A stretch of DNA of 64,000 nt from a virus. Numbering within the stretch: position 1 is the stretch's first letter; every line of letters begins with the position of its first letter. The notes beneath the pieces are model-generated. The model was given only the letters and a program-made list of their open reading frames with translations, did not search any database and had not been told where the DNA came from. The position numbers and the translations under genes were made by a program. Shown here piece by piece: positions 1 to 64,000 of the stretch. The stretch lies in IMG/VR virus record IMGVR_UViG_3300042453_005575, positions 26,077-90,076 of that record; one strand, given 5' to 3'.

Positions 1-814
1 CCACCCACTCTCCTCGCTTTGCATCCAGTAGACCGCCACACTTACTACAACTCAAGCCTTCTTTACCAATCATTTTCATAGGGTCATTACCTTCTGTTAA
101 AGAATTCCAATGCCCGCACGAGCCGCATTTCATCATCCATTCTAATTGATTCGAAGACTTCCATAACTTATGTATTGTGTTCGTAGAATCTAAAGGAGTT
201 CCTGCGAATATTTCACGTTTATAAGGCGACATTGCCATTGTTTCTTGAACAATCGGTATTTGGTCGTACTGGATGTCTTGAATTTCATCATATACAACAC
301 AATCAATCGCAGGACCACGAGTCCGAGTAGCGTCGTCTTTTACATATCTAAACAGCACACTACTCCGCGTATCATCAAGAATCTTTTCAAACACATCATT
401 TTTAAACCAGCCTTTTACTAAAAGTTTTTTAATTTTAGGACTGTCAAATCTCGGAGGTATATAGTTACTTGAAAAATATTTAGTTGTTAGCTCCTGAGGC
501 CCCACATACATCATCTTGAAATAATTCCATCTAATTAAATTAAGACAAATAAAATTACTTAATAGTGTAGATTTTAAAGTTTTACGACTACACTTCAATA
601 AAAGCTTTTGAGGCATATGATCGTAAATATGCTTCAGCATAGGGAAAGCAGTCAGACTCTGCAGTCTACCTTCGTTATCATAAAGATAATTCTCGACAAA
701 GTGCGAAGGAGGCAGTACCGAAAAAATTAATTGTCGGGCAAGAAACGTGCTTTTAGGACTTTTCTTTCCTAAAAGTTTTTCAATAGTGTCTTTAATTTTA
801 TCATGGGCCATCAT
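1..814 (-). CDS. Terminase large subunit, GpA-like (C-terminus outside window)
   Basis: This is the ATP-driven DNA-packaging motor and nuclease that docks on the portal. About 271 N-terminal residues are visible. A Walker A-like loop, CSRKTLKST, lies near residues 72-80. The Walker B stretch VVYDEIQDI is near 170-178, followed by AGTPLDSTNT. Two Cys pairs (CGSCG near 230 and CSKCGG near 255) precede RGEWV, which is the zinc-binding arrangement typical of GpA-family terminases. The nuclease domain would lie beyond the left edge. The start is ATG at 814 or 811; an in-frame TTG at 850 would add 12 residues. The gene is transcribed away from the rest of the left arm, far from the portal at 49-51 kb. 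Confidence 0.85.
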   Translation of the reverse strand, partial: MMAHDKIKDTIEKLLGKKSPKSTFLARQLIFSVLPPSHFVENYLYDNEGRLQSLTAFPMLKHIYDHMPQKLLLKCSRKTLKSTLLSNFICLNLIRWNYFKMMYVGPQELTTKYFSSNYIPPRFDSPKIKKLLVKGWFKNDVFEKILDDTRSSVLFRYVKDDATRTRGPAIDCVVYDEIQDIQYDQIPIVQETMAMSPYKREIFAGTPLDSTNTIHKLWKSSNQLEWMMKCGSCGHWNSLTEGNDPMKMIGKEGLSCSKCGGLLDAKRGEWV

Positions 815-967
815 AAACGACCGAGCAGGTTGAAAAAAATCATACCGCAAGATACTGCAGTGAATATGTATCGCTTTCTAAGTAGTTCCATAGAGGCATT
901 GCTCAGTATTACTAATCCAGTAATGTCTGGCAAGAAAAAATGTTATCGTGTGTACAAAACTAAATAG
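803..967 (+). CDS. Small basic hypothetical protein, 54 aa
   Basis: This short ORF begins ATGGGCCATCAT and ends TAG. It encodes a Lys/Arg-rich peptide (MGHHKRPSRLKK at the N-terminus, KKKCYRVYKTK at the C-terminus). It would overlap the 5' end of the divergent terminase gene by about 12 bases. It fills an otherwise empty 180-base gap before the next gene. No family is recognised, and a non-coding intergenic region containing divergent promoters is an equally good reading. Confidence 0.3.
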   Translation: MGHHKRPSRLKKIIPQDTAVNMYRFLSSSIEALLSITNPVMSGKKKCYRVYKTK

Positions 968-994
968 TATTTTATCAGAGTATTATATAAACAT

Positions 995-1510
995 ATGCCT
1001 GAAAAATCAGAACAAAAATATACAAAAAAAATAAAAGCTAGAAGAGGAAGACCTCCAGGGTCTAAAAACAAAAAAATTGTAACCCATAAAAAAAGTAGAG
1101 TAGAGAAAGTTAATAATAAAAAAACTCGTTCTAGGGTGAAGATAAGTGCAGTCGAAGAAAAACCTGACAAATTAGCTGCATTCAGGTCTAAGCGAGTAAA
1201 GCCGTTAACTATAGAAAATCTAAAATCCACCCAGGACAAAATTCAAAATTGCAGCCACGATGCAGCTGAAACTGAGGAACTAGATAACCATATTATTATA
1301 AAAGCAGTCAAATGGTTATCACAACATATGCACCACACCGAAGTTCAGTATTATAAAAGTCATTCAAAAAAAAGAAATATGTCTTTTATAAACTGTATGG
1401 TATCCGATATTTTAGGCTTTTTTAATGTAAAAGATACAGACTTGCATAAATATGTTAAAACCAACAAATTCATAGTAAATTACACTAACACAAATGGACT
1501 TCATAAATAA
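995..1510 (+). CDS. AT-hook-containing basic protein
   Basis: This 171-residue protein has a strongly basic N-terminal third. The segment ARRGRPPGSKNKK near residues 16-28 is a textbook AT-hook core (RGRPPGSKNK) for minor-groove binding of AT-rich DNA. The C-terminal 70 residues (AVKWLSQHMHHTEVQYY onward) look globular and are not recognised. The gene overlaps the next gene by 17 bases, suggesting co-transcription with the AAA+ ATPase. DNA binding is inferred from the motif only. Confidence 0.75.
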   Translation: MPEKSEQKYTKKIKARRGRPPGSKNKKIVTHKKSRVEKVNNKKTRSRVKISAVEEKPDKLAAFRSKRVKPLTIENLKSTQDKIQNCSHDAAETEELDNHIIIKAVKWLSQHMHHTEVQYYKSHSKKRNMSFINCMVSDILGFFNVKDTDLHKYVKTNKFIVNYTNTNGLHK

Positions 1511-3080
1511 AATCAACAATTACCATAAAGCTTGTTACTCAGGCTTGTTTGTATTAACCCACGAAGAAGGAAGACTTTCTAGGGAGCTATTGAGCTTGAG
1601 TGACCGAGACCCGGGAATAGCTATACACGAGTGGGACGCCCAAAACGGGTTAGTTTATAGGATAGGTGCAAATGAAGGTGTCCACCCGGACGAAACAAAA
1701 TCTACATCTTATTTGTTAGATTATATTCAAAATTATAAACATACGGACACCATTTTTATCTTGAAAGATTTTCATCTGCATTTTGATAAAGTTATTAATA
1801 TTAGAATGCTTAGGAATGCTTGGAATAAGTTAAAACGCCGCAGAAATATGATAATCTTTGTCGGGCACAAATTCGCTGTTCCTGCAGAGCTGCAGAAAGA
1901 AATCCAGCTGTTAGACTATAATCTCCCTGATGCCGCAGCTATTAACGAGAGGCTTACATTCATCAAAGATTCAATCAACAAAGAGCTGCAAGACTCAAAT
2001 AAGCCTATTATTGAAATAGAGCAATCTATTGCTGAGGCATCTGTAGAGGCTGCCAAAGGCATGACCCATGTGGAAGTCGAGAATGCTTTTGCTATGGCGT
2101 ACGTGACGGCTAAAAAGTTTGATAGTGTTTTTGTTGACGCCGTTTTTCAAGAAAAAATAGCTCAACTTAAGAAAAATGGCCTACTCACATACATGGAACC
2201 AAACATATCATTTGATAATGTGGGTGGTATGTCCGGGCTTAAAAATTGGTTATTGGCGCGTAAAAAAGCTTATTCAAAAGATGCGCGTAGTTATAATCTA
2301 CCTTTACCTAAAGGAATGTTGTTGGCCTCTGTTCCAGGCACTGGCAAATCACTCATATGCAAAGCTATAGCTAAAGAATTTGACTGCCCATTATTTGCGT
2401 TAGATCTTGGGTGCATATTCGACTCTTTAGTCGGCAACAGCGAGAAAAATATGAGAGAAGTTATTAAAACGGTCGAGAGTATAGGTAAGTGCGTAATATT
2501 GATAGACGAAATCGAAAAAGCCCTTAGCAACTCAGCAGTGTCTGGGCAAGGAGATTCAGGCGTAAGCTCACGTATATTCGGCACATTTTTAAGCTGGCTC
2601 AATGATCGAACAAATCCTGCTTTTATAGTGGCTACAACAAATAATCATACGTTGCTTCCTTCTGCGCTTATTCGCAAAGGAAGATTTGACCAGTTATTCT
2701 GGGTAGATCTTCCTAGCGCTGAGGAGCGGAAAGAAATATTCAATGTGGTTATCAAAAAATACGGAAGAGACCCTAGGGATTTTTCGATAAAAACTTTTGT
2801 TTCTGGCGCCGAAAATTTTACAGGTGCAGAAATCGAAGAGGTATTCAAAGATGCTATGTATAGAGCTTTTGATCGTGGAGAAGAAATAGCAGACAATCAT
2901 GTAACTGATGTTTTGGCAGATTTCATTCCTTTTGCTGTGTCGCATGAGGAAGACTTGAAAATAATGCGGCGACAAGCTCAAGGTAAACTTGCGATGGTCA
3001 CATCGGAAGGAGACCCTATCGCCGACGTAGAAAAAAATATGCGCAAGTTGAGCATTGCGCTAGGAGTAGGAGCAGAATAA
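1494..3080 (+). CDS. AAA+ ATPase, Ycf46-like
   Basis: This is a single-ring AAA+ ATPase of 528 residues. The N-terminal half (GLFVLTHEEGRLSRELL; TIFILKDFHLHF near 82-95; NMIIFVGHKFAVP) resembles the degenerate P-loop half of Ycf46-type proteins of chloroplasts and cyanobacteria. The C-terminal half carries Walker A SVPGTGKS near 278-285, Walker B CVILIDEIEKA near 336-344, sensor-1 ATTNN and the arginine-finger-like RKGRFDQ. The nearest AAA relatives are the FtsH/Cdc48 class. The substrate is unknown. A Ycf35-like and a DUF2997-like gene follow within 2 kb, an association that suggests a functional set. Confidence 0.85.
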   Translation: MDFINKINNYHKACYSGLFVLTHEEGRLSRELLSLSDRDPGIAIHEWDAQNGLVYRIGANEGVHPDETKSTSYLLDYIQNYKHTDTIFILKDFHLHFDKVINIRMLRNAWNKLKRRRNMIIFVGHKFAVPAELQKEIQLLDYNLPDAAAINERLTFIKDSINKELQDSNKPIIEIEQSIAEASVEAAKGMTHVEVENAFAMAYVTAKKFDSVFVDAVFQEKIAQLKKNGLLTYMEPNISFDNVGGMSGLKNWLLARKKAYSKDARSYNLPLPKGMLLASVPGTGKSLICKAIAKEFDCPLFALDLGCIFDSLVGNSEKNMREVIKTVESIGKCVILIDEIEKALSNSAVSGQGDSGVSSRIFGTFLSWLNDRTNPAFIVATTNNHTLLPSALIRKGRFDQLFWVDLPSAEERKEIFNVVIKKYGRDPRDFSIKTFVSGAENFTGAEIEEVFKDAMYRAFDRGEEIADNHVTDVLADFIPFAVSHEEDLKIMRRQAQGKLAMVTSEGDPIADVEKNMRKLSIALGVGAE

Positions 3081-3084
3081 CACT

Positions 3085-4104
3085 ATGATTGCGGAAAACA
3101 ACCCAAAAGAATATAAAATAACAGATACACTGCAAAAGTATTACGACAAAGTTTTTCAAGATGGAAAACTTGTGAATGTGCATATAGGCATGTGGGGGAT
3201 GAGCTATAGTTTAACCGAGAATGATATTAAACTGGATAATAAATTACCAGAAACCATTAAACTCGGTAAAAAAATGCTTATTAAGCCTGCAGTATTCAAC
3301 GCATTCAAAAATTATGAACAGCGCGTTCGTAATTTTCTTTATAGTAATTCTTTTGAATTCCCATTAGTGAGCCAAGCGCATTTCGTCCCCAAGTCAAAAT
3401 ACATGGAAGTGTACGGAAAGCTTAATGAAATGGGGAATAAGTATATGGGAATGGTTGATGAGTTTATTGAAAAATACCAGGATTATAAAAAGGAGGCGCT
3501 TGATTATTACGAGCAGCATAAAGATTCAGTGAACGTCGAGCATTTGGAAGAATATTACCCAGAACCTGGGAAAGTTCGCTCTAAGTTTTATTTCGATATT
3601 GTTTCATTCGAGATAACTATACCTGCCGAGTTTAAAAAGTTGGACTTGCACGACGAGATTAACCGTGAAAAAGCTGCGGCCGAAGCTCGGGAGCAGGCGT
3701 TAGTTAATTACGAAGATCAATATTCGAAGCAGCTCGATGTGCATATGGCTAAAATTAGCGATTTTGTTAATGCCGCAACGCTTACCTTGCGTGAAAAGAT
3801 AACAGAGCATTGTGAAGTTGCTTTGAATAAAATTAACAAAAAAGAAATTGTGTCCGATGCCAATATTCGTACACTAATGAAACATATCAAAGAATTCAGA
3901 GAACTGAACTTTGTTGATGATAAAGCTATCGAGGATAAACTTCAAAAAGTAGAAGCGCTTCTACAAGGCGATCATGATTTTAGTAAAGATAAAGACGCTT
4001 TGGGTTTGCTTAAAGAGCACCTCGCAAGCGTTGTCACCGAGGCTGAAAACTTGACAGACTTAGCTAATGTGTCTGGAGAGTATTTTAGGAAACTAAGCGT
4101 TTAA
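3085..4104 (+). CDS. Helical hypothetical protein next to AAA+ ATPase
   Basis: This 339-residue protein follows the AAA+ gene by 4 bases. The N-terminal part contains VNVHIGMWGMSYSLTE and KLGKKMLIKPAVFNAF. The rest is predicted mostly alpha-helical with charged coiled-coil-like stretches near 195-235 and 270-310. Length, composition and position beside an ATPase are reminiscent of the DUF3150 family, but that is only an impression from sequence character. It may be an adaptor or substrate of the ATPase. No catalytic motif is visible. Confidence 0.7.
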   Translation: MIAENNPKEYKITDTLQKYYDKVFQDGKLVNVHIGMWGMSYSLTENDIKLDNKLPETIKLGKKMLIKPAVFNAFKNYEQRVRNFLYSNSFEFPLVSQAHFVPKSKYMEVYGKLNEMGNKYMGMVDEFIEKYQDYKKEALDYYEQHKDSVNVEHLEEYYPEPGKVRSKFYFDIVSFEITIPAEFKKLDLHDEINREKAAAEAREQALVNYEDQYSKQLDVHMAKISDFVNAATLTLREKITEHCEVALNKINKKEIVSDANIRTLMKHIKEFRELNFVDDKAIEDKLQKVEALLQGDHDFSKDKDALGLLKEHLASVVTEAENLTDLANVSGEYFRKLSV

Positions 4105-4109
4105 ACGTT

Positions 4110-4415
4110 ATGGAAATGGATAATCACTCAGACGAAACTTCTACACTCGAACCTCCTAAGCACGATATGCTGCATATCAAATTTAGGGGGGATAAACACG
4201 AATATATTCTTCCTTACTGCGAAGTTGCAAACGGGGTAATAGCAGAGATATTAGAAAATGAAATTGTTATAGCGTCAGTTAAACCTGACGAACACCCTAT
4301 AACCTTGAAATACAAAGAGTTTCTTTCTATTATTGAAAAAACTTTTGATACAAAGCAAATAACATCATTGGCTGTACAAATTCAAGGAGAGTTCGACGTG
4401 TTCAAAATATTATGA
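4110..4415 (+). CDS. Hypothetical protein, 101 aa
   Basis: This is a small acidic protein with alternating beta-like segments (HIKFRGDKHEYILPY, ENEIVIASVKPDEHPI). It lies 5 bases after its upstream neighbour and overlaps the Ycf35-like gene by 4 bases (ATGA), so translational coupling is likely. No family is recognised. It belongs by position to the AAA+/Ycf35/DUF2997 group. Confidence 0.65.
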   Translation: MEMDNHSDETSTLEPPKHDMLHIKFRGDKHEYILPYCEVANGVIAEILENEIVIASVKPDEHPITLKYKEFLSIIEKTFDTKQITSLAVQIQGEFDVFKIL

Positions 4416-4801
4416 GTCACTGCGTTAATATAAAAACCAACTTCAAAAACATCAATACGTTGCTTTCGCAATTTACATCAAAAGGATGGAAGATTGCCTT
4501 GGACGCTAAATGCCGTACATACCCAAGCGACCCCCGTAAAAACGAGGTGCATAAGTATGTGGCTCAAAACCCGAGAAATGGCGGCTATGATGTAGGTATT
4601 GATATCGACAGCTCTGGAAATGCTTATCTTGTATGCGATTTTTTTGATCGCAGTATAGAAGAGCAGTTAGGAAAAGAGTTAAAAGAAATTAAACAAGGTT
4701 ACGCTCTATCCGAGATTAAAAAGTTTATGTATGAGGAAGATCTTGACTACCAGGTTAAAGAACTAGCCACAGGTGAACTAGTAGTAATCGCAGAAAAATA
4801 A
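4412..4801 (+). CDS. Ycf35 / DUF1257-like protein
   Basis: This 129-residue protein begins MSHCVNIKTNFKNINTLLSQ, the characteristic MSHf..IkT..rd...L opening of the DUF1257/Ycf35 family. It continues with YDVGIDIDSSGNAYLVCDFF and a C-terminal helix ending YQVKELATGELVVIAEK, matching the family ending in which a short beta pair follows the ALxEIKKF helix. The biochemical function of the family is unknown. In cyanobacteria and plastids, members are chloroplast-type conserved proteins. Here it is translationally coupled to the upstream 101-aa gene and sits downstream of a Ycf46-like ATPase. Confidence 0.75.
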   Translation: MSHCVNIKTNFKNINTLLSQFTSKGWKIALDAKCRTYPSDPRKNEVHKYVAQNPRNGGYDVGIDIDSSGNAYLVCDFFDRSIEEQLGKELKEIKQGYALSEIKKFMYEEDLDYQVKELATGELVVIAEK

Positions 4802-4802
4802 C

Positions 4803-5081
4803 ATGCATAAATTAAAAATTGCCTCAAAAAACTTCGAAGACATAAAATCAAAATTGGCCCGGTCTTTAAAAGAAACTCTGTATAATGAATGCTCGCCTCC
4901 TCCGAATGAGCTCCATATACCTTATGGATCAGTGGTGGAGGATAAGGAAGAGCCATACACAGCACTAGCTGTCGTTACATATATAGTAAGATGCCCTGGA
5001 GAAAAAAAGCATACGGTGCATATTAAATTCAAATACGATAAAGAAGGAAAATTCTTAAGAGATACTATGGAATATGTCTAA
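4803..5081 (+). CDS. Hypothetical protein, 92 aa
   Basis: This small protein lies between the Ycf35-like and DUF2997-like genes. Its 3' end overlaps the next start by 8 bases. It contains YTALAVVTYIVRCP and HTVHIKFKYDKEGKFL, beta-strand-like segments. No family is recognised. Confidence 0.65.
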   Translation: MHKLKIASKNFEDIKSKLARSLKETLYNECSPPPNELHIPYGSVVEDKEEPYTALAVVTYIVRCPGEKKHTVHIKFKYDKEGKFLRDTMEYV

Positions 5082-5274
5082 AAAAATCGTATTTAAAATA
5101 AATAAAAATGGAGATGTGCTTATAGATAAAGTGGAAGGCTATGGTTCTGGGTGTTTGGAAGCCACAAAATTCATAGAAGGAAAGCTGGGTTCTGTGGATG
5201 AAGCCACACGTAAATTTACCAGCGAATACGAAGAGCTTCCTCCGGTAGAAACATCCGAAGTAGCTAAGCATTAA
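5074..5274 (+). CDS. DUF2997-like protein
   Basis: This 66-residue protein has a beta-hairpin (KIVFKINKNGDVLIDKVEG) followed by GSGCLEATKFIEGKLG. That block corresponds to the conserved GxSCLEATKFLE block of DUF2997 proteins, and the tail is short and proline/glutamate-rich. The function of the family is unknown. DUF2997 genes are typically found beside DUF1257/Ycf35 genes in cyanobacteria, which agrees with the gene order here and supports both assignments. Confidence 0.72.
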   Translation: MSKKIVFKINKNGDVLIDKVEGYGSGCLEATKFIEGKLGSVDEATRKFTSEYEELPPVETSEVAKH

Positions 5275-5277
5275 AAT

Positions 5278-5541
5278 ATGCCCTCTGTTATTTATATAGA
5301 TAACGCGGGGTGTATAACGGGGTTAGCCGACGACACACTCGATAAATTAGGTTTTCTCGGGACAAAAACCGTGGAAAGAGTTTCCGAAATAGAATTCAAC
5401 CACGATATACAAAAGTGGGTGGCAATTTCATCGAAAACACAAAAGGTTATTTCGACTGACACTGTCCGCAGTGTTCTAATCGATAAAGAGCGAGAGTACC
5501 TTAACTCCCAATTAGAGCAATCGTTTGCTCTTAAACGATAA
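5278..5541 (+). CDS. Hypothetical protein, 87 aa
   Basis: This small protein (MPSVIYIDNAGCITGL...) starts 3 bases after the DUF2997-like gene and ends just before a strong hairpin at 5550-5584. No family is recognised. It looks like the last member of the co-transcribed group that starts at 995. Confidence 0.6.
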   Translation: MPSVIYIDNAGCITGLADDTLDKLGFLGTKTVERVSEIEFNHDIQKWVAISSKTQKVISTDTVRSVLIDKEREYLNSQLEQSFALKR

Positions 5542-5549
5542 TAATTAAT

Positions 5550-5584
5550 GGGGTTGGTCGCCTACATCGGTCGCGGCCAACCCC
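5550..5584 (+). terminator. Strong RNA hairpin without U-tract
   Basis: GGGGTTGGTCGC at 5550-5561 and GCGGCCAACCCC at 5573-5584 form a 12-bp stem with one G-U pair and an 11-nt loop. It lies 9 bases after a stop codon. The sequence after it is AAATTATTT rather than a clean T-run, so it may be a weak terminator, a processing site or an mRNA-stability structure. It overlaps the longest possible reading frame of the next gene, which argues that the true start is downstream at 5608. Confidence 0.6.
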
Positions 5585-5607
5585 AAATTATTTACAAACC
5601 GCAATAT

Positions 5608-5979
5608 ATGAATCGTATAAAAACAGAAATTCTTCATTTTAAACAAGGTAAAAGCCACGATAAAGTTTATATCGTTGAGGTGCTCGAGCACGATAAGCAG
5701 TATTATGTTTACGCCTATTATGGTAAAAGAACACAAGAGCACCTTGTGAGGCAGTTCAAACATATCGCTGATTTCCAAGGCGAAGCTGTTGATCATTTTA
5801 ATTTACTGGTTAGAAAAAAAATTAAAGCAGGCTATAAAATGCTTGCGAATAATTCTCATATAGATATCCCTGGTATGAAGCATTTGTTGTCCGTCCATTC
5901 GGTTAAAACCGATATGGTGAAAAAAATTGAAAAAGCTGAAGAAAAAATTGTTATAGAACATAGAAAATTATTGGTATGA
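5608..5979 (+). CDS. WGR-domain-like protein
   Basis: This 123-residue protein contains KVYIVEVLEHDKQYYVYAYY, then GKRTQEHLVRQFKHIADF and AVDHFNLLVRKKIKAGYK. That is the strand, GR-turn, FxxxxxA and KxxxGY pattern of WGR domains, which bind nucleic-acid ends in PARPs and occur beside DNA ligases. I chose ATG 5608. An in-frame ATG at 5548 would add 20 residues, but these are encoded by the hairpin stem and loop. The stop overlaps the SbcD start (ATGA). A nucleic-acid-binding role with the SbcCD nuclease is inferred. Confidence 0.6.
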   Translation: MNRIKTEILHFKQGKSHDKVYIVEVLEHDKQYYVYAYYGKRTQEHLVRQFKHIADFQGEAVDHFNLLVRKKIKAGYKMLANNSHIDIPGMKHLLSVHSVKTDMVKKIEKAEEKIVIEHRKLLV

Positions 5980-7076
5980 GCAAAAAATTTATAGTTTTTT
6001 CTGACCAACACTTGGAAGCTAAGCTGTATAATCTCCCGGACTTAGAAAAAGATAACCGGCAACTATTCACTGATGTAATAAATATTGCAGTAGAGCTTGA
6101 AGTAGATTACTTGATTTCTGTTGGTGACTTATTTGATAATAATCGCCCCAGCTCTGAAACTATAACTTTTGTTTCGAGTGAAGTAGCCAGGCTAAAAAAA
6201 AGCGGTGTAACCCCTTTAGCTATCGCCGGAGATCACAGCAAGCCTATCGACGGGGCTACATGGGAAACTATCTGCGGCTTCCAAAGTGTGAATATTGTTT
6301 CGGAGTTCGTAGGATTTGATTATATGGATAACCCTCAAGAGGTGCTGAGGCGTATAAACAATGAGCTTAGCGTAAGACCGCGAGATTCGGTGGAATTCAT
6401 ATTTATGCACCAGCAAATACCAGAAATATGGCCTTTTTGCGATGAAAAGAAAAAAATACATTTAAAAGATATCGACCTGGGTAATCATTGCGCGTCGATG
6501 AAAGCCTTTTTCCTGGGCGACATACATAAACGCCAAGACATACGCTACAAAGACATAGTTTGTGGTCGTGAAATATTTGCAGGTTACTGCGGAAGCTTAG
6601 GAGTGACCGCGTCCGATGAAACTAAGAAAGAGGGGCTGTACTATTGGAATGGACAAAAATTGGAGTTAATCGAATACAAGCTCCCTAGGAAATTTATAAC
6701 TATTGATGTGACAAAACAGTCCCTAGAGATTTTGACTCAGGAGCTATTTAAAGAATACTTGGGAGTAGCGGCAAAACCTGTGTTTATATGCAGAGTGGAT
6801 AATGGTGTGAAGATCGAGCATAAGCTTGATTTTTTATACGACTTAGGGCATGTCAGATTCACAAGAGTTAAACAAACTATCGAAGGTACAGAAGAGATGC
6901 TCAACATTAGATCTGAATTGAAAACTACCGAAAGACTGGCCAATGTTTTGAAAGACTTAACGCAGCCTTTGGAAAACAATACGGAAGTTTACAACGCAGC
7001 TTATAGTTTGTTAGTGGACGAAGATCCTAAAAGAATATTAGACAATTTATATGCAACCATAATTGAAAAACCTTAA
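5976..7076 (+). CDS. SbcD/Mre11-like recombination nuclease subunit (gp47-like)
   Basis: This metallophosphoesterase nuclease of 366 residues is expected to pair with the SbcC-like ATPase downstream for DNA end processing and recombination-dependent replication. Visible motifs are SDQH (Asp10, His12), GDLFDNN near 49-55, FMHQQ near 143 and FLGDIHKR near 179-186 (GDxH). The motif that is normally GNHD reads AGDHS near 83-87, so the metal-binding and catalytic Asn appears replaced by Asp. The overall order and length match phage gp47 proteins. Confidence 0.88.
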   Translation: MSKKFIVFSDQHLEAKLYNLPDLEKDNRQLFTDVINIAVELEVDYLISVGDLFDNNRPSSETITFVSSEVARLKKSGVTPLAIAGDHSKPIDGATWETICGFQSVNIVSEFVGFDYMDNPQEVLRRINNELSVRPRDSVEFIFMHQQIPEIWPFCDEKKKIHLKDIDLGNHCASMKAFFLGDIHKRQDIRYKDIVCGREIFAGYCGSLGVTASDETKKEGLYYWNGQKLELIEYKLPRKFITIDVTKQSLEILTQELFKEYLGVAAKPVFICRVDNGVKIEHKLDFLYDLGHVRFTRVKQTIEGTEEMLNIRSELKTTERLANVLKDLTQPLENNTEVYNAAYSLLVDEDPKRILDNLYATIIEKP

Positions 7077-7092
7077 CCCCCAAAATATAGAC

Positions 7093-7359
7093 ATGAACAG
7101 AGAACCTTTGAGTAATTTGCTATTAGAATACCCTCTTCTTGCGGTATCCAAACATATCCAACAAGATAATTTTTTAAATGACGAGGTGGCGGACTTTAGA
7201 TGTTTTGAAACTATAAACTTACTTACTATTGACAGTTATGGAACTCACCAAGCTGATAATGAAAAATTTTCGAGCGCACAAAGCTTTATCCCTAAACCTA
7301 GCGCAGGGAATCACTGGAATAATCGGAGGAAACGGAACCGGCAAGTCCAGTATAGTTGA
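7093..7359 (+). CDS. Possible small protein overlapping SbcC start
   Basis: An 88-codon frame starts at ATG 7093, 17 bases after the SbcD stop. Its last 40 codons overlap the SbcC-like gene in another frame and show no protein-like character. The first 50 (MNREPLSNLLLEYPLLAVSK...) look plausible and fill an otherwise unexplained 160-base gap. The gap may instead be an untranslated leader. Confidence 0.3.
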   Translation: MNREPLSNLLLEYPLLAVSKHIQQDNFLNDEVADFRCFETINLLTIDSYGTHQADNEKFSSAQSFIPKPSAGNHWNNRRKRNRQVQYS

Positions 7360-9283
7360 AGCGATAATGTTTTTGCTGACCGGAGAAGGTTACGGCAAAA
7401 CTAAAAATGAAATGCTGACTGTTGGAGAAGTCAGCGGTTATGTAATCGGGCATTTATCTATAGACGGCAAAGAAGCTGTTCTGGAAAGACATATAGACAC
7501 AGCCAAGGTAAACTTGAAATATGATGGAAAAGTTTATAAAAAATCCTCAGAAGTTTCGGAATTGTGGGGAAACTTATTCCAAATAGATAAACACATAGTT
7601 AAAAATATCGTTATTTCCAACCAAGGAGAAATAGCACTGTTGTTGAACGGCGATGCCAGCACTAAAGAAAAGTTATTCCAAAAAATATTTATGGTTCCGA
7701 ATACATCAAAATTGCGGGACATAATATGGAATAATTATATAAAGGCCGCTCCGCCAGAATATCCTGTTAAAGACTCGTCAGAGCTTCGAAGCGAAGTACA
7801 CATTTTAAAAAAATTGATAGAAGAAGAAGAATTGGAGCTGGCGGCTGTTCATGTAGATGAAGGTGCTTATGATAAACTTATTGCACGTAAATCTTTTTTG
7901 ACTCAAGTTGTAAATTCGGCAATGCTTCTAGCAAAGTATGACGCTTTAATCCCGAGATTAGAGTTGGATATAACTGAACTTCGGGCAGAAAAAGCAGGTA
8001 TAAACAACAAGACAGCGCATATCGACATAGCTACCTACATACAAAAGTTACAAGCTCTGGATGCATCGAAGCCCTTATATGAATCAAAACAATTGGTTTT
8101 GGTGAAGAAAAAGACGCTTATTCCTCCAGGAAAGATATTAGACCAAAAGGCTTACGATGAAGCAAACCATAAGCACTCCGAATTGGAAACAAAGCTCGCT
8201 TCTTTAAACTTGGTTACTAGGGAGTTTCGTACCAAAATCGCTGATTATGAGTCTAAAGGGATTGCTTCTGGAGTATGCCCAACTTGTGGAACAAGTCTAG
8301 AAAATCTTTTGGACGTGGTTGCACATATAAAATCAGACTTAGCAATTCGCGAAAAAGAGATAGCCGGGGTATCGCAAGAACTTATGAGCGCTAAAAATGA
8401 TTATGAAAATTTAAGTAAGCTTAAAATTGCTTGGGAACTATACCATACCGAGCTAAAAAGTCTCGACGACAAGCTTGAGGCATATGAAAATATCGATTAT
8501 TCTGAGGAAGACCATAACTTATACAAGTCTGTGGTTAGCCAGTACGACTTGTACGCGGCAGAAGTTAGAAAAATTGACGCCCGGCTAGCTTCGCTCGAGA
8601 CTGAGTTAAATTCAGCCAAACTAAGCCTTGCAGGAATCACTCAATATGATAGGGACAGATCAGAATTTGATGGAGAACAAGCTGAGATAGACGCGCAGAT
8701 AATAAAGTTTAAGGAAGCGCAAGCCAAAGCCACAGCTATAAAGGTTTCTATAGGGGCTAAAACCAAAGAGTTAGAGGCATTACTAAAACAAGTAGATGAA
8801 AACAACAGATATATTGAAAAAAATGCTCGACGTAAAAAATACGTAGGTATTCTCAATTCATTATACGACCTGTTCCATACTTCCAAGTTTCCTCGCGCGC
8901 TTATACAAACCTATGCATCAACTGTTTCAGAATATATGACTGAAATATTAGCTTCTTTTGAATTTCCTTACACAGCAAAAGTGAATGAAAGCTTTGGGAT
9001 AAATATCTATGATTCTGAAGATCGTGAACTCCCTAGTATATCGGGCGGTCAACAAGTTATGGTTGGGTTTAGCTTACGCATGGCGTTGCATCAAATGTTT
9101 GTAGGTGCATTTCCGTTCATGATTATAGACGAAGGTTCCTACGGGCTAGCCGAAGATTCTATAAAAAAATATTTTAATATTATTTCTAAGCTTAACAAAA
9201 CCAGTAAATTCAAACAGGTCATTGTGATCGACCATCACAAAGAGTTGTCTGACTACGTTGATCATACTATATTGCTGACATGA
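7238..9283 (+). CDS. SbcC/Rad50-like ATPase (gp46-like)
   Basis: This 681-residue SMC-type ATPase is the partner of the SbcD-like nuclease. Walker A GGNGTGKSS lies near 30-38. Long coiled-coil arms flank the zinc hook CPTC near 347-350. The ABC signature SISGGQQ is near 600-606 and Walker B FMIIDEG near 627-633. The length resembles phage gp46 rather than the roughly 1000-residue bacterial SbcC. The ATG at 7238 (MELTKLIMKNFRAHK) gives the standard N-terminal beta-strand; an upstream TTG at 7229 is less likely. The stop overlaps the next start (ATGA). Confidence 0.92.
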   Translation: MELTKLIMKNFRAHKALSLNLAQGITGIIGGNGTGKSSIVEAIMFLLTGEGYGKTKNEMLTVGEVSGYVIGHLSIDGKEAVLERHIDTAKVNLKYDGKVYKKSSEVSELWGNLFQIDKHIVKNIVISNQGEIALLLNGDASTKEKLFQKIFMVPNTSKLRDIIWNNYIKAAPPEYPVKDSSELRSEVHILKKLIEEEELELAAVHVDEGAYDKLIARKSFLTQVVNSAMLLAKYDALIPRLELDITELRAEKAGINNKTAHIDIATYIQKLQALDASKPLYESKQLVLVKKKTLIPPGKILDQKAYDEANHKHSELETKLASLNLVTREFRTKIADYESKGIASGVCPTCGTSLENLLDVVAHIKSDLAIREKEIAGVSQELMSAKNDYENLSKLKIAWELYHTELKSLDDKLEAYENIDYSEEDHNLYKSVVSQYDLYAAEVRKIDARLASLETELNSAKLSLAGITQYDRDRSEFDGEQAEIDAQIIKFKEAQAKATAIKVSIGAKTKELEALLKQVDENNRYIEKNARRKKYVGILNSLYDLFHTSKFPRALIQTYASTVSEYMTEILASFEFPYTAKVNESFGINIYDSEDRELPSISGGQQVMVGFSLRMALHQMFVGAFPFMIIDEGSYGLAEDSIKKYFNIISKLNKTSKFKQVIVIDHHKELSDYVDHTILLT

Positions 9284-9495
9284 TGTTCGTGCTATACGAG
9301 GGTATCAAAGACAAACAAGAGATGATGTGGGAACCGCCTTATGGTCCCGGGTTCACAAAAGATGAAATAGCGAATGCCGAAACCATGGATATCGTTGCTT
9401 CTGATATAAAAGAACCCGGGATAGATTACGCTATATTTATGTTAAGAAATAAAACAGGTGAAGTAATTCAAAGCAAAAAAATTATTGGATATTAA
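9280..9495 (+). CDS. Hypothetical protein, 71 aa
   Basis: This small protein (MMFVLYEGIKDKQEMMW...) is translationally coupled to the SbcC-like gene by a 4-base overlap. A central segment (YAIFMLRNKTGEVIQSKKI) looks like a beta-hairpin. No family is recognised. Confidence 0.6.
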   Translation: MMFVLYEGIKDKQEMMWEPPYGPGFTKDEIANAETMDIVASDIKEPGIDYAIFMLRNKTGEVIQSKKIIGY

Positions 9496-9499
9496 CTTT

Positions 9500-9757
9500 A
9501 TGGGAAAAGAACTAAAAGAAAACGCGATCATTCCTACTTTGCTAGCTGGGGCTGCTGTGTATTTCGGCATGACCAGGAATAGTAGTAAGCTTGGGGATGT
9601 AACTAAAATGGCTGTGTCAAGGCTTGTAGACGACCAGGTGAGTAGAAATACCGGAGGTCAACCAAAGCCAAACAATCATAAAATGAAGCATAAAACCGCA
9701 AAAAGTAAGTCGAATAAAACTAATAAAATACGTTTGCACGATATTCAACATCGATGA
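9500..9757 (+). CDS. Small protein with hydrophobic N-terminus and Lys-rich tail
   Basis: This 85-residue protein has a short hydrophobic stretch (AIIPTLLAGAAVYFG) and a very basic C-terminus (NNHKMKHKTAKSKSNKTNK). ATG 9500 lies 4 bases after the upstream stop and is preferred to TTG 9485. It overlaps the helicase gene by 4 bases. Membrane association or nucleic-acid binding is possible; neither is shown. Confidence 0.6.
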   Translation: MGKELKENAIIPTLLAGAAVYFGMTRNSSKLGDVTKMAVSRLVDDQVSRNTGGQPKPNNHKMKHKTAKSKSNKTNKIRLHDIQHR

Positions 9758-11211
9758 AAATCAAGTTAACTAGATTCGATGGAGGTTTGAAAATAAACCC
9801 CAGCCCTGTGTATTTATTAAAATTTCTTCGTTATTTCCACAGAGAAATGCAATCAATTCAATGGAAAAGAGAAAGTGTATTTGTTGAAAAATTATTATAT
9901 GTTTCTGACGAGGAAGGTTCTATATACACATTGCCGGGGTTTTTTAAAGAGATTGTTGATTTATGCCATAAAAACATGGACGCTGTAGAAATAGAGGATT
10001 ATAGAACATCTATGCCTGAGCCTGATTGGGCTGCGGTTAAAAAAATAAAACTGCGCGATTACCAAGTTGAAATGGTTCTGGATATGCTTTTCAAAGGCAA
10101 AGAAGACATCGGAGTTATTAACGCTACAGGAGGCGCAGGAAAAACGTATCTACAAGCTATCACATATGCTGCTTGGAATAAATTGAATACTATTTTGGCT
10201 ATCCCTCTCAAACAGGTTGTGCTGCAGACGCACGCCAAATTTAAACAATTATTCCCAGATAAGCATATTGGTATTGTGGGAGACGGGAAAAACGATATAA
10301 GCTCGGATATCACAATAGCAACATTCAGGTCTTTAAAAAATTGTGCCTTAGAAAAATGTGAACTTCTTCTTGTGGACGAAATGCAGTCTGCGGGGCAGGA
10401 CACTTTCCAAAACTGCTTGAAGTTGGTTAAGCCTCGAAGAATATTTGGGTTTTCAGCAACAACTGAAGGTATGTTCAATAATACAGATAAATTGCTGAAA
10501 GGCATGTTCGGAGAAGATTTGATATATTTTCCTTATGACGATGCGGAGGTAGCCGGGGCGGTTGTTCCTGGGGTTGTGTATATGGTAAAAATGCCGGATG
10601 ATTTAATTACTGACGGGTACACAAGTATGGAAGCTAAAATTAAACATGGAATAAAACGGTGCTCCGAAAGAAACGAAATAATCGGTAAAGTATGCGCAGC
10701 AATTCCTAAAACTTGGCAAACAATTGTATTTATAGATCATGTCAAGGACCACTTGGTTTCTTTGTTTAAGTATTTACCTCAAGGCTCTAAATATTTGCAT
10801 AGAGAAAGCAGTAAAAAAAGTGTTGGGGCTTTCGCATTATCCCCTAGCGAACAAAATAAAGTAATCGAAGAATTTGCCAATAACAAATTTCAGATACTTG
10901 TAGCTAGTGATGCTTTCCGGGCAGGTGTAGACATACCTAATTGTAGGGTAGTTGTTCAGGCTTCGGGAGGGTCATCTAAAGTTGAAATATTGCAGGAGGC
11001 TTATCGTGGGAGCAGAATTCTAACAGAAGAGTATAAGGAAAAGTTTGGGCTGGAAGAAAAAACTCATTTTGTGTTGGTGGATTTCATGGACAACCATGAC
11101 CCGACACTGGAAAATATGGCTAAAAAGCGCATTTCTTATTACAAAGAACAGAAATGGAAGATTAAAATCATAGAAGATTATAGTAAAATCGACTGGTTTA
11201 ATTACACGTAA
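9754..11211 (+). CDS. SF2 DNA helicase, UvsW-like
   Basis: This 485-residue superfamily 2 helicase is likely the recombination and branch-migration helicase. After an N-terminal accessory domain, the DYQVEMV Q-motif-like segment precedes Walker A NATGGAGKT near 123-131. Motif II reads DEMQ near 208-211 and motif III FSAT near 233-236. Motifs V and VI are FRAGVDIP and QEAYRGSR. DEMQ instead of DEAH, together with the neighbouring gp46/gp47 pair and primase, fits a T4 UvsW-type protein. Confidence 0.85.
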   Translation: MKIKLTRFDGGLKINPSPVYLLKFLRYFHREMQSIQWKRESVFVEKLLYVSDEEGSIYTLPGFFKEIVDLCHKNMDAVEIEDYRTSMPEPDWAAVKKIKLRDYQVEMVLDMLFKGKEDIGVINATGGAGKTYLQAITYAAWNKLNTILAIPLKQVVLQTHAKFKQLFPDKHIGIVGDGKNDISSDITIATFRSLKNCALEKCELLLVDEMQSAGQDTFQNCLKLVKPRRIFGFSATTEGMFNNTDKLLKGMFGEDLIYFPYDDAEVAGAVVPGVVYMVKMPDDLITDGYTSMEAKIKHGIKRCSERNEIIGKVCAAIPKTWQTIVFIDHVKDHLVSLFKYLPQGSKYLHRESSKKSVGAFALSPSEQNKVIEEFANNKFQILVASDAFRAGVDIPNCRVVVQASGGSSKVEILQEAYRGSRILTEEYKEKFGLEEKTHFVLVDFMDNHDPTLENMAKKRISYYKEQKWKIKIIEDYSKIDWFNYT

Positions 11212-11215
11212 ATTT

Positions 11216-11419
11216 ATGACCAACGCACAAGAACAACATATAGCGTATACTATAAAATCAGTGCATGACTATTGGCTGGCCAGGCCTTGGCTCAGATTAG
11301 GCCAGCTTATGTATAATGTAGCTCATACAGGTGGGTGGAGGCACGCTGATCTATTCAATTGTCCTGACGAAATAATTACCGCAGGGTTGGAAAAATCAGC
11401 CCAGGAAAATAATATGTAA
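11216..11419 (+). CDS. Hypothetical protein, 67 aa
   Basis: This small protein contains WLRLGQLMYNVA followed by DLFNCPDEIITAGLE. This pattern (aromatic-RLGQL, then DxF...DEEI) recurs in short phage proteins of unknown function. It lies between the helicase and primase genes with 4-base and 1-base gaps. Confidence 0.65.
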   Translation: MTNAQEQHIAYTIKSVHDYWLARPWLRLGQLMYNVAHTGGWRHADLFNCPDEIITAGLEKSAQENNM

Positions 11420-11420
11420 A

Positions 11421-12347
11421 ATGAACCAAAAGGTAAAAGAACTCCTGAAATCTAAATTTGGTAAGGTAAAAAGCGTCTCGGGCGGAAGCTACCGAATAGT
11501 ATGCCCGACATGCACCCCAAAAAATTCGAAAAAAATGAAACGGTATATAAACCCCAGCTGGTCTGTTAGCAATTGTTTTATATGCAGCCAAATTATACCT
11601 ATATATGATTTATTAGGAGAAGATACATTCTATTTTGCTAACTCAAAGACTCACGAAAAAAATGAAGAAGAATATAAGTACGCAAAAATACTACCATATA
11701 ATTCTTCTGTTAAGCTTTCTGAGCTTGCTTGTGACGCTCCGGTTATTCATTTTTTGCAAAATGACCATCTGTATAATATGTTATACTATGATTCATTAGG
11801 TATTAGATACATACCAGCGAACGGAGGAATCAATATTCCTTTCGATTCAGGCTTTGTGGTCAACACAGCTGAAAGCCTTTTTTTCCCTGTGTTCGACAAA
11901 AATAATGAATATGCTGGGTGGCAATTAAGATTCATTCCTAACACATGGAACGGAGACAGATTTCAATTCATGCGTTATATGCAGCTTTTTCCTAAAGGTG
12001 ATCATTTATTCAATTATAATTTTGCAAAACAATACACAGATGTAGTCGTTGTGGAAGGAGTGAAGAAAGCTTTGAAACTTGGAAATGCTGTTGCTACTTT
12101 AGGTAAAGGAATATCAGACACGCAAAAACAGCTTATACAGGAGTGGAGAAACATAACACTGATATTAGACGGCGAAGAAAGCACACAAATTCTTGCCGAA
12201 GCAATCAGAAAAGAATTCCGCTCGAACGGTAGAAAGTGTGTAAATATAGATTTAAGAAAATATGGATTTGAGTCTCCAGACGATACCACGACAGAACAAT
12301 TGCAGACTATAATAAAACAAGAATATGCTAAACAGCGCGCAAGTTAA
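11421..12347 (+). CDS. Zinc-TOPRIM DNA primase
   Basis: This 308-residue primase would synthesise RNA primers for lagging-strand replication. The N-terminal zinc ribbon is CPTC near 28-31 and CFIC near 52-55, with SWSVSNC between. The TOPRIM part shows VVVVEGVKKAL near 208-218 (catalytic Glu), LGKGIS, and LILDGEES near 247-254 in place of DxD. The protein is shorter than DnaG and lacks a helicase domain, which is supplied by the DnaB-like gene 0.6 kb downstream. The 3' end overlaps the next gene by 23 bases. Confidence 0.82.
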   Translation: MNQKVKELLKSKFGKVKSVSGGSYRIVCPTCTPKNSKKMKRYINPSWSVSNCFICSQIIPIYDLLGEDTFYFANSKTHEKNEEEYKYAKILPYNSSVKLSELACDAPVIHFLQNDHLYNMLYYDSLGIRYIPANGGINIPFDSGFVVNTAESLFFPVFDKNNEYAGWQLRFIPNTWNGDRFQFMRYMQLFPKGDHLFNYNFAKQYTDVVVVEGVKKALKLGNAVATLGKGISDTQKQLIQEWRNITLILDGEESTQILAEAIRKEFRSNGRKCVNIDLRKYGFESPDDTTTEQLQTIIKQEYAKQRAS

Positions 12348-12897
12348 TAGCCGTATAAAAGAAGATTTGGAGTACGAATTCACCAACAAAAAGCGGTTAA
12401 GTCTTCCAAAATATTCATATTTTTCAACTCCCGCAGGCGAAAATTATTTTTGCGAAGCTGCTTTGCTTTGCGAAAAATTTAATTTACACCCTGCGCAATA
12501 TATAGACATTATGTGGAAGCATATGGGTGATAATAAAGTAGAGTTTTTTAGCCCTGCTCATATCCGCGGAAACGGAGCTTTAAAAGCCATTAATGAGTAT
12601 TTCGAAGAAAATAAAAATTATGAGATAGAAATTACTAACGCTAATATCGACTATAATGATATGTGGTTTTTCCAAAAAAACAGCGTTATGCAGTATCTTC
12701 AAATAGGTGTGCCTCTAAAAGATATACTGATGGATTCTTCTCTAAAATTCCCTGCATGGTTTAGGATTTTATCTACTGAAAGCCGGGATCCGGATATAAT
12801 CGATAAATATAAAGCAATAGCCAAAAAAGAATTAAATAATGCTTTGATAGATTTTATAAAACTTAACAATTTAGACATGAATAGAATACTTGATTAA
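12325..12897 (+). CDS. Hypothetical protein between primase and helicase
   Basis: This 190-residue protein has no recognised domain. It is rich in aromatic residues (YSYFSTPAGENYF, FNLHPAQYIDIMW) and has a helical C-terminus. It overlaps the primase gene by 23 bases and ends 1 base before the helicase start. Such a position would suit a helicase loader or primase accessory factor, but that is context only. Confidence 0.6.
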   Translation: MLNSAQVNSRIKEDLEYEFTNKKRLSLPKYSYFSTPAGENYFCEAALLCEKFNLHPAQYIDIMWKHMGDNKVEFFSPAHIRGNGALKAINEYFEENKNYEIEITNANIDYNDMWFFQKNSVMQYLQIGVPLKDILMDSSLKFPAWFRILSTESRDPDIIDKYKAIAKKELNNALIDFIKLNNLDMNRILD

Positions 12898-12898
12898 T

Positions 12899-14308
12899 AT
12901 GCACGAATTATACAATGACGCGGATTTTATCGAGCTTGTTATAAAATGCATGTTTAGGTCTAAAAACATTTTGCAAAAAGCATTAGACTTAAAGCTGGTC
13001 CCTGAGGATTTCGGGACAATCACAGTTTACCAGGCATTTGCGCAGGCAGCGCTAGAAATAGGCGAGGCCCCCATAAATTCCAAATTATGCCTAGCCAAGC
13101 TAAAATCAATCTTGCCTGAAAAAGGCATCGATGACACAAGTTCGGCTATAGAATTTTGGGAATTTGTGTATGATGAGGGTGAAGATATAAACGAAGGTTA
13201 CGTTTTAAAAAACCTTCCAGATTTTACGTCAACACGAAAGTTTCAAAGAGTACGTTTGGAAGAATGTAATTCTCCTGAAGAAGCTGTTATTAAGGCGCAG
13301 AATATCATTGGGGATATAGCATTCAGGAAAACTGCGCAGGATATTCGTACTTTTACACCGTTCAAAAATATCGTTTTAACCGAATTAAGGGAGTCACTCG
13401 AAACCGGGTTTAGTGCTATCGATATGGTGGCGCGGGGCCTAAACTATCAAGAGTTTGGGCTAATCCTAGGGCATAGCGGGTCAGGTAAAACAGCAGTCGC
13501 AGTTTATTCCGCGATACAGAACGCAAAAAAAGGCAGGAAAGTTCTCTATCTATCTATCGAAGAACCGGCGGAAAACATATGTAGTCGTATATATTCGAAT
13601 ATATTCAGAATTTGTTATACTGACTTACACAAAGGCTCGGTCATTGTTCAAGAAGATTTGGTTAAGCTTTATAATAATATGACCGAATTTCAAAAAACTC
13701 CGCTTTTAAATTTGCATGTGCATGATTTACGCGGGGCTCAGGGCTCGATAACTGCTAAATATCTCGAGAACTATCTTGATCATTTGTATTTAAGCACAGG
13801 ATTTCACCCTGACTTGGTATACATAGATCAAATGGACTACCTAACAACGAACAGTAAATATGATTCAGAATGGCAAAAATATGGAAAAGTGGCTTTTGAA
13901 ATTGATGAATTTTCAAATCATTTAATCGGAGGGAAGCATAAGTTTTCAATATGGCTGCTACACCAAGCCGGTGGTAAGATGACAAAAAATTTCACTAACG
14001 CTGAAATAACAGGGTTCAAAGGTATTATAAAACCCACCGACATGGCTTTGGCTATTGGGAGGGACAGCTCACACTCCACACTTGTTAACATATTCTCTCT
14101 TAAATCTAGGCACGCGAAAAACTTCAGGTTTGATTATATAGCTGAGTTGGAATTTATGAATTTTGAAGAGTTGAACAATGGAGCCGAGGATAGAATAAAG
14201 ATGGAGCATGAAGATAAAATGAAACTTAAAAAAAGTAATTTTGCCAACGTCCCTAATAAAAGTATGTTGTTGCCTTCGGCTAACACGGGGTTTGAGAGCG
14301 TTGTGTGA
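12899..14308 (+). CDS. DnaB-like replicative helicase
   Basis: This RecA-fold helicase of about 469 residues probably unwinds DNA at the fork. The N-terminal domain (residues 1-150) carries DAD FIELVIKCMF and VPEDFGTIT blocks like DnaB-N. GLILGHSGSGKT near 187-198 is Walker A, YLSIEEP is motif H1a-like, VYIDQMDYL near 307 is Walker B, LLHQAGG near 352 is motif H3-like and SLKSRHAKN near 402 is the H4-like arginine segment. ATG 12899 is preferred over TTG 12890. Confidence 0.87.
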   Translation: MHELYNDADFIELVIKCMFRSKNILQKALDLKLVPEDFGTITVYQAFAQAALEIGEAPINSKLCLAKLKSILPEKGIDDTSSAIEFWEFVYDEGEDINEGYVLKNLPDFTSTRKFQRVRLEECNSPEEAVIKAQNIIGDIAFRKTAQDIRTFTPFKNIVLTELRESLETGFSAIDMVARGLNYQEFGLILGHSGSGKTAVAVYSAIQNAKKGRKVLYLSIEEPAENICSRIYSNIFRICYTDLHKGSVIVQEDLVKLYNNMTEFQKTPLLNLHVHDLRGAQGSITAKYLENYLDHLYLSTGFHPDLVYIDQMDYLTTNSKYDSEWQKYGKVAFEIDEFSNHLIGGKHKFSIWLLHQAGGKMTKNFTNAEITGFKGIIKPTDMALAIGRDSSHSTLVNIFSLKSRHAKNFRFDYIAELEFMNFEELNNGAEDRIKMEHEDKMKLKKSNFANVPNKSMLLPSANTGFESVV

Positions 14309-14314
14309 GTAAGT

Positions 14315-17020
14315 ATGAATAAAAATTCAAGTAAATTATGTATTAGACCCAAAGCTTTGGCAGATACGCAGCCCGAGCTTATGATTATATTTTCGCATCC
14401 AAACATGGACGACTTGCAAGTTCGTGAATTTGGTAAAAAAGGATATGCCGCTGAAGAAGTGGTTAGCGCCTTAGAAGCTGCCGGCATCCCTCTAGATAAG
14501 GTATATTTTACAGCAATGGTCAAGCACGGTATAGGGAGTAAGGCCAAACCTTCTGCCGAAGACATAGACCTTTTTGCAGGTGAGCTGGACGAAGAAATCG
14601 ACCGGTTGAAACCTAAATTAATTATGCCTTTGGGTGCGGAAGTATTCAAAAGGATAATGAAGTCCAATATAAAAGTAGGAGATTATATCGGAGAAATCAC
14701 AGATACCCCGTACGGCAAAGTTTTAGCCAACTACGCACCTGGTATGATTGTGATGATGGACCCTACTAAGCGCCCTGAGTTTAGAGAAAATTTCCTATTG
14801 GCGAAACGAGCTCTAGACAACAACCTACAATATCAAGATTTTAAGTATATTGTTATAGATAGCCCCGCTGAAAACGAAGCGATATTAAATAAATATATTA
14901 AATCCGGGGCATTTACAATCGGCTACGACGCAGAATGGTTCGGTAGTAAATTTACAGACGACGAGGTCATGTACGAGTTCCAGTACTCTTGCGAAAAAAA
15001 TGTAGCTGTGGTGTTAAACATATCCAAAGACGGTAAGACAGAAAATTTGGAATTATTGAACACTATGAAGTTGTTATTAGAGCACCCACAAGCACAGCGC
15101 ATGGGCTGGAATATTCGTGCTGATGACCTCAGGCTAAAGCATAGAGGTTTTAATATACCGGATGAGACGCTCGCTTTTGATGGTATGAAAGCCGTGGCTT
15201 TCTTCGATTCCAGGCTAAGTAAGGGTTTGGAAACAGGTGTAAAAATATTTACAGATTATCCTCCCTACTACACCGAGCTAAACAGAAAACTAAAAGAGCA
15301 TAAATTAGCTAAAAATGAGTTAGCAAAATTAAAATTTTTAGACCCAGATGTTTATTATTACTATTGCGCGGGTGATGCGGTGAGCCACCGAGAAGCTTGC
15401 TGTAGAATGCGGCATTCGTTCCCCGCGAACCTGAAAGACTTTTATTTCAATGTGTATCTTCCTTTAACCCATTATTTTTTGGATATGGAGTACACAGGAA
15501 TTGCGGTGGATAAAAATATTCTAGAAGATCTGACAGCGAAATATTCTTCTAAATATTACGAGTTACGAGAGGAGTTAACAACGTTCCTTAAATTGATTTA
15601 TGGTGTTGAAGATTTCAATCCTAATTCAGCCCCGCAAAAGAAAGAATTGCTTTTTGATGTTCTGAAGCTGGAACCTGCGTATTATACAAAATCAGGTAAA
15701 TCCCCCAAATCAAAGGTATGGTACGATAAACAATCGCCGCAGTCGCAGAAAATGTATCAGCCGTCCACTAACGGTAAATCATTATCTACGATGAAATTCA
15801 AATTAGAAGAAATATTAGAGCAACATCCGAATTCTATTGAGCTAAAGAACAAGCATAAAGCCATAACTCTGCTGCTGAATGTAAGCAGAGTCGGAGTATT
15901 TGCCACAAAATTTCTTTCTAAAAAAGGTATTATTGAAGATGCAACGGATGACTCACTCGAGGATGACTCGGAGGAGCCGCTGAAACAAAGTTATTGGGCT
16001 GCTATATGTAACGACGGAAAAGTTCATGCTAGCTTTTTTGAGTGCTTGAAAAATTTTAGAGCTTCAAGTTCACCTAACGTGCAAAACCCTGCATCCAAGG
16101 TGTTGGCGTACATACCTGACATTTTTGTTCCAAATTACACCAAACTTTCTTCGGAAGAACAGAAGTCTCTTGCGCATATTATGCCTAAAAATATACGCAA
16201 TATATTTCACCCTGCGGATCCTGATTATTATTGGGTTGAGCTTGATGTCGCAGGAGCTGACCTTGCGATTATGGCTTTTTTATCTCGCGATAAAGATTTC
16301 ATACAGGATATTAGGGCAGGTAATTTCCATCAAACTAAAATGCGAGAATATTTTAATGACCCTACGCTAACAAAAAAAGATGTATCCAAATATGTGATAT
16401 CCAAGAGTATCACATTTCGTGTTTCTTACACCGCAGGTTTAAAATTTGCCGCATTACCCATACAGGCTGATATATACGCTGAGAATGGGCTGTATGTTTC
16501 GTTGGAAACATTAAATTATGCGCTGGAAACATGGCAAAGGTATAAAGACTATATGCTTTTCCGTGACAAATGTACGGCTGAAGTTGATAACCACAATAAA
16601 ATAACAAACGCGAGAGGCCTAGTGCTGAACTATGAAAAAACCGATAATTTCGGTATTTTAGCTGGGTGGAAAAATGAAAGTTTGGCTTTTCCTGTAGCCA
16701 GTGAGTTGGCTTGTTTTATGTGGGATGCTTCGGTTAATTTTAAAAACCTCATGAAAAAGGAAGGTTTATGGATGAAATATATTTACCCTGTTAATACTGT
16801 ACATGACGCAGGTTATTGGGTAGTGCATAAAGATTTAGTTAAAGATGATTACATCCAAGAAATGCTCAAATACATATTCTGTCACAAAACTTATTTAGCT
16901 ACTAATGATAATGTAGGCTGTGAGTTGGTAATTTCTGACAGATGGAAGGGAAAGGAAAAAATCTTTGAAAAAGAAACTGCCTGGAACTTTGAAAAAAATA
17001 TTTGGGAGTGGAAAAATTGA
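14315..17020 (+). CDS. Family A DNA polymerase with N-terminal UDG-like domain and 3'-5' exonuclease
   Basis: This is the replicative polymerase, 901 residues. Residues 20-170 resemble the uracil-DNA glycosylase superfamily (FSHPNMDD, IMPLGAEVF, NYAPGMIVM), an arrangement also known in SPO1-type polymerases; the canonical UDG catalytic motifs are degraded. The proofreading exonuclease follows (YDAEW near 204-208, GWNIRADD near 265, YYCAGD near 349). Polymerase motif A is VELDVAGADLA near 641, with Asp kept but the usual Glu replaced by Asp. Motif B is KSITFRVSYT near 697, and motif C is VHDAG near 828, where the usual HDE reads HDA. Confidence 0.88.
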   Translation: MNKNSSKLCIRPKALADTQPELMIIFSHPNMDDLQVREFGKKGYAAEEVVSALEAAGIPLDKVYFTAMVKHGIGSKAKPSAEDIDLFAGELDEEIDRLKPKLIMPLGAEVFKRIMKSNIKVGDYIGEITDTPYGKVLANYAPGMIVMMDPTKRPEFRENFLLAKRALDNNLQYQDFKYIVIDSPAENEAILNKYIKSGAFTIGYDAEWFGSKFTDDEVMYEFQYSCEKNVAVVLNISKDGKTENLELLNTMKLLLEHPQAQRMGWNIRADDLRLKHRGFNIPDETLAFDGMKAVAFFDSRLSKGLETGVKIFTDYPPYYTELNRKLKEHKLAKNELAKLKFLDPDVYYYYCAGDAVSHREACCRMRHSFPANLKDFYFNVYLPLTHYFLDMEYTGIAVDKNILEDLTAKYSSKYYELREELTTFLKLIYGVEDFNPNSAPQKKELLFDVLKLEPAYYTKSGKSPKSKVWYDKQSPQSQKMYQPSTNGKSLSTMKFKLEEILEQHPNSIELKNKHKAITLLLNVSRVGVFATKFLSKKGIIEDATDDSLEDDSEEPLKQSYWAAICNDGKVHASFFECLKNFRASSSPNVQNPASKVLAYIPDIFVPNYTKLSSEEQKSLAHIMPKNIRNIFHPADPDYYWVELDVAGADLAIMAFLSRDKDFIQDIRAGNFHQTKMREYFNDPTLTKKDVSKYVISKSITFRVSYTAGLKFAALPIQADIYAENGLYVSLETLNYALETWQRYKDYMLFRDKCTAEVDNHNKITNARGLVLNYEKTDNFGILAGWKNESLAFPVASELACFMWDASVNFKNLMKKEGLWMKYIYPVNTVHDAGYWVVHKDLVKDDYIQEMLKYIFCHKTYLATNDNVGCELVISDRWKGKEKIFEKETAWNFEKNIWEWKN

Positions 17021-17029
17021 AACATACGT

Positions 17030-17785
17030 ATGAATGACGCGCAAGAAGTGGTCAAAAAATTTGATCACCTCAAGTTAACCAATAATTCCAAAGTAAGATT
17101 TTATGAAAAACATAACAATACTTTCAGTTTAAGGCAGGGCAGACCCGAAGATGGCGGGACATGTCCTCACGCCACCCAAGGAAAAGGTGGATGCCTGAGT
17201 GTCTGTTACGACGCTAATTTAAGAAAACTCTATAAAAACTACGCTGCTGTGGAAGATGATAACACAGCTCTGGTACGCGGCGCAAAAGATGCAGCAGAGC
17301 TGGTAGGGATACTCGAAAAAACTGTTTCTGTGTGGCTTGCAGGCGACAAAAAAGACAAAAAGTTTTTCAGAATCCATACTGGCGGGGATTTTTACAACAT
17401 GGACTACGTGGTGGCTTGGGCAAGGGTTATCGAAAAGTTCTCTGGTGTTAGGTTTTGGGCATACACCAGATCACTTTTCGCTATCTCTACACTCGCAGAG
17501 CTTAAAAATTTAACTCTGCTCTTGAGCTGCGACCCGGTAAATAAAGATGAAGTTTTAAAAGCTTACGCCCCATATCGAGATTACCCTAACGTCACCGTAG
17601 CTTGGATGGGTAATGATTTCCCGGAAGAACACCTAAGCGACAGATCTGTATTGATTTGTCCGGAAGTAACAAAGAAGGTTAAAAATACTAAAGAAATAGG
17701 CGCATGCGCACGTTGCAGAGCCTGCATAGATCGTCCGTTAAAATCAGGATTTTTTAGATACATACAATTTCCTATTCATAGATAA
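17030..17785 (+). CDS. Gp88-like cysteine-rich protein
   Basis: This 251-residue protein has an N-terminal CPHATQGKGGC...VCYDAN cluster near residues 44-62. It continues with FFRIHTGGDFYN, AWARVIEKFSGVRFWAYTRS and a C-terminal CARCRAC near 224-230. The pattern matches the phage and mobile-element Gene product 88 family, in which the cysteines probably bind metal or an Fe-S cluster. The family's function is not established. It lies 9 bases after the polymerase gene. Confidence 0.7.
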   Translation: MNDAQEVVKKFDHLKLTNNSKVRFYEKHNNTFSLRQGRPEDGGTCPHATQGKGGCLSVCYDANLRKLYKNYAAVEDDNTALVRGAKDAAELVGILEKTVSVWLAGDKKDKKFFRIHTGGDFYNMDYVVAWARVIEKFSGVRFWAYTRSLFAISTLAELKNLTLLLSCDPVNKDEVLKAYAPYRDYPNVTVAWMGNDFPEEHLSDRSVLICPEVTKKVKNTKEIGACARCRACIDRPLKSGFFRYIQFPIHR

Positions 17786-17814
17786 CCACTCAAAACATTC
17801 CTATATAACACAAT

Positions 17815-18447
17815 ATGAAAAAAATCGAAATACAAATGGCACAAATCGCCACAGTTGAATTCCTTGCAGGCTTTGGCGTAGTAGAAAATAAAGACATTGC
17901 GGCCGTACTCGGTCCGCTCTCGAGCCATGATAAACTCCGCGGAGTTAAAAGATCTATAACAGTTATCAAAAACAAAAACCAAAAAGCTAAGAAAAAACCT
18001 GAAGTTAAAACAGTTGCGCTAGCCAAAATTTATGTAAACCCGAAGGTAAAGGCTAAGCCCCGCGAAAAAACTGCGACAGGAGAAAACATCACTTCTCAAG
18101 ATTTAAAAGTCTCTGATCTTGCAACAGCAAGAATTCGAGGCTATAAAGCAGAGATTATTCGCCTCTGTGGGCGAGAAGCAAGAAAGAACATCATGGCCAA
18201 TAATATGTCTATGCATGACATCGAGTCTTCTGGGCGCGAAGTGTATCGCGAACCGTTTAGAACTCTTTACCATGAATTTGATGCTGTGATTTCTCGCAAG
18301 CTTGAAAATACTGGCATGACTCTAGCCGACTATGGGTTAGGATTCAAGCTGGATAAAAATGCCGCTAACTATCTCGAAAAGGTGGCTAATGCTGGGTTCC
18401 TCACCCATATGTATACGGTTGCAAAAAATCTTTACGGTTCTAGATAA
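17815..18447 (+). CDS. Hypothetical protein, 210 aa
   Basis: This unknown protein has a Lys-rich middle (KNKNQKAKKKPEVK) and a helical C-terminal domain (SDLATARIRGYKAEIIRLCG..., FRTLYHEFDAVISRKLE). The start at 17815 follows a short gap with TATATAAC-like sequence that could be a promoter. It immediately precedes the candidate ubiquitin-like gene. Confidence 0.65.
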   Translation: MKKIEIQMAQIATVEFLAGFGVVENKDIAAVLGPLSSHDKLRGVKRSITVIKNKNQKAKKKPEVKTVALAKIYVNPKVKAKPREKTATGENITSQDLKVSDLATARIRGYKAEIIRLCGREARKNIMANNMSMHDIESSGREVYREPFRTLYHEFDAVISRKLENTGMTLADYGLGFKLDKNAANYLEKVANAGFLTHMYTVAKNLYGSR

Positions 18448-18519
18448 TACAGATAAAATATACTATTAGTGTAACTTAGTTAATTATTTAAACGCAATAT
18501 AACTTCATTTAGAAAAATT

Positions 18520-18774
18520 ATGAAATATAAAATCGACATCGCAGACAGAACTGGACACACCACCATGGCAGACTTAAATATTCAAGAGGCTACTGATCAA
18601 ATTATAGACCACGCTGAAAAAAACTTGATGTGGGTATTTATAAACGGTGAAAAGTTTGAGTTTTCTGGAGCTGATTTTCGCTCTGAAGAAAATGTTGAAA
18701 AGCTTCAAGGGAAGCTCGAAGCGCTGAATGACCCTGCGGTTCTCTTGACTGGCGCATTGGTTGGCGGTTGCTAA
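18520..18774 (+). CDS. Candidate ubiquitin-like (beta-grasp) protein ending Gly-Gly-Cys
   Basis: This 84-residue protein starts with a likely beta-hairpin (KYKIDIADRTGHTTMADL). A helix follows (IQEATDQIIDHAEKN), then two strands (LMWVFINGEKFEFSG), a variable helical part, and a final strand AVLLTGALVGGC. The order of elements and the C-terminal GG followed by one Cys match a ubiquitin-like modifier that must be trimmed to expose di-glycine. JAB-type and E1-type genes lie 3 kb downstream. The fold is inferred by eye; an unrelated small alpha/beta protein cannot be excluded. Confidence 0.5.
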   Translation: MKYKIDIADRTGHTTMADLNIQEATDQIIDHAEKNLMWVFINGEKFEFSGADFRSEENVEKLQGKLEALNDPAVLLTGALVGGC

Positions 18775-18813
18775 TCAAATAGAGTAAAGCTTTTACTAAA
18801 AGCCGAAACTTAC

Positions 18814-18849
18814 TTAGCCCTGCACCGTTTAAATATGGTGCAGGGCTAA
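18814..18849 (+). terminator. Perfect 13-bp hairpin after candidate Ubl gene
   Basis: TTAGCCCTGCACC at 18814-18826 and GGTGCAGGGCTAA at 18837-18849 pair perfectly around a 10-nt loop. The hairpin is flanked by A's upstream of AAAGTTTATAT, so it is terminator-like with a poor U-tract. It separates the small gene at 18520 from the 686-residue gene. Confidence 0.7.
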
Positions 18850-18902
18850 AAGTTTATATACATACACACACACTTATCTAAAATTTGAGCATTTTTATTC
18901 CT

Positions 18903-20963
18903 ATGCATTTTTCCATAAAAGAATTTAAAACAATTGTAAACGACTTTTTCGCATACAATAAACATATTATAAGCGGGCAAGTAACGGTAGACTATCACTA
19001 TTCTTCAGAAGCAGCCCCGAAATATAGATTAAATTTCGGAAACCTAGAGTTTGAAACTGTGGAGGATATGCATCAAGTTTCCAAATACATACCAATACCT
19101 CTCCACGGGCTGATATATAAGAATAAAGACCGTCACCCTAAGCTTTGGAACCATCTGGTCGTGAGCGCTAATTCTAATGACAAGCCTGCCACATTAAGCC
19201 TCATACAGAAAAAGCATACCGAAGCATTCAAAAGTATTAAACTAATTCCGGAAACTCTAGCAGAAGATCGCCAACCGTTTATTATATGTGAGGAACCTCT
19301 TGAAGTTACTGAAGGAAATTATACTTATAGGTTTTTAACAATACCTGCATCAGGCAGATTCCGTGGCGGATCAAGATCTGATATATATTTGGCAGCTCGA
19401 AATGACGAGCCTATATATGATTACCTGGATAAAGGTTATTTTGTGCTTCCGCTAGTCCGCCGGTTCTCGGCTTCGAATAAAACAGGTAAAACCACGCTTG
19501 TTGCAGATGAATACAACGTTCATGTGGCTCACATCATGCTAATGTGCTGTATACAGCCTGCTTTGGTCTCGGAATTGCAGGATGGATGTTTTATAAATTC
19601 GCATAACGCTGAAATAATGAGGCTGAAATTAGAGAAAAAATTAAGTGAAAAACAAAAAGCAGTTTTCGATAAGGAGAAAGCCAATATCGAAGCAGATTAC
19701 AGGAAAAATACAACTCTCATTGTTATAGGAAAACTCATGTCAGACGATATCCCAAAAACAACTATGAGAGATATCGTGTTTACAAAAACTTCTGCCGCAT
19801 ACGAAAACATTACGATAGAGGCATCTGATTTGCTGAATGTCCTATACTCCAGGATGAATTTCCAAGGCGAGTTCGACATCTACGCTATCAGCAATTTATA
19901 TAGCCAGTATGTAGAAGAATTATTGAACCAATCTCTTGAGGCTAAGGTATTAACACCGATTAAAATTAACGGAATCGAGATCAAGCCCTCGATAACTGCA
20001 ACATATCAAAGATATATCAATGGAATACGAATAAACAAAGACGAAGTAGCCAAAGTTATCCACCGCGCTTCTTGCTTTCATGACCAGAAAGACTACAATT
20101 TGTTTCTTAAGTCCATTTCCCGTATGTCTATACGTTGGCATGATATTATTGCTAATGGCCTGCCTGTAAAAATCCATCAAATGAACTATGATGAATTAAA
20201 ATCGCCAACACCCTCGGAGCGCGCTCCGGTTATAAAATTCTTTATAGACACCGATGACCACAGACAGATCAAAATCAAAGTAGATGACAAGCGTGCTGTG
20301 CGTGTCCAGTTTTCAAAATTACTGAAAAAGGTTGATAGCTTAAATAGAAAAACAAACGGCGGCTATGGTGCTCAGTATATTAACGGGTACAGATACACAA
20401 CTCGAAACGGTGAGTGGTGCGCTCGAGAGCTTGTCGCTATTTTAGCTGAGTGTTGCACATTCGCTGAAAAAACAAAAAATGAAAACGGGGAAGAAGTAAA
20501 CACAGTAAAAGTTGAGATAACGAAAGAAGATCTTACAAAACTTTTAGGTGTGGTGCAAAAAGAAAAAGAAGCAATGCTTAAAAGATCTAAAGAATTTTTG
20601 GCTTCGGCTGTCAAGCTGACCGGAGCAGAATCTATAGAATTTTTGGGTAAACCAGCCTATAAAGTAAAAGGCTTACTCCGTGAATACGCTGTGGTTATAG
20701 AAGACGCTAAAGTTTACGATTACGCTACAAAGCAATACCGCTGTATTGTGAATGACCGCCATTATAAAGGAGCCGGCTATGACGACATAGCATCTCGCTT
20801 ATTGGCACTTAAAAATGACTCTGTTATGCAAAATCATATCGGCACACTCAAAGGAGCTGCTCAACCAGGAGCGGAAAACGCTCACAATAGCTACGCACCC
20901 GACAGAGAGATAGGAGAGATGGTCGAAACTATGGTTGACGAAGTGCTGAAAAAAACTGCATAG
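18903..20963 (+). CDS. Large hypothetical protein, 686 aa
   Basis: No family is recognised. The protein contains TIPASGRFRGGSRSDIYLAA near 145-165, YNVHVAHIMLMCC near 203-215, a charged helical stretch (KLEKKLSEKQKAVFDKEK) near 240-260, and a C-terminal CIVNDRHYKGAGYDDIASRL near 619-638. ATG 18903 is preferred to TTG 18885. It sits between the candidate Ubl and the DnaQ/JAB/E1 genes and might be a component of that system, but no E2 or ligase signature could be identified with confidence. Confidence 0.75.
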   Translation: MHFSIKEFKTIVNDFFAYNKHIISGQVTVDYHYSSEAAPKYRLNFGNLEFETVEDMHQVSKYIPIPLHGLIYKNKDRHPKLWNHLVVSANSNDKPATLSLIQKKHTEAFKSIKLIPETLAEDRQPFIICEEPLEVTEGNYTYRFLTIPASGRFRGGSRSDIYLAARNDEPIYDYLDKGYFVLPLVRRFSASNKTGKTTLVADEYNVHVAHIMLMCCIQPALVSELQDGCFINSHNAEIMRLKLEKKLSEKQKAVFDKEKANIEADYRKNTTLIVIGKLMSDDIPKTTMRDIVFTKTSAAYENITIEASDLLNVLYSRMNFQGEFDIYAISNLYSQYVEELLNQSLEAKVLTPIKINGIEIKPSITATYQRYINGIRINKDEVAKVIHRASCFHDQKDYNLFLKSISRMSIRWHDIIANGLPVKIHQMNYDELKSPTPSERAPVIKFFIDTDDHRQIKIKVDDKRAVRVQFSKLLKKVDSLNRKTNGGYGAQYINGYRYTTRNGEWCARELVAILAECCTFAEKTKNENGEEVNTVKVEITKEDLTKLLGVVQKEKEAMLKRSKEFLASAVKLTGAESIEFLGKPAYKVKGLLREYAVVIEDAKVYDYATKQYRCIVNDRHYKGAGYDDIASRLLALKNDSVMQNHIGTLKGAAQPGAENAHNSYAPDREIGEMVETMVDEVLKKTA

Positions 20964-20988
20964 CCCATCAAATAAACACAGAAAACAA

Positions 20989-21630
20989 ATGAAAGCACCT
21001 TATATACTGGATATAGCTACCACACCCTTGCCAAGAGAAACCCTCTTGGCAAGGGCTCCAGAATTCAAAGCTGGCGCGAATCTAAAAGACCCGGCTAAAA
21101 TAGCCGAAGATATAGAACGAAAAAAGAAAAAGTATTTGGAAGATGCCCATCTTTCAGAAGCAACTGCTACTGTTTCGTGCATAGCTATAGCTGATTATAA
21201 CCATCCAACTGATTCGATGTTGCTCACCAACGACTCTGAGAAGGATTTGCTGGCGAGCTTCGAAGAATTTATAACTAAAAATGAAAAAGAAAAACTAATA
21301 ACATTCAGAGGATTTAAATTTGTTTATCCTTTCTTAGCTAGAAGAGGTGCGGTACACGGGTTCAATTTTTTCAAATATCTTGTGTACCCCGCAGCACTTC
21401 AAAGCAACCCATTCGAGCAACATATCGACGTGGCAAAAATATGGGCTTGTGGGAGCATTTTTCATCCTGAAACGCTTCAAGAAATAGCTGATGTTCTAGG
21501 TATAGAATGCAGCGGGGTTTCTGACATTTACCATGAATTAGTTAATAACACGTCTGATTCTTATGCGTTCGTACATATGTTCAATAAATTAAAAATAATA
21601 AATAAAATAGGTAAAGCCTTAGGAATATAA
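20989..21630 (+). CDS. Degenerate DnaQ-like 3'-5' exonuclease fold protein
   Basis: This 213-residue protein has the layout of RNase H-fold exonucleases: ILDIATTPL near 6-14 in place of a DxE motif, LITFRGFKFVYPFLARRG near 103-120 in place of the TfNGxxFDxPfLxxR block, and HIDVAKIWA near 145. The acidic residues expected at the first two motifs are largely replaced, so it is probably catalytically inactive or much altered. It is followed 4 bases later by the JAB-like gene. Confidence 0.6.
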   Translation: MKAPYILDIATTPLPRETLLARAPEFKAGANLKDPAKIAEDIERKKKKYLEDAHLSEATATVSCIAIADYNHPTDSMLLTNDSEKDLLASFEEFITKNEKEKLITFRGFKFVYPFLARRGAVHGFNFFKYLVYPAALQSNPFEQHIDVAKIWACGSIFHPETLQEIADVLGIECSGVSDIYHELVNNTSDSYAFVHMFNKLKIINKIGKALGI

Positions 21631-21634
21631 TATT

Positions 21635-22084
21635 ATGGGGTTATTTGAAAATATTAATCATCTATTGGCTAAAGAAATAGTCGAAGCCTCCCGTGTATGT
21701 GGATATTCAGAAGAAGAACAGGGTGGTATTATTCTTGAAAAAAATGGGGAGTATGTTTTTACCTATGTGAAAAACAAGCATAGAGGAAGTGATATGGCTC
21801 CTCAGCTGTACGAAACTGACTTAGAAGATTTTAAAGAAAATGTGGCCCCGAAAGTTGCGGATGGGTGGAAATTCTTTGCGAGTTTCCACACACATCCGTC
21901 ATTCAGCCCTACCCCTAGCCGCTTGGATTTGGAGAAGTTATTCACAGGATTCAAATATAATGTTATTTTTGCTACCCATCAAAAAATGTTTTGTTGGGCA
22001 GAATGGTTGTCGCAAGATCATTTATTTTTATATTACATTCCATTAAATTCACTCAAACTTATTATACATCATAATGAATCATAA
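21635..22084 (+). CDS. JAMM/JAB (MPN) metalloprotease-like protein
   Basis: This 149-residue protein has the JAMM signature. An EEEQGGIIL segment supplies the early Glu. SFHTHPSFSPTPSRLDL has His85, His87, Ser95 and Asp98, the H-x-H-x7-S-x2-D zinc-binding pattern of deubiquitinase-type JAB domains. JAB proteins cleave peptide or isopeptide bonds after ubiquitin-like C-termini; others occur in phage tail-assembly proteases fused to NlpC, which is absent here. The gene overlaps the E1-like gene by 11 bases. Confidence 0.82.
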   Translation: MGLFENINHLLAKEIVEASRVCGYSEEEQGGIILEKNGEYVFTYVKNKHRGSDMAPQLYETDLEDFKENVAPKVADGWKFFASFHTHPSFSPTPSRLDLEKLFTGFKYNVIFATHQKMFCWAEWLSQDHLFLYYIPLNSLKLIIHHNES

Positions 22085-22667
22085 AATTGCAATCGCGGGG
22101 GCAGGAGGAATCGGCTCTAACCTATTAGCTATATTATTCGACTACGGCTTTAACCGTAAACAATTTGACTATGCTTCTGCCAAGGTCGATATTTACGATG
22201 ACGACACAGTCGATTTGACTAACTTATTACATCAAAATTATAAAATAGACGACATCGGTAAATACAAAGTATCTGTTATGGAAGACAAGTACATTGTGAA
22301 TGGGATCAAACGAAGGATGACCCCAGACGATTTTAAAAATTACAATGTTGTCTTTTGTTGCGTAGATAATATGCCTTTCCGTAAGGCTCTTTACGAGTAT
22401 AGTTGGAACAACACAGATAAAAAATTGTTCTGGGTTGACGGGCGCTGCACATCGCGGCAAGGCGCGGTGTTCACTTCTGAAATGCCTAAAGATATTCTGC
22501 TAAACTACATAGACGCTTCAAAAGAGGAAGGTGGATGTCTACTCGCCTTTGAGAAAGAACAGAACATCAGCCACACACTTCCAACGATTGTCGCAGGAAT
22601 GATGGCTCAAGCTTTTCTAAACAACCTTCGTGAGCAAAAAACATCCAAACTTATATTTATGGTGTAA
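22074..22667 (+). CDS. E1/ThiF-like adenylyltransferase
   Basis: This 197-residue Rossmann-fold protein is the minimal E1/ThiF type. AIAGAGGIGSN at residues 6-16 is the nucleotide-binding loop, DDDTVDLTNLLHQNY near 41-56 matches the D-x-D-x-V-x-x-x-N-L-x-R-Q block, and CCVDNMPFR near 95-103 matches the CxDn block. A candidate catalytic cysteine is Cys155 in EEGGCLLAF. Such enzymes adenylate the C-terminal Gly of ubiquitin-like or sulphur-carrier proteins. Overlap with the JAB-like gene argues for a joint pathway. Confidence 0.82.
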   Translation: MNHKIAIAGAGGIGSNLLAILFDYGFNRKQFDYASAKVDIYDDDTVDLTNLLHQNYKIDDIGKYKVSVMEDKYIVNGIKRRMTPDDFKNYNVVFCCVDNMPFRKALYEYSWNNTDKKLFWVDGRCTSRQGAVFTSEMPKDILLNYIDASKEEGGCLLAFEKEQNISHTLPTIVAGMMAQAFLNNLREQKTSKLIFMV

Positions 22668-22683
22668 CTATTTGAGATAGAAT

Positions 22684-22720
22684 TGTGTAGGTATACTGTT
22701 GTACCCGGTGTACCTGCACA
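22684..22720 (+). terminator. Hairpin after E1-like gene
   Basis: TGTGTAGGTATAC at 22684-22696 pairs with GTGTACCTGCACA at 22708-22720, with two G-U pairs and an 11-nt loop. AAAATTTT follows. This fits a terminator closing the JAB-E1 unit just before the promoter at 22734. Confidence 0.6.
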
Positions 22721-22733
22721 AAATTTTAACTAC

Positions 22734-22762
22734 TTGACAACTAAACTCAGGGAAACCATATT
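22734..22762 (+). promoter_or_regulatory. Sigma70-like promoter for ssDNA-binding/recombinase genes
   Basis: A consensus -35 box TTGACA at 22734-22739 is followed by a 17-base spacer and CATATT at 22757-22762 (four of six matches to TATAAT). It lies directly after a hairpin and 108 bases before the next gene. A second A/T-rich TATAAA at about 22845 could be an alternative. Confidence 0.55.
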
Positions 22763-22870
22763 CAGATAGTTAACCACAGTTTTATCAAATCATCGATTTT
22801 TAAAATGCTTTTTAATATAGCTGGCAAACGCAAAACCTTTATTACTGTATAAACACACTAAAATATCACA

Positions 22871-23899
22871 ATGCCTATCATCAAACCATCAATTAAATTC
22901 GAAGGTTCCGATTTAAACTTAACCGCTTCGTCAGCCCCTTACATTCGCGAGGGTGTTCGGCGAGCGATATTTAATAAAACTACAAACCAAGAAGGAGCTT
23001 ATCTTTACTTTCTGCCTGCGTTCAAAGCAGACGCTCATGGAAATGGAGTGTGGTATAAGAAGATAACTATTCGAGATAATTTCGGGACAAATTTTAAAGA
23101 AAAATATTATGTTCCTGACCGTAATGAAGATCCGGCGGAATATTTTTCAAACAACTTTAGAATTTTGTATACTGAAGAAAGCCGCCCGAGAGACGAAGAA
23201 GTTAATGGTCGCAAGTTTAAAAAATACCCCAGCTATGGTCGTTTAACAGACCGTGTGCTGTATAATGTAGCTTTTGCTCAGAATTTAGGTCTCGGAGCAC
23301 ATGTTTTAGATTTACCGTTAAGAAACGGTGCCGATATTTTAAACAATTGGCTTGGAAGTAAAGATTTGGCTGGCAATAACCGACAACCAATAAATGACCC
23401 TGACCACTGTTTTCCTGTTTTTGTAAAACTCAAGGAAAACAGCGCTAACCCATGGGTTCTACAAATAGACAGCAGCCAGGCAGTCAAGCTTCCTCCTCAA
23501 CTGGCGAACAGTGATTACTTATATGATTTAGACGACATTTTCGAAACAAAGTCCAAAGAAGAGATTATTGCTAAGCTTCGTGAAATGTATTCTAGCAGTG
23601 TATTTGAAGCTTGTATGGATGGATATGATGGTTTGACTAAAGGGGCTATTTCACCTAGAGGCGTTGTCGCCCCAAAGTTCACAGCTCCTTCAGCCGAATC
23701 GTACAGTCCTGCCCCGACCAAACCGGTCGCCGCACCAGTCGCAGCAGTTGATATCCCCAAGGCTACTATAACTGCCCCAAAAATAGCAGTTAATCCCCCG
23801 CCAGCTGCGGAGATAGATATAAGCACTCTTCCGGCTAACCCAATAGCTTCTGCGAAGTTGTCTAGGGAAGAAGCAATGAAGTTCATTAGCTCGAATTAA
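22871..23899 (+). CDS. Putative single-stranded DNA-binding protein
   Basis: This 342-residue protein begins with a compact domain (residues 1-260), which includes KKITIRDNFGTNFKEKYYVP and PAEYFSNNFRI. A Pro/Ala-rich linker follows (TKPVAAPVAAVDIPKATI), then a short C-terminal helix. Size, position directly upstream of the UvsX-like recombinase and the disordered C-terminal region fit a gp32-like ssDNA-binding protein. No diagnostic motif is seen, so the assignment rests on context. Confidence 0.5.
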   Translation: MPIIKPSIKFEGSDLNLTASSAPYIREGVRRAIFNKTTNQEGAYLYFLPAFKADAHGNGVWYKKITIRDNFGTNFKEKYYVPDRNEDPAEYFSNNFRILYTEESRPRDEEVNGRKFKKYPSYGRLTDRVLYNVAFAQNLGLGAHVLDLPLRNGADILNNWLGSKDLAGNNRQPINDPDHCFPVFVKLKENSANPWVLQIDSSQAVKLPPQLANSDYLYDLDDIFETKSKEEIIAKLREMYSSSVFEACMDGYDGLTKGAISPRGVVAPKFTAPSAESYSPAPTKPVAAPVAAVDIPKATITAPKIAVNPPPAAEIDISTLPANPIASAKLSREEAMKFISSN

Positions 23900-23900
23900 A

Positions 23901-25091
23901 ATGGATTTTGAAGGCTATCTAAATTCTATCAAAAAAAATTTCGGAAAAACATTTAAAGCAGACAATGTTAATCTGGAATTAAATACTGTAGATAAAGAGT
24001 TACCTCCTACAGGGATTGTCCTAGACAATCCCTTGTTGGAGTATGCTTTTGACCGAAGGTTTATGGCGTACGGAAGGTGTTATTTAATTTATGGTAAAAA
24101 GGGGTGCTCTAAAACAACCATGCTTTTTGATATAGCTAAAATATTTCAAAAAGCAGGCGGGAAAATGTTTTGGGTCGAAACCGAGAGCGCCCCAGATTTC
24201 AATTATATGCAGCTACAGGGTGTGAACCCTAACGGCGTAATATATCACAATCCTAGATCATTAGAGGAAGCTCTGACATTATGCAAAATAACTATAGAGA
24301 ACTACTCTAAATACACCGACGGTAAAACACCTATCATGGTGGCGCTCGACTCGATTGCTGGCGCTGCTACCGACTATGAGCGGGACCAAGATATAATAGG
24401 CCAACAAAAGGTGGGCGAACACGCTAAATTAATGGCTGCTTTCTATAGAAACATTATTCCATACCTGGAATGCGAGAATATGGTCTTTGTAGCTACCAAC
24501 CAGCTTCGAGACAATATTAGCGCCACTGGTCCTGGGTTTGGGATGGAGAAACCAGAAGCGCTTATCGGAGGCGAGGCGCAAAGGTTCAACTCTACTTATC
24601 AGTTCAAAGTAGCCAGAATAAAAGATAACCTCACGGAAGACCATATGGGAGTTAAGCGTAAATCAGGCTCCACACACTCTCTAACTGTTAAGCGTAATAA
24701 GCTAGGTAGAGAAGGCAATAGCCAAAAAATAGAGTTTGATATACATATCAATGGAGGTATTGATTGGTATTCGCCATTGGTTCGGATGCTTGGAGAAAAT
24801 TATTCTGCTCTTGTTGGTAAGACTGGTGGGTGGTATACTTGGAAAATACCTAACACTAAATTTGCTATTAACGTAGATGGAGAAGTGCAAGAAGGAGTTA
24901 TTGACACAGAGAAGAAATTCAGGGAATCTGAATTGGCTTATCTGTTGGCCAATAGCGTTGAAGGTAAAGAAGTTGCTAGAAAAGCTTTTAGCATTCCTGA
25001 CATGCCTTCCGCAGAAGTTATTGAAGAAATTGATAACACAAACAAAGCTCGACGCAAAAGAAAGTCTGAGTTAGAAGTTGATGGAGAATGA
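23901..25091 (+). CDS. RecA/UvsX-like recombinase
   Basis: This 396-residue RecA-fold strand-exchange protein has a Walker A IYGKKGCSKTT near 63-73, an atypical loop like that of T4 UvsX. MFWVETESAPD contains the catalytic Glu, MVALDSIAGAAT near 147-158 is Walker B, and MVFVATNQLRDN with the GGEAQRF block corresponds to loops L1 and L2. It begins 1 base after the ssDNA-binding candidate. The C-terminus is highly charged. It would act with the UvsW-, gp46/47- and RuvC-like proteins in recombination. Confidence 0.87.
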   Translation: MDFEGYLNSIKKNFGKTFKADNVNLELNTVDKELPPTGIVLDNPLLEYAFDRRFMAYGRCYLIYGKKGCSKTTMLFDIAKIFQKAGGKMFWVETESAPDFNYMQLQGVNPNGVIYHNPRSLEEALTLCKITIENYSKYTDGKTPIMVALDSIAGAATDYERDQDIIGQQKVGEHAKLMAAFYRNIIPYLECENMVFVATNQLRDNISATGPGFGMEKPEALIGGEAQRFNSTYQFKVARIKDNLTEDHMGVKRKSGSTHSLTVKRNKLGREGNSQKIEFDIHINGGIDWYSPLVRMLGENYSALVGKTGGWYTWKIPNTKFAINVDGEVQEGVIDTEKKFRESELAYLLANSVEGKEVARKAFSIPDMPSAEVIEEIDNTNKARRKRKSELEVDGE

Positions 25092-25269
25092 AACAGATAT
25101 TTTGGTGCGTGTGACTGCAGAACTTAAAAAGCATTACAGCCTACGCGGTGTGGCTCAGGATCTTTTCCCTGATTTTGACGTTACGCCCGCGCAGCCCCAA
25201 AATATTACCAATGATTCCTCAGTAGAAAAAATCAATGAACGACTATCTTCAAAAGCTAGCCGAGATTGA
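25081..25269 (+). CDS. Hypothetical protein, 62 aa
   Basis: This small acidic protein (MENETDILVRVTAELKKHYS...) overlaps the recombinase gene by 11 bases and the next gene by 35 bases. The N-terminal half is probably helical. No family is recognised. Confidence 0.5.
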   Translation: MENETDILVRVTAELKKHYSLRGVAQDLFPDFDVTPAQPQNITNDSSVEKINERLSSKASRD

Positions 25270-25420
25270 AAAGCTCATCAAAAAAATGGATCTTCCCTTT
25301 TACCGTAAAAAAGTAAAAAATAACGAAGATTTAAGATGGCTGAAAAGTAGTTTGTGTGTAAAAAATACTAAACACGCTAATTATAGCAAAGCTATGGAAA
25401 TAATAAGTTCCTTAGTTTAA
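25235..25420 (+). CDS. Hypothetical protein, 61 aa
   Basis: This small basic helical protein (DYLQKLAEIEKLIKKMDLPFY...) overlaps its upstream neighbour by 35 bases and ends before a hairpin. No family is recognised. Confidence 0.5.
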   Translation: MNDYLQKLAEIEKLIKKMDLPFYRKKVKNNEDLRWLKSSLCVKNTKHANYSKAMEIISSLV

Positions 25421-25422
25421 TT

Positions 25423-25451
25423 ATTCAGGGAGGTCCGAACCCTTCCTGAAT
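25423..25451 (+). terminator. Intergenic hairpin before RuvC-like gene
   Basis: ATTCAGGGAGG at 25423-25433 pairs with CCTTCCTGAAT at 25441-25451 (one G-U pair, 7-nt loop). No T-run follows; TATAAATATT leads directly into the next start codon at 25461. It may act as a processing or stability element rather than a true terminator. Confidence 0.5.
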
Positions 25452-25460
25452 ATAAATATT

Positions 25461-25964
25461 ATGGTATATATCGGGTTTGATAACGGCGTAACTTCACAAG
25501 GCATAGGAGTCATTTCTTCGAAAGGAGAGGTGCATCTCTACGCATTGCCTATTAAGCGCGAACCTAGCTACACAAAAGAAGAAAAGCATATCACAAGAAT
25601 AGACTATGCGGGGCTTGTCAACCTGTTAAAAGCCATCAAATCTTCATTTCCTGGAGAAAAATTTATAACAGCTATAGAAAGGCCCATGGTTAATAGCCGT
25701 CGCTTTAACGCGACATTATCCGCGATAAGGTGTCTGGAAGCTACCATTATAGCTCTAGAAAGTGTAGGGTTAAAATACCATTATATAGATTCAAAAGAGT
25801 GGCAAAGATCTTTACTCCCTGCAGGCACAAAAGGAAGTGAAGACCTCAAAAAAGCCAGCTTAGATGTAGGTAGAAAAATGTTTCCCCATATAAAATTCAA
25901 AAAAGATGCTGACGGAATGTTGATAGCTGAGTATTTGAGAATCAAAGATTCTAGAAAACTTTAA
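25461..25964 (+). CDS. RuvC-like Holliday junction resolvase
   Basis: This 167-residue RNase H-fold nuclease begins MVYIGFDNG with Asp7. ITAIERPMV near 70-78 supplies the Glu, and KKDADGMLIAEYL near 148-160 supplies the C-terminal Asp pair. The motif order and DAD-LLIAEY ending are those of phage RuvC-like resolvases. It likely resolves recombination and replication branches before packaging. Confidence 0.82.
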   Translation: MVYIGFDNGVTSQGIGVISSKGEVHLYALPIKREPSYTKEEKHITRIDYAGLVNLLKAIKSSFPGEKFITAIERPMVNSRRFNATLSAIRCLEATIIALESVGLKYHYIDSKEWQRSLLPAGTKGSEDLKKASLDVGRKMFPHIKFKKDADGMLIAEYLRIKDSRKL

Positions 25965-25986
25965 CATTAAATATATAACTATTCTT

Positions 25987-26757
25987 ATGTTGCAATTAGA
26001 CTTCTTGGGAAACTTTTCTCAAGAACAAGAGGATATAAGTTTAAATGACGGTCAGTATGAGTTTTGGGACAGTGAATATAAAATACACCCAAAACCTCCG
26101 GTGATAATTAATTATAATAAAATTGAAAAATTTTTTATAGAGTTGGATTATTCGAAAGTTTCAGATTACAAAGGTTACTGGGAGAGTATAACTCCACAGA
26201 ATGATGCGGATGTGTTTTGTCGTTGGTTGTTCGCTTTTATGAGTGTGCACACATCGTGGAAGGCTAATATTGTCGGGTATGCCGCTATAAAAAATTGGTG
26301 GACGTGGATAAATAAATGGGAAAATTTATTGGAGTTGATACAAGCTAGCGGCGTCGGCATGCATAATAATCGGCTTAAGTTTATTTCTGAGTTTGCTTAT
26401 GATTTTTGGGAAGACCCCTCAAAGTATAAAAAAGAGCAAAATGAATCTTGGAGTCAATTCAGAAATAGGCTTGAAAAAATTACTTTAGGATTAGGCATGG
26501 CAAAAACAAGTTTTGCTTTAGAAATGTGCTACCCGAATCAGGCTAAAATTACATGTTTAGATACACACATGTTTCAAGCTTACGGCTTAGATCAATCCAA
26601 GCACGCTAAGAAATACAAAACAATCGAACAGCATTGGGTCTATATGAGTAATATGTGGAATATTCCTCCATACATAGCCAGGTGCATGTATTGGGACCAT
26701 AAACAGGGCCACTTAGACAGCAGATATTGGAGCTTTGTATTCGAAAAACAAAAATAA
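25987..26757 (+). CDS. HhH-GPD superfamily DNA glycosylase-like protein
   Basis: In this 256-residue protein, FAFMSVHTSWKANIVGYAAI and LIQASGVGMHNNRLKFI resemble the helical core of endonuclease III-type glycosylases. TLGLGMAKTSFALEMC near 167-182 fits the hairpin-helix-hairpin with the catalytic Lys, and CLDTHMFQAYG near 190-200 supplies the conserved Asp. The lesion specificity cannot be read. No Fe-S cysteine cluster is seen. It adds to the repair functions of this arm. Confidence 0.62.
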   Translation: MLQLDFLGNFSQEQEDISLNDGQYEFWDSEYKIHPKPPVIINYNKIEKFFIELDYSKVSDYKGYWESITPQNDADVFCRWLFAFMSVHTSWKANIVGYAAIKNWWTWINKWENLLELIQASGVGMHNNRLKFISEFAYDFWEDPSKYKKEQNESWSQFRNRLEKITLGLGMAKTSFALEMCYPNQAKITCLDTHMFQAYGLDQSKHAKKYKTIEQHWVYMSNMWNIPPYIARCMYWDHKQGHLDSRYWSFVFEKQK

Positions 26758-26760
26758 AAT

Positions 26761-26964
26761 ATGGAAGACAATGAAGAATTAATTCAAGACGTGGAGAATG
26801 TACTGGAATATCTTTTAGCTGAAGGGATAGTTGAAAAAACTTACAAAAACGGAGAAGCGTATTATAACATAACCCCCGAAGGTTCGAGGCTAGTGCAAAA
26901 AACTAAAAAAGCCCCGCGTATGTCACTACGGCGTAAGAAATCTTTGATTATGATAAAACCATAA
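26761..26964 (+). CDS. Small winged-helix-like protein, copy 1
   Basis: This 67-residue protein contains ENVLEYLLAEGIVEK, a beta-wing (GEAYYNITPEGSRLV) and a basic tail. The pattern resembles a winged helix-turn-helix. The gene at 26982 encodes a paralogue with YLVAEGFIE and YNYTPEGLVL at matching positions, so the pair probably arose by tandem duplication. Regulatory DNA binding is inferred. Confidence 0.6.
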   Translation: MEDNEELIQDVENVLEYLLAEGIVEKTYKNGEAYYNITPEGSRLVQKTKKAPRMSLRRKKSLIMIKP

Positions 26965-26981
26965 GTTATAATATAGATGCT

Positions 26982-27203
26982 ATGGACAACGAAGATTATG
27001 AATCTTGGGGTGAAAATAGCCCTAACGAACAATTCGAGCAAATACAAAAATTAATCAATGAATTAAACCGCAGGTCCAAAAAATGTATGGACTATTTGGT
27101 TGCCGAAGGGTTTATAGAACCCACAGCAACGCCTGGGGTTTATAACTATACGCCAGAAGGTTTGGTGTTAGCAAAACGAGAGTTTAAAAAGCTGTCTAGC
27201 TGA
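26982..27203 (+). CDS. Small winged-helix-like protein, copy 2
   Basis: This 73-residue protein is homologous to the preceding product: CMDYLVAEGFIEP followed by GVYNYTPEGLVLAK. It has a longer acidic N-terminus (MDNEDYESWGENS). A TATAAT sequence lies just upstream within GTTATAATATAG and could start transcription here, although the two genes are only 17 bases apart. Confidence 0.6.
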   Translation: MDNEDYESWGENSPNEQFEQIQKLINELNRRSKKCMDYLVAEGFIEPTATPGVYNYTPEGLVLAKREFKKLSS

Positions 27204-27237
27204 AATCTTCGGCAGCCGGTAAAAATTCTCATTTTTT

Positions 27238-27310
27238 GGGGGTGTAGCTCATTTGGTAGAGCAAGACCTTTGCAAGGTCGAGGTAGCAGGTTCGAGCCCT
27301 GTCATCTCCA
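27238..27310 (+). tRNA. tRNA-Ala (anticodon TGC)
   Basis: The cloverleaf has acceptor GGGGGTG/CATCTCC, TA at positions 8-9, D-arm GCTC/GAGC, anticodon loop TTTGCAA with TGC at 27271-27273, and T-arm GCAGG-TTCGAGC-CCTGT. The discriminator is A and CCA is not encoded. Confidence 0.93.
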
Positions 27311-27330
27311 ATTTTTGGCAAACAATTTAT

Positions 27331-27837
27331 ATGAAAAAAGAATTAGAACTAAAATTAGTCGAGAAGTATCCAAAAATATTAGCTGACTATGGTGGTGATA
27401 AAATGCTTACGTGCATGCACTGGGGGGTAGAGTGCGGCGACGGTTGGTATGAGCTATTAGATAAAGGAATGGAGAAAATTCAGCATATATGTGATATGAC
27501 CTCGGATAACATGCAATTAAAAGCTTCACAAATTAAAGAAAAGTATGGTACTTTGCGATTCTATTATATTATAGAAAACGGGTCAGAGGTTCAAAACGAA
27601 ATACTTGACGACCTAGTTGAAATAATGGAATTGAAGTCTTCTAGAATTTGCGAAAATACAGGCAAACATGGCGAACCGTGCGTTTTTGCTGGGTGGTACA
27701 AAACATTATGCTACGCTGAAGCGAGGAAGCAAAAATACAGGGCTGTTAATGATTCCACCGAAGCATACTGGAAGACGTTGGACGCAAAACAAAACCCTGC
27801 AGAAGAAACCTCTGAAGATGAGGAAATTAAAATATAA
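27331..27837 (+). CDS. Conserved phage-type hypothetical protein
   Basis: This 168-residue protein has the pattern YPKILADYGG, MHWGVECGDGWYELLD, QIKEKYGTLRFYY and ICENTGKHGEPC, followed by GWYKTLCYAEA. That combination occurs in many phage proteins of unknown function. ATG 27331 is the start because a longer frame would run into the tRNA-Ala gene. The tail is acidic. Confidence 0.75.
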   Translation: MKKELELKLVEKYPKILADYGGDKMLTCMHWGVECGDGWYELLDKGMEKIQHICDMTSDNMQLKASQIKEKYGTLRFYYIIENGSEVQNEILDDLVEIMELKSSRICENTGKHGEPCVFAGWYKTLCYAEARKQKYRAVNDSTEAYWKTLDAKQNPAEETSEDEEIKI

Positions 27838-27871
27838 AATATTCGACGAGTAACAAAGTATTATAAAATAT

Positions 27872-28270
27872 ATGGGACTAGACATGTTTGCATATAGTGT
27901 ACCTAAAAACCATGCAATTTCTCCATTTAGTTACACCAAAGATACACAAAAAGAAATACATTATTGGAGAAAACACCCGGCTTTGCATGAGTGGATGGAA
28001 ACATTATGGACAGAAAAGATGCGGGATGCTAATTATGGGTATTTGGATGCGTCATTAACGTTTAATACTTGCCCTATAGAACTGAATTCAGAAGACTTAG
28101 ACCGCTTAGAAAAAGATATTAAGTGCAATAATCTTTCACATAAAAAAAGGTTTTTTTCATGTGAAAATTCTCCGGATGAAGAACGCGTTATTGACGATTT
28201 AACATTCATACATAAAGCTCGCCAAGAATTATCAGACGGAAACGCTATCTATTACGATTCTTGGTGGTGA
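27872..28270 (+). CDS. Conserved phage-type hypothetical protein (MGLDMFAY family)
   Basis: This 132-residue protein starts MGLDMFAYSVPK and contains IHYWRKHPALHEWMETLW. This recurrent phage family is often mis-annotated as an enzyme, but no catalytic motif is visible. It ends DGNAIYYDSWW. Confidence 0.7.
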   Translation: MGLDMFAYSVPKNHAISPFSYTKDTQKEIHYWRKHPALHEWMETLWTEKMRDANYGYLDASLTFNTCPIELNSEDLDRLEKDIKCNNLSHKKRFFSCENSPDEERVIDDLTFIHKARQELSDGNAIYYDSWW

Positions 28271-28325
28271 TATTAAATAAATTTTCCACCTTGATCGCCG
28301 GCATATTTACGTAGATAATATATGC

Positions 28326-28979
28326 ATGACTAACTCCGAGCTAGAAGAACATTGGAATAACAAACATCCTAAAAATCCAGTTATTTACACCGGGAGAGCT
28401 ATACCTAGCAAATGTCCTACATGTAAAAGTAATACTTTACAGGATAAGGTTAGGATCGATGTAAAAACAATGCTTTCTGCGAATGACTATCAGCTTAAAA
28501 AATTAGCGGAAGTCGAACGCCTGATTGGGGTTAGCTATGATGAAACTATATGGAACATCCAAAAATGGGTAGTCAAAAACATCAAATATGTCGGCGACGA
28601 TTTAAGCCAAGGGGTATTAGAATATTGGCAGTTTCCTTTTGAGACTTTAAACCTCAGGTTGGGTGATTGCGAAGACGGTGCTTTGCTGCTGGCAGGGTTG
28701 GCGATAAACAGCAATGTCCCGGCTTTCAGGGTTCGTATGGTGGCTGGAAATGTTCAGCCTGATGTAACGGCCCCGGAAGGCGGGCATGCTTATGTAATGT
28801 ACTTACGAGAATCAGATAATCAATGGGTTGCTATAGATTGGTGTTACTTAGAAGATTCGGCTGTGCCAGTAGCATCCAAAAAGTTATTTAACCAAAACTC
28901 TAGTTACAAAAATATTTGGTTTTCATTTAACCAAATGTTCTCATGGTCCAAAAGAGCAGAGGAGTTCATGTCTTTTTGA
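28326..28979 (+). CDS. Transglutaminase-like cysteine protease-fold protein
   Basis: This 217-residue protein has a Cys-His-Asp triad in the transglutaminase-like order: LRLGDCEDGALLLAGL (Cys near 115), EGGHAYVMYL (His near 153) and WVAIDWCYLE (Asp near 170). The N-terminus has a single CPTC pair. Phage members of this fold are of uncertain role and could act as peptidases or amidases. Confidence 0.72.
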   Translation: MTNSELEEHWNNKHPKNPVIYTGRAIPSKCPTCKSNTLQDKVRIDVKTMLSANDYQLKKLAEVERLIGVSYDETIWNIQKWVVKNIKYVGDDLSQGVLEYWQFPFETLNLRLGDCEDGALLLAGLAINSNVPAFRVRMVAGNVQPDVTAPEGGHAYVMYLRESDNQWVAIDWCYLEDSAVPVASKKLFNQNSSYKNIWFSFNQMFSWSKRAEEFMSF

Positions 28980-29063
28980 ACTAGCTGTGGGCTCACAAAG
29001 TCGGTAGAGTATAAATTCATAAATTCGAAAGCGGAGTCTAGTTTGACTACCGGGTTCATTTTT

Positions 29064-29137
29064 GCGGGATTGTTGTAATGGTAGCGATTCTCTTTTACAC
29101 GGAGAAAGTGGAGGTTCGATTCCTTCATCCCGCACCA
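29064..29137 (+). tRNA. tRNA-Val (anticodon TAC), CCA encoded
   Basis: The acceptor GCGGGAT/ATCCCGC is perfect. The anticodon stem TCTCT/GGAGA encloses loop TTTACAC with TAC at 29096-29098, and the T-arm is GGAGG-TTCGATT-CCTTC. Discriminator A is followed by an encoded CCA (29135-29137). The D-stem is weak (TTGT/GCGA). Confidence 0.88.
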
Positions 29138-29142
29138 AATTT

Positions 29143-29472
29143 ATGCAAGAACAAAATAATTGTAATACAACTTTAATAGAAATACCTTTAAAAAAAGATC
29201 AAGATGACCTGTGGTTGAATAAAAGATTGCGGAATGCGGCAGTCCAAATAACATGCAAAAAATACGTAGATAAGACCGCATCTCCTAAAGAGTATGCGCA
29301 AGACAACGGGATGCACTGCCCTTTTTGCCGTAGTTATACGATGACTAGCGGAAATATAGAAATCGATGATACACAAATATTCCAAAAAATTTCCTGCCTC
29401 GAATGTGGAGAATCCTGGTGCGATATCTATAAACTGGCTGGGTATTATAGCCCAAAAACTGTGTGCCTATAA
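29143..29472 (+). CDS. Zinc-ribbon hypothetical protein
   Basis: This 110-residue protein carries a C-terminal zinc ribbon, CPFC near 68-71 and CLEC near 91-94. ATG 29143 follows the tRNA-Val CCA by 5 bases; longer frames would overlap the tRNA. Function is unknown. Confidence 0.65.
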   Translation: MQEQNNCNTTLIEIPLKKDQDDLWLNKRLRNAAVQITCKKYVDKTASPKEYAQDNGMHCPFCRSYTMTSGNIEIDDTQIFQKISCLECGESWCDIYKLAGYYSPKTVCL

Positions 29473-29498
29473 CATGGGACTAACTATTAAAACACAAC

Positions 29499-29849
29499 AT
29501 GGAATCAACTACTAAAGCACAACAAACAAATTCAACGAAAGCCGGCCAAGAAAATAATAACGGTACCTGCTTTTCCACTATATCAAAAGTGCATTATACC
29601 CTTCTGGGAGAACATCCAGAAGATAGGATTTATGGAGATAAGGAACATATTCAGAAGCTGTACACATATATAACTTCTATAATATGTGGGCTAGCAGATA
29701 GCTTGAGGCTAACTTTATCCGGAGAAAAAATATTAATAGATTATTTGAACGATGCCCGTGACATTCTTTTCGAAGAATATCTTGAAGAGAAAAATTTAAA
29801 ATATGTAGATTTAGTTTGCGAAAATAATCATTACATACGCAATAAATAA
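29499..29849 (+). CDS. Hypothetical protein, 116 aa
   Basis: This protein has a polar N-terminus rich in Thr, Asn and Gln and a helical remainder (YTYITSIICGLADSLRL, LIDYLNDARDILFEEYL). The first 25 bases of the gene are nearly duplicated just upstream at 29472-29497. No family is recognised. Confidence 0.6.
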   Translation: MESTTKAQQTNSTKAGQENNNGTCFSTISKVHYTLLGEHPEDRIYGDKEHIQKLYTYITSIICGLADSLRLTLSGEKILIDYLNDARDILFEEYLEEKNLKYVDLVCENNHYIRNK

Positions 29850-29853
29850 ATAA

Positions 29854-30081
29854 ATGAAAGCAATACTCGAATTTGACCTGCCGGACGATAAACATGACCA
29901 TGCATACGCCGTAGCCGGGCTTGACGCATTAATACTTATAGACGATGTTTTGAATGAAATACGAAATAAACTTAAATATGAAGGTGGAGCGTTTAAAGAA
30001 TGTGATGATGCTACGCTAGAAAAAGTAAGAGAATTTATACTGGGGCTAAAACAAGCCAGTAATATCCCTGAATTAATTTAA
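29854..30081 (+). CDS. Conserved phage-type hypothetical protein (MKAILEFDLP family)
   Basis: This 75-residue protein starts MKAILEFDLPDDKHDHAYAV and continues DVLNEIRNKLKYE. This short family recurs in many tailed phages, with an N-terminal beta-strand and two helices. Function is unknown. Confidence 0.7.
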   Translation: MKAILEFDLPDDKHDHAYAVAGLDALILIDDVLNEIRNKLKYEGGAFKECDDATLEKVREFILGLKQASNIPELI

Positions 30082-30099
30082 ACTATATATTTTGTCGCA

Positions 30100-31035
30100 A
30101 TGAATAAAACAAGATTAGGGTACTGTTGTATTTCTTTAGGTGAGCACTTAAGTAAATTTAGAACAATAACTTTAACCAGAGCAAAGGCCTTAGGCGCAGA
30201 AGCAAAAGACAAACCTTACAAGCTTTGGCGAAAAGAAAAGTTATTCACGATATGGCGGCATAATTTGCAGGAGTACGTGGATATTTTGCACTATAATTTA
30301 CAAAATAATTTTCAGGTTTACAGAATAAGCAGCGATTTATTTCCTCTTGCCGACCATGAGGACTTTTTGTCTATCTGGGATGATTTTTCATCAGACAAAG
30401 CTAACTTCAACCAAGCCTATCAAGCTACACAATACGTAATTTCGGCCGGATTTAGATTATGCGCTCACCCTGGACAATTCGTCTCACTCGGGAGCCCAAA
30501 CGATAGAGTTAGAGAAAATTCTATAAAAAATTTAGAGCTGCATGCAAAAATATTTGATTTGCTTGGTTTAGAGAAAACGTGGGAATCCCCGTTAAATATC
30601 CATTTAAGCAACGGGAAAGATAATATAAAAAATTTAAAATATTTTCAAAGCTCTATAGAAAAATTAAGCGAGTCCGCGCGATCAAGATTGATTTTTGAAA
30701 ATGAAGATAAATCTTTTTGGGTTTGGCAGAACATACGTAAATATTTTGAAAATTTTCCTGTGACTTTAGATTTTCATCATAGAGCTATAAATAATCTTGG
30801 CGAGCAAGAGAAAGAGGCGTTTGACGCTTGTAAAAGCTCTTGGGGAAAATTTCGACCATTAATGCATATCTCAGAAGGGAAAACCGGAAAAATGGATAGA
30901 ACTCATCATGACTGGGTAGAGACCTTGCCGGAATGTATTTTATCTGATGGTGGAGTTGACCTGGAAATAGAGGCTAAGAAAAAAGACTTGTCTGTTTTTA
31001 AACTGCGGAAAAAATATGCAATGTTAGTTATTTGA
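30100..31035 (+). CDS. UV DNA damage endonuclease (UvdE/UvsE-like)
   Basis: This 311-residue TIM-barrel protein starts RLGYCCISLGEH. It has the UvdE landmarks YRISSDLFPLADH near 75-88, CAHPGQFVSLGSP near 125-137, LNIHLSNGK, LIFENEDKSFWVW near 195-208, LDFHHRAIN near 223-231 and MHISEGK. These include the metal-binding His, Glu and Asp positions. The enzyme nicks 5' to UV photoproducts, giving light-independent repair. Length and motif order match the family closely. Confidence 0.88.
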   Translation: MNKTRLGYCCISLGEHLSKFRTITLTRAKALGAEAKDKPYKLWRKEKLFTIWRHNLQEYVDILHYNLQNNFQVYRISSDLFPLADHEDFLSIWDDFSSDKANFNQAYQATQYVISAGFRLCAHPGQFVSLGSPNDRVRENSIKNLELHAKIFDLLGLEKTWESPLNIHLSNGKDNIKNLKYFQSSIEKLSESARSRLIFENEDKSFWVWQNIRKYFENFPVTLDFHHRAINNLGEQEKEAFDACKSSWGKFRPLMHISEGKTGKMDRTHHDWVETLPECILSDGGVDLEIEAKKKDLSVFKLRKKYAMLVI

Positions 31036-31040
31036 ATTGG

Positions 31041-31268
31041 ATGCAAAGAGTGTACATAAATTTTAACTGGTTAGCTAAAAAATATGGAGGATTATATATA
31101 GGTTTACGTGCAAATTTTCCTACCTATATTTTATACAGTAATCAAAGAATATATAAAACACGTATTATAAGTATTGGGCTGCTATTTTTTCAAATATCTG
31201 TACGTATTCGAGGAAAAAGGGGAAGAACCATAACACAAAATATACCGTGCTGGAAAAATGAAAGCTAA
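31041..31268 (+). CDS. Hypothetical protein, 75 aa
   Basis: This small basic protein contains the segment YKTRIISIGLLFFQISVRI, which looks like a beta-rich core found in other short phage proteins. ATG 31041 is preferred to TTG 31032. The 3' end overlaps the next gene by 11 bases. Confidence 0.5.
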   Translation: MQRVYINFNWLAKKYGGLYIGLRANFPTYILYSNQRIYKTRIISIGLLFFQISVRIRGKRGRTITQNIPCWKNES

Positions 31269-31869
31269 ATTCCAAAATATAACTATAACTAAAGAGTTTT
31301 TAGATCAAAATCAAACTGCTTTCTATGTATATAGCGATAACGGGCAAAAAACAGCTACTCCGGAAGATGCGCAATTTAGAGGATATCCTAGAGCAATTGG
31401 GTTTGTGACAAGAAAGATGTGGCAAATAATACCTTCATCATTTTTTAGACCTGAAGAGTACATAAAACCTTTTTTTGACCAACTGAAGCAGTTGCGTCAG
31501 TATATCCAGAGTAACCCAGGCCATACGTTCTATATATCAAAATTAGGTTATTCTACCGATAATTATTATTATATCTGGGAAAAAATAATTGGGCATAATT
31601 TGATAGATGATTTGGCTGAATTTGAAAACGTGATATTTTGCTGGGAAAATACCCTCGAACCCCAGGCTGTTTCTTCACCCACGAATGAACTCGCTAATAA
31701 TGATAAAGATGATAAAATACGTGAATTAGAACTAAAATTGGATGAAGCTTATGCTGTTATAGATGCGCAGCGAGATGAATTCACGAGAAATCTAGAAGAA
31801 GTGGAAAACAGCGTTGACTCAAGCTACCGTAGTGTTAGATATTATTCAAAGTCTGATGATCTAGAATAA
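31258..31869 (+). CDS. Hypothetical protein with C-terminal coiled coil
   Basis: This 203-residue protein has an N-terminal alpha/beta domain (FYVYSDNGQKTATPEDAQFR, RAIGFVTRKMW, HTFYISKLGYST, EFENVIFCWE). That domain resembles a family of phage Rossmann-like proteins in which an N/D-rich loop is followed by GIPTK-like and ITxIG-like strands. The C-terminus (RELELKLDEAYAVIDAQ) is coiled coil. Nucleotide binding is a guess from fold character only. Confidence 0.6.
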   Translation: MKAKFQNITITKEFLDQNQTAFYVYSDNGQKTATPEDAQFRGYPRAIGFVTRKMWQIIPSSFFRPEEYIKPFFDQLKQLRQYIQSNPGHTFYISKLGYSTDNYYYIWEKIIGHNLIDDLAEFENVIFCWENTLEPQAVSSPTNELANNDKDDKIRELELKLDEAYAVIDAQRDEFTRNLEEVENSVDSSYRSVRYYSKSDDLE

Positions 31870-31873
31870 AGTT

Positions 31874-32437
31874 ATGCAGAATATCAAAAAAATATTAAAT
31901 GATCAAATTATTGCCGGTAGGCTGCTCGAAGAAATTAAAATAAACGAACGGTTCACTAGCCACAGCTGGAAATTGATTGATTTACCTCAAAAAGAAACAG
32001 CAGGTAAAAATAGATTAGAAGGCATACAACTGGTAAGTGCAAATTTTAAACAAACCGAGGGCAGCTACGCAAAAAATTCATATTTATCGACTCATTACCC
32101 TTATTCGGAAGAAATATTGAGTTTGTTTGAATCACTATGCTGCGGTCCAGTAGTTAACGCTGCTTTTATAAGATTAACACAGGGAGACGCGCTTTTACCT
32201 CATAAAGATAATGATTGTTTCTTGCCTGACTCTGACTTTCATTTCCATCACGACCACTATCATTTTATGGTAAGAGGAAAAATAGAGCTTTCGGTGGAAA
32301 CAGAGGTTTTTACTGTTGTAACAGGGGACTTTATTTTTTTTAAAAATGAGCTGTTGCACAGTTTTAAAAATCTAGAAACCTCGGACAGCTTAATACTTGT
32401 TCTAGATGTCAGAACACCCGAAAAATATAGGAACTGA
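31874..32437 (+). CDS. Aspartyl/asparaginyl hydroxylase-like dioxygenase
   Basis: This 187-residue protein has a double-stranded beta-helix pattern. LLPHKDND near 107-114 provides an HxD pair. HFHHDHYHFMVRGKIELSVE and GDFIFFKNELLHSFKN near 150-166 provide the second His. This matches Fe(II)/2-oxoglutarate Asp/Asn hydroxylase-like proteins, several of which are found in phages. The substrate is unknown. Confidence 0.62.
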   Translation: MQNIKKILNDQIIAGRLLEEIKINERFTSHSWKLIDLPQKETAGKNRLEGIQLVSANFKQTEGSYAKNSYLSTHYPYSEEILSLFESLCCGPVVNAAFIRLTQGDALLPHKDNDCFLPDSDFHFHHDHYHFMVRGKIELSVETEVFTVVTGDFIFFKNELLHSFKNLETSDSLILVLDVRTPEKYRN

Positions 32438-32452
32438 CACATCCATTCGTAT

Positions 32453-32587
32453 ATGATAAAATTATTTTTTTCGGTAGTAGAGTGTTCCGAAATAAGTAGT
32501 CTCTTTTTGCCTGTTAGTGTGTTAGAAGAGATTATGAAGCCGGTCGAGTTAAGCTACGATAAAACTACGACACCGAGCATTATATAA
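32453..32587 (+). CDS. Possible small protein, 44 aa
   Basis: ATG 32453 opens a 44-codon frame (MIKLFFSVVECSEISSLFLP...) ending TAA at 32585-32587. It occupies the first half of a gap between genes. Composition is protein-like but no homology is evident. Confidence 0.35.
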   Translation: MIKLFFSVVECSEISSLFLPVSVLEEIMKPVELSYDKTTTPSII

Positions 32588-32779
32588 ACACAGGCTTTGG
32601 ACGGCGTTTTAGCCTTTTTGGGCTGGAACTCGTTAAGGAAGGGGACAATTTCCGGAGCAAACCCCCTTCGAACACTAACAATAATGTGGGCTGGTTCCCG
32701 ATGACCCAGTGAGTCGGATATTTCCGACCGAAAACAAAATCGGAGGCACTTAAGCTTTTTAAACCTAAAAATTAAAATT
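32588..32779 (+). other. Non-coding region with several potential RNA hairpins
   Basis: No open frame of note is present. AGGCT at 32592-32596 can pair with AGCCT at 32611-32615, and that same segment can alternatively pair with GGGCT at 32620-32624. GAAGGGG near 32638-32644 pairs with CCCCCTTC at 32662-32669. GTCGGA/TCCGAC at 32713-32728 forms a perfect tetraloop hairpin. The mutually exclusive pairings resemble a leader or attenuator for the gene at 32780; a small RNA is another reading. Confidence 0.4.
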
Positions 32780-33001
32780 ATGCCCAAACTCACTCTTAAA
32801 AAATTTCGAGAAATGACTGAAAATCTTTCTGAAAACACTCTTTTGGCTTACCATAGTTTTGACAAAGGCCTTTGCTTGACTAGCTATCGTGTAGAAGATT
32901 TTTGGCTTTTCCCTAAAGACCATCCTAACAAAACTTTAATTGTGCTGAACCCTGCCTCAGATTATGACACTCGAGCTTCTCGAAAGGTTGAAGAAAAGTA
33001 A
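32780..33001 (+). CDS. Hypothetical protein, 73 aa
   Basis: This small protein (MPKLTLKKFREMTENL...) contains YHSFDKGLCLTSYRVEDFWLF. No family is recognised. It follows the structured leader region and precedes a cluster of four tRNAs. Confidence 0.6.
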   Translation: MPKLTLKKFREMTENLSENTLLAYHSFDKGLCLTSYRVEDFWLFPKDHPNKTLIVLNPASDYDTRASRKVEEK

Positions 33002-33074
33002 TTGCACGGTGTTTAAAACTATGCTATAGATAAAATATGGCCAGCACTAAATTTAACCTTTTGTACTTTATCTA

Positions 33075-33145
33075 GCGAAATTAGTTTAATGGTAGAACTG
33101 GACTCTTCCAAAGTCAGGACGAGGGTTCGATTCCCTCATTTCGCA
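33075..33145 (+). tRNA. tRNA-Gly (anticodon TCC)
   Basis: The acceptor GCGAAAT/ATTTCGC is perfect. The D-arm is GTTT/GAAC, the anticodon loop CTTCCAA has TCC at 33107-33109, and the T-arm is GAGGG-TTCGATT-CCCTC. The discriminator is A and CCA is not encoded. Confidence 0.93.
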
Positions 33146-33147
33146 GT

Positions 33148-33222
33148 GCCGGTGTAGCTCAGTGGTAGAGCGTCGGTTTTGTAAACCGTTGGTCGTCGGT
33201 TCGAATCCGACCGCTGGCTCCA
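33148..33222 (+). tRNA. tRNA-Thr (anticodon TGT), CCA encoded
   Basis: The acceptor is GCCGGTG/CGCTGGC, with D-arm GCTC/GAGC. The anticodon loop TTTGTAA has TGT at 33180-33182 and the T-arm is GTCGG-TTCGAAT-CCGAC. Discriminator T is followed by an encoded CCA at 33220-33222. It lies 2 bases after tRNA-Gly. Confidence 0.93.
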
Positions 33223-33230
33223 TTTATACT

Positions 33231-33302
33231 TTGCTCGTGGTGTAGCGGCTAGCATTACTCCTTGTGACGGAGTCGGGGCGGGTTCAAATCCCGTCGAGCA
33301 AC
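33231..33302 (+). tRNA. tRNA-His (anticodon GTG)
   Basis: The acceptor TTGCTCG/CGAGCAA is perfect with discriminator C. The anticodon stem ACTCC/GGAGT encloses loop TTGTGAC with GTG at 33264-33266, and the T-arm is GCGGG-TTCAAAT-CCCGT. The usual G at position -1 is not encoded (T instead) and the D-stem is short. Confidence 0.85.
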
Positions 33303-33367
33303 TTTATCAAATTAAATTTTAAAGAGCATACACCAAAAAAGCAGCCTGATTTTGTGAAGAGCTGTAT

Positions 33368-33439
33368 GTCCTCGTAGTGTAACGGTTAGCACAGCAGGTT
33401 TTCATCCTGCTAGTCGGAGTTCGAGTCTCCGCGAGGATG
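33368..33439 (+). tRNA. tRNA-Glu (anticodon TTC)
   Basis: The acceptor is GTCCTCG/CGAGGAT, with D-arm GTGT/GCAC. The anticodon stem GCAGG/CCTGC encloses loop TTTTCAT with TTC at 33401-33403, and the T-arm is CGGAG-TTCGAGT-CTCCG. The discriminator is G. Confidence 0.92.
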
Positions 33440-33488
33440 CGTTGTTCTTGTTGATCATTTCTATAAATAGCTTATAGTATCTTTTTAC

Positions 33489-34064
33489 ATGAAACTTCTA
33501 TCTACAGAACCTTTCGGGAAGATATATTTAAAAAATAAATATTTCGACTCTCCTGAAATAATTGATGCTTTGGTGTCAATAACTAGAAATGCTTTCTTTC
33601 CTCCTGAAAGAAAGCCGTACATAACTAAAAAAGGAAGAACTGCGCAGTGGGCGTTTGATTTCAGAGTAGCTCTTTTTGAGCAGACCACGCGGGTATTCAT
33701 GCCTCATCTAGCTAGATACCTAAGCGAACAAAACTACAGTACAATTGGTGTTAGAGGCTACGGAGCTTTCCCATTTATAGGATTATTACAATACCCTGGG
33801 ATAAATAATATACTGGTTGTAAGAGAAAAAAGAAAACCTTACGCATTTCTCAAAGACATAGAGGGTGATGCAGACATTAATTCCCCAGTTTGTTTGCTAG
33901 AAGACCTCGTTAACAGCGGTAAAAGTTTAATGGTGGCCCACCAAATATTCGCTAGAAATAAATATAACGTAAACAAATATGTTTCTTTTCTTAATTTTGG
34001 TTGGAACACAAATAAGAAGTTGAACGTAAGTTTATTAGATACTATTTTAGAACTGCACAGATAA
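33489..34064 (+). CDS. Type I phosphoribosyltransferase-like protein
   Basis: This 191-residue protein contains VCLLEDLVNSGKSLMVA near 135-151, which is the PRPP-binding loop signature (hydrophobic strand, E-D, TG/SG-S/T). Upstream, NNILVVREKRKPYA resembles the strand-loop of orotate-type phosphoribosyltransferases. The substrate base is unknown. It is 7 bases from a LigB/MEMO-like gene, suggesting a joint nucleotide or cofactor function. Confidence 0.72.
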   Translation: MKLLSTEPFGKIYLKNKYFDSPEIIDALVSITRNAFFPPERKPYITKKGRTAQWAFDFRVALFEQTTRVFMPHLARYLSEQNYSTIGVRGYGAFPFIGLLQYPGINNILVVREKRKPYAFLKDIEGDADINSPVCLLEDLVNSGKSLMVAHQIFARNKYNVNKYVSFLNFGWNTNKKLNVSLLDTILELHR

Positions 34065-34071
34065 TAACACT

Positions 34072-34845
34072 ATGCCCGTTAAAACAATATGCGTGGTGCC
34101 TCATGGAGGTATTCTTATCAATGGTAGGGCGAATACAAAAAAAACTATAAAAGGGTTTGAATGCGTGGCTAAGAAACTAAGTAAGAAAAATATATCTCAT
34201 CTTTTTATAGTAGACCCTCACGATATCATACACAGGCAAAAGTTTATGTGTTTTCTTTCATCTGTGTATAGTGAAGAAAAACCTGAGAGCAGAAATAAAA
34301 TAGATCGTATATATATGGGTAGTGCTGCGCTTAATCTAGCGCTTTTATCTATAAAATCTAACTATATATCGCATAAAGTAGAAATAAACCACAATATAAA
34401 ATGGGGGTCTTCTGTTCCTCTTTACTTTTTATCAGGGAAAAACAGAAGCATTACAGTAGCCTCCATAGACCGAAAGATCCCCACAAACGATATACGAAAA
34501 GCTGGTTGCGAAATATTCGAATTATTGAATAACCGGCAAGAAAATATTGCTATAGTGTTATCTTGCGATTTATCACACAGCCATTCTACCGAAAATCTTG
34601 ATTTTCCTTACCACTGTAATTCAAAAATTTACGATGACCATGTTTATAATACTGTAAACATGCAAAAAATAGAAAATTATAATGATATACCTGACATTAT
34701 TATTGAAACAGCTCGGACTGATGCTCACGCGCAGCTAACTATGCTCGCAGGAATATGCACTAAATATAGCTATTGCTCGAAAGTTTTTTCGTATGAAATT
34801 CCATCATACTATGGAATGCTCACAGGAATTATTGAATTAGAATAA
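34072..34845 (+). CDS. LigB / MEMO-like protein
   Basis: This 257-residue protein opens with ICVVPHGGILINGR, like the PHPGxxxGG start of class III extradiol dioxygenase subunit B and MEMO proteins. It has HLFIVDPHD near 43-51, KWGSSVPLYFL near 108-118 and IVLSCDLSHSHS near 161-172, the family's second metal-ligand block. Biochemical role in phages is unknown; MEMO relatives bind metals and may modify small molecules. Confidence 0.7.
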   Translation: MPVKTICVVPHGGILINGRANTKKTIKGFECVAKKLSKKNISHLFIVDPHDIIHRQKFMCFLSSVYSEEKPESRNKIDRIYMGSAALNLALLSIKSNYISHKVEINHNIKWGSSVPLYFLSGKNRSITVASIDRKIPTNDIRKAGCEIFELLNNRQENIAIVLSCDLSHSHSTENLDFPYHCNSKIYDDHVYNTVNMQKIENYNDIPDIIIETARTDAHAQLTMLAGICTKYSYCSKVFSYEIPSYYGMLTGIIELE

Positions 34846-34848
34846 AAA

Positions 34849-35046
34849 ATGCATTGTTTAGACAAAATTAAAACTTATGCGGTGAGAGTTGAACATAATG
34901 GAAAAATTTACGAGGGAACTGTTTGGAAATACCCGAGCAGCAGTAAATTTTATAGCTGGGCATTTGTAGACCCCAAAGGCGACTACCCTGAAAAAACAAC
35001 AGAACATGAAATTGTGGAATATCTTCAAAAAAATTGGAAAGTCTAA
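34849..35046 (+). CDS. Small protein, paralogue of 38451 gene
   Basis: This 65-residue protein has YAVRVEHNGKIYEGTVW, SSSKFYSWAFVDPKGD and a C-terminal EIVEYLQKNW. The product of 38451-38666 shows the same pattern (YEFHVEYNDKKYTARIW, SSKFQDWEIVDSKG, ILEYIDNNW). The pair are dispersed duplicates 3.6 kb apart. The fold looks like a beta-sheet plus one helix. Confidence 0.65.
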   Translation: MHCLDKIKTYAVRVEHNGKIYEGTVWKYPSSSKFYSWAFVDPKGDYPEKTTEHEIVEYLQKNWKV

Positions 35047-35305
35047 GACATATAGAATAGAAATCACGCAAGGTTGTGTTTATTTTCAAATGAAAATAAA
35101 CGAAACTTTTATTGATGAGCTTAATGAAAAAGAACAGTCTGAACTAGTTGATTATCTACTTATAAAATTAAAAGAATCTTATTCGCGGGGTGAAATAACT
35201 TTGCAGCGACTAATTGAAAATTTTGACTACGACGACTATCAATATGATTCTGTGCCGTGCGATCAGTGCGGTGACACAGTGTCTACTACAATTTGGAATA
35301 TATGA
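35006..35305 (+). CDS. Hypothetical protein with terminal CxxC
   Basis: This 99-residue protein begins inside the 3' end of the preceding gene (41-base overlap) and ends with CDQCGDTVSTT. The second half is helical and acidic (YDDYQYDS). ATG 35090 is a possible later start. No family is recognised. Confidence 0.55.
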   Translation: MKLWNIFKKIGKSKTYRIEITQGCVYFQMKINETFIDELNEKEQSELVDYLLIKLKESYSRGEITLQRLIENFDYDDYQYDSVPCDQCGDTVSTTIWNI

Positions 35306-35314
35306 ATATTACTT

Positions 35315-35614
35315 ATGACTTATGAGACATTTGAAAAAATAATTACGTCTTTACAAGATGGATCAAGCAAATACGATACACTGCATAGCCTAGGAATTGA
35401 TTTACTGGCGTATGATGAACCTTATCAAAATACTATATCCATTCTTATAGCTGAAGTTTTTGGCGAAACCGGTGCGGATTGGATTAATTGGTATTTGTAC
35501 GAAAAATTCCCGCCAGGGTCTAAAGAACCGCTTAAAGCTTGGGACGAAAACAATAACGAAATTTGTTATGATGTTAAGTCTCTATGGGAGGTAATAAAAG
35601 ATGCTCAATCTTGA
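35315..35614 (+). CDS. Phage-type hypothetical protein, 99 aa
   Basis: This protein contains ISILIAEVFGETGADWINWY and PLKAWDENNNEICYDVKSLWEV, a combination typical of a widespread short phage protein family with no known function. It overlaps the next gene by 14 bases. Confidence 0.68.
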   Translation: MTYETFEKIITSLQDGSSKYDTLHSLGIDLLAYDEPYQNTISILIAEVFGETGADWINWYLYEKFPPGSKEPLKAWDENNNEICYDVKSLWEVIKDAQS

Positions 35615-35813
35615 AGATTTGGAACCTAGAAAAGATGAATTTGTCGGAAAAACGTTGAATGAATTGGTGAGTTTAATGAAATCTTTAGAAAGTTCGATAT
35701 TTGATTCTCAATGCTACGGTGTAAATGATGTCACATTGTTGCTGCGTATAAAAAGAGAATTATCGGATAGAAGCTACAACTGGGAAACTCTGGATAATGC
35801 GAGTCATAAATAA
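35601..35813 (+). CDS. Hypothetical protein, 70 aa
   Basis: This small helical protein (EFVGKTLNELVSLMKSLESS...) overlaps both neighbours. No family is recognised. Confidence 0.6.
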   Translation: MLNLEDLEPRKDEFVGKTLNELVSLMKSLESSIFDSQCYGVNDVTLLLRIKRELSDRSYNWETLDNASHK

Positions 35814-35925
35814 ATTATTTTTACCTATATTAATTTTATTATTTAGTTACGCTCTTATGTTTTTTCTAACAAAACTAGGTGAAACAGCTATAAATTTTTA
35901 TACGACAACTTATTCATTTAAATAA
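35797..35925 (+). CDS. Small membrane protein, 42 aa
   Basis: ATG 35797 opens a frame encoding one transmembrane segment (KLFLPILILLFSYALMFFL) followed by a short polar tail. It overlaps the previous gene by 17 bases and ends 2 bases before the next ATG, so it fits the packed layout. It resembles small inner-membrane phage proteins of unknown role. Confidence 0.6.
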   Translation: MRVINKLFLPILILLFSYALMFFLTKLGETAINFYTTTYSFK

Positions 35926-35927
35926 TC

Positions 35928-36212
35928 ATGAAAACCCCATCTCAAAAAGAAAAGATAGCCATGTATGAAAGTTTCCTCCATAAAATAAATACATTTGTCA
36001 TCTTAGTAGATAACGAAGGCATTAAAGAGCTAGTCACAAACGCTGATAACTTTTCATATGCTCATAGGCGTGGAAATGGCGAACTCTCCGATCGCCAGCA
36101 ACAAAGATTAATTAACAGCGCATTCTGGAAACTCTGTGACACGCCGGAGACAGATAGAAGAATAGCAGACAGGCAAAGAGCTTACACCCATAGCCGAGAT
36201 GAGAATAGGTAG
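35928..36212 (+). CDS. Phage-type hypothetical protein (KEKIAMYE family)
   Basis: This 94-residue protein begins KTPSQKEKIAMYESFLHKIN and contains FSYAHRRGNGELSDRQQQRL. This recurring pattern is seen in short proteins of many aquatic phages. Function is unknown. It overlaps the next gene by 14 bases. Confidence 0.68.
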   Translation: MKTPSQKEKIAMYESFLHKINTFVILVDNEGIKELVTNADNFSYAHRRGNGELSDRQQQRLINSAFWKLCDTPETDRRIADRQRAYTHSRDENR

Positions 36213-36741
36213 ATGGGAGCATAGTACAAAGCCGTCTGTGTTTATTGTTACAGAAAATGGAACAGAAATATATCGAGGAAATTATAAAGAAGGCAGCATT
36301 ATCATGAATGAATTACAGCATAATCCTGTACGCGACTTGAACAACGCTCGGAATTTACCGAGGGACACGCCAGAAATCGAGATAGTTCGAGGAAAAAATA
36401 ATCCTGTAGCGGACTTCTTTTCCTCTCCAAGCACCACACCAGAGACAGACGCTGCAGTTAGGGCTAGTGAAGGCCAATGGTCTTTTATATTAAAAGAATG
36501 TTCTCAAAAATTAGAGTTAGAATTAAGAGAAGCGAAAGAGAAAATAAAAGCCCAGGAGGAGCAAATAAGCTTATTGAAAAAAGCCGCTAATTTTACAAAT
36601 AATTTTAATTTTAGCGAAGAATTTTTTCAATGGCTTATGGCAAGTTCTTACGCGGCGTGCACTAGCGATATACATTTAGCCCTAAACGACGCTTGGGAGT
36701 CAGGTAAAAACGCAAAATTACAACAAACGCATGACTGTTGA
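36199..36741 (+). CDS. Hypothetical protein with coiled coil, 180 aa
   Basis: The middle contains TPETDAAVRASEGQWSFIL, then a coiled coil (ELELREAKEKIKAQEEQISL) near 125-145 and a C-terminal domain ending NDAWESGKNAK, like the modular Ead-type proteins of phages. ATG 36304 is an alternative start that would remove 35 residues. The next gene overlaps by 11 bases. Confidence 0.6.
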   Translation: MRIGRWEHSTKPSVFIVTENGTEIYRGNYKEGSIIMNELQHNPVRDLNNARNLPRDTPEIEIVRGKNNPVADFFSSPSTTPETDAAVRASEGQWSFILKECSQKLELELREAKEKIKAQEEQISLLKKAANFTNNFNFSEEFFQWLMASSYAACTSDIHLALNDAWESGKNAKLQQTHDC

Positions 36742-37144
36742 AGAATTTTTGCAGATAAAAAATATAGATAAATTATCAGAACAAAGGCAAAAAATTTTTC
36801 ACACCGCGGAAAAATTAAACACAGTGCTGTTTAATGACAAATATTGGGATTTATTAGGCTTAATTAACACCCAATGGTATTACATCACTACAATCAAAAA
36901 AAAATATATAATCCTCAACACGACAGGCAATTTTAAACCATTTAAAAATATGAAAATTATCAGAGTATCTCCTTTTTCAGGCAAAACCAATGTGCGAGAA
37001 ATTGATGTTACAGAAGAACAGATTAAACTCTGGGAAGGCGGCGAGCTAATTCAAAACGCTATGCCTAATGTGTCGCCAGGTGATAGAGAATTCATCAAAT
37101 CAGGAATAACTGATGAAGAGTGGAATGAAACTTTTGGAGAATAA
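36731..37144 (+). CDS. Hypothetical protein with phage-type C-terminal module
   Basis: In this 137-residue protein, the last 55 residues (EIDVTEEQIKLWEGGELIQ, then NVSPGDREFIKSGITDEEW) match a short stand-alone phage family. Here the module is fused to an unrecognised N-terminal domain. Function is unknown. Confidence 0.62.
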   Translation: MTVEEFLQIKNIDKLSEQRQKIFHTAEKLNTVLFNDKYWDLLGLINTQWYYITTIKKKYIILNTTGNFKPFKNMKIIRVSPFSGKTNVREIDVTEEQIKLWEGGELIQNAMPNVSPGDREFIKSGITDEEWNETFGE

Positions 37145-37148
37145 AACC

Positions 37149-38150
37149 ATGAAATTAGCGTCAATAGAAAGCATCGTATCGATTAAACCGCATTCAAACG
37201 CAGATAAACTCGAACTCGCCCAAGTTTTAGGGTGGCAAGTCGTGGTACAAAAAAGCATACACAAGCAAGGCGATAAAGTTGTGTTTATCCCGATAGACAC
37301 AATCGTCCCCAGATGCGAGTGGTCAGAATTTCTTGTGGACAAGGATAGCCCGGACAAACCGATTAGGCTAAAAACTAAAAAATTAAGGGGAGAATATTCC
37401 GCTGGAATCATTGTTTCTCTCACTAATTTTCCAGCGTTCTTTCAAGAGCTGGAAATTGGTAAAGATGTAACTGAATATTTGGGGGTTACAAAATACATAA
37501 AAGAAATACCTGCCCATTTACAAGGAGAAACAGCTGGAGATTTTCCCACACATATATGTTCAAAAACAGACGAAGACAACGGTTTGTCTGATTTAGAACT
37601 TGTTCGAAAAACAACTACAAATAATGAGGTTGTTGTTACACAGAAAATAGATGGAACGTCTATTTCAATTGTTTTTGACAATGGTGAAATTACACATGTC
37701 TGTTCTAGAAATTTATCAAAAAAAGAAACTACGGAAAGTGTGTACTGGAAAGCCGCCAGAGCGCTCAAGCAAGTTCCAGGTTTTACTGGAGTAATTCAAG
37801 GCGAATTAGCCGGAAATGGAATTCAGAAAAACCCTATGAAACTTGAAGGTATAGAATTGTTTGTGTTTCAGGTTAAAACAAAAGAAGGAGATTATTTAAA
37901 TTACCAAGCGATGAAAGGTTTTTGTAATATAGAACTATTATGCAAAACAGTTCCTCTCGTGTGGGAAGGCTCATTCGTAGGAGCGACAATAGAAGAAACT
38001 TTAGAAAAGCTACAGTCTTTGGCTGACATGCAATTTTATGCCCCTAATGTGCCTGCTGAAGGAATTGTTGTTAGACCTAAGGGTTATACTAAACTGTACG
38101 GAAGACCTATGGGGTTTAAAATATTAAATAGAAATTACAAGGATAATTAA
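37149..38150 (+). CDS. RNA ligase, Rnl2/DraRnl-like
   Basis: This 333-residue protein has an N-terminal OB-type domain (residues 1-95; KLASIESIVSIKPHSNAD..., GDKVVFIPIDTIVP) followed by a nucleotidyltransferase domain. The nucleotidyl-lysine motif is TQKIDGTS with Lys166. GVIQGELAG is motif III-like, EGIVVRP is motif IV and MGFKILNR is motif V. Such ligases seal nicked RNA, for example cleaved tRNA. ATG 37149 follows the upstream stop by 4 bases and is preferred to 37113. Confidence 0.82.
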   Translation: MKLASIESIVSIKPHSNADKLELAQVLGWQVVVQKSIHKQGDKVVFIPIDTIVPRCEWSEFLVDKDSPDKPIRLKTKKLRGEYSAGIIVSLTNFPAFFQELEIGKDVTEYLGVTKYIKEIPAHLQGETAGDFPTHICSKTDEDNGLSDLELVRKTTTNNEVVVTQKIDGTSISIVFDNGEITHVCSRNLSKKETTESVYWKAARALKQVPGFTGVIQGELAGNGIQKNPMKLEGIELFVFQVKTKEGDYLNYQAMKGFCNIELLCKTVPLVWEGSFVGATIEETLEKLQSLADMQFYAPNVPAEGIVVRPKGYTKLYGRPMGFKILNRNYKDN

Positions 38151-38438
38151 ATGTGTAAAAATCTCGACAAAAAAATTAAAAAAGCTACAGAATTAACTCA
38201 AGAATGGTATAAATTGATTGGAGGGGACCATCATAAAGACCGAGATTGTCATTTTTATATTGAAGCAACGTTTTCTTATGGTGATCCACCCATTTATCGG
38301 CTTACACATAATGGTTATTTGTCTGAGAGAATAAAAGAAGAGTACCACGATTATGAGTCCGCTATAGATGGTTTAATCAACCTACTTAAGTATATAATAA
38401 AAAATGAACAAGATTATTGCGACAATGGAGAGTTGTAA
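38151..38438 (+). CDS. Hypothetical protein, 95 aa
   Basis: This small protein (LDKKIKKATELTQEWYKLIG...) contains HFYIEATFSYGDPPIYRLTHNG, a likely beta-hairpin. It abuts the RNA ligase gene. No family is recognised. Confidence 0.62.
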   Translation: MCKNLDKKIKKATELTQEWYKLIGGDHHKDRDCHFYIEATFSYGDPPIYRLTHNGYLSERIKEEYHDYESAIDGLINLLKYIIKNEQDYCDNGEL

Positions 38439-38450
38439 CTTTTAAATTAA

Positions 38451-38666
38451 ATGAAAGTAACGCCTGTATATACTTCTGGAGCCTACGAATTTCACGTTGA
38501 ATATAACGATAAAAAATATACCGCCAGAATATGGATGAATAATGCTAGCTCAAAATTTCAAGATTGGGAAATTGTGGATTCGAAAGGAGAAAAAGCTAAT
38601 TTTGATATAGAAGAAGATATTTTAGAGTATATCGACAATAATTGGGAAAATTTATCTCAAACATAA
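38451..38666 (+). CDS. Small protein, paralogue of 34849 gene
   Basis: This 71-residue protein shares the aligned pattern V-E-Y-N-x-K-x-Y, W, SSKFxxW, VDxKG, EY and NW with the product of 34849-35046. Function is unknown. Confidence 0.65.
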   Translation: MKVTPVYTSGAYEFHVEYNDKKYTARIWMNNASSKFQDWEIVDSKGEKANFDIEEDILEYIDNNWENLSQT

Positions 38667-38667
38667 C

Positions 38668-38898
38668 ATGAAATTATTTATATTAATTTTAACCATATTT
38701 CTCACAGGTTGTATACAAAATACTACATATATAGGCCCAGCAGATTATTTAGTGACTGTTTGGTCTGGAGGATTACCTGTTGCAGAATATTATGTGTATG
38801 ACTCACAGATCACTAGAAGCAGCGGCGGTGATTATTTTTTCTTTTCTAATAAAAAATTTATAAGAGCTACCGGGACAATTACTATAGAAGAACTTTAA
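38668..38898 (+). CDS. Small lipoprotein
   Basis: This 76-residue protein has a signal peptide (MKLFILILTIFLTGC) with lipobox LTGC, so it is predicted to be lipidated at Cys15. The mature part is short and beta-rich. It could be a superinfection-exclusion or envelope-modifying protein; nothing specific is visible. It overlaps the next gene by 1 base. Confidence 0.65.
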   Translation: MKLFILILTIFLTGCIQNTTYIGPADYLVTVWSGGLPVAEYYVYDSQITRSSGGDYFFFSNKKFIRATGTITIEEL

Positions 38899-39098
38899 TG
38901 TCACACACCTCGGATTCTTTAGAAGACCCTGAAATAGACTTATGGGAAGAGCATGCTTTTTATGAAAGCGGTTTATCCGCCGATGGCTGTTTTGATAAAC
39001 TCGATGATTATGCTATAGCTGCTATAAAACGATACGGCAGGCTTTTATTAAAATATCAATCAAGACACATTCAAATACTATCAAATGCAACACAATAA
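38898..39098 (+). CDS. Phage-type hypothetical protein, 66 aa
   Basis: This protein contains LSADGCFDKLDDYAIAAIKR, a pattern shared by a widespread family of short phage proteins. It is mostly helical. Function is unknown. Confidence 0.66.
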   Translation: MSHTSDSLEDPEIDLWEEHAFYESGLSADGCFDKLDDYAIAAIKRYGRLLLKYQSRHIQILSNATQ

Positions 39099-39417
39099 CG
39101 AAATATTTTTAGATATAAAGCGCAAACCAGTTAGCCGTGGAGATTTCGTTATGTATCCGGTTAACACTTTTTTAAGATTTGCTGTTGTATCTAATGTAAG
39201 ATCTGAAAATATATTATCTGTAAAATATGTAAGATATATAAACGAGTTACTTGAAAATTCTGTATTAGGAAGGCAGACAGTCTCTAGGCATCAAAGAAGT
39301 ATAGTAAAAATTACCGGAGAAGAGCTGTTTGAATATATTGGAGAAAAATATTACGATTATATGAAGTCACTCTCAAACACAATAAAATTTCCAGTTAACG
39401 CAGCTAAAATTTTATAA
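39085..39417 (+). CDS. Hypothetical protein, 110 aa
   Basis: The N-terminal half is beta-like (GDFVMYPVNTFLRFAVVSNV), like a small SH3-type barrel; the C-terminal half is helical. It overlaps its neighbour by 14 bases. No family is recognised. Confidence 0.6.
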   Translation: MQHNNEIFLDIKRKPVSRGDFVMYPVNTFLRFAVVSNVRSENILSVKYVRYINELLENSVLGRQTVSRHQRSIVKITGEELFEYIGEKYYDYMKSLSNTIKFPVNAAKIL

Positions 39418-39429
39418 ACAACAAAATAA

Positions 39430-39741
39430 ATGAAAAAGGTGACTTTAAAAACTAAAACAATACTTGATGTTATGGATTTAGATGAACTAATCCACGCTTC
39501 ATTTAGATACTATTTGGGTAGGCGTACAATATCAACATGCACTTTCGCAAAAAATTTGGCTAGAATATTTTCGCTTTTAAATAAACACACAAAGCAAATG
39601 TTAAGTAGAGAACTTCTACAAGCTTATGAAGCTGCTGAAAGGCTTCCTGACGCAAAAATCTTAGGAGATCAGTGCGATTTAAAATATTGGAATTTAGTAA
39701 AAGCAAAATGTGAGCGATATAACACACGAAGCGAAGGTTAA
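39430..39741 (+). CDS. Phage-type hypothetical protein (FRYYLGRRT family)
   Basis: This 103-residue protein contains DELIHASFRYYLGRRTISTC, corresponding to a conserved FRYALGRRT motif seen in many phage proteins of unknown function. Confidence 0.66.
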   Translation: MKKVTLKTKTILDVMDLDELIHASFRYYLGRRTISTCTFAKNLARIFSLLNKHTKQMLSRELLQAYEAAERLPDAKILGDQCDLKYWNLVKAKCERYNTRSEG

Positions 39742-39746
39742 AAACA

Positions 39747-40028
39747 ATGGAGAAAAAAATTGTACAACTACAGCTAAAACCTGCTAAAAGATACTATGAA
39801 AATTTACCTACCGCACTTAAAAAAGATGTACAAAAAATAAAAGATATATTGAATAACCACGGTTATGATGCTACTAACGAAATAATAGCTATGGTTTGGA
39901 ACACTGCTTCAGAAGATTATATGTGTGCAGGATGGATGTGTTTGCCTAACCACCTTCCGCGCAACCAAAAAGAAAAAACAATATTGAAATATATATTGGA
40001 ATACACCGAACCTGTCAGTAATGAATAA
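39747..40028 (+). CDS. Hypothetical protein, 93 aa
   Basis: This small protein has a basic N-terminus and the segment NEIIAMVWNTASEDYMCAGW. No family is recognised. Confidence 0.6.
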   Translation: MEKKIVQLQLKPAKRYYENLPTALKKDVQKIKDILNNHGYDATNEIIAMVWNTASEDYMCAGWMCLPNHLPRNQKEKTILKYILEYTEPVSNE

Positions 40029-40051
40029 AACACAGAATCTATAATAATATA

Positions 40052-40855
40052 ATGCGTACACTAATATTACCAGACGTGCATTTAAAAATTGCTAAAGTCA
40101 AAAAAATAATAGATGATGAAAAATTTGATACGTTGATTTCATTAGGAGATTGGTTTGATGATTTTAATGACACTCCACTTAAAAATGAAAAAACAGCTAA
40201 ATTTATTTTAAGTCTTTACGATAAATTCGGAGAAAATTTTATATGGTTGCTAGGAAATCATGATGTTCCTTATGTTTACCCAGAAATGAAGACAACTTAT
40301 TGGTGTAGTGGTAATACAGAAGCAAAAAATAAAGTAATACAAAAAGTTTTTTCAAAAAAACTAAACAAAAATTTATTGAAGCTTGCTCATATTATTAAAC
40401 ACAATGATTTAAAACCTATTGTTTTATCTCATGCAGGTATATCTATAGGGCAATTTAAAAAAAGCTTATACTCAGCAAAAACGCCTGATGTAACAGAAAA
40501 TGACATAATCGAGCGTTGTAAAAAAGCTTTATTAAATTGTGATATAGGTAGGTATGATGAATTCCTCGGAGCAGGACCGGCAAGATATGGATATGCTCCT
40601 ATCGGCGGAGTTACCTGGCTTGACTGGAACATGGAGTTTGCGCCTGTTAAGGGATTAAGTCAAATAGTAGGGCACACACCAGTTAAATTACCGTCAATTA
40701 CAGATGGAAGCACGGATGAATATTTAATAGAAAAAGATGTAGAAGAAATGACGCATGTACTATCCGCAGATAAATGCTATAATATTAATCTAGATACTCA
40801 TTTAAACTATTATGCGATATTGGAAGATAATAATTTAATAATACGAAAAAAATAA
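40052..40855 (+). CDS. Calcineurin-like metallophosphoesterase
   Basis: This 267-residue protein has the complete set of metallophosphoesterase motifs: LPDVHLK near 6-12, SLGDWFDDF near 30-38, WLLGNHDVPY near 67-76, LSHAGIS near 130-136 and IVGHTPV near 208-214. It resembles the PP2A/ApaH-like phosphatases found in phages. The substrate is unknown. It is one of four such enzymes in the window. Confidence 0.82.
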   Translation: MRTLILPDVHLKIAKVKKIIDDEKFDTLISLGDWFDDFNDTPLKNEKTAKFILSLYDKFGENFIWLLGNHDVPYVYPEMKTTYWCSGNTEAKNKVIQKVFSKKLNKNLLKLAHIIKHNDLKPIVLSHAGISIGQFKKSLYSAKTPDVTENDIIERCKKALLNCDIGRYDEFLGAGPARYGYAPIGGVTWLDWNMEFAPVKGLSQIVGHTPVKLPSITDGSTDEYLIEKDVEEMTHVLSADKCYNINLDTHLNYYAILEDNNLIIRKK

Positions 40856-40877
40856 TAATCACAATTATGTAAAATGT

Positions 40878-41165
40878 ATGTTTCAAATATTTTTAATGAT
40901 TTTATTATGTGTTTTTACAACTAATAAAATAAATGCAAATGAAAAAAAATTTGATTGGACCGCTCGAGCAGACTTAGATTATACATATCGAGGAAAAAGC
41001 GAAGCTCTAAAAGAAACTTTGCGGTTCGGAGCGAGATATAAAGTATACGAGCCTAAGCACAAAAAATACATGTTTTATATGGGAGGTAATGCTATAACTG
41101 AACATGACTTATTCACTAAAGTCACCAAAATAAATGGTTTTTTTGTGCTAGGCTTTGAGTATTAG
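40878..41165 (+). CDS. Exported hypothetical protein
   Basis: This 95-residue protein has a signal peptide (MFQIFLMILLCVFTTNKINA, cleavage probably after Asn-Ala). The rest is a beta-rich mature domain with alternating aromatic residues (LRFGARYKVYEPKHKKYMFY, FFVLGFEY), as in short outer-membrane beta-barrel fragments. Function is unknown. Confidence 0.6.
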   Translation: MFQIFLMILLCVFTTNKINANEKKFDWTARADLDYTYRGKSEALKETLRFGARYKVYEPKHKKYMFYMGGNAITEHDLFTKVTKINGFFVLGFEY

Positions 41166-41187
41166 CCCACAGCTAATTAGTTGTGGG
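41166..41187 (+). terminator. Intergenic inverted repeat
   Basis: CCCACAGCTAA at 41166-41176 pairs with TTAGTTGTGGG at 41177-41187 with one G-U pair, starting at the base after a stop codon. No T-run follows; the next ATG is 5 bases away. It is probably an mRNA-stability or weak termination element. Confidence 0.45.
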
Positions 41188-41192
41188 TAGCT

Positions 41193-41423
41193 ATGAAAAA
41201 AATAAAAAAAATAATTGATCCCGTGACCCATGCTGAGCGCGCGGCTCAAATATTTTTAATAGGTTTGCTGTGTATTTTTATAATTAAAATAATAATAACA
41301 GGCACAAGTTTTACTGGAAAAAATATTAAATCAAATCACTATGAATTATATGAACGAGGAAGTGGAGGAGTTGATAAAAGCGGCTCTACACAAGCTCAAA
41401 AAAAATTCAGCACTTCTCAATAA
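41193..41423 (+). CDS. Small single-pass membrane protein
   Basis: This 76-residue protein has a basic N-terminus, one transmembrane segment (AAQIFLIGLLCIFIIKIIIT) and a polar tail. The last 83 bases overlap the next gene in another frame, so the tail may be poorly constrained. ATG 41193 is preferred to TTG 41181. Confidence 0.5.
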   Translation: MKKIKKIIDPVTHAERAAQIFLIGLLCIFIIKIIITGTSFTGKNIKSNHYELYERGSGGVDKSGSTQAQKKFSTSQ

Positions 41424-41568
41424 AGCTGTAGCGCTTTCGAATGACGCTACTTGCCAAGCAGCATTCAAAGATGGTGTGTACGAAGTTTGCTGGCAGCTTG
41501 AGTTGGCTCTGAGCCAAAACGCTATGTATAAAATTCAAGCCGCTAAACAAAAAAATTCTCAACTATAA
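41341..41568 (+). CDS. Helical hypothetical protein, 75 aa
   Basis: This protein is predicted fully helical (EVEELIKAALHKLKKNSALL, EVCWQLELALSQ). It overlaps the upstream membrane-protein gene by 83 bases; ATG 41350 is a possible later start. No family is recognised. Confidence 0.5.
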   Translation: MNYMNEEVEELIKAALHKLKKNSALLNKAVALSNDATCQAAFKDGVYEVCWQLELALSQNAMYKIQAAKQKNSQL

Positions 41569-41595
41569 AATTTTAAACTTATATAAAATAATTTT

Positions 41596-42738
41596 ATGCC
41601 TAAACTAACTCTTCCTACTTTATATAAAAGAACTGCGACTGGAGCTATACAAGAATGGACTATTTTTGCAGAAAATGGCCAACATTGGTCGATAAGTGGG
41701 CAAACAGATGGAAAAAAAGTAATTGCAGCGCCATCAGTCTGTAGTCCTAAAAACCTCGGTAAAAAAAATGAAACAACTAAAGAGCAGCAAGCAGAATTCG
41801 AAGCTAAGGCAAAATGGCAAAAAAAGATTGATGAAGGGTATGCTCGGTGTTTGGACGATATTGATAAAGTGCGAGAAGTACGTGTGGAACCTATGTTAGC
41901 CAAAGATTATAAAGACTATAAAGATAAACTCATATTTCCTTTGTACTCACAGCCTAAATTAGACGGCCTCAGGTGTATTATTACTAGAGACGCAGCTATG
42001 AGTAGAAAGTGGAAGCCGTTTGTTACTTTAAATCATGTTAGAGAAGCTCTGGCTCCTCTTTTTGAAAAGTATCCATCAATTATGGCTTTTGATGGTGAGA
42101 TGTATTCGCACGAATTAAAGGATCAGTTTGAAGAAATCGTGAGTATTGTAAAACAACCAAAAGCTAATGCTCAAGATATAGAAAAAGCAAAACAATATGT
42201 TCAATATCATGTATATGACTATGTAGATAGTGATAAATCAACGCCTTTCAATATACGAAATAGTCGACTAATTGAATATTTGAAGCAAATTGATAGTTCC
42301 TATATCAAATATGTCGAAACAATATTAGCAACAAATCAAAAAGATTTAGATAAATTATCTGAAAAATATATTACTGATGGTTATGAAGGCCAAATGATCA
42401 GATGTTTTGAATCTCCTTACGAGCACAAGCGGACAAATAATCTTTTAAAAAGAAAAGATTTTGTGGATGATGAATTTAAAATTATAGGATACAAAGAAGG
42501 AAACGGGAGCAGGCAAGGCTGTGTTGTATTGAGATGCGTAACAAAAGACGGAAAGGAATTTGACTCTGTTCCTAAAGGAGGTGTTGAATATCTCCAAAAA
42601 TTATGGAAACATAAAGAAAATCTTATAGGGTTAATAGCTACTATTAAATTTCAAAGTTTAAGCCAAGAAGGTATTCCTAGATTCAATAACACTATAAAAT
42701 TCAAAAATAAAGAATTAGAAGAAATAGTATTTAATTAA
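41596..42738 (+). CDS. ATP-dependent DNA ligase
   Basis: This 380-residue ligase has an N-terminal WGR-like segment (PTLYKRTATGAIQEWTIF) followed by a helical linker. Motif I is SQPKLDGLR with nucleotidyl-Lys121. MAFDGEMY is motif III, EGQMIR is motif IV, and LLKRKDF with the C-terminal OB-domain segment FKIIGYKEGNGSRQGCVVLR completes the core. It would seal Okazaki fragments and recombination nicks. Length and order match phage ATP-dependent ligases. Confidence 0.87.
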   Translation: MPKLTLPTLYKRTATGAIQEWTIFAENGQHWSISGQTDGKKVIAAPSVCSPKNLGKKNETTKEQQAEFEAKAKWQKKIDEGYARCLDDIDKVREVRVEPMLAKDYKDYKDKLIFPLYSQPKLDGLRCIITRDAAMSRKWKPFVTLNHVREALAPLFEKYPSIMAFDGEMYSHELKDQFEEIVSIVKQPKANAQDIEKAKQYVQYHVYDYVDSDKSTPFNIRNSRLIEYLKQIDSSYIKYVETILATNQKDLDKLSEKYITDGYEGQMIRCFESPYEHKRTNNLLKRKDFVDDEFKIIGYKEGNGSRQGCVVLRCVTKDGKEFDSVPKGGVEYLQKLWKHKENLIGLIATIKFQSLSQEGIPRFNNTIKFKNKELEEIVFN

Positions 42739-42742
42739 ATAT

Positions 42743-42985
42743 ATGAGCGAAGAAAAATTGACAGCAATTAAAGCAGCTAAATTGAAAGTATCTGAGCTAT
42801 CTCGCGAGCAAGATCAAATTTTTGAAAAATTGATGGTTGATCTTTGTCCTAACATGGATTCAATAGATGTTGAAAAGCGCGAAGCTGCCAGGGATTGGCT
42901 TTTTGACGCTATATATAACATCGCTGAAGAAGATGATTATTTTGAAACAAGTGTGGCTCATTTTGATAAGCTGGCAACAAGCTAA
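42743..42985 (+). CDS. Hypothetical protein, 80 aa
   Basis: This is an acidic helical protein (EEKLTAIKAAKLKVSELSRE...). It lies 4 bases after the DNA ligase and before a large hairpin. No family is recognised. Confidence 0.6.
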   Translation: MSEEKLTAIKAAKLKVSELSREQDQIFEKLMVDLCPNMDSIDVEKREAARDWLFDAIYNIAEEDDYFETSVAHFDKLATS

Positions 42986-42998
42986 AATCTGCTCGCGG

Positions 42999-43059
42999 TA
43001 GCAAGCAGGGAGGTTTTTCTCATATTTTTATGGTTGAAAAAACCTCCCTGCCACTGCTA
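42999..43059 (+). terminator. Large intergenic hairpin
   Basis: GCAGGGAGGTTTTT at 43005-43018 pairs with AAAAACCTCCCTGC at 43038-43051. An outer TAGCA/TGCTA pair (42999-43003, 43055-43059) extends the stem around a 19-nt loop. Being A/T-rich towards the loop and lacking a trailing T-run, it is not a standard terminator in either direction, but it does separate the ligase unit from the next RNA ligase gene. Confidence 0.6.
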
Positions 43060-43076
43060 ATATGCATATAAATATT

Positions 43077-44183
43077 ATGAAAATACTTGAAACTCTCGCA
43101 AAAGAAAAATTTTCAATTGTGGAAGGGCGCATAGCGGGAGACAAAGTTTATTTAATTTATAAGAGAGACCCTGGCGCAACCTGGAGCCCTGAGACAATAA
43201 AATATAGATCAAGCATCTGGAATGAACAGATGCAGCCTGTATCTTTAGGGTTTAAAAAATTTTTTAACCTAGGCGAAGAAAAGCGCTCACTATTATTCAA
43301 AGACCCTTCTGACTCCTCACTTATGGCTGCAGGGGCTAAAATCGTAGAAAAAATTGACGGTTCGTGTTTGATAGTATCTAAATATAAAAAAGAATTAATT
43401 GTGCGTACCAGGCAGTCTTTTGATGCCTCGAATCACTTTAGAAGTGGTGGAGAGATACCGCACCTTAAAACTAAATACCCGAAAGTTTTTAACAACCATA
43501 TTCTTGACGCTGAAAGCCACAGCCTTTTGTTTGAATGGACCACTCCCTCTAATAGAATTGTTGTGGATTATGGGCAAATTTCTGAAATTAGACTTATTGG
43601 GGCTGTAAACCATAAAGATTATAGCTATATGACGCAAGAAGAGCTCGACGAGTTGGGCAAAATTCTTGAAGTTAAAAGACCTAGCTATTTAAATATAACC
43701 TCGATAGAACAACTTTTGGATAATGTTAAGCATTTGACAAAAGCTGAAGGGTATTGTGTATACTTTAACGGCGGGCAAGATATAAAAAAGATAAAATCCG
43801 ACTGGTATTTAGCTCTCCAAAAATTTGTAATTAACCTTAAAATAGATCCTATCGTAGACTTTTATATAAGCTATAATTATCCTACGCTTTCTGAGTTTAA
43901 AAAAATATTGGAAGAGTACTTTGATTTGGAGTACTTTCCTCAACTATCGCGGTTCGCGGAAAAAATTTGCGAAGCCTACAAAATGGTTGCGAGCGAGATC
44001 GAAAGAATGAAGCGCTTTGTAGCTCCTCTGGATGGCTCTACAGCCATCGGGAGGAAAATAGCCGCCACACAGATCAACATAGCTTATGGAGCCTCGCATA
44101 AAGCAAGTTTTGTATTTGATTTGCTGGATAATAAACCTTTAACAAATCGACAAATTAGAAAATTGATATTCAAATCTTTGTAG
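43077..44183 (+). CDS. RNA ligase, T4 Rnl1-like
   Basis: This 368-residue protein contains SLGFKKFFNLGE near 60-72, motif I EKIDGS with Lys92, FEWTTPSNRIVVDYG near 155-170 (motif III region), AEGYCVYF (motif IV) and IKKIKSDWYL (motif V). These match T4 RNA ligase 1. The C-terminal part is helical. Rnl1-type ligases repair tRNAs cut by host anticodon nucleases. ATG 43077 is preferred; an in-frame ATG at 43062 sits against the upstream hairpin. Confidence 0.82.
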   Translation: MKILETLAKEKFSIVEGRIAGDKVYLIYKRDPGATWSPETIKYRSSIWNEQMQPVSLGFKKFFNLGEEKRSLLFKDPSDSSLMAAGAKIVEKIDGSCLIVSKYKKELIVRTRQSFDASNHFRSGGEIPHLKTKYPKVFNNHILDAESHSLLFEWTTPSNRIVVDYGQISEIRLIGAVNHKDYSYMTQEELDELGKILEVKRPSYLNITSIEQLLDNVKHLTKAEGYCVYFNGGQDIKKIKSDWYLALQKFVINLKIDPIVDFYISYNYPTLSEFKKILEEYFDLEYFPQLSRFAEKICEAYKMVASEIERMKRFVAPLDGSTAIGRKIAATQINIAYGASHKASFVFDLLDNKPLTNRQIRKLIFKSL

Positions 44184-44189
44184 ACCAAA

Positions 44190-44645
44190 ATGACAAGAGA
44201 GCAAAATTACGCATGTTCGGCAATAGCGAAGCATTTTAGGCTGGCTAAAAAATATATAACTAATATAGCTATAGAAAGTTTTAAAAAAATGGGTGTGCTT
44301 GAGTCCCCACGAATGTTTTTAGCGGTGATGCCTGAATTTGAAGAATTGAGGATACACACCACAAAAAATACTCTAAATATTGGAGCAATGCCATTTATAA
44401 AAATGGTTAAAAAATCTCCGCTATATAGCGATTTTAAAGAAATGGAGTGTGCCGAGTTATCTGATGTTTTGTGTTTTTTCTCGGGCGGAAAATTAATGTG
44501 TATGCATCGTAAAATAGATTATTGTGGGATTGGAGGGGTATTTGTGAGAGATGGTGATGACAAAGGTAACAATTCCGGGTTTGTTTTTGAGCCTTTCGAA
44601 CACTATTTAAAAGAAAAATATCATATTGCCTTCACAGAAGACTAA
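44190..44645 (+). CDS. Hypothetical protein, 151 aa
   Basis: This protein begins with a helical part (MTREQNYACSAIAKHF...). The remainder has ELSDVLCFFSGGKLMCMHRK and GIGGVFVRDGDD. It contains five Cys without a clear metal-site pattern. No family is recognised. Confidence 0.62.
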   Translation: MTREQNYACSAIAKHFRLAKKYITNIAIESFKKMGVLESPRMFLAVMPEFEELRIHTTKNTLNIGAMPFIKMVKKSPLYSDFKEMECAELSDVLCFFSGGKLMCMHRKIDYCGIGGVFVRDGDDKGNNSGFVFEPFEHYLKEKYHIAFTED

Positions 44646-44662
44646 ATAATTATATAAAATTT

Positions 44663-44707
44663 TTGGTATAATATATTGGAGACTGACTACTATAGTAGTT
44701 ATAGTCT
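44663..44707 (+). promoter_or_regulatory. Extended -10 promoter with start-site hairpin
   Basis: TTGGTATAAT at 44663-44672 contains an extended -10 (TGG followed by TATAAT). The expected start lies about 7 bases downstream, exactly where an AGACT...AGTCT hairpin begins (44680-44707) with an inner perfect palindrome ACTACTATAGTAGT. The same arrangement occurs at 55701, 58915 and 59658. It drives the 44910 gene or the small leader ORF. Confidence 0.65.
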
Positions 44708-44748
44708 TATTATAACCTGTAATTATCACCCATCACCCACCACCCTCC

Positions 44749-44814
44749 ATGCACATATTAGGAATTATAATCCTGATAATAATTTGCGTTAGCTCCCCGG
44801 ATAAAGAAAAATAA
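44749..44814 (+). CDS. Possible 21-aa hydrophobic leader peptide
   Basis: ATG 44749 opens a 21-codon frame (MHILGIIILIIICVSSP...) ending TAA. It lies between the promoter at 44663 and the gene at 44910 in an otherwise non-coding 264-base leader. The run of Ile/Leu could act as a leader or membrane peptide. An AGGGG/CCCCT hairpin near 44856-44875 follows. Confidence 0.3.
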   Translation: MHILGIIILIIICVSSPDKEK

Positions 44815-44909
44815 CCACCCGAAAGCTAGCAAAACAAGAGCTCATAACGAGCAAAGGGGAAAGTTTTTACCCCTAAACAAAAATAAAAACAACCTACAAT
44901 AAAACCAAA

Positions 44910-45791
44910 ATGGTAAAAATAAACATACCTGATGAGGCTGCGGAAGTCATCCGCGCGTCTAACCAAAAAACTTCTGCTGAACAGCTGCAGACGTCAATAT
45001 GTGAAGCCATAGCTTCTCCTAAATCAGTAAAAGAAATAGGTAGGCAATTAGAGGCTGTTAGCCTCCCGGATGAAACTCCGGTTGACTCGACATTTTTGAC
45101 GCGATGCCTCAAGAATGAGATTGAGAGAAGAAAAGAAAATAGCTCAGGGGGAGACTACAATCCAGAATTCTTTCCATCCGCAATCCGCAGACCGAAAGTT
45201 TTTGTGGCGCGCCGCGCATCAGAAACTGAGGAGTTGCGCTATGTGTCAACAGCAGAGCATTTGGAGCATTTACTTAATGAAATAACGAATATCTCGTTAG
45301 AAAGTGCTTATGTAGGCCACGATTGCAATGACGTAATCGTTCTGCGCTGCGAGCTTCCCCAGGCATATGTAGCCCGAGTTCCCTACATTAAATTAGCGCA
45401 TATCCCTATGCGTTTCTTTCAAACAGACTCGGTGGTATGTAAAAAAATGCCTCCAAAGTTACCACATAAAAAAGGAGAATTGTATCATGGTGAAAGTGTT
45501 GTTTTATGCCGTGAGCTTGAACCTGTCTGGACAGATAAGCCGCTGTATGAGATTAAGCAAGCCACTATAGCTACATATAACTGCGTTACTCTAAAAATAC
45601 GTAAAGAAGACCATACCTTGAAATCTTGGTTTCCTGGCATAGACAAAGATTCCGCTCCGTGTCAAACACTCGAAGGAACCTTTGTTTTAGTTGGTCCTCA
45701 TTTTGACAGCACTGGTCAGGTTTATAAGAACAAAAAAGCTGCGGTGGCTTCGAAATTGACTTTGGGTGATATAAAAACCAACCAAGGTTGA
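44910..45791 (+). CDS. Hypothetical protein, 293 aa
   Basis: The N-terminal 90 residues are helical and acidic. The C-terminal 200 have mixed alpha/beta character (YVSTAEHLEHLLNEITN, DVIVLRCELP, LEGTFVLVGPHF). It has its own promoter and a strong terminator, so it is a single-gene unit that may be highly expressed. No family is recognised; a structural or host-takeover role is possible. Confidence 0.7.
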   Translation: MVKINIPDEAAEVIRASNQKTSAEQLQTSICEAIASPKSVKEIGRQLEAVSLPDETPVDSTFLTRCLKNEIERRKENSSGGDYNPEFFPSAIRRPKVFVARRASETEELRYVSTAEHLEHLLNEITNISLESAYVGHDCNDVIVLRCELPQAYVARVPYIKLAHIPMRFFQTDSVVCKKMPPKLPHKKGELYHGESVVLCRELEPVWTDKPLYEIKQATIATYNCVTLKIRKEDHTLKSWFPGIDKDSAPCQTLEGTFVLVGPHFDSTGQVYKNKKAAVASKLTLGDIKTNQG

Positions 45792-45814
45792 TCAGTCTAG
45801 TAAACCTGTGAAAT

Positions 45815-45847
45815 AAAAGAGGGGGTTAACCGCACCCCCTCTTTTTT
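45815..45847 (+). terminator. Rho-independent terminator
   Basis: AAAAGAGGGGG at 45815-45825 pairs with CCCCCTCTTTT at 45835-45845 around a 9-nt loop and is followed by T's. This is a classical intrinsic terminator for the 44910 gene. Confidence 0.9.
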
Positions 45848-45860
45848 ACATCTAAATAAT

Positions 45861-46211
45861 ATGCAAAATAAAATAATAATAAGCTCTACATGCTTAATTT
45901 CAATATTAGGCTCATTTGTGGTTGCTTATAATAATCCAATATTTTTAACAGGTTACGCGTTACTCACCACAATATTATTTGCTATTGTTACTGTAGGTGG
46001 AATTATAGACTATAATAGACTAGAAGCTAGAGATATACGAGAGGTGCACAGGGAGAGAGCTAAAATAGCGAAAGAAAAGAATGCACATCTAACAGAACTG
46101 TTAGTAGAAAAAGAAAATGAAATAAAGAAACTTCGTGGTAACAAATGCCGAAACCAAACTACCGCGAATCGAGAGCCAAGCAGCACTACTGGGATTGCTA
46201 TCGAGTTTTAA
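45861..46211 (+). CDS. Membrane protein with C-terminal coiled coil
   Basis: This 116-residue protein has two hydrophobic segments (SSTCLISILGSFVVAY and TGYALLTTILFAIVTVGG). A charged coiled-coil tail follows (VHRERAKIAKEKNAHLTELL). The layout resembles small phage inner-membrane proteins. The last 77 bases overlap the next gene. Confidence 0.6.
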   Translation: MQNKIIISSTCLISILGSFVVAYNNPIFLTGYALLTTILFAIVTVGGIIDYNRLEARDIREVHRERAKIAKEKNAHLTELLVEKENEIKKLRGNKCRNQTTANREPSSTTGIAIEF

Positions 46212-46626
46212 CAGTAGGTGCTTTCGAGGATACGCAGTTGCATCCATTATATTAAATAAAGCGTTTAAATTAATACTGTTAAACAGTTCATTTGCTTCTG
46301 ATTTTATAAACTTTAATTTTAAAAATAAAAATAATTTTGAGCAGGAAAACTACATAAATCTAAGACCTACAGATCTTCCTTACGAAATAAGAAACAAAGT
46401 AAGAAAACTTTATGCAGCTTTTCCTGGAATAAATACATCTCAAATTAAAGAAAAGTTGAACTTACCTGGCGATGCTGGTATTCTACCTATAGAGTATAAA
46501 TGGTTTTTTAATTATTATAGTAAATATGGAGGGCGCTTTAACAAATATAATATCATATCAGATGAAGAACTTCTGACTCCGCTTACAGATTCTGAAAAAA
46601 ATGAACTACAACATCTAATAGTTTAA
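46135..46626 (+). CDS. Hypothetical protein, start uncertain
   Basis: The open frame begins at GTG 46135, inside the previous gene. An internal TTG at 46195 would give a signal-like hydrophobic start (YAVASIILNKAFKLILL). The C-terminal 100 residues contain DLPYEIRNKVRKLYAAFPGI and YGGRFNKYNIISDEEL. A third frame here, ATG 46145 to 46255, could encode 36 residues (MPKPNYRESRAKQHYWDCYR...). Only one or two of these can be real. Confidence 0.5.
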   Translation: MVTNAETKLPRIESQAALLGLLSSFNSRCFRGYAVASIILNKAFKLILLNSSFASDFINFNFKNKNNFEQENYINLRPTDLPYEIRNKVRKLYAAFPGINTSQIKEKLNLPGDAGILPIEYKWFFNYYSKYGGRFNKYNIISDEELLTPLTDSEKNELQHLIV

Positions 46627-46630
46627 AATT

Positions 46631-46668
46631 AAAGGGAACCTTCGGTTAAAAGGTTCCCTTTTTTTTAG
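46631..46668 (+). terminator. Rho-independent terminator
   Basis: AAAGGGAACC at 46631-46640 pairs with GGTTCCCTTT at 46652-46661 around an 11-nt loop. A run of T's follows. It is a standard intrinsic terminator closing the 45861-46626 unit. Confidence 0.9.
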
Positions 46669-46684
46669 CTATCGAACAAAATAT

Positions 46685-46951
46685 ATGCAAGAACAAGAAG
46701 GCTTTCAAATACCGCAAGAATTTATACACAGGTTAAATGAATACACGCAAGGTTATTTATTGTTCGTTTGTAATGAGGCCGGCGAGATATCGTCTTACGA
46801 ATCTTTCGATACACCTATAATTAAACTCGGGCTATATAATTTTGCCCAAATTCATGCAAACGCGTATCATAACCATATGGACCAAAAGGCTTTTAAACTA
46901 GAGGAAAAATGTGATGCAGATGATTATGACGCGGACGATAGCAGCGATTGA
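46685..46951 (+). CDS. Hypothetical protein, 88 aa
   Basis: This small protein has an acidic, Asp-rich tail (CDADDYDADDSSD). The central part (YTQGYLLFVCNEAGEI) looks beta-like. It is the last plus-strand gene before the minus-strand lysis block, converging with the endolysin gene at a 4-base gap. Confidence 0.6.
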   Translation: MQEQEGFQIPQEFIHRLNEYTQGYLLFVCNEAGEISSYESFDTPIIKLGLYNFAQIHANAYHNHMDQKAFKLEEKCDADDYDADDSSD

Positions 46952-46955
46952 CACA

Positions 46956-47429
46956 TTATAGCAACGCGGCTTGAAAATGCATCCAGTCATAATTTTTTTC
47001 TCTCCCTAAGCTAACCCACCCTTCATTTTCAACAATCGCCCAAAAGCTTTCATACTCCTTTTTAGCTAGTGAAGCTTTATTGCTGGACCATTTGAGTAAG
47101 TTTCGATCCGGGTCGATATCCACGGCTGCGCCCCAAGAGTGAATAGACCAAGATGACCCGCCGCGCATTTTTCTTACATTTAAACAACCGCCAAAGCTGT
47201 CGAGCCTAAGTCTAGCTATTTCTTCGAGGCCGTAAGTTTTAAGAGTTTTTTCAAATATCTGGTACAGTGATTTTGCGCATTTTTTATTACATGAAATTTT
47301 TCTAATTTTAGCCTTTGTGTCCCAAGCTAGATACATTTCATAAGGTAGCTGAATTTTTTCCTGATTTTCTCCGATAGGCCCATAAAAGTCTGTCATGGAT
47401 TTAAAATTTTGTTTAGGCCAATTATTCAT
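46956..47429 (-). CDS. Endolysin, peptidase M15 (VanY/D-Ala carboxypeptidase-like)
   Basis: This 157-residue lytic peptidase has the M15 zinc site: SIHSWGAAVDID with His97 and Asp104, and DWMHFQ with His151. The preceding arginine-containing KMRGGSS segment also fits the family. It would cut peptide cross-links of the host wall at the end of infection. No signal peptide is seen, so it probably depends on the adjacent holin candidate, whose gene overlaps by 8 bases. Confidence 0.85.
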   Translation of the reverse strand: MNNWPKQNFKSMTDFYGPIGENQEKIQLPYEMYLAWDTKAKIRKISCNKKCAKSLYQIFEKTLKTYGLEEIARLRLDSFGGCLNVRKMRGGSSWSIHSWGAAVDIDPDRNLLKWSSNKASLAKKEYESFWAIVENEGWVSLGREKNYDWMHFQAALL

Positions 47430-47892
47430 GAGGTTGCTCCATAGACCAACCTATCGGAGCATAAGATCGGTCTTTCTTAAATTTTTCTTCGAATAAGCCA
47501 ACTATCGACTCATCGACTTCTTCTTTTACCTGCACCATTTCACCTTTTAAAGATGTGTTGGACTCTGAGTTGTACTTGAAATCTATAGCTGTTTGAAGTC
47601 CTAGGTAAGCTGCGATTATAAATGCAAATATTTTAATTGTTTCCACAAATATAGTTACAAAAGGCGCAGTAATTCCTGGGACCGGAGCTGTTAAAAATAA
47701 AATAAACACACTTATTCCATAAAAAGCTACGAGCATTAAAACAGAAGTAAAAACGATAAAAAATTTTTTACTTCTTAAAAAGTTAATCGATTTTAACTCT
47801 TCAACATATTCGATTGGAGTGTTAGGCGGTACGCCGCTGTTAGTCAACATGGAAGATATCGAATGCCCTAAATTTAAAATTTTATCCCACAT
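47422..47892 (-). CDS. Holin candidate
   Basis: This 156-residue protein has hydrophobic segments near residues 43-70 (FFIVFTSVLMLVAFYGISVF) and near 72-100 (TIFVETIKIFAFIIAAYLGL), plus a charged C-terminal tail. It overlaps the endolysin gene. The size is larger than small holins but similar to those of many large phages. Assignment rests on topology and position. Confidence 0.6.
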   Translation of the reverse strand: MWDKILNLGHSISSMLTNSGVPPNTPIEYVEELKSINFLRSKKFFIVFTSVLMLVAFYGISVFILFLTAPVPGITAPFVTIFVETIKIFAFIIAAYLGLQTAIDFKYNSESNTSLKGEMVQVKEEVDESIVGLFEEKFKKDRSYAPIGWSMEQPHE

Positions 47893-47910
47893 AACAACAT
47901 AATTAAAATA

Positions 47911-48453
47911 TCAAAATATTAAAAATACTAACAAAAATCCTAACCCGAACATAAAAAGAGGGGCAGTAATTTCAACTAGAGGCGACCATGCCCCAGTAAG
48001 TTTTGCGGTTTGTGTTACCATAGGCGAACCAAATCTGAAATATAGAAGAAGGAATAACACCCCGACAGCAGCGCCAAGAATTGTTTTTAATTTATGGTAT
48101 TTATTTTTTGTTTTATCGTGAAGTGCTTTCTCATCATCGTATTTTTGCTTGGCTCCAGCCAACTCCCCACGAGCAAAGACCAACTCTTTGTAGTACTGTA
48201 ATTTATCTGCTTGCTGCTGTAGCCCCCAAGCTTGCATATTTTTTAAATCATTTTCTATAATTTCTTTGTCTTTAAACAAATCATACACTTTTCCTTGTGC
48301 ATTGCTTAACGCTTTTTCTAAGTTATCTATTTCTTGAATTAACGCTACCTTAACGTCTTGATTTTTTTTGCTTATAACGGCAGGCTCTGCAACTGCAGGC
48401 ATTGAACCTATGAAAAATACTAAAGCTAAACAGGTATAAAATAAATTATTCAT
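47911..48453 (-). CDS. Membrane protein with periplasmic coiled coil, lysis cassette
   Basis: This 180-residue protein has an N-terminal signal (NLFYTCLALVFFIGSMPAVA). A long coiled coil spans residues 25-115, and two C-terminal hydrophobic segments follow (ILGAAVGVLFLLLYF, LFMFGLGFLLVFLIF). The coiled coil and location suggest an inner-membrane spanin-like role, although the membrane segments are at the C-terminus. It overlaps the lipoprotein gene by 8 bases. Confidence 0.55.
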   Translation of the reverse strand: MNNLFYTCLALVFFIGSMPAVAEPAVISKKNQDVKVALIQEIDNLEKALSNAQGKVYDLFKDKEIIENDLKNMQAWGLQQQADKLQYYKELVFARGELAGAKQKYDDEKALHDKTKNKYHKLKTILGAAVGVLFLLLYFRFGSPMVTQTAKLTGAWSPLVEITAPLFMFGLGFLLVFLIF

Positions 48454-48688
48454 TATTAAATTCTAATTGCTGTGTTAAAATTCGAATTCTGGTAGAACTT
48501 GTTTTTGCTTGTTTTAAAGCTTCATCTAAACTTCTAACGTTGCCCTCCAAGCGGTCTATTTTTGTAACAGGCGGCGGCGGATTTATAGGCGGCGGGCTTA
48601 TTCTTTTATGCGCGGGGTTTAAACAAACACACCCATTCAAACCTAATATCGCTACCGCCAAAAAAAAATATTTATACGTGTTAACCAT
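48446..48688 (-). CDS. Rz1/o-spanin-like lipoprotein
   Basis: This 80-residue protein has a signal peptide ending in lipobox LNGC near residue 20. A proline-rich stretch (SPPPINPPPPV) and a helical C-terminus follow. Short proline-rich lipoproteins beside endolysin genes are typical outer-membrane spanins and imply a Gram-negative host. ATG 48688 is preferred to GTG 48694. Confidence 0.65.
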   Translation of the reverse strand: MVNTYKYFFLAVAILGLNGCVCLNPAHKRISPPPINPPPPVTKIDRLEGNVRSLDEALKQAKTSSTRIRILTQQLEFNNE

Positions 48689-48690
48689 AA

Positions 48691-49074
48691 TCACAAGTCC
48701 CCTCGTTTTAAATTTTTAGCTTCTTCCTCAGCTTCATTTTGTTCATCAGGAGAATTATAATAATTTAATTCTTTAGTATTATAAGGTCTAACGTGGCTAG
48801 CCTCATCCTCAACATCTTCATCTTCTAAATTAGAAGAAACACTTTTGCTTTCACTTTTAAATATACTTCTAACCGAGTCATCATAGACTTTATCTACAAA
48901 TAAAAGTTCGCTAGTACCTACTTCCCCTAAATAAACGCCTTGCCTAGGCTTTGTAAGAGAATGTTCCACACATGTCCATCTACTTTCTGGCGTACCAAGC
49001 ATTCTAAGTGCTTCGACTCTTTCTGCAGGTATAGGCTTTCCACTAACCACGCATTTGTAAAATTCGTTTGTCAT
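48691..49074 (-). CDS. DksA/TraR-like zinc-finger protein
   Basis: This 127-residue protein has CVVSGKPIPAERVEALRMLG near 8-27 followed by WTCVEHS, like the CxxCGxxIPxxRLxAxPxxxxCxxC motif of DksA/TraR fingers. The second and fourth cysteines of the canonical site are replaced (Ser and His), so metal binding may be altered. The C-terminal half is acidic and probably disordered. Confidence 0.55.
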   Translation of the reverse strand: MTNEFYKCVVSGKPIPAERVEALRMLGTPESRWTCVEHSLTKPRQGVYLGEVGTSELLFVDKVYDDSVRSIFKSESKSVSSNLEDEDVEDEASHVRPYNTKELNYYNSPDEQNEAEEEAKNLKRGDL

Positions 49075-49078
49075 TTAA

Positions 49079-50842
49079 TTACTGAGGTTGTTGTTGAGGT
49101 TGCTGGGCTGCTTGCTGCTTAGCTCCTTGCAAACCTTGCGATTTTGATTCTGCTGTCATTTGTTCTAGCTGAGCTTTCACCTGCGCATATAGCTCTTGAT
49201 CTGTAGACTTTATTTGCTGTAACTGGGATCTTCGCTGCGCTCCGTCTAACGGAAAAATCTGTTGAGCTATTTGCTGAGCTTGCTCTAAAGCATCTTGAGG
49301 GGTAGTGGGCCTGCCTGCTCCAGGCTGTTGGCCGCCGCCCTGTAAAAGCTGCATTATATCTTGTTGTGTCTGCTGCGTTAGCATTTGCTTCTCTTGCTCT
49401 TCTTGTTGTATATCTTGTACAACTCGGTCCTCATCCATCTTCTTTCGAACTTGATCTTCATAATTGAAATTATACAGCTTAAGCAATTCAGATCTAGCAA
49501 TAGCGTTAGCCGAAACGAGTTGTCCGACAACAGACTTTCTCTCCAAGTCATCTGAAAATGTAATCGGAATTAACGAAATATTTGCTTTAGGTAGACCTAG
49601 AATATTTCCTATGACTTCACCTATATGGCTTAACAAAACATTGTAATTATTCGGAATTACACTCCAAGCATTTTCGAATAAACGAAGCATAGGCGCAGCC
49701 GCTTGTTGCTGAAAAGACATCTGAAACATCTCGACAGGAACGTCTAATGCGTTTAGAATAGAATTTTTTGCGTTCTCCATTAACTCCACAGGAGCAAGAT
49801 TTTTTCCTTCCCCGCCAAGTTGTTGGTATTCCAAAGGAAACGCAAATTTATGATAAGACCCTGGGTCTCGGCGATGCTCTTCAATCATATTATCAACAGC
49901 CGCAGACCATACCGCACCGCTTTGGTTTAAAAGAGGGTTTGCTGCTGGGTTGTTTGGGCTCGCCATAGCTATAACTCTAAAAGGAGCTATATCCTCAAAA
50001 CAAATTACTTCGTTATAGCGTTTTAATGTTTGAAGCATGAAAAAATCTTCAAATATAAACATGCTAGGAGGAACAGCCTTACCATCTGTTCTTATGGTGC
50101 TAGGTGTGTCTAATTTAAGATGTAAAAAATTCTTAGAATTAAAAGAGAGCATTGTTTTATTAAACACGCAATCAAATACAACCTTAGGTGTTTTTTTACT
50201 ATAAAATTTATTATTTTTTGTGGTTATTTTTTTAGAATAAGCTTGCGGGATATCCCAAAAATATTCTGATTCGCCGGTGGTGTCTTCATAGCGAATTTTA
50301 ATTTCTTTTGCGGGCCAATGCACAACATGTATTTTATCAATATCATTCGCAGGTTTATCCACGCATTCATGAAGACCTTTATAGCCACACTTGACGCATT
50401 GCATAGTGTAATCGCCTTTATTGAACTCGTAATTATTAAGTTTGTCTATATTCGACGCTTTTTGGCAGTTAGGACACACAAGAAATCTATTGAACCCTTG
50501 GTTTACCGTCAAAAACTCATTTCCATACGCCAATAAATTTAATCCTGCAACAGAACAAATTTGCTTCCACCTTAACTTTTCTAAAACTGATTGATATTTT
50601 TCTTTTGCTTTTTCATCATCGCATTCGATGGATAAAGATGTAATGAAATAGTTTGCTATTCTATTTAAAGCTTGCTTATAAAAACCATTTCTAAACAAAA
50701 AATGCTCTGCCCATAAAAGCATTCCATCGATATTGGTAGGCAAGTACTGGAGAGGTATATTGTAAAACGGATTGGAATATCTATCTTTCCCGCTATTATT
50801 TCCCACAGCAAAAAAACTATGAGGATCGTCTGTTGTTAGCAT
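49079..50842 (-). CDS. Portal protein
   Basis: This 587-residue protein is the dodecameric vertex through which DNA enters and leaves the head. The core includes LLAYGNEFLTV near 105-115 and NALDVPVEMFQMSFQQ near 380-396. The latter is the helix region typical of portals, followed by a long Gln-rich C-terminus. An inserted zinc ribbon (CPNC near 122-125, CVKC near 149-152) is unusual. It is on the minus strand beside the lysis genes and about 48 kb from the terminase. Confidence 0.82.
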   Translation of the reverse strand: MLTTDDPHSFFAVGNNSGKDRYSNPFYNIPLQYLPTNIDGMLLWAEHFLFRNGFYKQALNRIANYFITSLSIECDDEKAKEKYQSVLEKLRWKQICSVAGLNLLAYGNEFLTVNQGFNRFLVCPNCQKASNIDKLNNYEFNKGDYTMQCVKCGYKGLHECVDKPANDIDKIHVVHWPAKEIKIRYEDTTGESEYFWDIPQAYSKKITTKNNKFYSKKTPKVVFDCVFNKTMLSFNSKNFLHLKLDTPSTIRTDGKAVPPSMFIFEDFFMLQTLKRYNEVICFEDIAPFRVIAMASPNNPAANPLLNQSGAVWSAAVDNMIEEHRRDPGSYHKFAFPLEYQQLGGEGKNLAPVELMENAKNSILNALDVPVEMFQMSFQQQAAAPMLRLFENAWSVIPNNYNVLLSHIGEVIGNILGLPKANISLIPITFSDDLERKSVVGQLVSANAIARSELLKLYNFNYEDQVRKKMDEDRVVQDIQQEEQEKQMLTQQTQQDIMQLLQGGGQQPGAGRPTTPQDALEQAQQIAQQIFPLDGAQRRSQLQQIKSTDQELYAQVKAQLEQMTAESKSQGLQGAKQQAAQQPQQQPQ

Positions 50843-50847
50843 AATTT

Positions 50848-51015
50848 TTAATTACTCGCCCCAACCAAATCAATTATTGGTTTAGGTGTTTTTAATTTAC
50901 TCTTGTTTGCTTCGTCCGCAACTAAAAAACCTTCTTCGTCGAAGAATTCGGCTTTTTTAGTGTTATCAAAATCGCTAAGCGACTTTTCTGTAAGCATTCC
51001 GTTTTTTTCGTGCAT
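50848..51015 (-). CDS. Small acidic protein upstream of portal, 55 aa
   Basis: ATG at 51015 (minus strand) opens a 55-codon frame (MHEKNGMLTEKSLSDFDNTK..., ending LVGASN) that stops 5 bases before the portal start. Charged composition and tight spacing support a real gene. No family is recognised. Confidence 0.55.
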   Translation of the reverse strand: MHEKNGMLTEKSLSDFDNTKKAEFFDEEGFLVADEANKSKLKTPKPIIDLVGASN

Positions 51016-51110
51016 AAATTATCCTTCAAATAATTGTAAAGCAACTTTTTTTATTTTTCAAGGCTACTTTCTATATAAACTTTAACTAACCTGTAAACTT
51101 TTGTGTACAT

Positions 51111-51773
51111 TTATTCTTTTGTTTTTAATGTTATACACCCATGCTTATCAATCAAAGCGTAATTTATAGGCAGGTCGCATTGAGACCCTAGGTTGACACA
51201 CTCTACACCATCGATATACTCATGGTTAGGGACATGTGTATGTCCGAATATAACTGCGTCATAATATCTATTAGAGCTATATTGTGCTACGCGTTTAGTT
51301 AATTCGTAGGCTGCGTTATGCCAAGTTTTAATTTTTTGTTTAATTTTACGAGTAAACACCTGTTTTTTATCTATTTTTTGCAGTGCGTAATATACCGCCC
51401 CAGCCAAATCTGTCAACAGAGGTTTTTTATTAATAAATGTATCCCACCTATCCCCATGGACAAACAGAAGTCTTTTTTCTCCCACAACAAGTTCATATTC
51501 TTCTTTAAAGTCCAGACCAAGTAAACAAGAGACTGTCTCGATATCTTTGTCATGGTTACCTTTTATAAATACGCACTGTTTGGTTTTGGTTATTTTTCTA
51601 AGTGTTGAGAGTATTTTCCACTGCTTTTTGCATAAACGATGTATGTTATAACTGTCTAACAAGTCTCCGCAAATAATCAATTTATCGTATTTTTCTTTTT
51701 CTAGAATTTCCAACGTTAAGTCAGCCTGGCAAATAGGGCTGCCTAAGTGTATATCAGATAAGCAAAGGATCAT
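51111..51773 (-). CDS. LpxH-like metallophosphoesterase
   Basis: This 220-residue protein has LSDIHLGS at residues 5-12, ICGDLLDSY near 34-42, IKGNHDKD near 69-76, LFVHGDRWD near 102-110 and FGHTHVPN near 176-183. The order and the HGD block match UDP-2,3-diacylglucosamine pyrophosphatase (LpxH)-type enzymes of lipid A synthesis. In a phage it might modify the envelope or act on another pyrophosphate substrate. Confidence 0.78.
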   Translation of the reverse strand: MILCLSDIHLGSPICQADLTLEILEKEKYDKLIICGDLLDSYNIHRLCKKQWKILSTLRKITKTKQCVFIKGNHDKDIETVSCLLGLDFKEEYELVVGEKRLLFVHGDRWDTFINKKPLLTDLAGAVYYALQKIDKKQVFTRKIKQKIKTWHNAAYELTKRVAQYSSNRYYDAVIFGHTHVPNHEYIDGVECVNLGSQCDLPINYALIDKHGCITLKTKE

Positions 51774-51789
51774 TCGTTATTATAATAGA

Positions 51790-52392
51790 TCAATCGTCTG
51801 TTTCAACAGGTAATTTAAACAATACCATCAATCGTTTATCTGGAGGATAAGAGAATGTTACTCCAGGGTAATACACTGCAAATTTTTGTTTTTCAGGAGT
51901 ATAGAGATTCAAGGTTTCCCCAATTTTAGGCTCGAAAACAACCATGTCTTCGTTAGAAAACACAAGCATGAAAGCCAACTCTTCCTCGATAACTTTTTCA
52001 ACTTTTGCTTTTATCTTACCAAACTGGTTCTCGAACTGTACGGTCTCTAAAACTCGAGAAACTTCCTCGTGAACAACATCTTTTTCCATATTTTTAGCCG
52101 CGTATTCTTGGTAACTTTCTAATGTTTTTTGTGCTGCACCACGCTTCGAAGCAATCTTTTTTATAGATTTTTTATTCGAATCCGCCAGCAATTTCCCTCC
52201 TTGATTTTCGGTCATTTTCAAAAGTATATTTCTTCTATTAGCTATATCTTTTTCATCCGCGTAGAATCTTACACCATTTTCAACTAGTTTAGCTCCGGTG
52301 TTCGAATACACCGGGCTCAAAGGATCTGCCTGGCCTATAACAACATCGCCTGGTTTAAGATGATTATTTTCTTCGTTTAATTTTTTTTCCAT
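51790..52392 (-). CDS. Hypothetical protein, 200 aa
   Basis: This protein starts EKKLNEENNHLKPGDVVIGQ and has a helical middle (KIKAKVEKVIEEELAFML). The C-terminal beta-rich part (FAVYYPGVTFSYPPDKRLMV) resembles a cupin or virion accessory domain. ATG 52392 is preferred to GTG 52413. It is the first gene of the minus-strand block and faces the divergent gene at 52463. Confidence 0.6.
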   Translation of the reverse strand: MEKKLNEENNHLKPGDVVIGQADPLSPVYSNTGAKLVENGVRFYADEKDIANRRNILLKMTENQGGKLLADSNKKSIKKIASKRGAAQKTLESYQEYAAKNMEKDVVHEEVSRVLETVQFENQFGKIKAKVEKVIEEELAFMLVFSNEDMVVFEPKIGETLNLYTPEKQKFAVYYPGVTFSYPPDKRLMVLFKLPVETDD

Positions 52393-52462
52393 AGGAATAT
52401 TAGTTTTACGCACTTGCTGTTTGTTGTATAATACTTTTTATAAGATAAGCAAACAATTTATT

Positions 52463-52873
52463 ATGGCCAAAGGTATTCAAATCTCTAAACAAACTACAGT
52501 GTGGGATCCTTATCTGCTTTCATATAAACTAAAAGTATCGGTTGTCGGTGCTCAAGGTATGCCGGAAAAAATATTTGTCAAACAAAGAATCAAAAATTTT
52601 TCCAAGCAGAAGTTTGATGATACATTTGTGGCAGTAGCTACACCTGCGCAGTTGGAAGATTTTCATGAAGACGCTCCCGAAGAAGGGAGCTCGTATTTTA
52701 GAACTGACCAAATAGAAATAATCTCCCGCACACCTGAGGCAATCGCAAAAATTTTTGAATCTCTATTGTACGAAATAAAAAAACTTACAAAAGATCTCTC
52801 AGACATCGAGTTATTGTCGAATGCAGTGGTATATAGCATTTCGGATACAGGAAACATTACAATAATTCCTTAA
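52463..52873 (+). CDS. Hypothetical protein, 136 aa
   Basis: This protein begins MAKGIQISKQTTVWDPY and contains YKLKVSVVGAQGMPEKIFVK and NAVVYSISDTGNITII, a beta-rich pattern. A TATAAT at 52427-52432 upstream may be its -10 box. No family is recognised; the neighbouring portal suggests a virion role. Confidence 0.6.
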   Translation: MAKGIQISKQTTVWDPYLLSYKLKVSVVGAQGMPEKIFVKQRIKNFSKQKFDDTFVAVATPAQLEDFHEDAPEEGSSYFRTDQIEIISRTPEAIAKIFESLLYEIKKLTKDLSDIELLSNAVVYSISDTGNITIIP

Positions 52874-52923
52874 AAATTAGGCAGCTTTATATAAACGCAA
52901 TACCGTAGCTTAATAAAAAAATT

Positions 52924-53718
52924 ATGCGCCCAAAAATAATTTTTTCTTATTGGGATGCTTCGTTTAGGCTGCCGTGGTTTGAAATGTGCGCATGTGCCAA
53001 CCATTTCGCAAGATCGCACGGTTATGAAACAATTTTATTCACGGATGACTTTGGGGAATCGGTTCTGTCAAAAATACCTTATTCTGAGATAAGAAAATTT
53101 CCTAAAGACGCATTTGAAGGGCTCCCTAACTACCTTTGGTGCATGCCAAAATTATTAGCTATGTCTTATATGCAAGAACCTTATTTTCATCTAGATAATG
53201 ATTTGTATCTATACAAAGATGCTTTGAAACATTGTTGGGGCAAGCAATTTGTTGTATTTCACAAAGAATCGTGGATACATAGAATGCCGAATTATAGAGG
53301 AATGCATAACGATTTAGATATACCGTGTAATTTACCCCCACACTACCCCGAGTATCAAAAAAATTTGACTTCACATAATTTTGGAGTTGTGGGTGGGACA
53401 GCTTATGAAGAAATTGCCGGCGTTTGTAAAGACTTAATAGTGTACGCTAAAGAACATTGCGACGAAATAAATGATTACCGGCGTACAAGACCTGGAAATT
53501 TTTTTATTTGTTTGTTTGAACAGGGGTGGATCCCTATGATGATGCTTTATAGATACGGGATAAAAACTTCGAAAGTAATAAACGAAGTGCAATATTACGA
53601 TATAAACTGTATGTCAGAAAAATTAGGTATATCACATTTTATGTCAGATTCAAAATTTGTTTGGAAAAAAAAGATTAATGATTTATACAAACAGCTACAA
53701 ATACCGTTACGCCGCTGA
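52924..53718 (+). CDS. Glycosyltransferase-like protein
   Basis: This 264-residue protein of GT-A type has a start RPKIIFSYWDASFRLPW. YETILFTDDFGE lies near 37-48 and PYFHLDNDLYLYKD near 85-98 carries a DxD metal-binding motif. HNFGVVGGTAYEEI and PGNFFICLFEQGW follow. It may glycosylate phage DNA, virion proteins or host surface; the acceptor cannot be predicted. Confidence 0.65.
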   Translation: MRPKIIFSYWDASFRLPWFEMCACANHFARSHGYETILFTDDFGESVLSKIPYSEIRKFPKDAFEGLPNYLWCMPKLLAMSYMQEPYFHLDNDLYLYKDALKHCWGKQFVVFHKESWIHRMPNYRGMHNDLDIPCNLPPHYPEYQKNLTSHNFGVVGGTAYEEIAGVCKDLIVYAKEHCDEINDYRRTRPGNFFICLFEQGWIPMMMLYRYGIKTSKVINEVQYYDINCMSEKLGISHFMSDSKFVWKKKINDLYKQLQIPLRR

Positions 53719-53728
53719 TAAAATTAAT

Positions 53729-53756
53729 TTGACATCTAATTTTGCCATATTATATT
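53729..53756 (+). promoter_or_regulatory. Sigma70-like promoter
   Basis: TTGACA at 53729-53734, a 16-base spacer and TATATT at 53751-53756 form a near-consensus promoter. It sits in a 170-base AT-rich gap upstream of the metallophosphoesterase gene at 53888. Confidence 0.55.
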
Positions 53757-53887
53757 GAGCTAAATTAAAAATCAACTAAAGCTAAACAAACAAAATTGTC
53801 GCTATATTGTTCGCAGTATAAATTACTAGTTACAAACAAATTATAAAATAAACAATATTGAAACCGACTGTTTCAAAAAAAATAAAA

Positions 53888-55399
53888 ATGCCTGTGACAT
53901 CATTACTAAAAAAATGCGCTCAATTAAAAAGAAACAAAAAAGGTGTTACTTCGTACCTTGAAAACTTAGGCTACTCAAAAAGAGAAATAGCTGAGATAAA
54001 ATCTAAAATTCCAAAAACAAAACAAAAATCGCTGCACGAAGAGCAAAACACAAAATATGCTGACGAAGAAAAATTTTCTGATGATTTATCTTGGAAAACT
54101 TCATTAAAGTTTACAGACAAATACGTCTATAATAAAGCTGATGATAAGTATGTTGTTTATTTAAAAGCAGCTAATGGAAATATAGTCATTCCTGGCTCTA
54201 CAATTCGTGGGATTATTGAAAATTATTCAAACTGGTATGACAATGCCCATAGTATAAACGAGCTGTGCAGAAATTATAAAATTCCAAAAACATATTTTAT
54301 GGAATTAAAGGATGTTTTTGGGATTACGCATGATTCAGAACCTGTTAGTAACGAAGAACTTATAGAAAAAAATATAGATAGTATCACCGAAGACATTCTC
54401 CAGAAAAAGAAATTTCAACTCTATCAAAAATTTCATAGACGTAGCTGGAAAGACACTGAAGAAGCAGCAAAAAAATGGATGGACTTTAATGAAGGTGTAT
54501 TAAACCCGTTTTCAGAATTTTTATCGAAATGGGAACCTCCGAAATATATACCTGTTAAACACCAGAGTATATCAGGAAAAACAAAAGCACAGCCTAAAAC
54601 TATGCTTGTAGGACTATCAGATATTCATTTTGGAGCAAAAGCCAACGCCAAAGATTCATTTAGGTCAAAAAGCTACAGTACCGAAGAAGCTACGGCGTGC
54701 CTAAAAAAATATGCCGAAGACATTAAAAAAGCTGTCGAAGAGCGCGGCTATAATTTTAATGAATGTATACTCACCGCGCTTGGGGATATTTTGCATACTA
54801 CCGGCGCAGGCTTCACAACCAAAGGAACTCTACTTGTACACGATTGCATTAAAGAAGAGCAGTTCAATGCGGCTTTTGATAGCACAGTTGTGTTTATAAA
54901 AGATTTGCTGGCTATATTTCCTAAAGTTCATGTAAAAAGCGTAAAAGGAAACCATAATGACTTCGGAGATTACGTGCTTTTCAAGACACTAGCAGCTTAT
55001 TTTAGAACAGAAAAAAGGATTACATTCGAAGTGTTCCAATCAGACCACGGCTTATTTAAAGTCAATAAATGCTTATTTATAATAAGTCATGGCTATAGCG
55101 CAGAATATAAGGGAAGACTACCTGCCCCAGGTAAAGCAAGAGAAAGTTATATAACTAATTTGTTTTTATCTCATCCTGAAGCTCTCCAAGGAGTAACTCA
55201 AAAAGTTTTGCTCACCGCGGATCAACATCATCTAGAAATGCGGGAATACGCTGAGTTTGAGCATTACATGCTGTCAACATCCGTGCGTGGCGACAAACAC
55301 TCAGAAGCTATGGGATTAAATAACATTGCCAGGCAATCAAGTTTTATTATAGATAACGAAGGGATTAAAGAAATAATATATAGCTATGCCAGCAAATAA
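53888..55399 (+). CDS. Metallophosphoesterase with N-terminal helical domains
   Basis: This protein has about 503 residues. The N-terminal 230 are mostly helical, with HTH-like segments (YLENLGYSKREIAEIKSKI, SINELCRNYKIPKTYFMEL). The catalytic domain follows: VGLSDIHFGAK near 240, TALGDILHT near 295, VKGNHNDFGD near 355, FIISHGYSA and TADQHHLEM. It lies close to virion genes and could be a DNA-repair-type nuclease or phosphatase. An in-frame TTG at 53858 is an alternative start. Confidence 0.75.
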   Translation: MPVTSLLKKCAQLKRNKKGVTSYLENLGYSKREIAEIKSKIPKTKQKSLHEEQNTKYADEEKFSDDLSWKTSLKFTDKYVYNKADDKYVVYLKAANGNIVIPGSTIRGIIENYSNWYDNAHSINELCRNYKIPKTYFMELKDVFGITHDSEPVSNEELIEKNIDSITEDILQKKKFQLYQKFHRRSWKDTEEAAKKWMDFNEGVLNPFSEFLSKWEPPKYIPVKHQSISGKTKAQPKTMLVGLSDIHFGAKANAKDSFRSKSYSTEEATACLKKYAEDIKKAVEERGYNFNECILTALGDILHTTGAGFTTKGTLLVHDCIKEEQFNAAFDSTVVFIKDLLAIFPKVHVKSVKGNHNDFGDYVLFKTLAAYFRTEKRITFEVFQSDHGLFKVNKCLFIISHGYSAEYKGRLPAPGKARESYITNLFLSHPEALQGVTQKVLLTADQHHLEMREYAEFEHYMLSTSVRGDKHSEAMGLNNIARQSSFIIDNEGIKEIIYSYASK

Positions 55400-55682
55400 C
55401 GCAGATGATTTAATTGATTCTTATAATTATTTTATTGCTGAGCAAAATATACCTAGCAATTTCAATGAATCTTTGAACTGGACCTACTCCACAACATCTG
55501 CAGACGTAGGGTACATAAGCTCTTCCACCATCTCCGGAGTTGGGGCATATTCTTCAGAATCAGAAGAGCTGAAGCGTGTTTTAAAAGATCTACAGCAACG
55601 TATAGTTGTTTTGGAGCAGCATATTTCAAACAAGTCCACTACGCTTAACCAACCCGAGCACAGAAAATTAACAGCTCCATAA
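55386..55682 (+). CDS. Hypothetical protein, 98 aa
   Basis: This is a Ser/Asn/Thr-rich protein with a short C-terminal coiled coil (ELKRVLKDLQQRIVVLEQHI). It overlaps the upstream gene by 14 bases. The composition suggests a small virion or scaffold-like protein, but nothing specific is visible. Confidence 0.58.
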   Translation: MPANNADDLIDSYNYFIAEQNIPSNFNESLNWTYSTTSADVGYISSSTISGVGAYSSESEELKRVLKDLQQRIVVLEQHISNKSTTLNQPEHRKLTAP

Positions 55683-55700
55683 ATATTTTCGGTCAAATTT

Positions 55701-55744
55701 TTGGTATAATAATATGAAGAAGACGGCTTTTTGCCGTCTTTTTT
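55701..55744 (+). promoter_or_regulatory. Extended -10 promoter with start-site hairpin/terminator
   Basis: TTGGTATAAT at 55701-55710 is followed by AAGACGGC at 55720-55727, a TTTTT loop, GCCGTCTT at 55733-55740 and four more T's. The predicted transcript begins a few bases before the hairpin. The hairpin by itself is a good intrinsic terminator for the upstream gene, so the element could both end one transcript and open the next. Confidence 0.65.
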
Positions 55745-55770
55745 ATTAACTAACAATAGCAACAAACAAC

Positions 55771-55968
55771 ATGAAAAAACCAACAAAAAAACCTGCCGTT
55801 AAAAATAAAAAAGCTGACGCTAAAAAAACTCCACCAAAAAACGTAGCTAAAAAAGCAGCCAAGAAAAAAGAAGAAACCCCAGCAAAAACAACCACTAAAA
55901 AAGCTGAAAAAGCTGAAAAAGCTCCTGCTGGAAGTAGCCCATTTACCGCCAAATATTCCGCTTTTTAA
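55771..55968 (+). CDS. Histone H1-like Lys/Ala-rich protein
   Basis: This 65-residue protein is about one third lysine with Ala, Pro and Thr (KKPTKKPAVKNKKADAKK...). It ends in a short aromatic tail (PFTAKYSAF). The composition matches eukaryotic H1 tails and bacterial Hc1/AlgP-like DNA-condensing proteins. It probably binds DNA non-specifically. It has its own promoter. Confidence 0.65.
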   Translation: MKKPTKKPAVKNKKADAKKTPPKNVAKKAAKKKEETPAKTTTKKAEKAEKAPAGSSPFTAKYSAF

Positions 55969-55972
55969 AAAA

Positions 55973-56623
55973 ATGAAGCCACGGACCTCATCAGCTGTAG
56001 ATAGTGTAAAGCTATACTTTTTTAACTCCTTAGATGCAAGATCTGCGGGATGTCCATACACTACGATAGCTCTATTGACTGGTGAGGACCCGTGGATTCT
56101 AAGGCATAAATATAAAAGTAATCCTACGATGGAAGCAAAGGTTATGATAAAGCATCTAAAATCCGTAGGGTTTAAAACAACTGAGATAACAGGAAATCTT
56201 TCGATGAAATATTTAAAAGATGGGAAAGGATTCACTAATAGTCATGTTATATTAGCCACCGTGAGAATGACTGCGCGTGAAGCCAGCTGGGTTGTTTTCT
56301 ACGGCGGGCTAATGTGGCATAATTTTGAAGCCGTGAGTACCAGCTATGTTACGTCGCTTACATTTCCTTTAATAAACGCGTTCATCTTATTTTTGCCTGA
56401 ATGGGATTACTGTGAGATTTCCGCAGTAAAAAAAGCTCGAATAATCGAAGAAGCTAAGCTATATAGAGATATTTCACATAGATACGATGGAATCACGCAG
56501 CGCAGCATACAAACACCTACACATGAAAAACCTGTCACTAATACTTGGGGTAGCAGCGATACTGCTGGGGGCAACAGCCCTTCAGACAACGCTGAAAGCA
56601 AGAACACAACTAAAAGAACTTGA
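55973..56623 (+). CDS. Possible papain-fold (C39-like) peptidase
   Basis: In this 216-residue protein, SAGCPYTTIALLTGE near 24-38 resembles the Cys-helix of papain-like peptidases, and SHVILATVRM and GLMWHNFEAV supply candidate His and Asn positions. A helical part follows, and the C-terminus is low-complexity (Ser/Thr/Asn). The fold is an inference from motif order only. Confidence 0.45.
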   Translation: MKPRTSSAVDSVKLYFFNSLDARSAGCPYTTIALLTGEDPWILRHKYKSNPTMEAKVMIKHLKSVGFKTTEITGNLSMKYLKDGKGFTNSHVILATVRMTAREASWVVFYGGLMWHNFEAVSTSYVTSLTFPLINAFILFLPEWDYCEISAVKKARIIEEAKLYRDISHRYDGITQRSIQTPTHEKPVTNTWGSSDTAGGNSPSDNAESKNTTKRT

Positions 56624-56696
56624 GCTAGTAGTAAACCAAATGTGTTTATCTAACACAGTGTACTACAAAACCAGTAAAACAAAAAAAACATATTAA
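56523..56696 (+). CDS. Small membrane protein, 57 aa
   Basis: ATG 56523 opens a frame with one transmembrane segment (NLSLILGVAAILLGATAL) and a basic tail (YYKTSKTKKTY). It overlaps the 3' low-complexity end of the upstream gene by 101 bases in another frame and stops 7 bases before tRNA-Met. ATG 56487 is an alternative start. Confidence 0.5.
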   Translation: MKNLSLILGVAAILLGATALQTTLKARTQLKELELVVNQMCLSNTVYYKTSKTKKTY

Positions 56697-56703
56697 TTTC
56701 AAC

Positions 56704-56776
56704 GCCCTTGTAGCTCAATGGTTAGAGCAGCCGGCTCATAACTGGTTGGTTGGGGGTTCAAATCCCTCCGGGGGCA
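56704..56776 (+). tRNA. tRNA with anticodon CAT (Met, or Ile after lysidine modification)
   Basis: The acceptor is GCCCTTG/CGGGGGC with D-arm GCTC/GAGC. The anticodon loop CTCATAA has CAT at 56737-56739 and the T-arm is GGGGG-TTCAAAT-CCCTC. The discriminator is A. Elongator Met and Ile2 cannot be separated by eye. Confidence 0.92.
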
Positions 56777-56791
56777 CTTAATTTACATATT

Positions 56792-56947
56792 ATGGGAATC
56801 ATAGACGAACTAAAAAAAACCAAAAACATGAAAGAACTTGATAAAATCATGGAGTTGGCCTCTAGCTATACGAATGCCTCGAATTCAACAAAACGAAAGT
56901 GGCTTCGTGTTTATAAAACAAAAAAAGAACTATTGGAAAAATCTTAA
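56792..56947 (+). CDS. Hypothetical protein, 51 aa
   Basis: This small helical basic protein (MGIIDELKKTKNMKELDK...) is placed between tRNA-Met and tRNA-Arg. ATG 56792 is the first start outside the tRNA. No family is recognised. Confidence 0.5.
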   Translation: MGIIDELKKTKNMKELDKIMELASSYTNASNSTKRKWLRVYKTKKELLEKS

Positions 56948-56965
56948 TTAATACGCAAAAATTTT

Positions 56966-57039
56966 GCGCTCATAGCTCAACCGGATAGAGCAACGCTCTT
57001 CTAAAGCGTAGGTTGCTGGTTCGATTCCAGCTGAGCGCG
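56966..57039 (+). tRNA. tRNA-Arg (anticodon TCT)
   Basis: The acceptor GCGCTCA/TGAGCGC is perfect with D-arm GCTC/GAGC. The anticodon stem ACGCT/AGCGT encloses loop CTTCTAA with TCT at 57000-57002, and the T-arm is GCTGG-TTCGATT-CCAGC. The discriminator is G. It decodes AGA/AGG, frequent in AT-rich genomes. Confidence 0.94.
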
Positions 57040-57057
57040 AAGTGTATAATTACACAC

Positions 57058-57141
57058 GCTGGTGTGGCGGAATGGCAGACGCAAAGGACTTAAAATCCTT
57101 TGATCATATAGATCGTGAGGGTTCGAGTCCCTCCTCCAGCA
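57058..57141 (+). tRNA. tRNA-Leu (anticodon TAA)
   Basis: This is a class II tRNA with a long variable arm (GATCATATAGATC). The acceptor is GCTGGTG/CTCCAGC with one mismatch. The anticodon stem AAGGA/TCCTT encloses loop CTTAAAA with TAA at 57091-57093, and the T-arm is GAGGG-TTCGAGT-CCCTC. The discriminator is A. Confidence 0.93.
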
Positions 57142-57153
57142 AGTCTTTTTCCT

Positions 57154-57828
57154 GTGGAAAACCTGATAAACATTCTAAAAACAGCCGAGAAATATAAAAC
57201 CCACGAGATGATAGAGGCGTTGCTTTGGCCGTGGATAAATTTCTATTTTAATTCGGGTGGCTGTGTTTGGACGATGCCTGGGCCACACGGAAAACTCGAA
57301 ACAGCTATTATAACACAATTAAAATTTCTCGAGCGGAGTCAAAACAAGCAAAGCAAAATTAAACTTTTTACGGTAGACAACAAGTTAACAGCTAACGAAA
57401 CAGGGATTGCCTATGCACAAGATAACATATGGAAACATGTTGTAGGAGACGCTTTTCAAGTGTTACCTGCAGTAATTCAAGCAGAACACCCTATGTTTGC
57501 TTGGTTTGATTTGTGCGGTCCATTAAGTGAAAAAAACATAATGGAATTAACAAAAGCCATAACACATATTTTCAGTCCTGGGAGCTTATTGTTCATAACA
57601 GCACAAACTCGAGGAATCAGAACGCCGCAGATTGTAAATTCTTTTATATATAATGCACTAAATAGCGCAGAAGACGTAGCATTCGCATTAAATAGTTATA
57701 TTATGCAAACCATAGCGTCTAAAGGAAGAAGCAAGCGTTTATTTGTGTGCGGTAAAAATTGGCCGTATATGTATTCTAGGAAGAATAAAAACTACGCTGT
57801 TTTTGGTTATGGAATAAAAAGCATATAA
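57154..57828 (+). CDS. Hypothetical protein, possibly methyltransferase-like
   Basis: This protein has about 224 residues. The region KLFTVDNK..., VVGDAFQVLPAVI and AWFDLCGPLSEKNI follows the strand order of Rossmann methyltransferases (D at the end of a strand, GDA, then a D/N-P-like motif), but no clear SAM loop is visible. The start is uncertain: GTG 57154 or ATG 57208. Longer frames run into tRNA-Leu. Confidence 0.45.
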   Translation: MENLINILKTAEKYKTHEMIEALLWPWINFYFNSGGCVWTMPGPHGKLETAIITQLKFLERSQNKQSKIKLFTVDNKLTANETGIAYAQDNIWKHVVGDAFQVLPAVIQAEHPMFAWFDLCGPLSEKNIMELTKAITHIFSPGSLLFITAQTRGIRTPQIVNSFIYNALNSAEDVAFALNSYIMQTIASKGRSKRLFVCGKNWPYMYSRKNKNYAVFGYGIKSI

Positions 57829-57829
57829 T

Positions 57830-58438
57830 ATGAGTATAGCAGTATTCGAACAACTTAATCTTGATGTTAACGATCAAACAGCTGACAAAACAATTGACGA
57901 CCTTAAAAAAGATATTGAAAGTACTAAAACAGCTATAACAAAGCAATTGTCGTCTGCCCCGAGTATCATAACCGAAGCTATAGAAAAATATAGAGCAATA
58001 AAACAAAATTTAAGTAGCCAAAAGGCTAAGTTGGCTGTGGCTATGCGTGAATTGGATGAAGAAACTCTGAAAACAAACAATGAAATTTCAAAGTTACAAA
58101 ATACTTTAGATATTTTATTATGCAAAGTCTCGCCAAAAACAAATCAATCTATATTACCTTTAGAAAAAAGAATGACTTTTGGTAATGTGGTTCTTGAAAC
58201 TTTTGTAGATAAGACGGTGCCCACTGTATCTAAAATTTTAACGTTAAAACAAATAGTTGAGCTAAACGAAGCTCATAAAATCACAATATGCCAAATCAAA
58301 TATTGGATTAAAAATGAAGGTAAAGATTATATAGAACAGACTAGTCGCCCGGTAGATACTAACGAAAGAGGCTTACGAACCTATTTTTTCAAATTAACCA
58401 AAGCTGGCCTAGAGCTAGCAAACAAAAACAATGCGTAA
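57830..58438 (+). CDS. Coiled-coil hypothetical protein
   Basis: The N-terminal two thirds of this 202-residue protein are coiled coil (KTIDDLKKDIESTKTAITKQ, LDEETLKTNNEISKLQNTL). The C-terminal part is a possible winged helix (KIKYWIKNEGKDYI-like ending). It overlaps the next gene by 8 bases. No family is recognised. Confidence 0.6.
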   Translation: MSIAVFEQLNLDVNDQTADKTIDDLKKDIESTKTAITKQLSSAPSIITEAIEKYRAIKQNLSSQKAKLAVAMRELDEETLKTNNEISKLQNTLDILLCKVSPKTNQSILPLEKRMTFGNVVLETFVDKTVPTVSKILTLKQIVELNEAHKITICQIKYWIKNEGKDYIEQTSRPVDTNERGLRTYFFKLTKAGLELANKNNA

Positions 58439-58670
58439 AACCACACGAAGCTACAGAAAACACGGCTATTGCCGTAAAGTCGTAAAAGGCGCTCGGTCAG
58501 ACCACGGTAAGCTGAACGGAAGTTTGGCTATAGATCAACCTTTGGAAATTTTCAAAGGTAAGCCGTGTTTGACAGACTTTCGGGATAAAGCAAAAAATCC
58601 TGAGAATAAAAGACGTTCTCCGTGGAGAGGACAAACAACTGCAAAATACAAAGACGAAGGTAACCAATGA
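58431..58670 (+). CDS. Basic hypothetical protein, 79 aa
   Basis: This Arg/Lys-rich protein (MRKTTRSYRKHGYCRKVVKG...) probably binds nucleic acid or is a small virion protein. It overlaps the next gene by 4 bases. Confidence 0.55.
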   Translation: MRKTTRSYRKHGYCRKVVKGARSDHGKLNGSLAIDQPLEIFKGKPCLTDFRDKAKNPENKRRSPWRGQTTAKYKDEGNQ

Positions 58671-58846
58671 AAAAAATGATACTGCTGCTATTACTCGTAA
58701 CAATCACTTATGCTTGGGCTAAATCGTACCAATATATATGTAATCGTTGCGGGTTTGTTGCGAGCTACGGAAAAATCGGAGCTTATCACTGCCCTAGTTG
58801 CCCGAAAGGCAATAGGTTTTATATGATGCCGATTAACTCGAAATAA
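58667..58846 (+). CDS. Exported zinc-ribbon peptide, 59 aa
   Basis: ATG 58667 overlaps the upstream stop (ATGA). The N-terminus is a signal peptide (KKMILLLLLVTITYAWA). The mature part contains a zinc ribbon (ICNRCG near 24-29, HCPSCP near 41-46). A secreted rubredoxin-like knuckle this small is unusual. It is followed directly by a terminator, which supports it as the last gene of the unit. Confidence 0.65.
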   Translation: MKKMILLLLLVTITYAWAKSYQYICNRCGFVASYGKIGAYHCPSCPKGNRFYMMPINSK

Positions 58847-58851
58847 GGTAT

Positions 58852-58879
58852 AAAAGAGGGTTCTATCCCCTCTTTTTTT
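58852..58879 (+). terminator. Rho-independent terminator
   Basis: AAAAGAGGG at 58852-58860 pairs with CCCTCTTTT at 58868-58876 and is followed by more T's. It closes the 57154-58846 unit. Confidence 0.88.
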
Positions 58880-58914
58880 AGCTATTAGCCCCTTAGTAAA
58901 TATTAGGCTATAAA

Positions 58915-58957
58915 TTGGTATAGTTATATGAGACAAAGAGAGCTACCAACTCTCTTT
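58915..58957 (+). promoter_or_regulatory. Extended -10 promoter with start-site hairpin
   Basis: TTGGTATAGT at 58915-58924 is followed by AAAGAGAG/CTCTCTTT (58935-58942 and 58950-58957), a perfect 8-bp hairpin starting about 4 bases after the expected start. It serves the gene at 58982. The arrangement matches the elements at 44663, 55701 and 59658. Confidence 0.65.
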
Positions 58958-58981
58958 AGGTATTATTTTTAATATAACAAT

Positions 58982-59593
58982 ATGAAACAACTGATGCTTA
59001 ATTTACAGCCGCAAGCCCCTACAGAGGCTGTTCTTATTATTGACGGAAGAATAGTGAAGAAAGTTGTGAGTAGCCTCGACATGTCAGAAAAAATTAGTGT
59101 GATGGAATATATCCCAAAATGGGGTGCGCTTGCAAAATATGCCAACGCAGAGCTTTCAAAAATAAATAATAGAATGCGTTGGAAAAGATATTATTTTGAA
59201 TTTGGTGAAATACAAGAATTAGAAATTTTTCATAAAAGTTTAAACAAAAAATTTCTTAAAGATTTCAAACCGGTTCTTATATCGACTAAAGCAGAAGAAG
59301 AAGGAAAAGATAAACTAAAAGAATTTATTGAGTTTTTGGGTCGAAAAAATTCACATATAGTTTTAGTCACGGATGATTATAATTTGATACCTTCTTTGGC
59401 TGATATAAAAAGTAAAAACAACGAATCCAGGTCTGTTGTTTTTTGCGGGTACTTGGAGCCCGCCACAACAGAGGCGTTAAAACAATATGACATCGATTGC
59501 TGGGACATTGTATCTAGTTGCAAAGCAGCTAGAGAAATACCGACGTTCAAGCCCATCAACTCTGAAGAATTCGACCCTTCAAAGTTGTTATAA
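58982..59593 (+). CDS. NYN/PIN-like domain protein
   Basis: This 203-residue protein has AVLIIDGRIV near 17-26 as the first acidic strand. HIVLVTDDYNLIPSLADI near 124-141 is the VxDDxD-like motif of NYN nucleases, and SVVFCGYLEPATTEALKQY and DCWDIV follow. PIN-fold RNases of this type cleave RNA. It forms a single-gene unit between its own promoter and terminator. Confidence 0.6.
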   Translation: MKQLMLNLQPQAPTEAVLIIDGRIVKKVVSSLDMSEKISVMEYIPKWGALAKYANAELSKINNRMRWKRYYFEFGEIQELEIFHKSLNKKFLKDFKPVLISTKAEEEGKDKLKEFIEFLGRKNSHIVLVTDDYNLIPSLADIKSKNNESRSVVFCGYLEPATTEALKQYDIDCWDIVSSCKAAREIPTFKPINSEEFDPSKLL

Positions 59594-59622
59594 AAGGAAA
59601 GGGTAGCGCCTTTCCTTTTTTT
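59592..59622 (+). terminator. Rho-independent terminator
   Basis: AAAGGAAAGG at 59593-59602 pairs with CCTTTCCTTT at 59609-59618 around a 6-nt loop, followed by T's. It overlaps the stop codon of the NYN-like gene. Confidence 0.9.
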
Positions 59623-59657
59623 AGCCCTCTACCCCCACTTCTATTAGCATAAATATA

Positions 59658-59701
59658 TTGGTATAACCTTGTGAAAGCCGGTTTTTATTTAACCGGTTTT
59701 C
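59658..59701 (+). promoter_or_regulatory. Extended -10 promoter with start-site hairpin
   Basis: TTGGTATAAC at 59658-59667 is followed by GAAAGCCGGTT at 59673-59683 pairing with AACCGGTTTTC at 59691-59701. The hairpin begins at the expected transcription start. It serves the gene at 59726. Confidence 0.65.
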
Positions 59702-59725
59702 TATCAACATAACCCAACCAACCAA

Positions 59726-60052
59726 ATGATAACAGAAAAAATAATGGAGTTTGAAAAAACTTTAAAAATCTACAGTCAAAACTTTCAAGACTGTGAATCA
59801 AACAGTATATTAGCAGATCAATTAGAAGACCACATCGCCGGGCTTGGTTTAACCATAATTCCTGTTTTACCTGTTTTGTTAGACCGGGGTTTAACAAACC
59901 AGCAAGATATTGTGGAAGTGTTCAAACATATCCGCCGCGTAATTAACCAAATTAAAAAAATAAAGACACCTTCTACCAACACTATATGTGTGGTAGAAAC
60001 ACTGAAATTATATCTTGTTTATGTACAGCATATGAATATCAGGAATAATTGA
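59726..60052 (+). CDS. Helical hypothetical protein, 108 aa
   Basis: This all-helical protein (EFEKTLKIYSQNFQDCE..., DIVEVFKHIRRVINQIKKI) has its own promoter and terminator. ATG 59744 is an alternative start. No family is recognised. Confidence 0.62.
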   Translation: MITEKIMEFEKTLKIYSQNFQDCESNSILADQLEDHIAGLGLTIIPVLPVLLDRGLTNQQDIVEVFKHIRRVINQIKKIKTPSTNTICVVETLKLYLVYVQHMNIRNN

Positions 60053-60060
60053 GCTTGATG

Positions 60061-60095
60061 AAAAAAGAGGAGCCTAAAAAAACTTCTCTTTTTTT
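60061..60095 (+). terminator. Rho-independent terminator
   Basis: AAAAAAGAGGAG at 60061-60072 pairs with CTTCTCTTTTTT at 60083-60094 (one G-U pair). It ends the 59726 gene. The next 130 bases are non-coding and contain TGGGATAAT at 60143-60151, a possible extended -10 for the 60229 gene. Confidence 0.82.
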
Positions 60096-60228
60096 AGCTA
60101 TCGCAACCCCCTCCTCCCCCCCGAGACAAACAACCACAATCGTGGGATAATGTATTGAATCTGCCCTGTATAGCATTACGCTTTCTGGCCCACAGATTTT
60201 AACCACCAACAAAATACTAAAACAACAT

Positions 60229-60669
60229 ATGATACCTGCAGTAATTCCACCAGCAATCGCTATCGCAAAAGTCGCATTCGCAGCCACCGGCGGCGCAGTC
60301 GCCGGAGGGGTAAGCGGCTTCTACATCGCTGGAAAAGCAATAGCAGTTGCAGAAAAAACCGGAAGTGCATTTAAATCACTAATGGTTCATCAGTCAACAA
60401 AAATTCAGCACGCGTTGGATAAACGTCGTGCTAAACAATTCGAAAAAGCCAAGATGAAGGCCAATTTAGCCGCTTTGAAAAAAGCAGTTAAACAAGAGGT
60501 CGTTCAAAACACCAACCCCGTGATTCAAGAAGAAGTAACCGGCATTGCTGTTTGCTCCACTTCTGGAACGGATGAACCTAAAAAATGGGGATGGTTCAAA
60601 AACCTTACTACTCGTAAGACACGAGTAGTTAAAATTACTCATCAACAACCTCAAGTTGTTGCTGGGTAA
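60229..60669 (+). CDS. Hypothetical protein with Ala/Gly-rich membrane segment
   Basis: The N-terminal 40 residues of this 146-residue protein form a small-residue hydrophobic segment (AKVAFAATGGAVAGGVSGFY) with GxxxG-like spacing. A basic helical domain follows (HALDKRRAKQFEKAKMKANL), with a polar tail. It might be membrane-inserted in the virion or host. It is followed by two hairpins. Confidence 0.58.
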   Translation: MIPAVIPPAIAIAKVAFAATGGAVAGGVSGFYIAGKAIAVAEKTGSAFKSLMVHQSTKIQHALDKRRAKQFEKAKMKANLAALKKAVKQEVVQNTNPVIQEEVTGIAVCSTSGTDEPKKWGWFKNLTTRKTRVVKITHQQPQVVAG

Positions 60670-60697
60670 TTTCCGCCATTTGGTGGTAGGGAAAACG

Positions 60698-60776
60698 CCG
60701 GTTTGAATGTGGGTGGGACTCTTATTCAAACCGGGGGGTGCTCTGCTTTCGAAAGATTGCGGGGCACCTTTTTTTT
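60698..60776 (+). terminator. Double hairpin with terminal T-run
   Basis: CCGGTTTGAAT at 60698-60708 pairs perfectly with ATTCAAACCGG at 60724-60734. A second stem, GGTGC at 60737-60741 with GCACC at 60764-60768, is followed by eight T's. The second is an intrinsic terminator. The first may be an additional barrier or stability element. Confidence 0.8.
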
Positions 60777-60844
60777 AGCTTGTAGGTGCTTTTCTTATTT
60801 TTTATAATAAAATATTGTAAAATACAAAAAAATAAAGCTATATT

Positions 60845-63800
60845 ATGGCTAATCAAACAATTCCTCAACTTCCTGAAGCCACAACTTCAGCGTCCTCTGA
60901 TTTATTTCTAATTTTCCAAAATGGCACTACAAAACGTATTACTAAGCAATCATTGTTTGCTAGCATCGTTGGAACCCCTGGCCCTGCAGGAAAAAGTGTT
61001 TTAAATGGCGCAGTAAACCCTTCTTCCTCGGTAGGCACGATTGGTGATTTTTATATCAACATATCTACACATAGAATTTTTGGACCTAAGGCTGCTAGCG
61101 GTTGGGGAACCGGAGCTCCTTTGTTAGGGCCTCAAGGGCCTCAAGGGCCTATGGGTACTTCAATTAAAGTTTTAGGTACAGTGAATTTGACTAGTGATTT
61201 GCCGAGCACAAATAATAAACTAGGCGATAGCTATATAGTAGCAAACACAGGAGATTTATGGGTATGGGGTGGGATTAACTGGACCAATGTTGGAAAAATT
61301 GTCGGTCCCGCGGGTCCACAAGGACCGCAAGGTCTGAAGGGCGATACCGGAGCAACAGGGCTGACCGGGCCCACGGGTGCCACGGGTCCCGCGGGTCCGC
61401 AAGGACCGCAAGGCTTAAAAGGTGACACCGGAGCAACAGGGCTAACCGGACCCGCAGGTGCCACAGGTCCGCAAGGACCGCAAGGGTTGAAGGGTGATAC
61501 CGGATTGACTGGTGCCACGGGTCCGCAAGGACCGCAAGGCTTGCAAGGAGTTAAGGGCGATACCGGAGATACAGGGCTAACCGGACCCACAGGTGCCACA
61601 GGTCCGCAAGGACCGCAAGGGTTGAAGGGTGATACCGGATTGACTGGTGCCACGGGTCCGCAAGGACCGCAAGGCTTGCAAGGTGACACAGGGCTAACCG
61701 GACCCGCAGGTCCGCAAGGACCGCAAGGGTTGAAGGGTGATACCGGATTGACTGGTGCCACAGGTCCGCAAGGACCGCAAGGATTAAAGGGCGACACCGG
61801 AGATACTGGGCTAACCGGACCCGCAGGTCCGCAAGGACCGCAAGGCTTGAAGGGAGATACTGGAGCTACAGGTCCGCAAGGTCCGCAAGGATTAAAGGGT
61901 GACACAGGGCTAACCGGACCCGCAGGCGCCACAGGTCCGCAAGGACCGCAAGGATTAAAGGGTGACACCGGAGCAACAGGGCTAACCGGACCCGCAGGCG
62001 CCGCAGGTCCGCAAGGACCGCAAGGCTTGCAAGGCTTAAAAGGTGACACTGGGTTAACCGGACCCACGGGCGCCACAGGTCCGCAAGGACCGCAAGGATT
62101 AAAGGGCGATGTAGGCGCAAGTGTTAGAATACTTGGAAGCGTAATTAATTCAAGCTTACTTCCAACTTTAAATAACACTTTAGGGGATAGTTATATAGTA
62201 GACGCTGATGGAGATTTATGGGTATGGAATGGCGCTAATTGGAGCAGTGTAGGACAAATCGTGGGTCCGCAAGGCTTGCAAGGAGTTAAGGGCGATACCG
62301 GAGCAACAGGGCTAACCGGACCCACAGGCGCCACAGGTCCGCAAGGACCGCAAGGCTTAAAAGGTGACACCGGAGCAACAGGGCTAACCGGACCCGCAGG
62401 TGCCACAGGTCCGCAAGGACCTCAAGGCTTGCAAGGAGTTAAGGGCGATACCGGAGCAACAGGGCTAACCGGACCCGCAGGTCCGCAAGGACCGCAAGGC
62501 TTAAAAGGTGACACCGGAGCAACAGGGCTAACCGGACCCGCAGGTCCGCAAGGACCGCAAGGCTTAAAAGGTGACACCGGAGCAACAGGGCTAACCGGAC
62601 CCACGGGTGCCACAGGTCCGCAAGGACCGCAAGGTCTGAAGGGCGACACCGGAGCAACAGGGCTAACCGGACCCGCAGGTGCCACGGGTCCCACAGGTCC
62701 GCAAGGACCTCAAGGCTTGCAAGGAGTTAAGGGCGATACCGGAGATATAGGGCTAACCGGACCCGTAGGTCCGCAAGGACCGCAAGGACCGCAAGGATTA
62801 AAGGGTGATACCGGATTGCCTGGCGCCACAGGTCCGCAAGGACCGCAAGGCTTGCAAGGAGTTAAGGGCGATACCGGAGATACAGGGCTAACCGGACCCG
62901 CAGGTCCGCAAGGACCGCAAGGACCGCAAGGATTAAAGGGTGACACCGGAGATACTGGGCTAACCGGACCCGCAGGTCCGCAAGGACCGCAAGGGTTGAA
63001 GGGTGATACCGGATTGACTGGTGCCGCAGGTCCGCAAGGACCGCAAGGAACTGCTGGGGCATCAGGAAAAAGCATCTTAAGCGGTATTGCAGATCCTGCT
63101 TCAAACACTGGTACTGACGGAGATTTCTATATTAACACAACTACAAATCTAATTTTTGGACCTAAAACTGCAGGGAATTGGGGTATAGGTACAGCAATAA
63201 TCGGACCACAAGGTGCCACAGGTCCGCAAGGACCGCAAGGGTTGAAGGGTGACACCGGAGCAACAGGGCTAACCGGACCCGCAGGTGCTACAGGTGCCGC
63301 AGGTCCGCAAGGACCGCAAGGGTTGAAGGGTGACACCGGAGATACTGGGCTAACCGGACCCGCAGGTCCGCAAGGACCGCAAGGCTTGCAAGGAGTTAAG
63401 GGCGATACCGGAGCAACAGGGCTAACCGGACCCGCAGGTGCTACAGGTGCCACAGGTCCACAAGGTGCTACAGGCGCTACAGGTCCGCAAGGACCGCAAG
63501 GACCGCAAGGTGCCACAGGTCCACAAGGTGCTACAGGCGCTACAGGTCCGCAAGGCCCTGCAGGTAGTGTGTTAGCCGCGGCCGCTTGGACTTGGAATAG
63601 TGGGCTTGTGAATGTCGAAAATAATACCGACACTATCATGCCTCTACCTACACAAATCTATAATACCGACACAGCAACATTTGAAAGAGTTAATAACCGC
63701 ATTAATATAAAAACTGCAGGAAAATACAGATTCACAGTTTTTTATAAATCTTTCGATATGCACAGCAATATTATATTTAGAATATTTTTACAATCCACAA

Positions 63801-64000
63801 CATCAAGCACATCCTCACTTCCTTTTACAAACGTGCGAAATTTAAGTAGGTGTATAGGAAATGGGCAGTCAGTCACAGATTCTGCAGAAAGAGCATGGTC
63901 AGACTCTGCTGTAATAGACGTAACTGGAAATACCTGGTACGCGATAGTTCTACTCGCGAATATAAATAGACCTTTCCCTTCAGGAAACGATGGAACTGCC
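60845..64000 (+). CDS. Collagen-like tail fibre protein (C-terminus outside window)
   Basis: One frame stays open for 1052 codons from ATG 60845 to the window edge. The N-terminus ([20 protein letters not shown]) resembles fibre head domains that attach to the virion. It is followed by Gly-X-Y collagen arrays interrupted by four small domains. Two of these are of the SVLNGAVNP...GDFYI type (about 60990-61130 and 63060-63210) and two of the [13 protein letters not shown]...GDLWVW type (about 61155-61305 and 62118-62263). After residue 905 begins a beta-rich C1q/TNF-like head ([19 protein letters not shown]). It probably forms a trimeric receptor-binding fibre. Confidence 0.85.
61306..63567 (+). 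repeat. Gly-X-Y coding repeat array
   Basis: Three blocks (about 61306-62117, 62264-63059 and 63211-63567) consist of near-identical 18-66-base units such as GGTCCGCAAGGACCGCAAGG encoding [16 protein letters not shown] and LTGPAG. Units differ by small insertions and substitutions, as expected from slippage and recombination. The repeats create long open frames on the opposite strand that encode CGPCGP-type repeats and are not genes. Confidence 0.9.

Follow-up and report, generated by a model that had tools for sequence, protein, structure and literature searches.

The 64,000-nucleotide window analysed here, which is part of a 90,076-base record of an uncultured virus, rather probably carries a cassette of phage genes for ubiquitin-like modification in which no E2 can be recognised. 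The cassette consists of a small ubiquitin-like protein (Ubl), a large partner protein (P686), a JAB protease and a minimal E1. The open reading frames originally predicted for Ubl, JAB and E1 were all borne out, including their coordinates and the 11 bases (22074-22084) by which the JAB and E1 genes overlap. The features of the region are:

18520..18774, plus strand: Ubl, open reading frame of a putative 84-residue ubiquitin-like modifier, C-terminus LVGG followed by C
18814..18849, plus strand: terminator-like hairpin directly 3' of Ubl, 15-pair stem
18903..20963, plus strand: P686, large partner protein without an assigned fold; Cys391 and Cys614 do not vary, conservation is highest over residues 596-645
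20989..21630, plus strand: accessory DnaQ/PolB-type 3'-5' exonuclease-like protein, sub-threshold match to DNA_pol_B_exo2 (2.8e-4)
21635..22084, plus strand: JAB/JAMM metalloprotease, candidate for Ubl processing or deconjugation, 149 residues, Prok-JAB 1.4e-7
22074..22667, plus strand: minimal E1 (ThiF-type adenylating enzyme) with candidate catalytic Cys155, 197 residues, ThiF 3.2e-20
22683..22721, plus strand: terminator-like hairpin behind E1, at the end of the cassette, 16-pair stem

The neighbours of the cassette are those of a replication arm, i.e. a DnaB-type helicase, a fusion of uracil-DNA glycosylase (UDG) with PolA, and gp88 on the 5' side, and a 342-residue protein and a RecA/UvsX-type recombinase on the 3' side. 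In the fusion protein (14315-17020) the glycosylase domain precedes a family A DNA polymerase, to whose N-terminus it is joined. The first part of the arm (1494-4104) has a DUF3150 protein beside an AAA+ ATPase, and further along the window there is a transglutaminase-like protein with a zinc-binding start (28326-28979) and a UvdE UV endonuclease (30100-31035). Long GPCGP/APVSP-like repeat runs in minus-strand open reading frames at 61231-63639 probably represent the shadow of a gene with collagen-like repeats.

Scans of IMG/VR turned up 27 related contigs, the longest of 204 kb, all from uncultured phages and most of them partial. The complete interval is covered by 24 of these, which together with the window make 25 loci (two of them, L010 and L019, have their first or last gene cut by the contig end); the three further contigs start or stop inside the set and stand outside this count. 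Ubl, P686, JAB and E1 co-occur in the same order in all 25 loci, a figure that is biased towards presence because the scan finds contigs via one of these very proteins; the contig sets retrieved via E1, via Ubl and via P686 agree with one another. This conserved synteny supports well the original view that Ubl, JAB and E1 form one phage-encoded functional set. That view could have foundered on phages that keep JAB and E1 after loss of the small gene, and wherever a contig with E1 and JAB covers the place of Ubl, Ubl is present. The degenerate DnaQ-like protein noted beside the set, on the other hand, is not core, since the exonuclease-like gene is present in just 13 of the 25 loci. In the 12 loci without it P686, JAB and E1 abut or overlap, with a spacing between P686 and JAB of +4 to -61 bases, which shows that P686 belongs to JAB and E1. 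A pattern scan of one genome each from 84,980 species of bacteria and archaea gave no relatives of E1 and P686, so that the set is cargo of phages and not of the host. Tblastn against GenBank phages gave no homologues of Ubl, JAB or P686, nor did these phages yield close DNA relatives, and no description of such a phage set was found in open-licence papers.

The C-terminal Gly-Gly of Ubl is invariant in all 23 distinct Ubl proteins, so the conservation on which the original prediction depended does extend to the homologues. The tail that follows differs in length between 0 and 9 residues: it is missing in four proteins, a single C in one (the Ubl of the window, which ends ...TGALVGGC), two residues long in ten and three to nine residues long in eight. 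Beyond the window the tails are SK, EI, TK, ASL, AAQE, LGIAE, QAVLFDIE, LLQELLSLE or none, and the single Cys after Gly-Gly, earlier singled out as the arrangement that needs trimming, is thus a property of the window and is replaced elsewhere. A Gly-Gly near the C-terminus is found in 48 of the 1289 open reading frames of 60-160 residues in these loci, a count that includes the Ubls. In the most divergent locus (L018) Ubl was chosen from 163 open reading frames (E 5.5e-7) by a model built without L018, and its terminus is exactly ...RVIGG.

These termini bear on a reading in which nothing is conjugated, where E1 would adenylate Ubl or P686 in an MccB-like peptide modification or assembly and Ubl would serve the replication complex as a structural subunit. 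The position in the replication arm agrees with it, as does the top PDB sequence match of E1, which is MccB, at an insignificant E of 0.08. However, an invariant Gly-Gly, a variable tail and a complete JAMM protease mark a C-terminus that is processed and reused and not a structural subunit, and we regard this reading as the most improbable of those weighed here.

Ubl was not recognised by any sequence database searched. Weak Pfam matches (GAD, anthrax PA domain 3 etc.) differ between members and, because they are scattered in this way, were dismissed as noise; small proteins of crAss and Xanthomonas phages were also rejected as homologues as profile similarity is absent. An AlphaFold2 model based on 20 sequences (pLDDT 81.5) has the order beta-beta-alpha-beta-beta-alpha-beta, and its end (residues 81-84) is predicted to be flexible. 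According to our own count, beta-grasp proteins of the SUMO, ubiquitin, ISG15, PB1 and protein G/L type make up 49 of the 50 top PDB neighbours in Foldseek, at moderate scores (best E 0.03, TM about 0.45); 8tyx, a bacterial Ubl-deubiquitinase complex, is also among the neighbours. The modelling makes it likely that the window Ubl has a beta-grasp fold, in keeping with what had been proposed for the 84-residue product, at moderate confidence.

A strong stem-loop follows the Ubl stop codon in all 22 loci that were folded. The sequences of these hairpins are unrelated, a T run mostly comes next, and their z values range from -3.3 to -7.9 against mononucleotide shuffles. The number of terminator-like sites in the window region is near chance, and the hairpin on the E1 side is weak on its own. 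Given the hairpins behind Ubl and behind E1, Ubl is probably transcribed separately from its enzymes and more than these, as would be expected for a modifier used in amounts.

The match of JAB to Pfam Prok-JAB lies above the curated cut-off, and its profile matches AfJAMM (1r5x/1oi0). The full JAMM motif noted in the window protein (His85, His87, Ser95, Asp98) was found to be invariant in 20 aligned JABs, together with Glu27/Glu28. The argument that JAB is there for trimming was upheld in part: tails do exist, but the phages of the four tail-less Ubls retain JAB, therefore trimming is not its only conserved task. We consider that JAB probably also takes the tag off target proteins.

E1 scores above the curated cut-off of Pfam ThiF. 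GxGG, Asp42, Asn50, Lys65, Asp98, Arg103 and Cys155 are unchanged in all 18 sequences compared, and a conserved His is found in place of the Arg of the usual NxxR motif. Cys155 is located in the same loop as the Cys of the ThiF proteins of PRTRC, crAss phages and Xanthomonas phages, as judged by eye and not strictly in one column, and Cys125 is probably not catalytic because it is a Ser in L018. In L015 (8829-9982), and also in L035, the E1 gene is broken after the DDDTV codons by about 1.15 kb. The L015 insertion holds a 323-residue LAGLIDADG-type open reading frame (9061-10032) and, going by its sequence, the element in both loci resembles an intron that encodes a homing endonuclease, although a group I intron was not recognised in the L015 insertion by Rfam. 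Elements of this type favour conserved genes.

Sulphur transfer is the main rival to conjugation. According to this explanation JAB trims the small protein, and E1 adenylates it and helps to turn its C-terminus into a thiocarboxylate whose sulphur goes to a nucleotide, a tRNA or a small molecule, as in the PDTC/quinolobactin siderophore clusters or in Urm1. To our knowledge, the characterised Ubl-JAB-E1 trios without E2 (PDTC/quinolobactin type) carry sulphur and do not conjugate proteins. Trios of a single Ubl, JAB and E1, without E2, are known in sulphur pathways (Iyer et al. 2006, PMC1779556, rows 4a-4e), the phage E1 also scores with ThiF/MoeB models, the phage has nine tRNAs, and the Cys-rich gp88 protein adjoins the cassette. 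However, the E1 of those clusters is fused to rhodanese, whereas the E1 of the window is a protein of 197 residues without a rhodanese domain, and its three Cys form no CxxC zinc pairs. Rhodanese was over the cut-off in none of the 12 phage records, the same search being positive in 13 of 14 control genomes; neither metabolic neighbours nor, in a non-exhaustive Pfam scan of the proteins, a sulphur-acceptor enzyme were seen. Sulphur transfer moreover leaves unexplained why JAB is kept beside tail-less Ubls, and on balance we hold it to be unlikely.

The 686-residue protein, in which an E2 fold had been suspected, does belong to the set, but an E2 is undetectable in it by sequence or profile. 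It gave no Pfam, PHROG or PDB sequence matches over threshold, and no E2 by profile, by PDB, or by hhalign against PRTRC-B and a crAss candidate. The two Pfam models used in the record search for E2s, Prok-E2_D (PF14460) and Prok-E2_B (PF14461), matched in none of the 12 phage records; PF14460 rings in two PRTRC plasmids, which served as its positive control. The AlphaFold2 model of P686 has a pLDDT of 82.9 and a pTM of 0.49, and a whole-chain fold search returned no solved structural relative and no E2. Among viral proteins, Foldseek picked up three distant relatives (E 6e-8 to 6e-6), hence a part of the P686 fold is present in other viruses.

P686 has only two invariant Cys, Cys391 and Cys614 (20 out of 20 members). 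The best conserved stretch, residues 596-645 (0.84), contains Cys614, which together with His620 is invariant in the C-terminal domain. The predicted order there (DSSP of the AlphaFold2 model) is helix 549-573, strands 576-606, Cys614 and helix 627-637, which is compatible with an E2, with low pLDDT at 617-622. E2-like proteins in which the His has moved downstream have been described (Iyer et al. 2006, PMC1779556). The C-terminal domain also matches DUF7737, a domain of unknown function, weakly in 20 out of 20 members (best 4.7e-5; in the window protein below the family cut-off); a link from DUF7737 to E. coli YehI was dropped as the similarity was not found. From its conservation, Cys614 may be an E2-type catalytic Cys, invariance being necessary for this and not sufficient. 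P686 may accordingly be a transferase or a target adaptor, and that it acts as a transferase seems rather doubtful. We tentatively raise the possibility that P686 might represent a new class of Ubl transferase, non-homologous to E2s, which with the minimal E1 would make up a two-enzyme, wholly phage-encoded pathway that tags replication or host proteins.

It is useful to compare the cassette with known systems. It belongs to the broad kind of prokaryotic Ubl/JAB/E1 sets described by Iyer et al. 2006, as a small beta-grasp protein (fold at moderate confidence) with a conserved C-terminal glycine is combined with a JAB that has a complete JAMM motif and stands beside an E1-like adenylating enzyme. 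It is not a PRTRC, Bil, CBASS or sulphur-carrier operon, since it fails the defining features of these that were tested. The nearest E1 family is the ThiF of PRTRC (ParB-related, ThiF-related) systems, in which a small Ubl-like protein, JAB and E1 also form one set on a mobile element, i.e. on plasmids and integrative elements. The best NCBIfam model of the phage E1 is TIGR03736 PRTRC_ThiF (6.1e-13), and hhalign gives 98% with the Deinococcus PRTRC ThiF. However, the score of 48.7 bits is far under the cut-off of 144.75, the PRTRC-B E2 is the PF14460 protein absent from the phage records, Ubl is unrelated to PRTRC-C by profile, and a P686 partner is not known from PRTRC. No ParB match was found in Pfam among the cassette proteins.

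Bil (BilABCD) similarly co-encodes Ubl, JAB and E1, and its JAB trims a pre-Ubl. The differences are that BilA has two Ubl domains and Bil a true E2 (PMC11354881), whereas the present set is phage-encoded, with an 84-residue single Ubl domain and no PF14460 or PF14461 E2 detected. CBASS Cap2/Cap3 share the E1 and JAB chemistry, but the phage E1 is one ThiF domain and not an E1-E2 fusion, a nucleotidyltransferase neighbour is absent, and the phage has its own Ubl. As host Ubl defence systems are known, one might think that the phage Ubl, E1 and JAB act as a decoy or deconjugase against Cap2/Cap3 or Bil, and JAB and E1 do match PADLOC JAB models and E1-E2 models, respectively. These matches are weak and general, though, a complete E1 with a matched Ubl would be superfluous for a decoy, and the set is strictly kept in every group member, its place being the replication arm rather than an accessory region that varies; we judge counter-defence to be quite improbable.

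Other phages have comparable genes. The tail module TAPI-TAPK of Lambda/T1 has a Ubl with a terminal Gly plus a JAB, but there JAB is fused to NlpC/P60 and E1 is missing, in contrast to a replication-arm set with E1. A ThiF-type E1 in or near the replication genes is found in crAss-like phages, in Xanthomonas PhiXhv and in Acinetobacter ME3 jumbo phages, in the crAss-like phages beside JAB; these E1s are only about 30% identical to that of the window, P686 is absent and the neighbours are different. In Xanthomonas phage PhiXhv-12 (L043:2667-6540) a ThiF-type E1 is grouped with a 140-residue protein ending ...SGG and a Cys-rich protein of 892 residues, possibly as another phage Ubl set, non-homologous by profile to that of the window. 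Two crAss-like phages (L044:2325-6570 and L045:2855-6567) have a four-gene run beside primase and UDG, with a possible beta-grasp protein, an HSH...CLGxGPI protein, JAB and a ThiF-type E1 that carries a thiamine biosynthesis annotation. This run may be a further, mis-annotated ubiquitin-like set. In Acinetobacter phage ME3 (L048:2864-7885) an annotated PRTRC protein A and a ThiF lie a few genes apart.

For conjugation, the explanation we prefer, the following course can be envisaged. A short transcript that stops at the conserved hairpin would carry Ubl alone, which would allow the modifier to be made in excess over the enzymes. Where Ubl has a tail, JAB would cleave it behind Gly-Gly; the minimal E1 would then use ATP to adenylate the terminal glycine and take Ubl onto Cys155. 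Ubl could pass to its targets directly, as in the E2-less archaeal SAMP or Urm1, or via P686, where the Cys614/His620 domain would be the most promising candidate site of transferase activity or target recognition, and the tag would be taken off again by JAB. SAMP and Urm1 are conjugation systems without E2, i.e. there is a precedent for these steps. The scheme draws on genes in fixed order with an invariant Gly-Gly and invariant, presumably catalytic residues, all of which are seen at the sequence level; the beta-grasp fold of Ubl enters it as a prediction from the model. What we infer from these is conjugation, a role for P686, and targets among replication/recombination proteins or host proteins of early infection. 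The location in the replication arm says little as a guide to the target.

Bacterial ubiquitin-like systems have so far been mainly a matter of host defence or plasmid cargo. The cassette points to tagging of proteins by these phages during infection, with a modifier of their own. If this is true, tagging would be done by the phage and not by the host, with a stand-alone kit fixed in the replication arm of a phage group. With 84, 686, 149 and 197 residues, the set is compact enough for processing, activation, transfer and removal to be directly testable, and a transfer enzyme of a new type may come to light with it.
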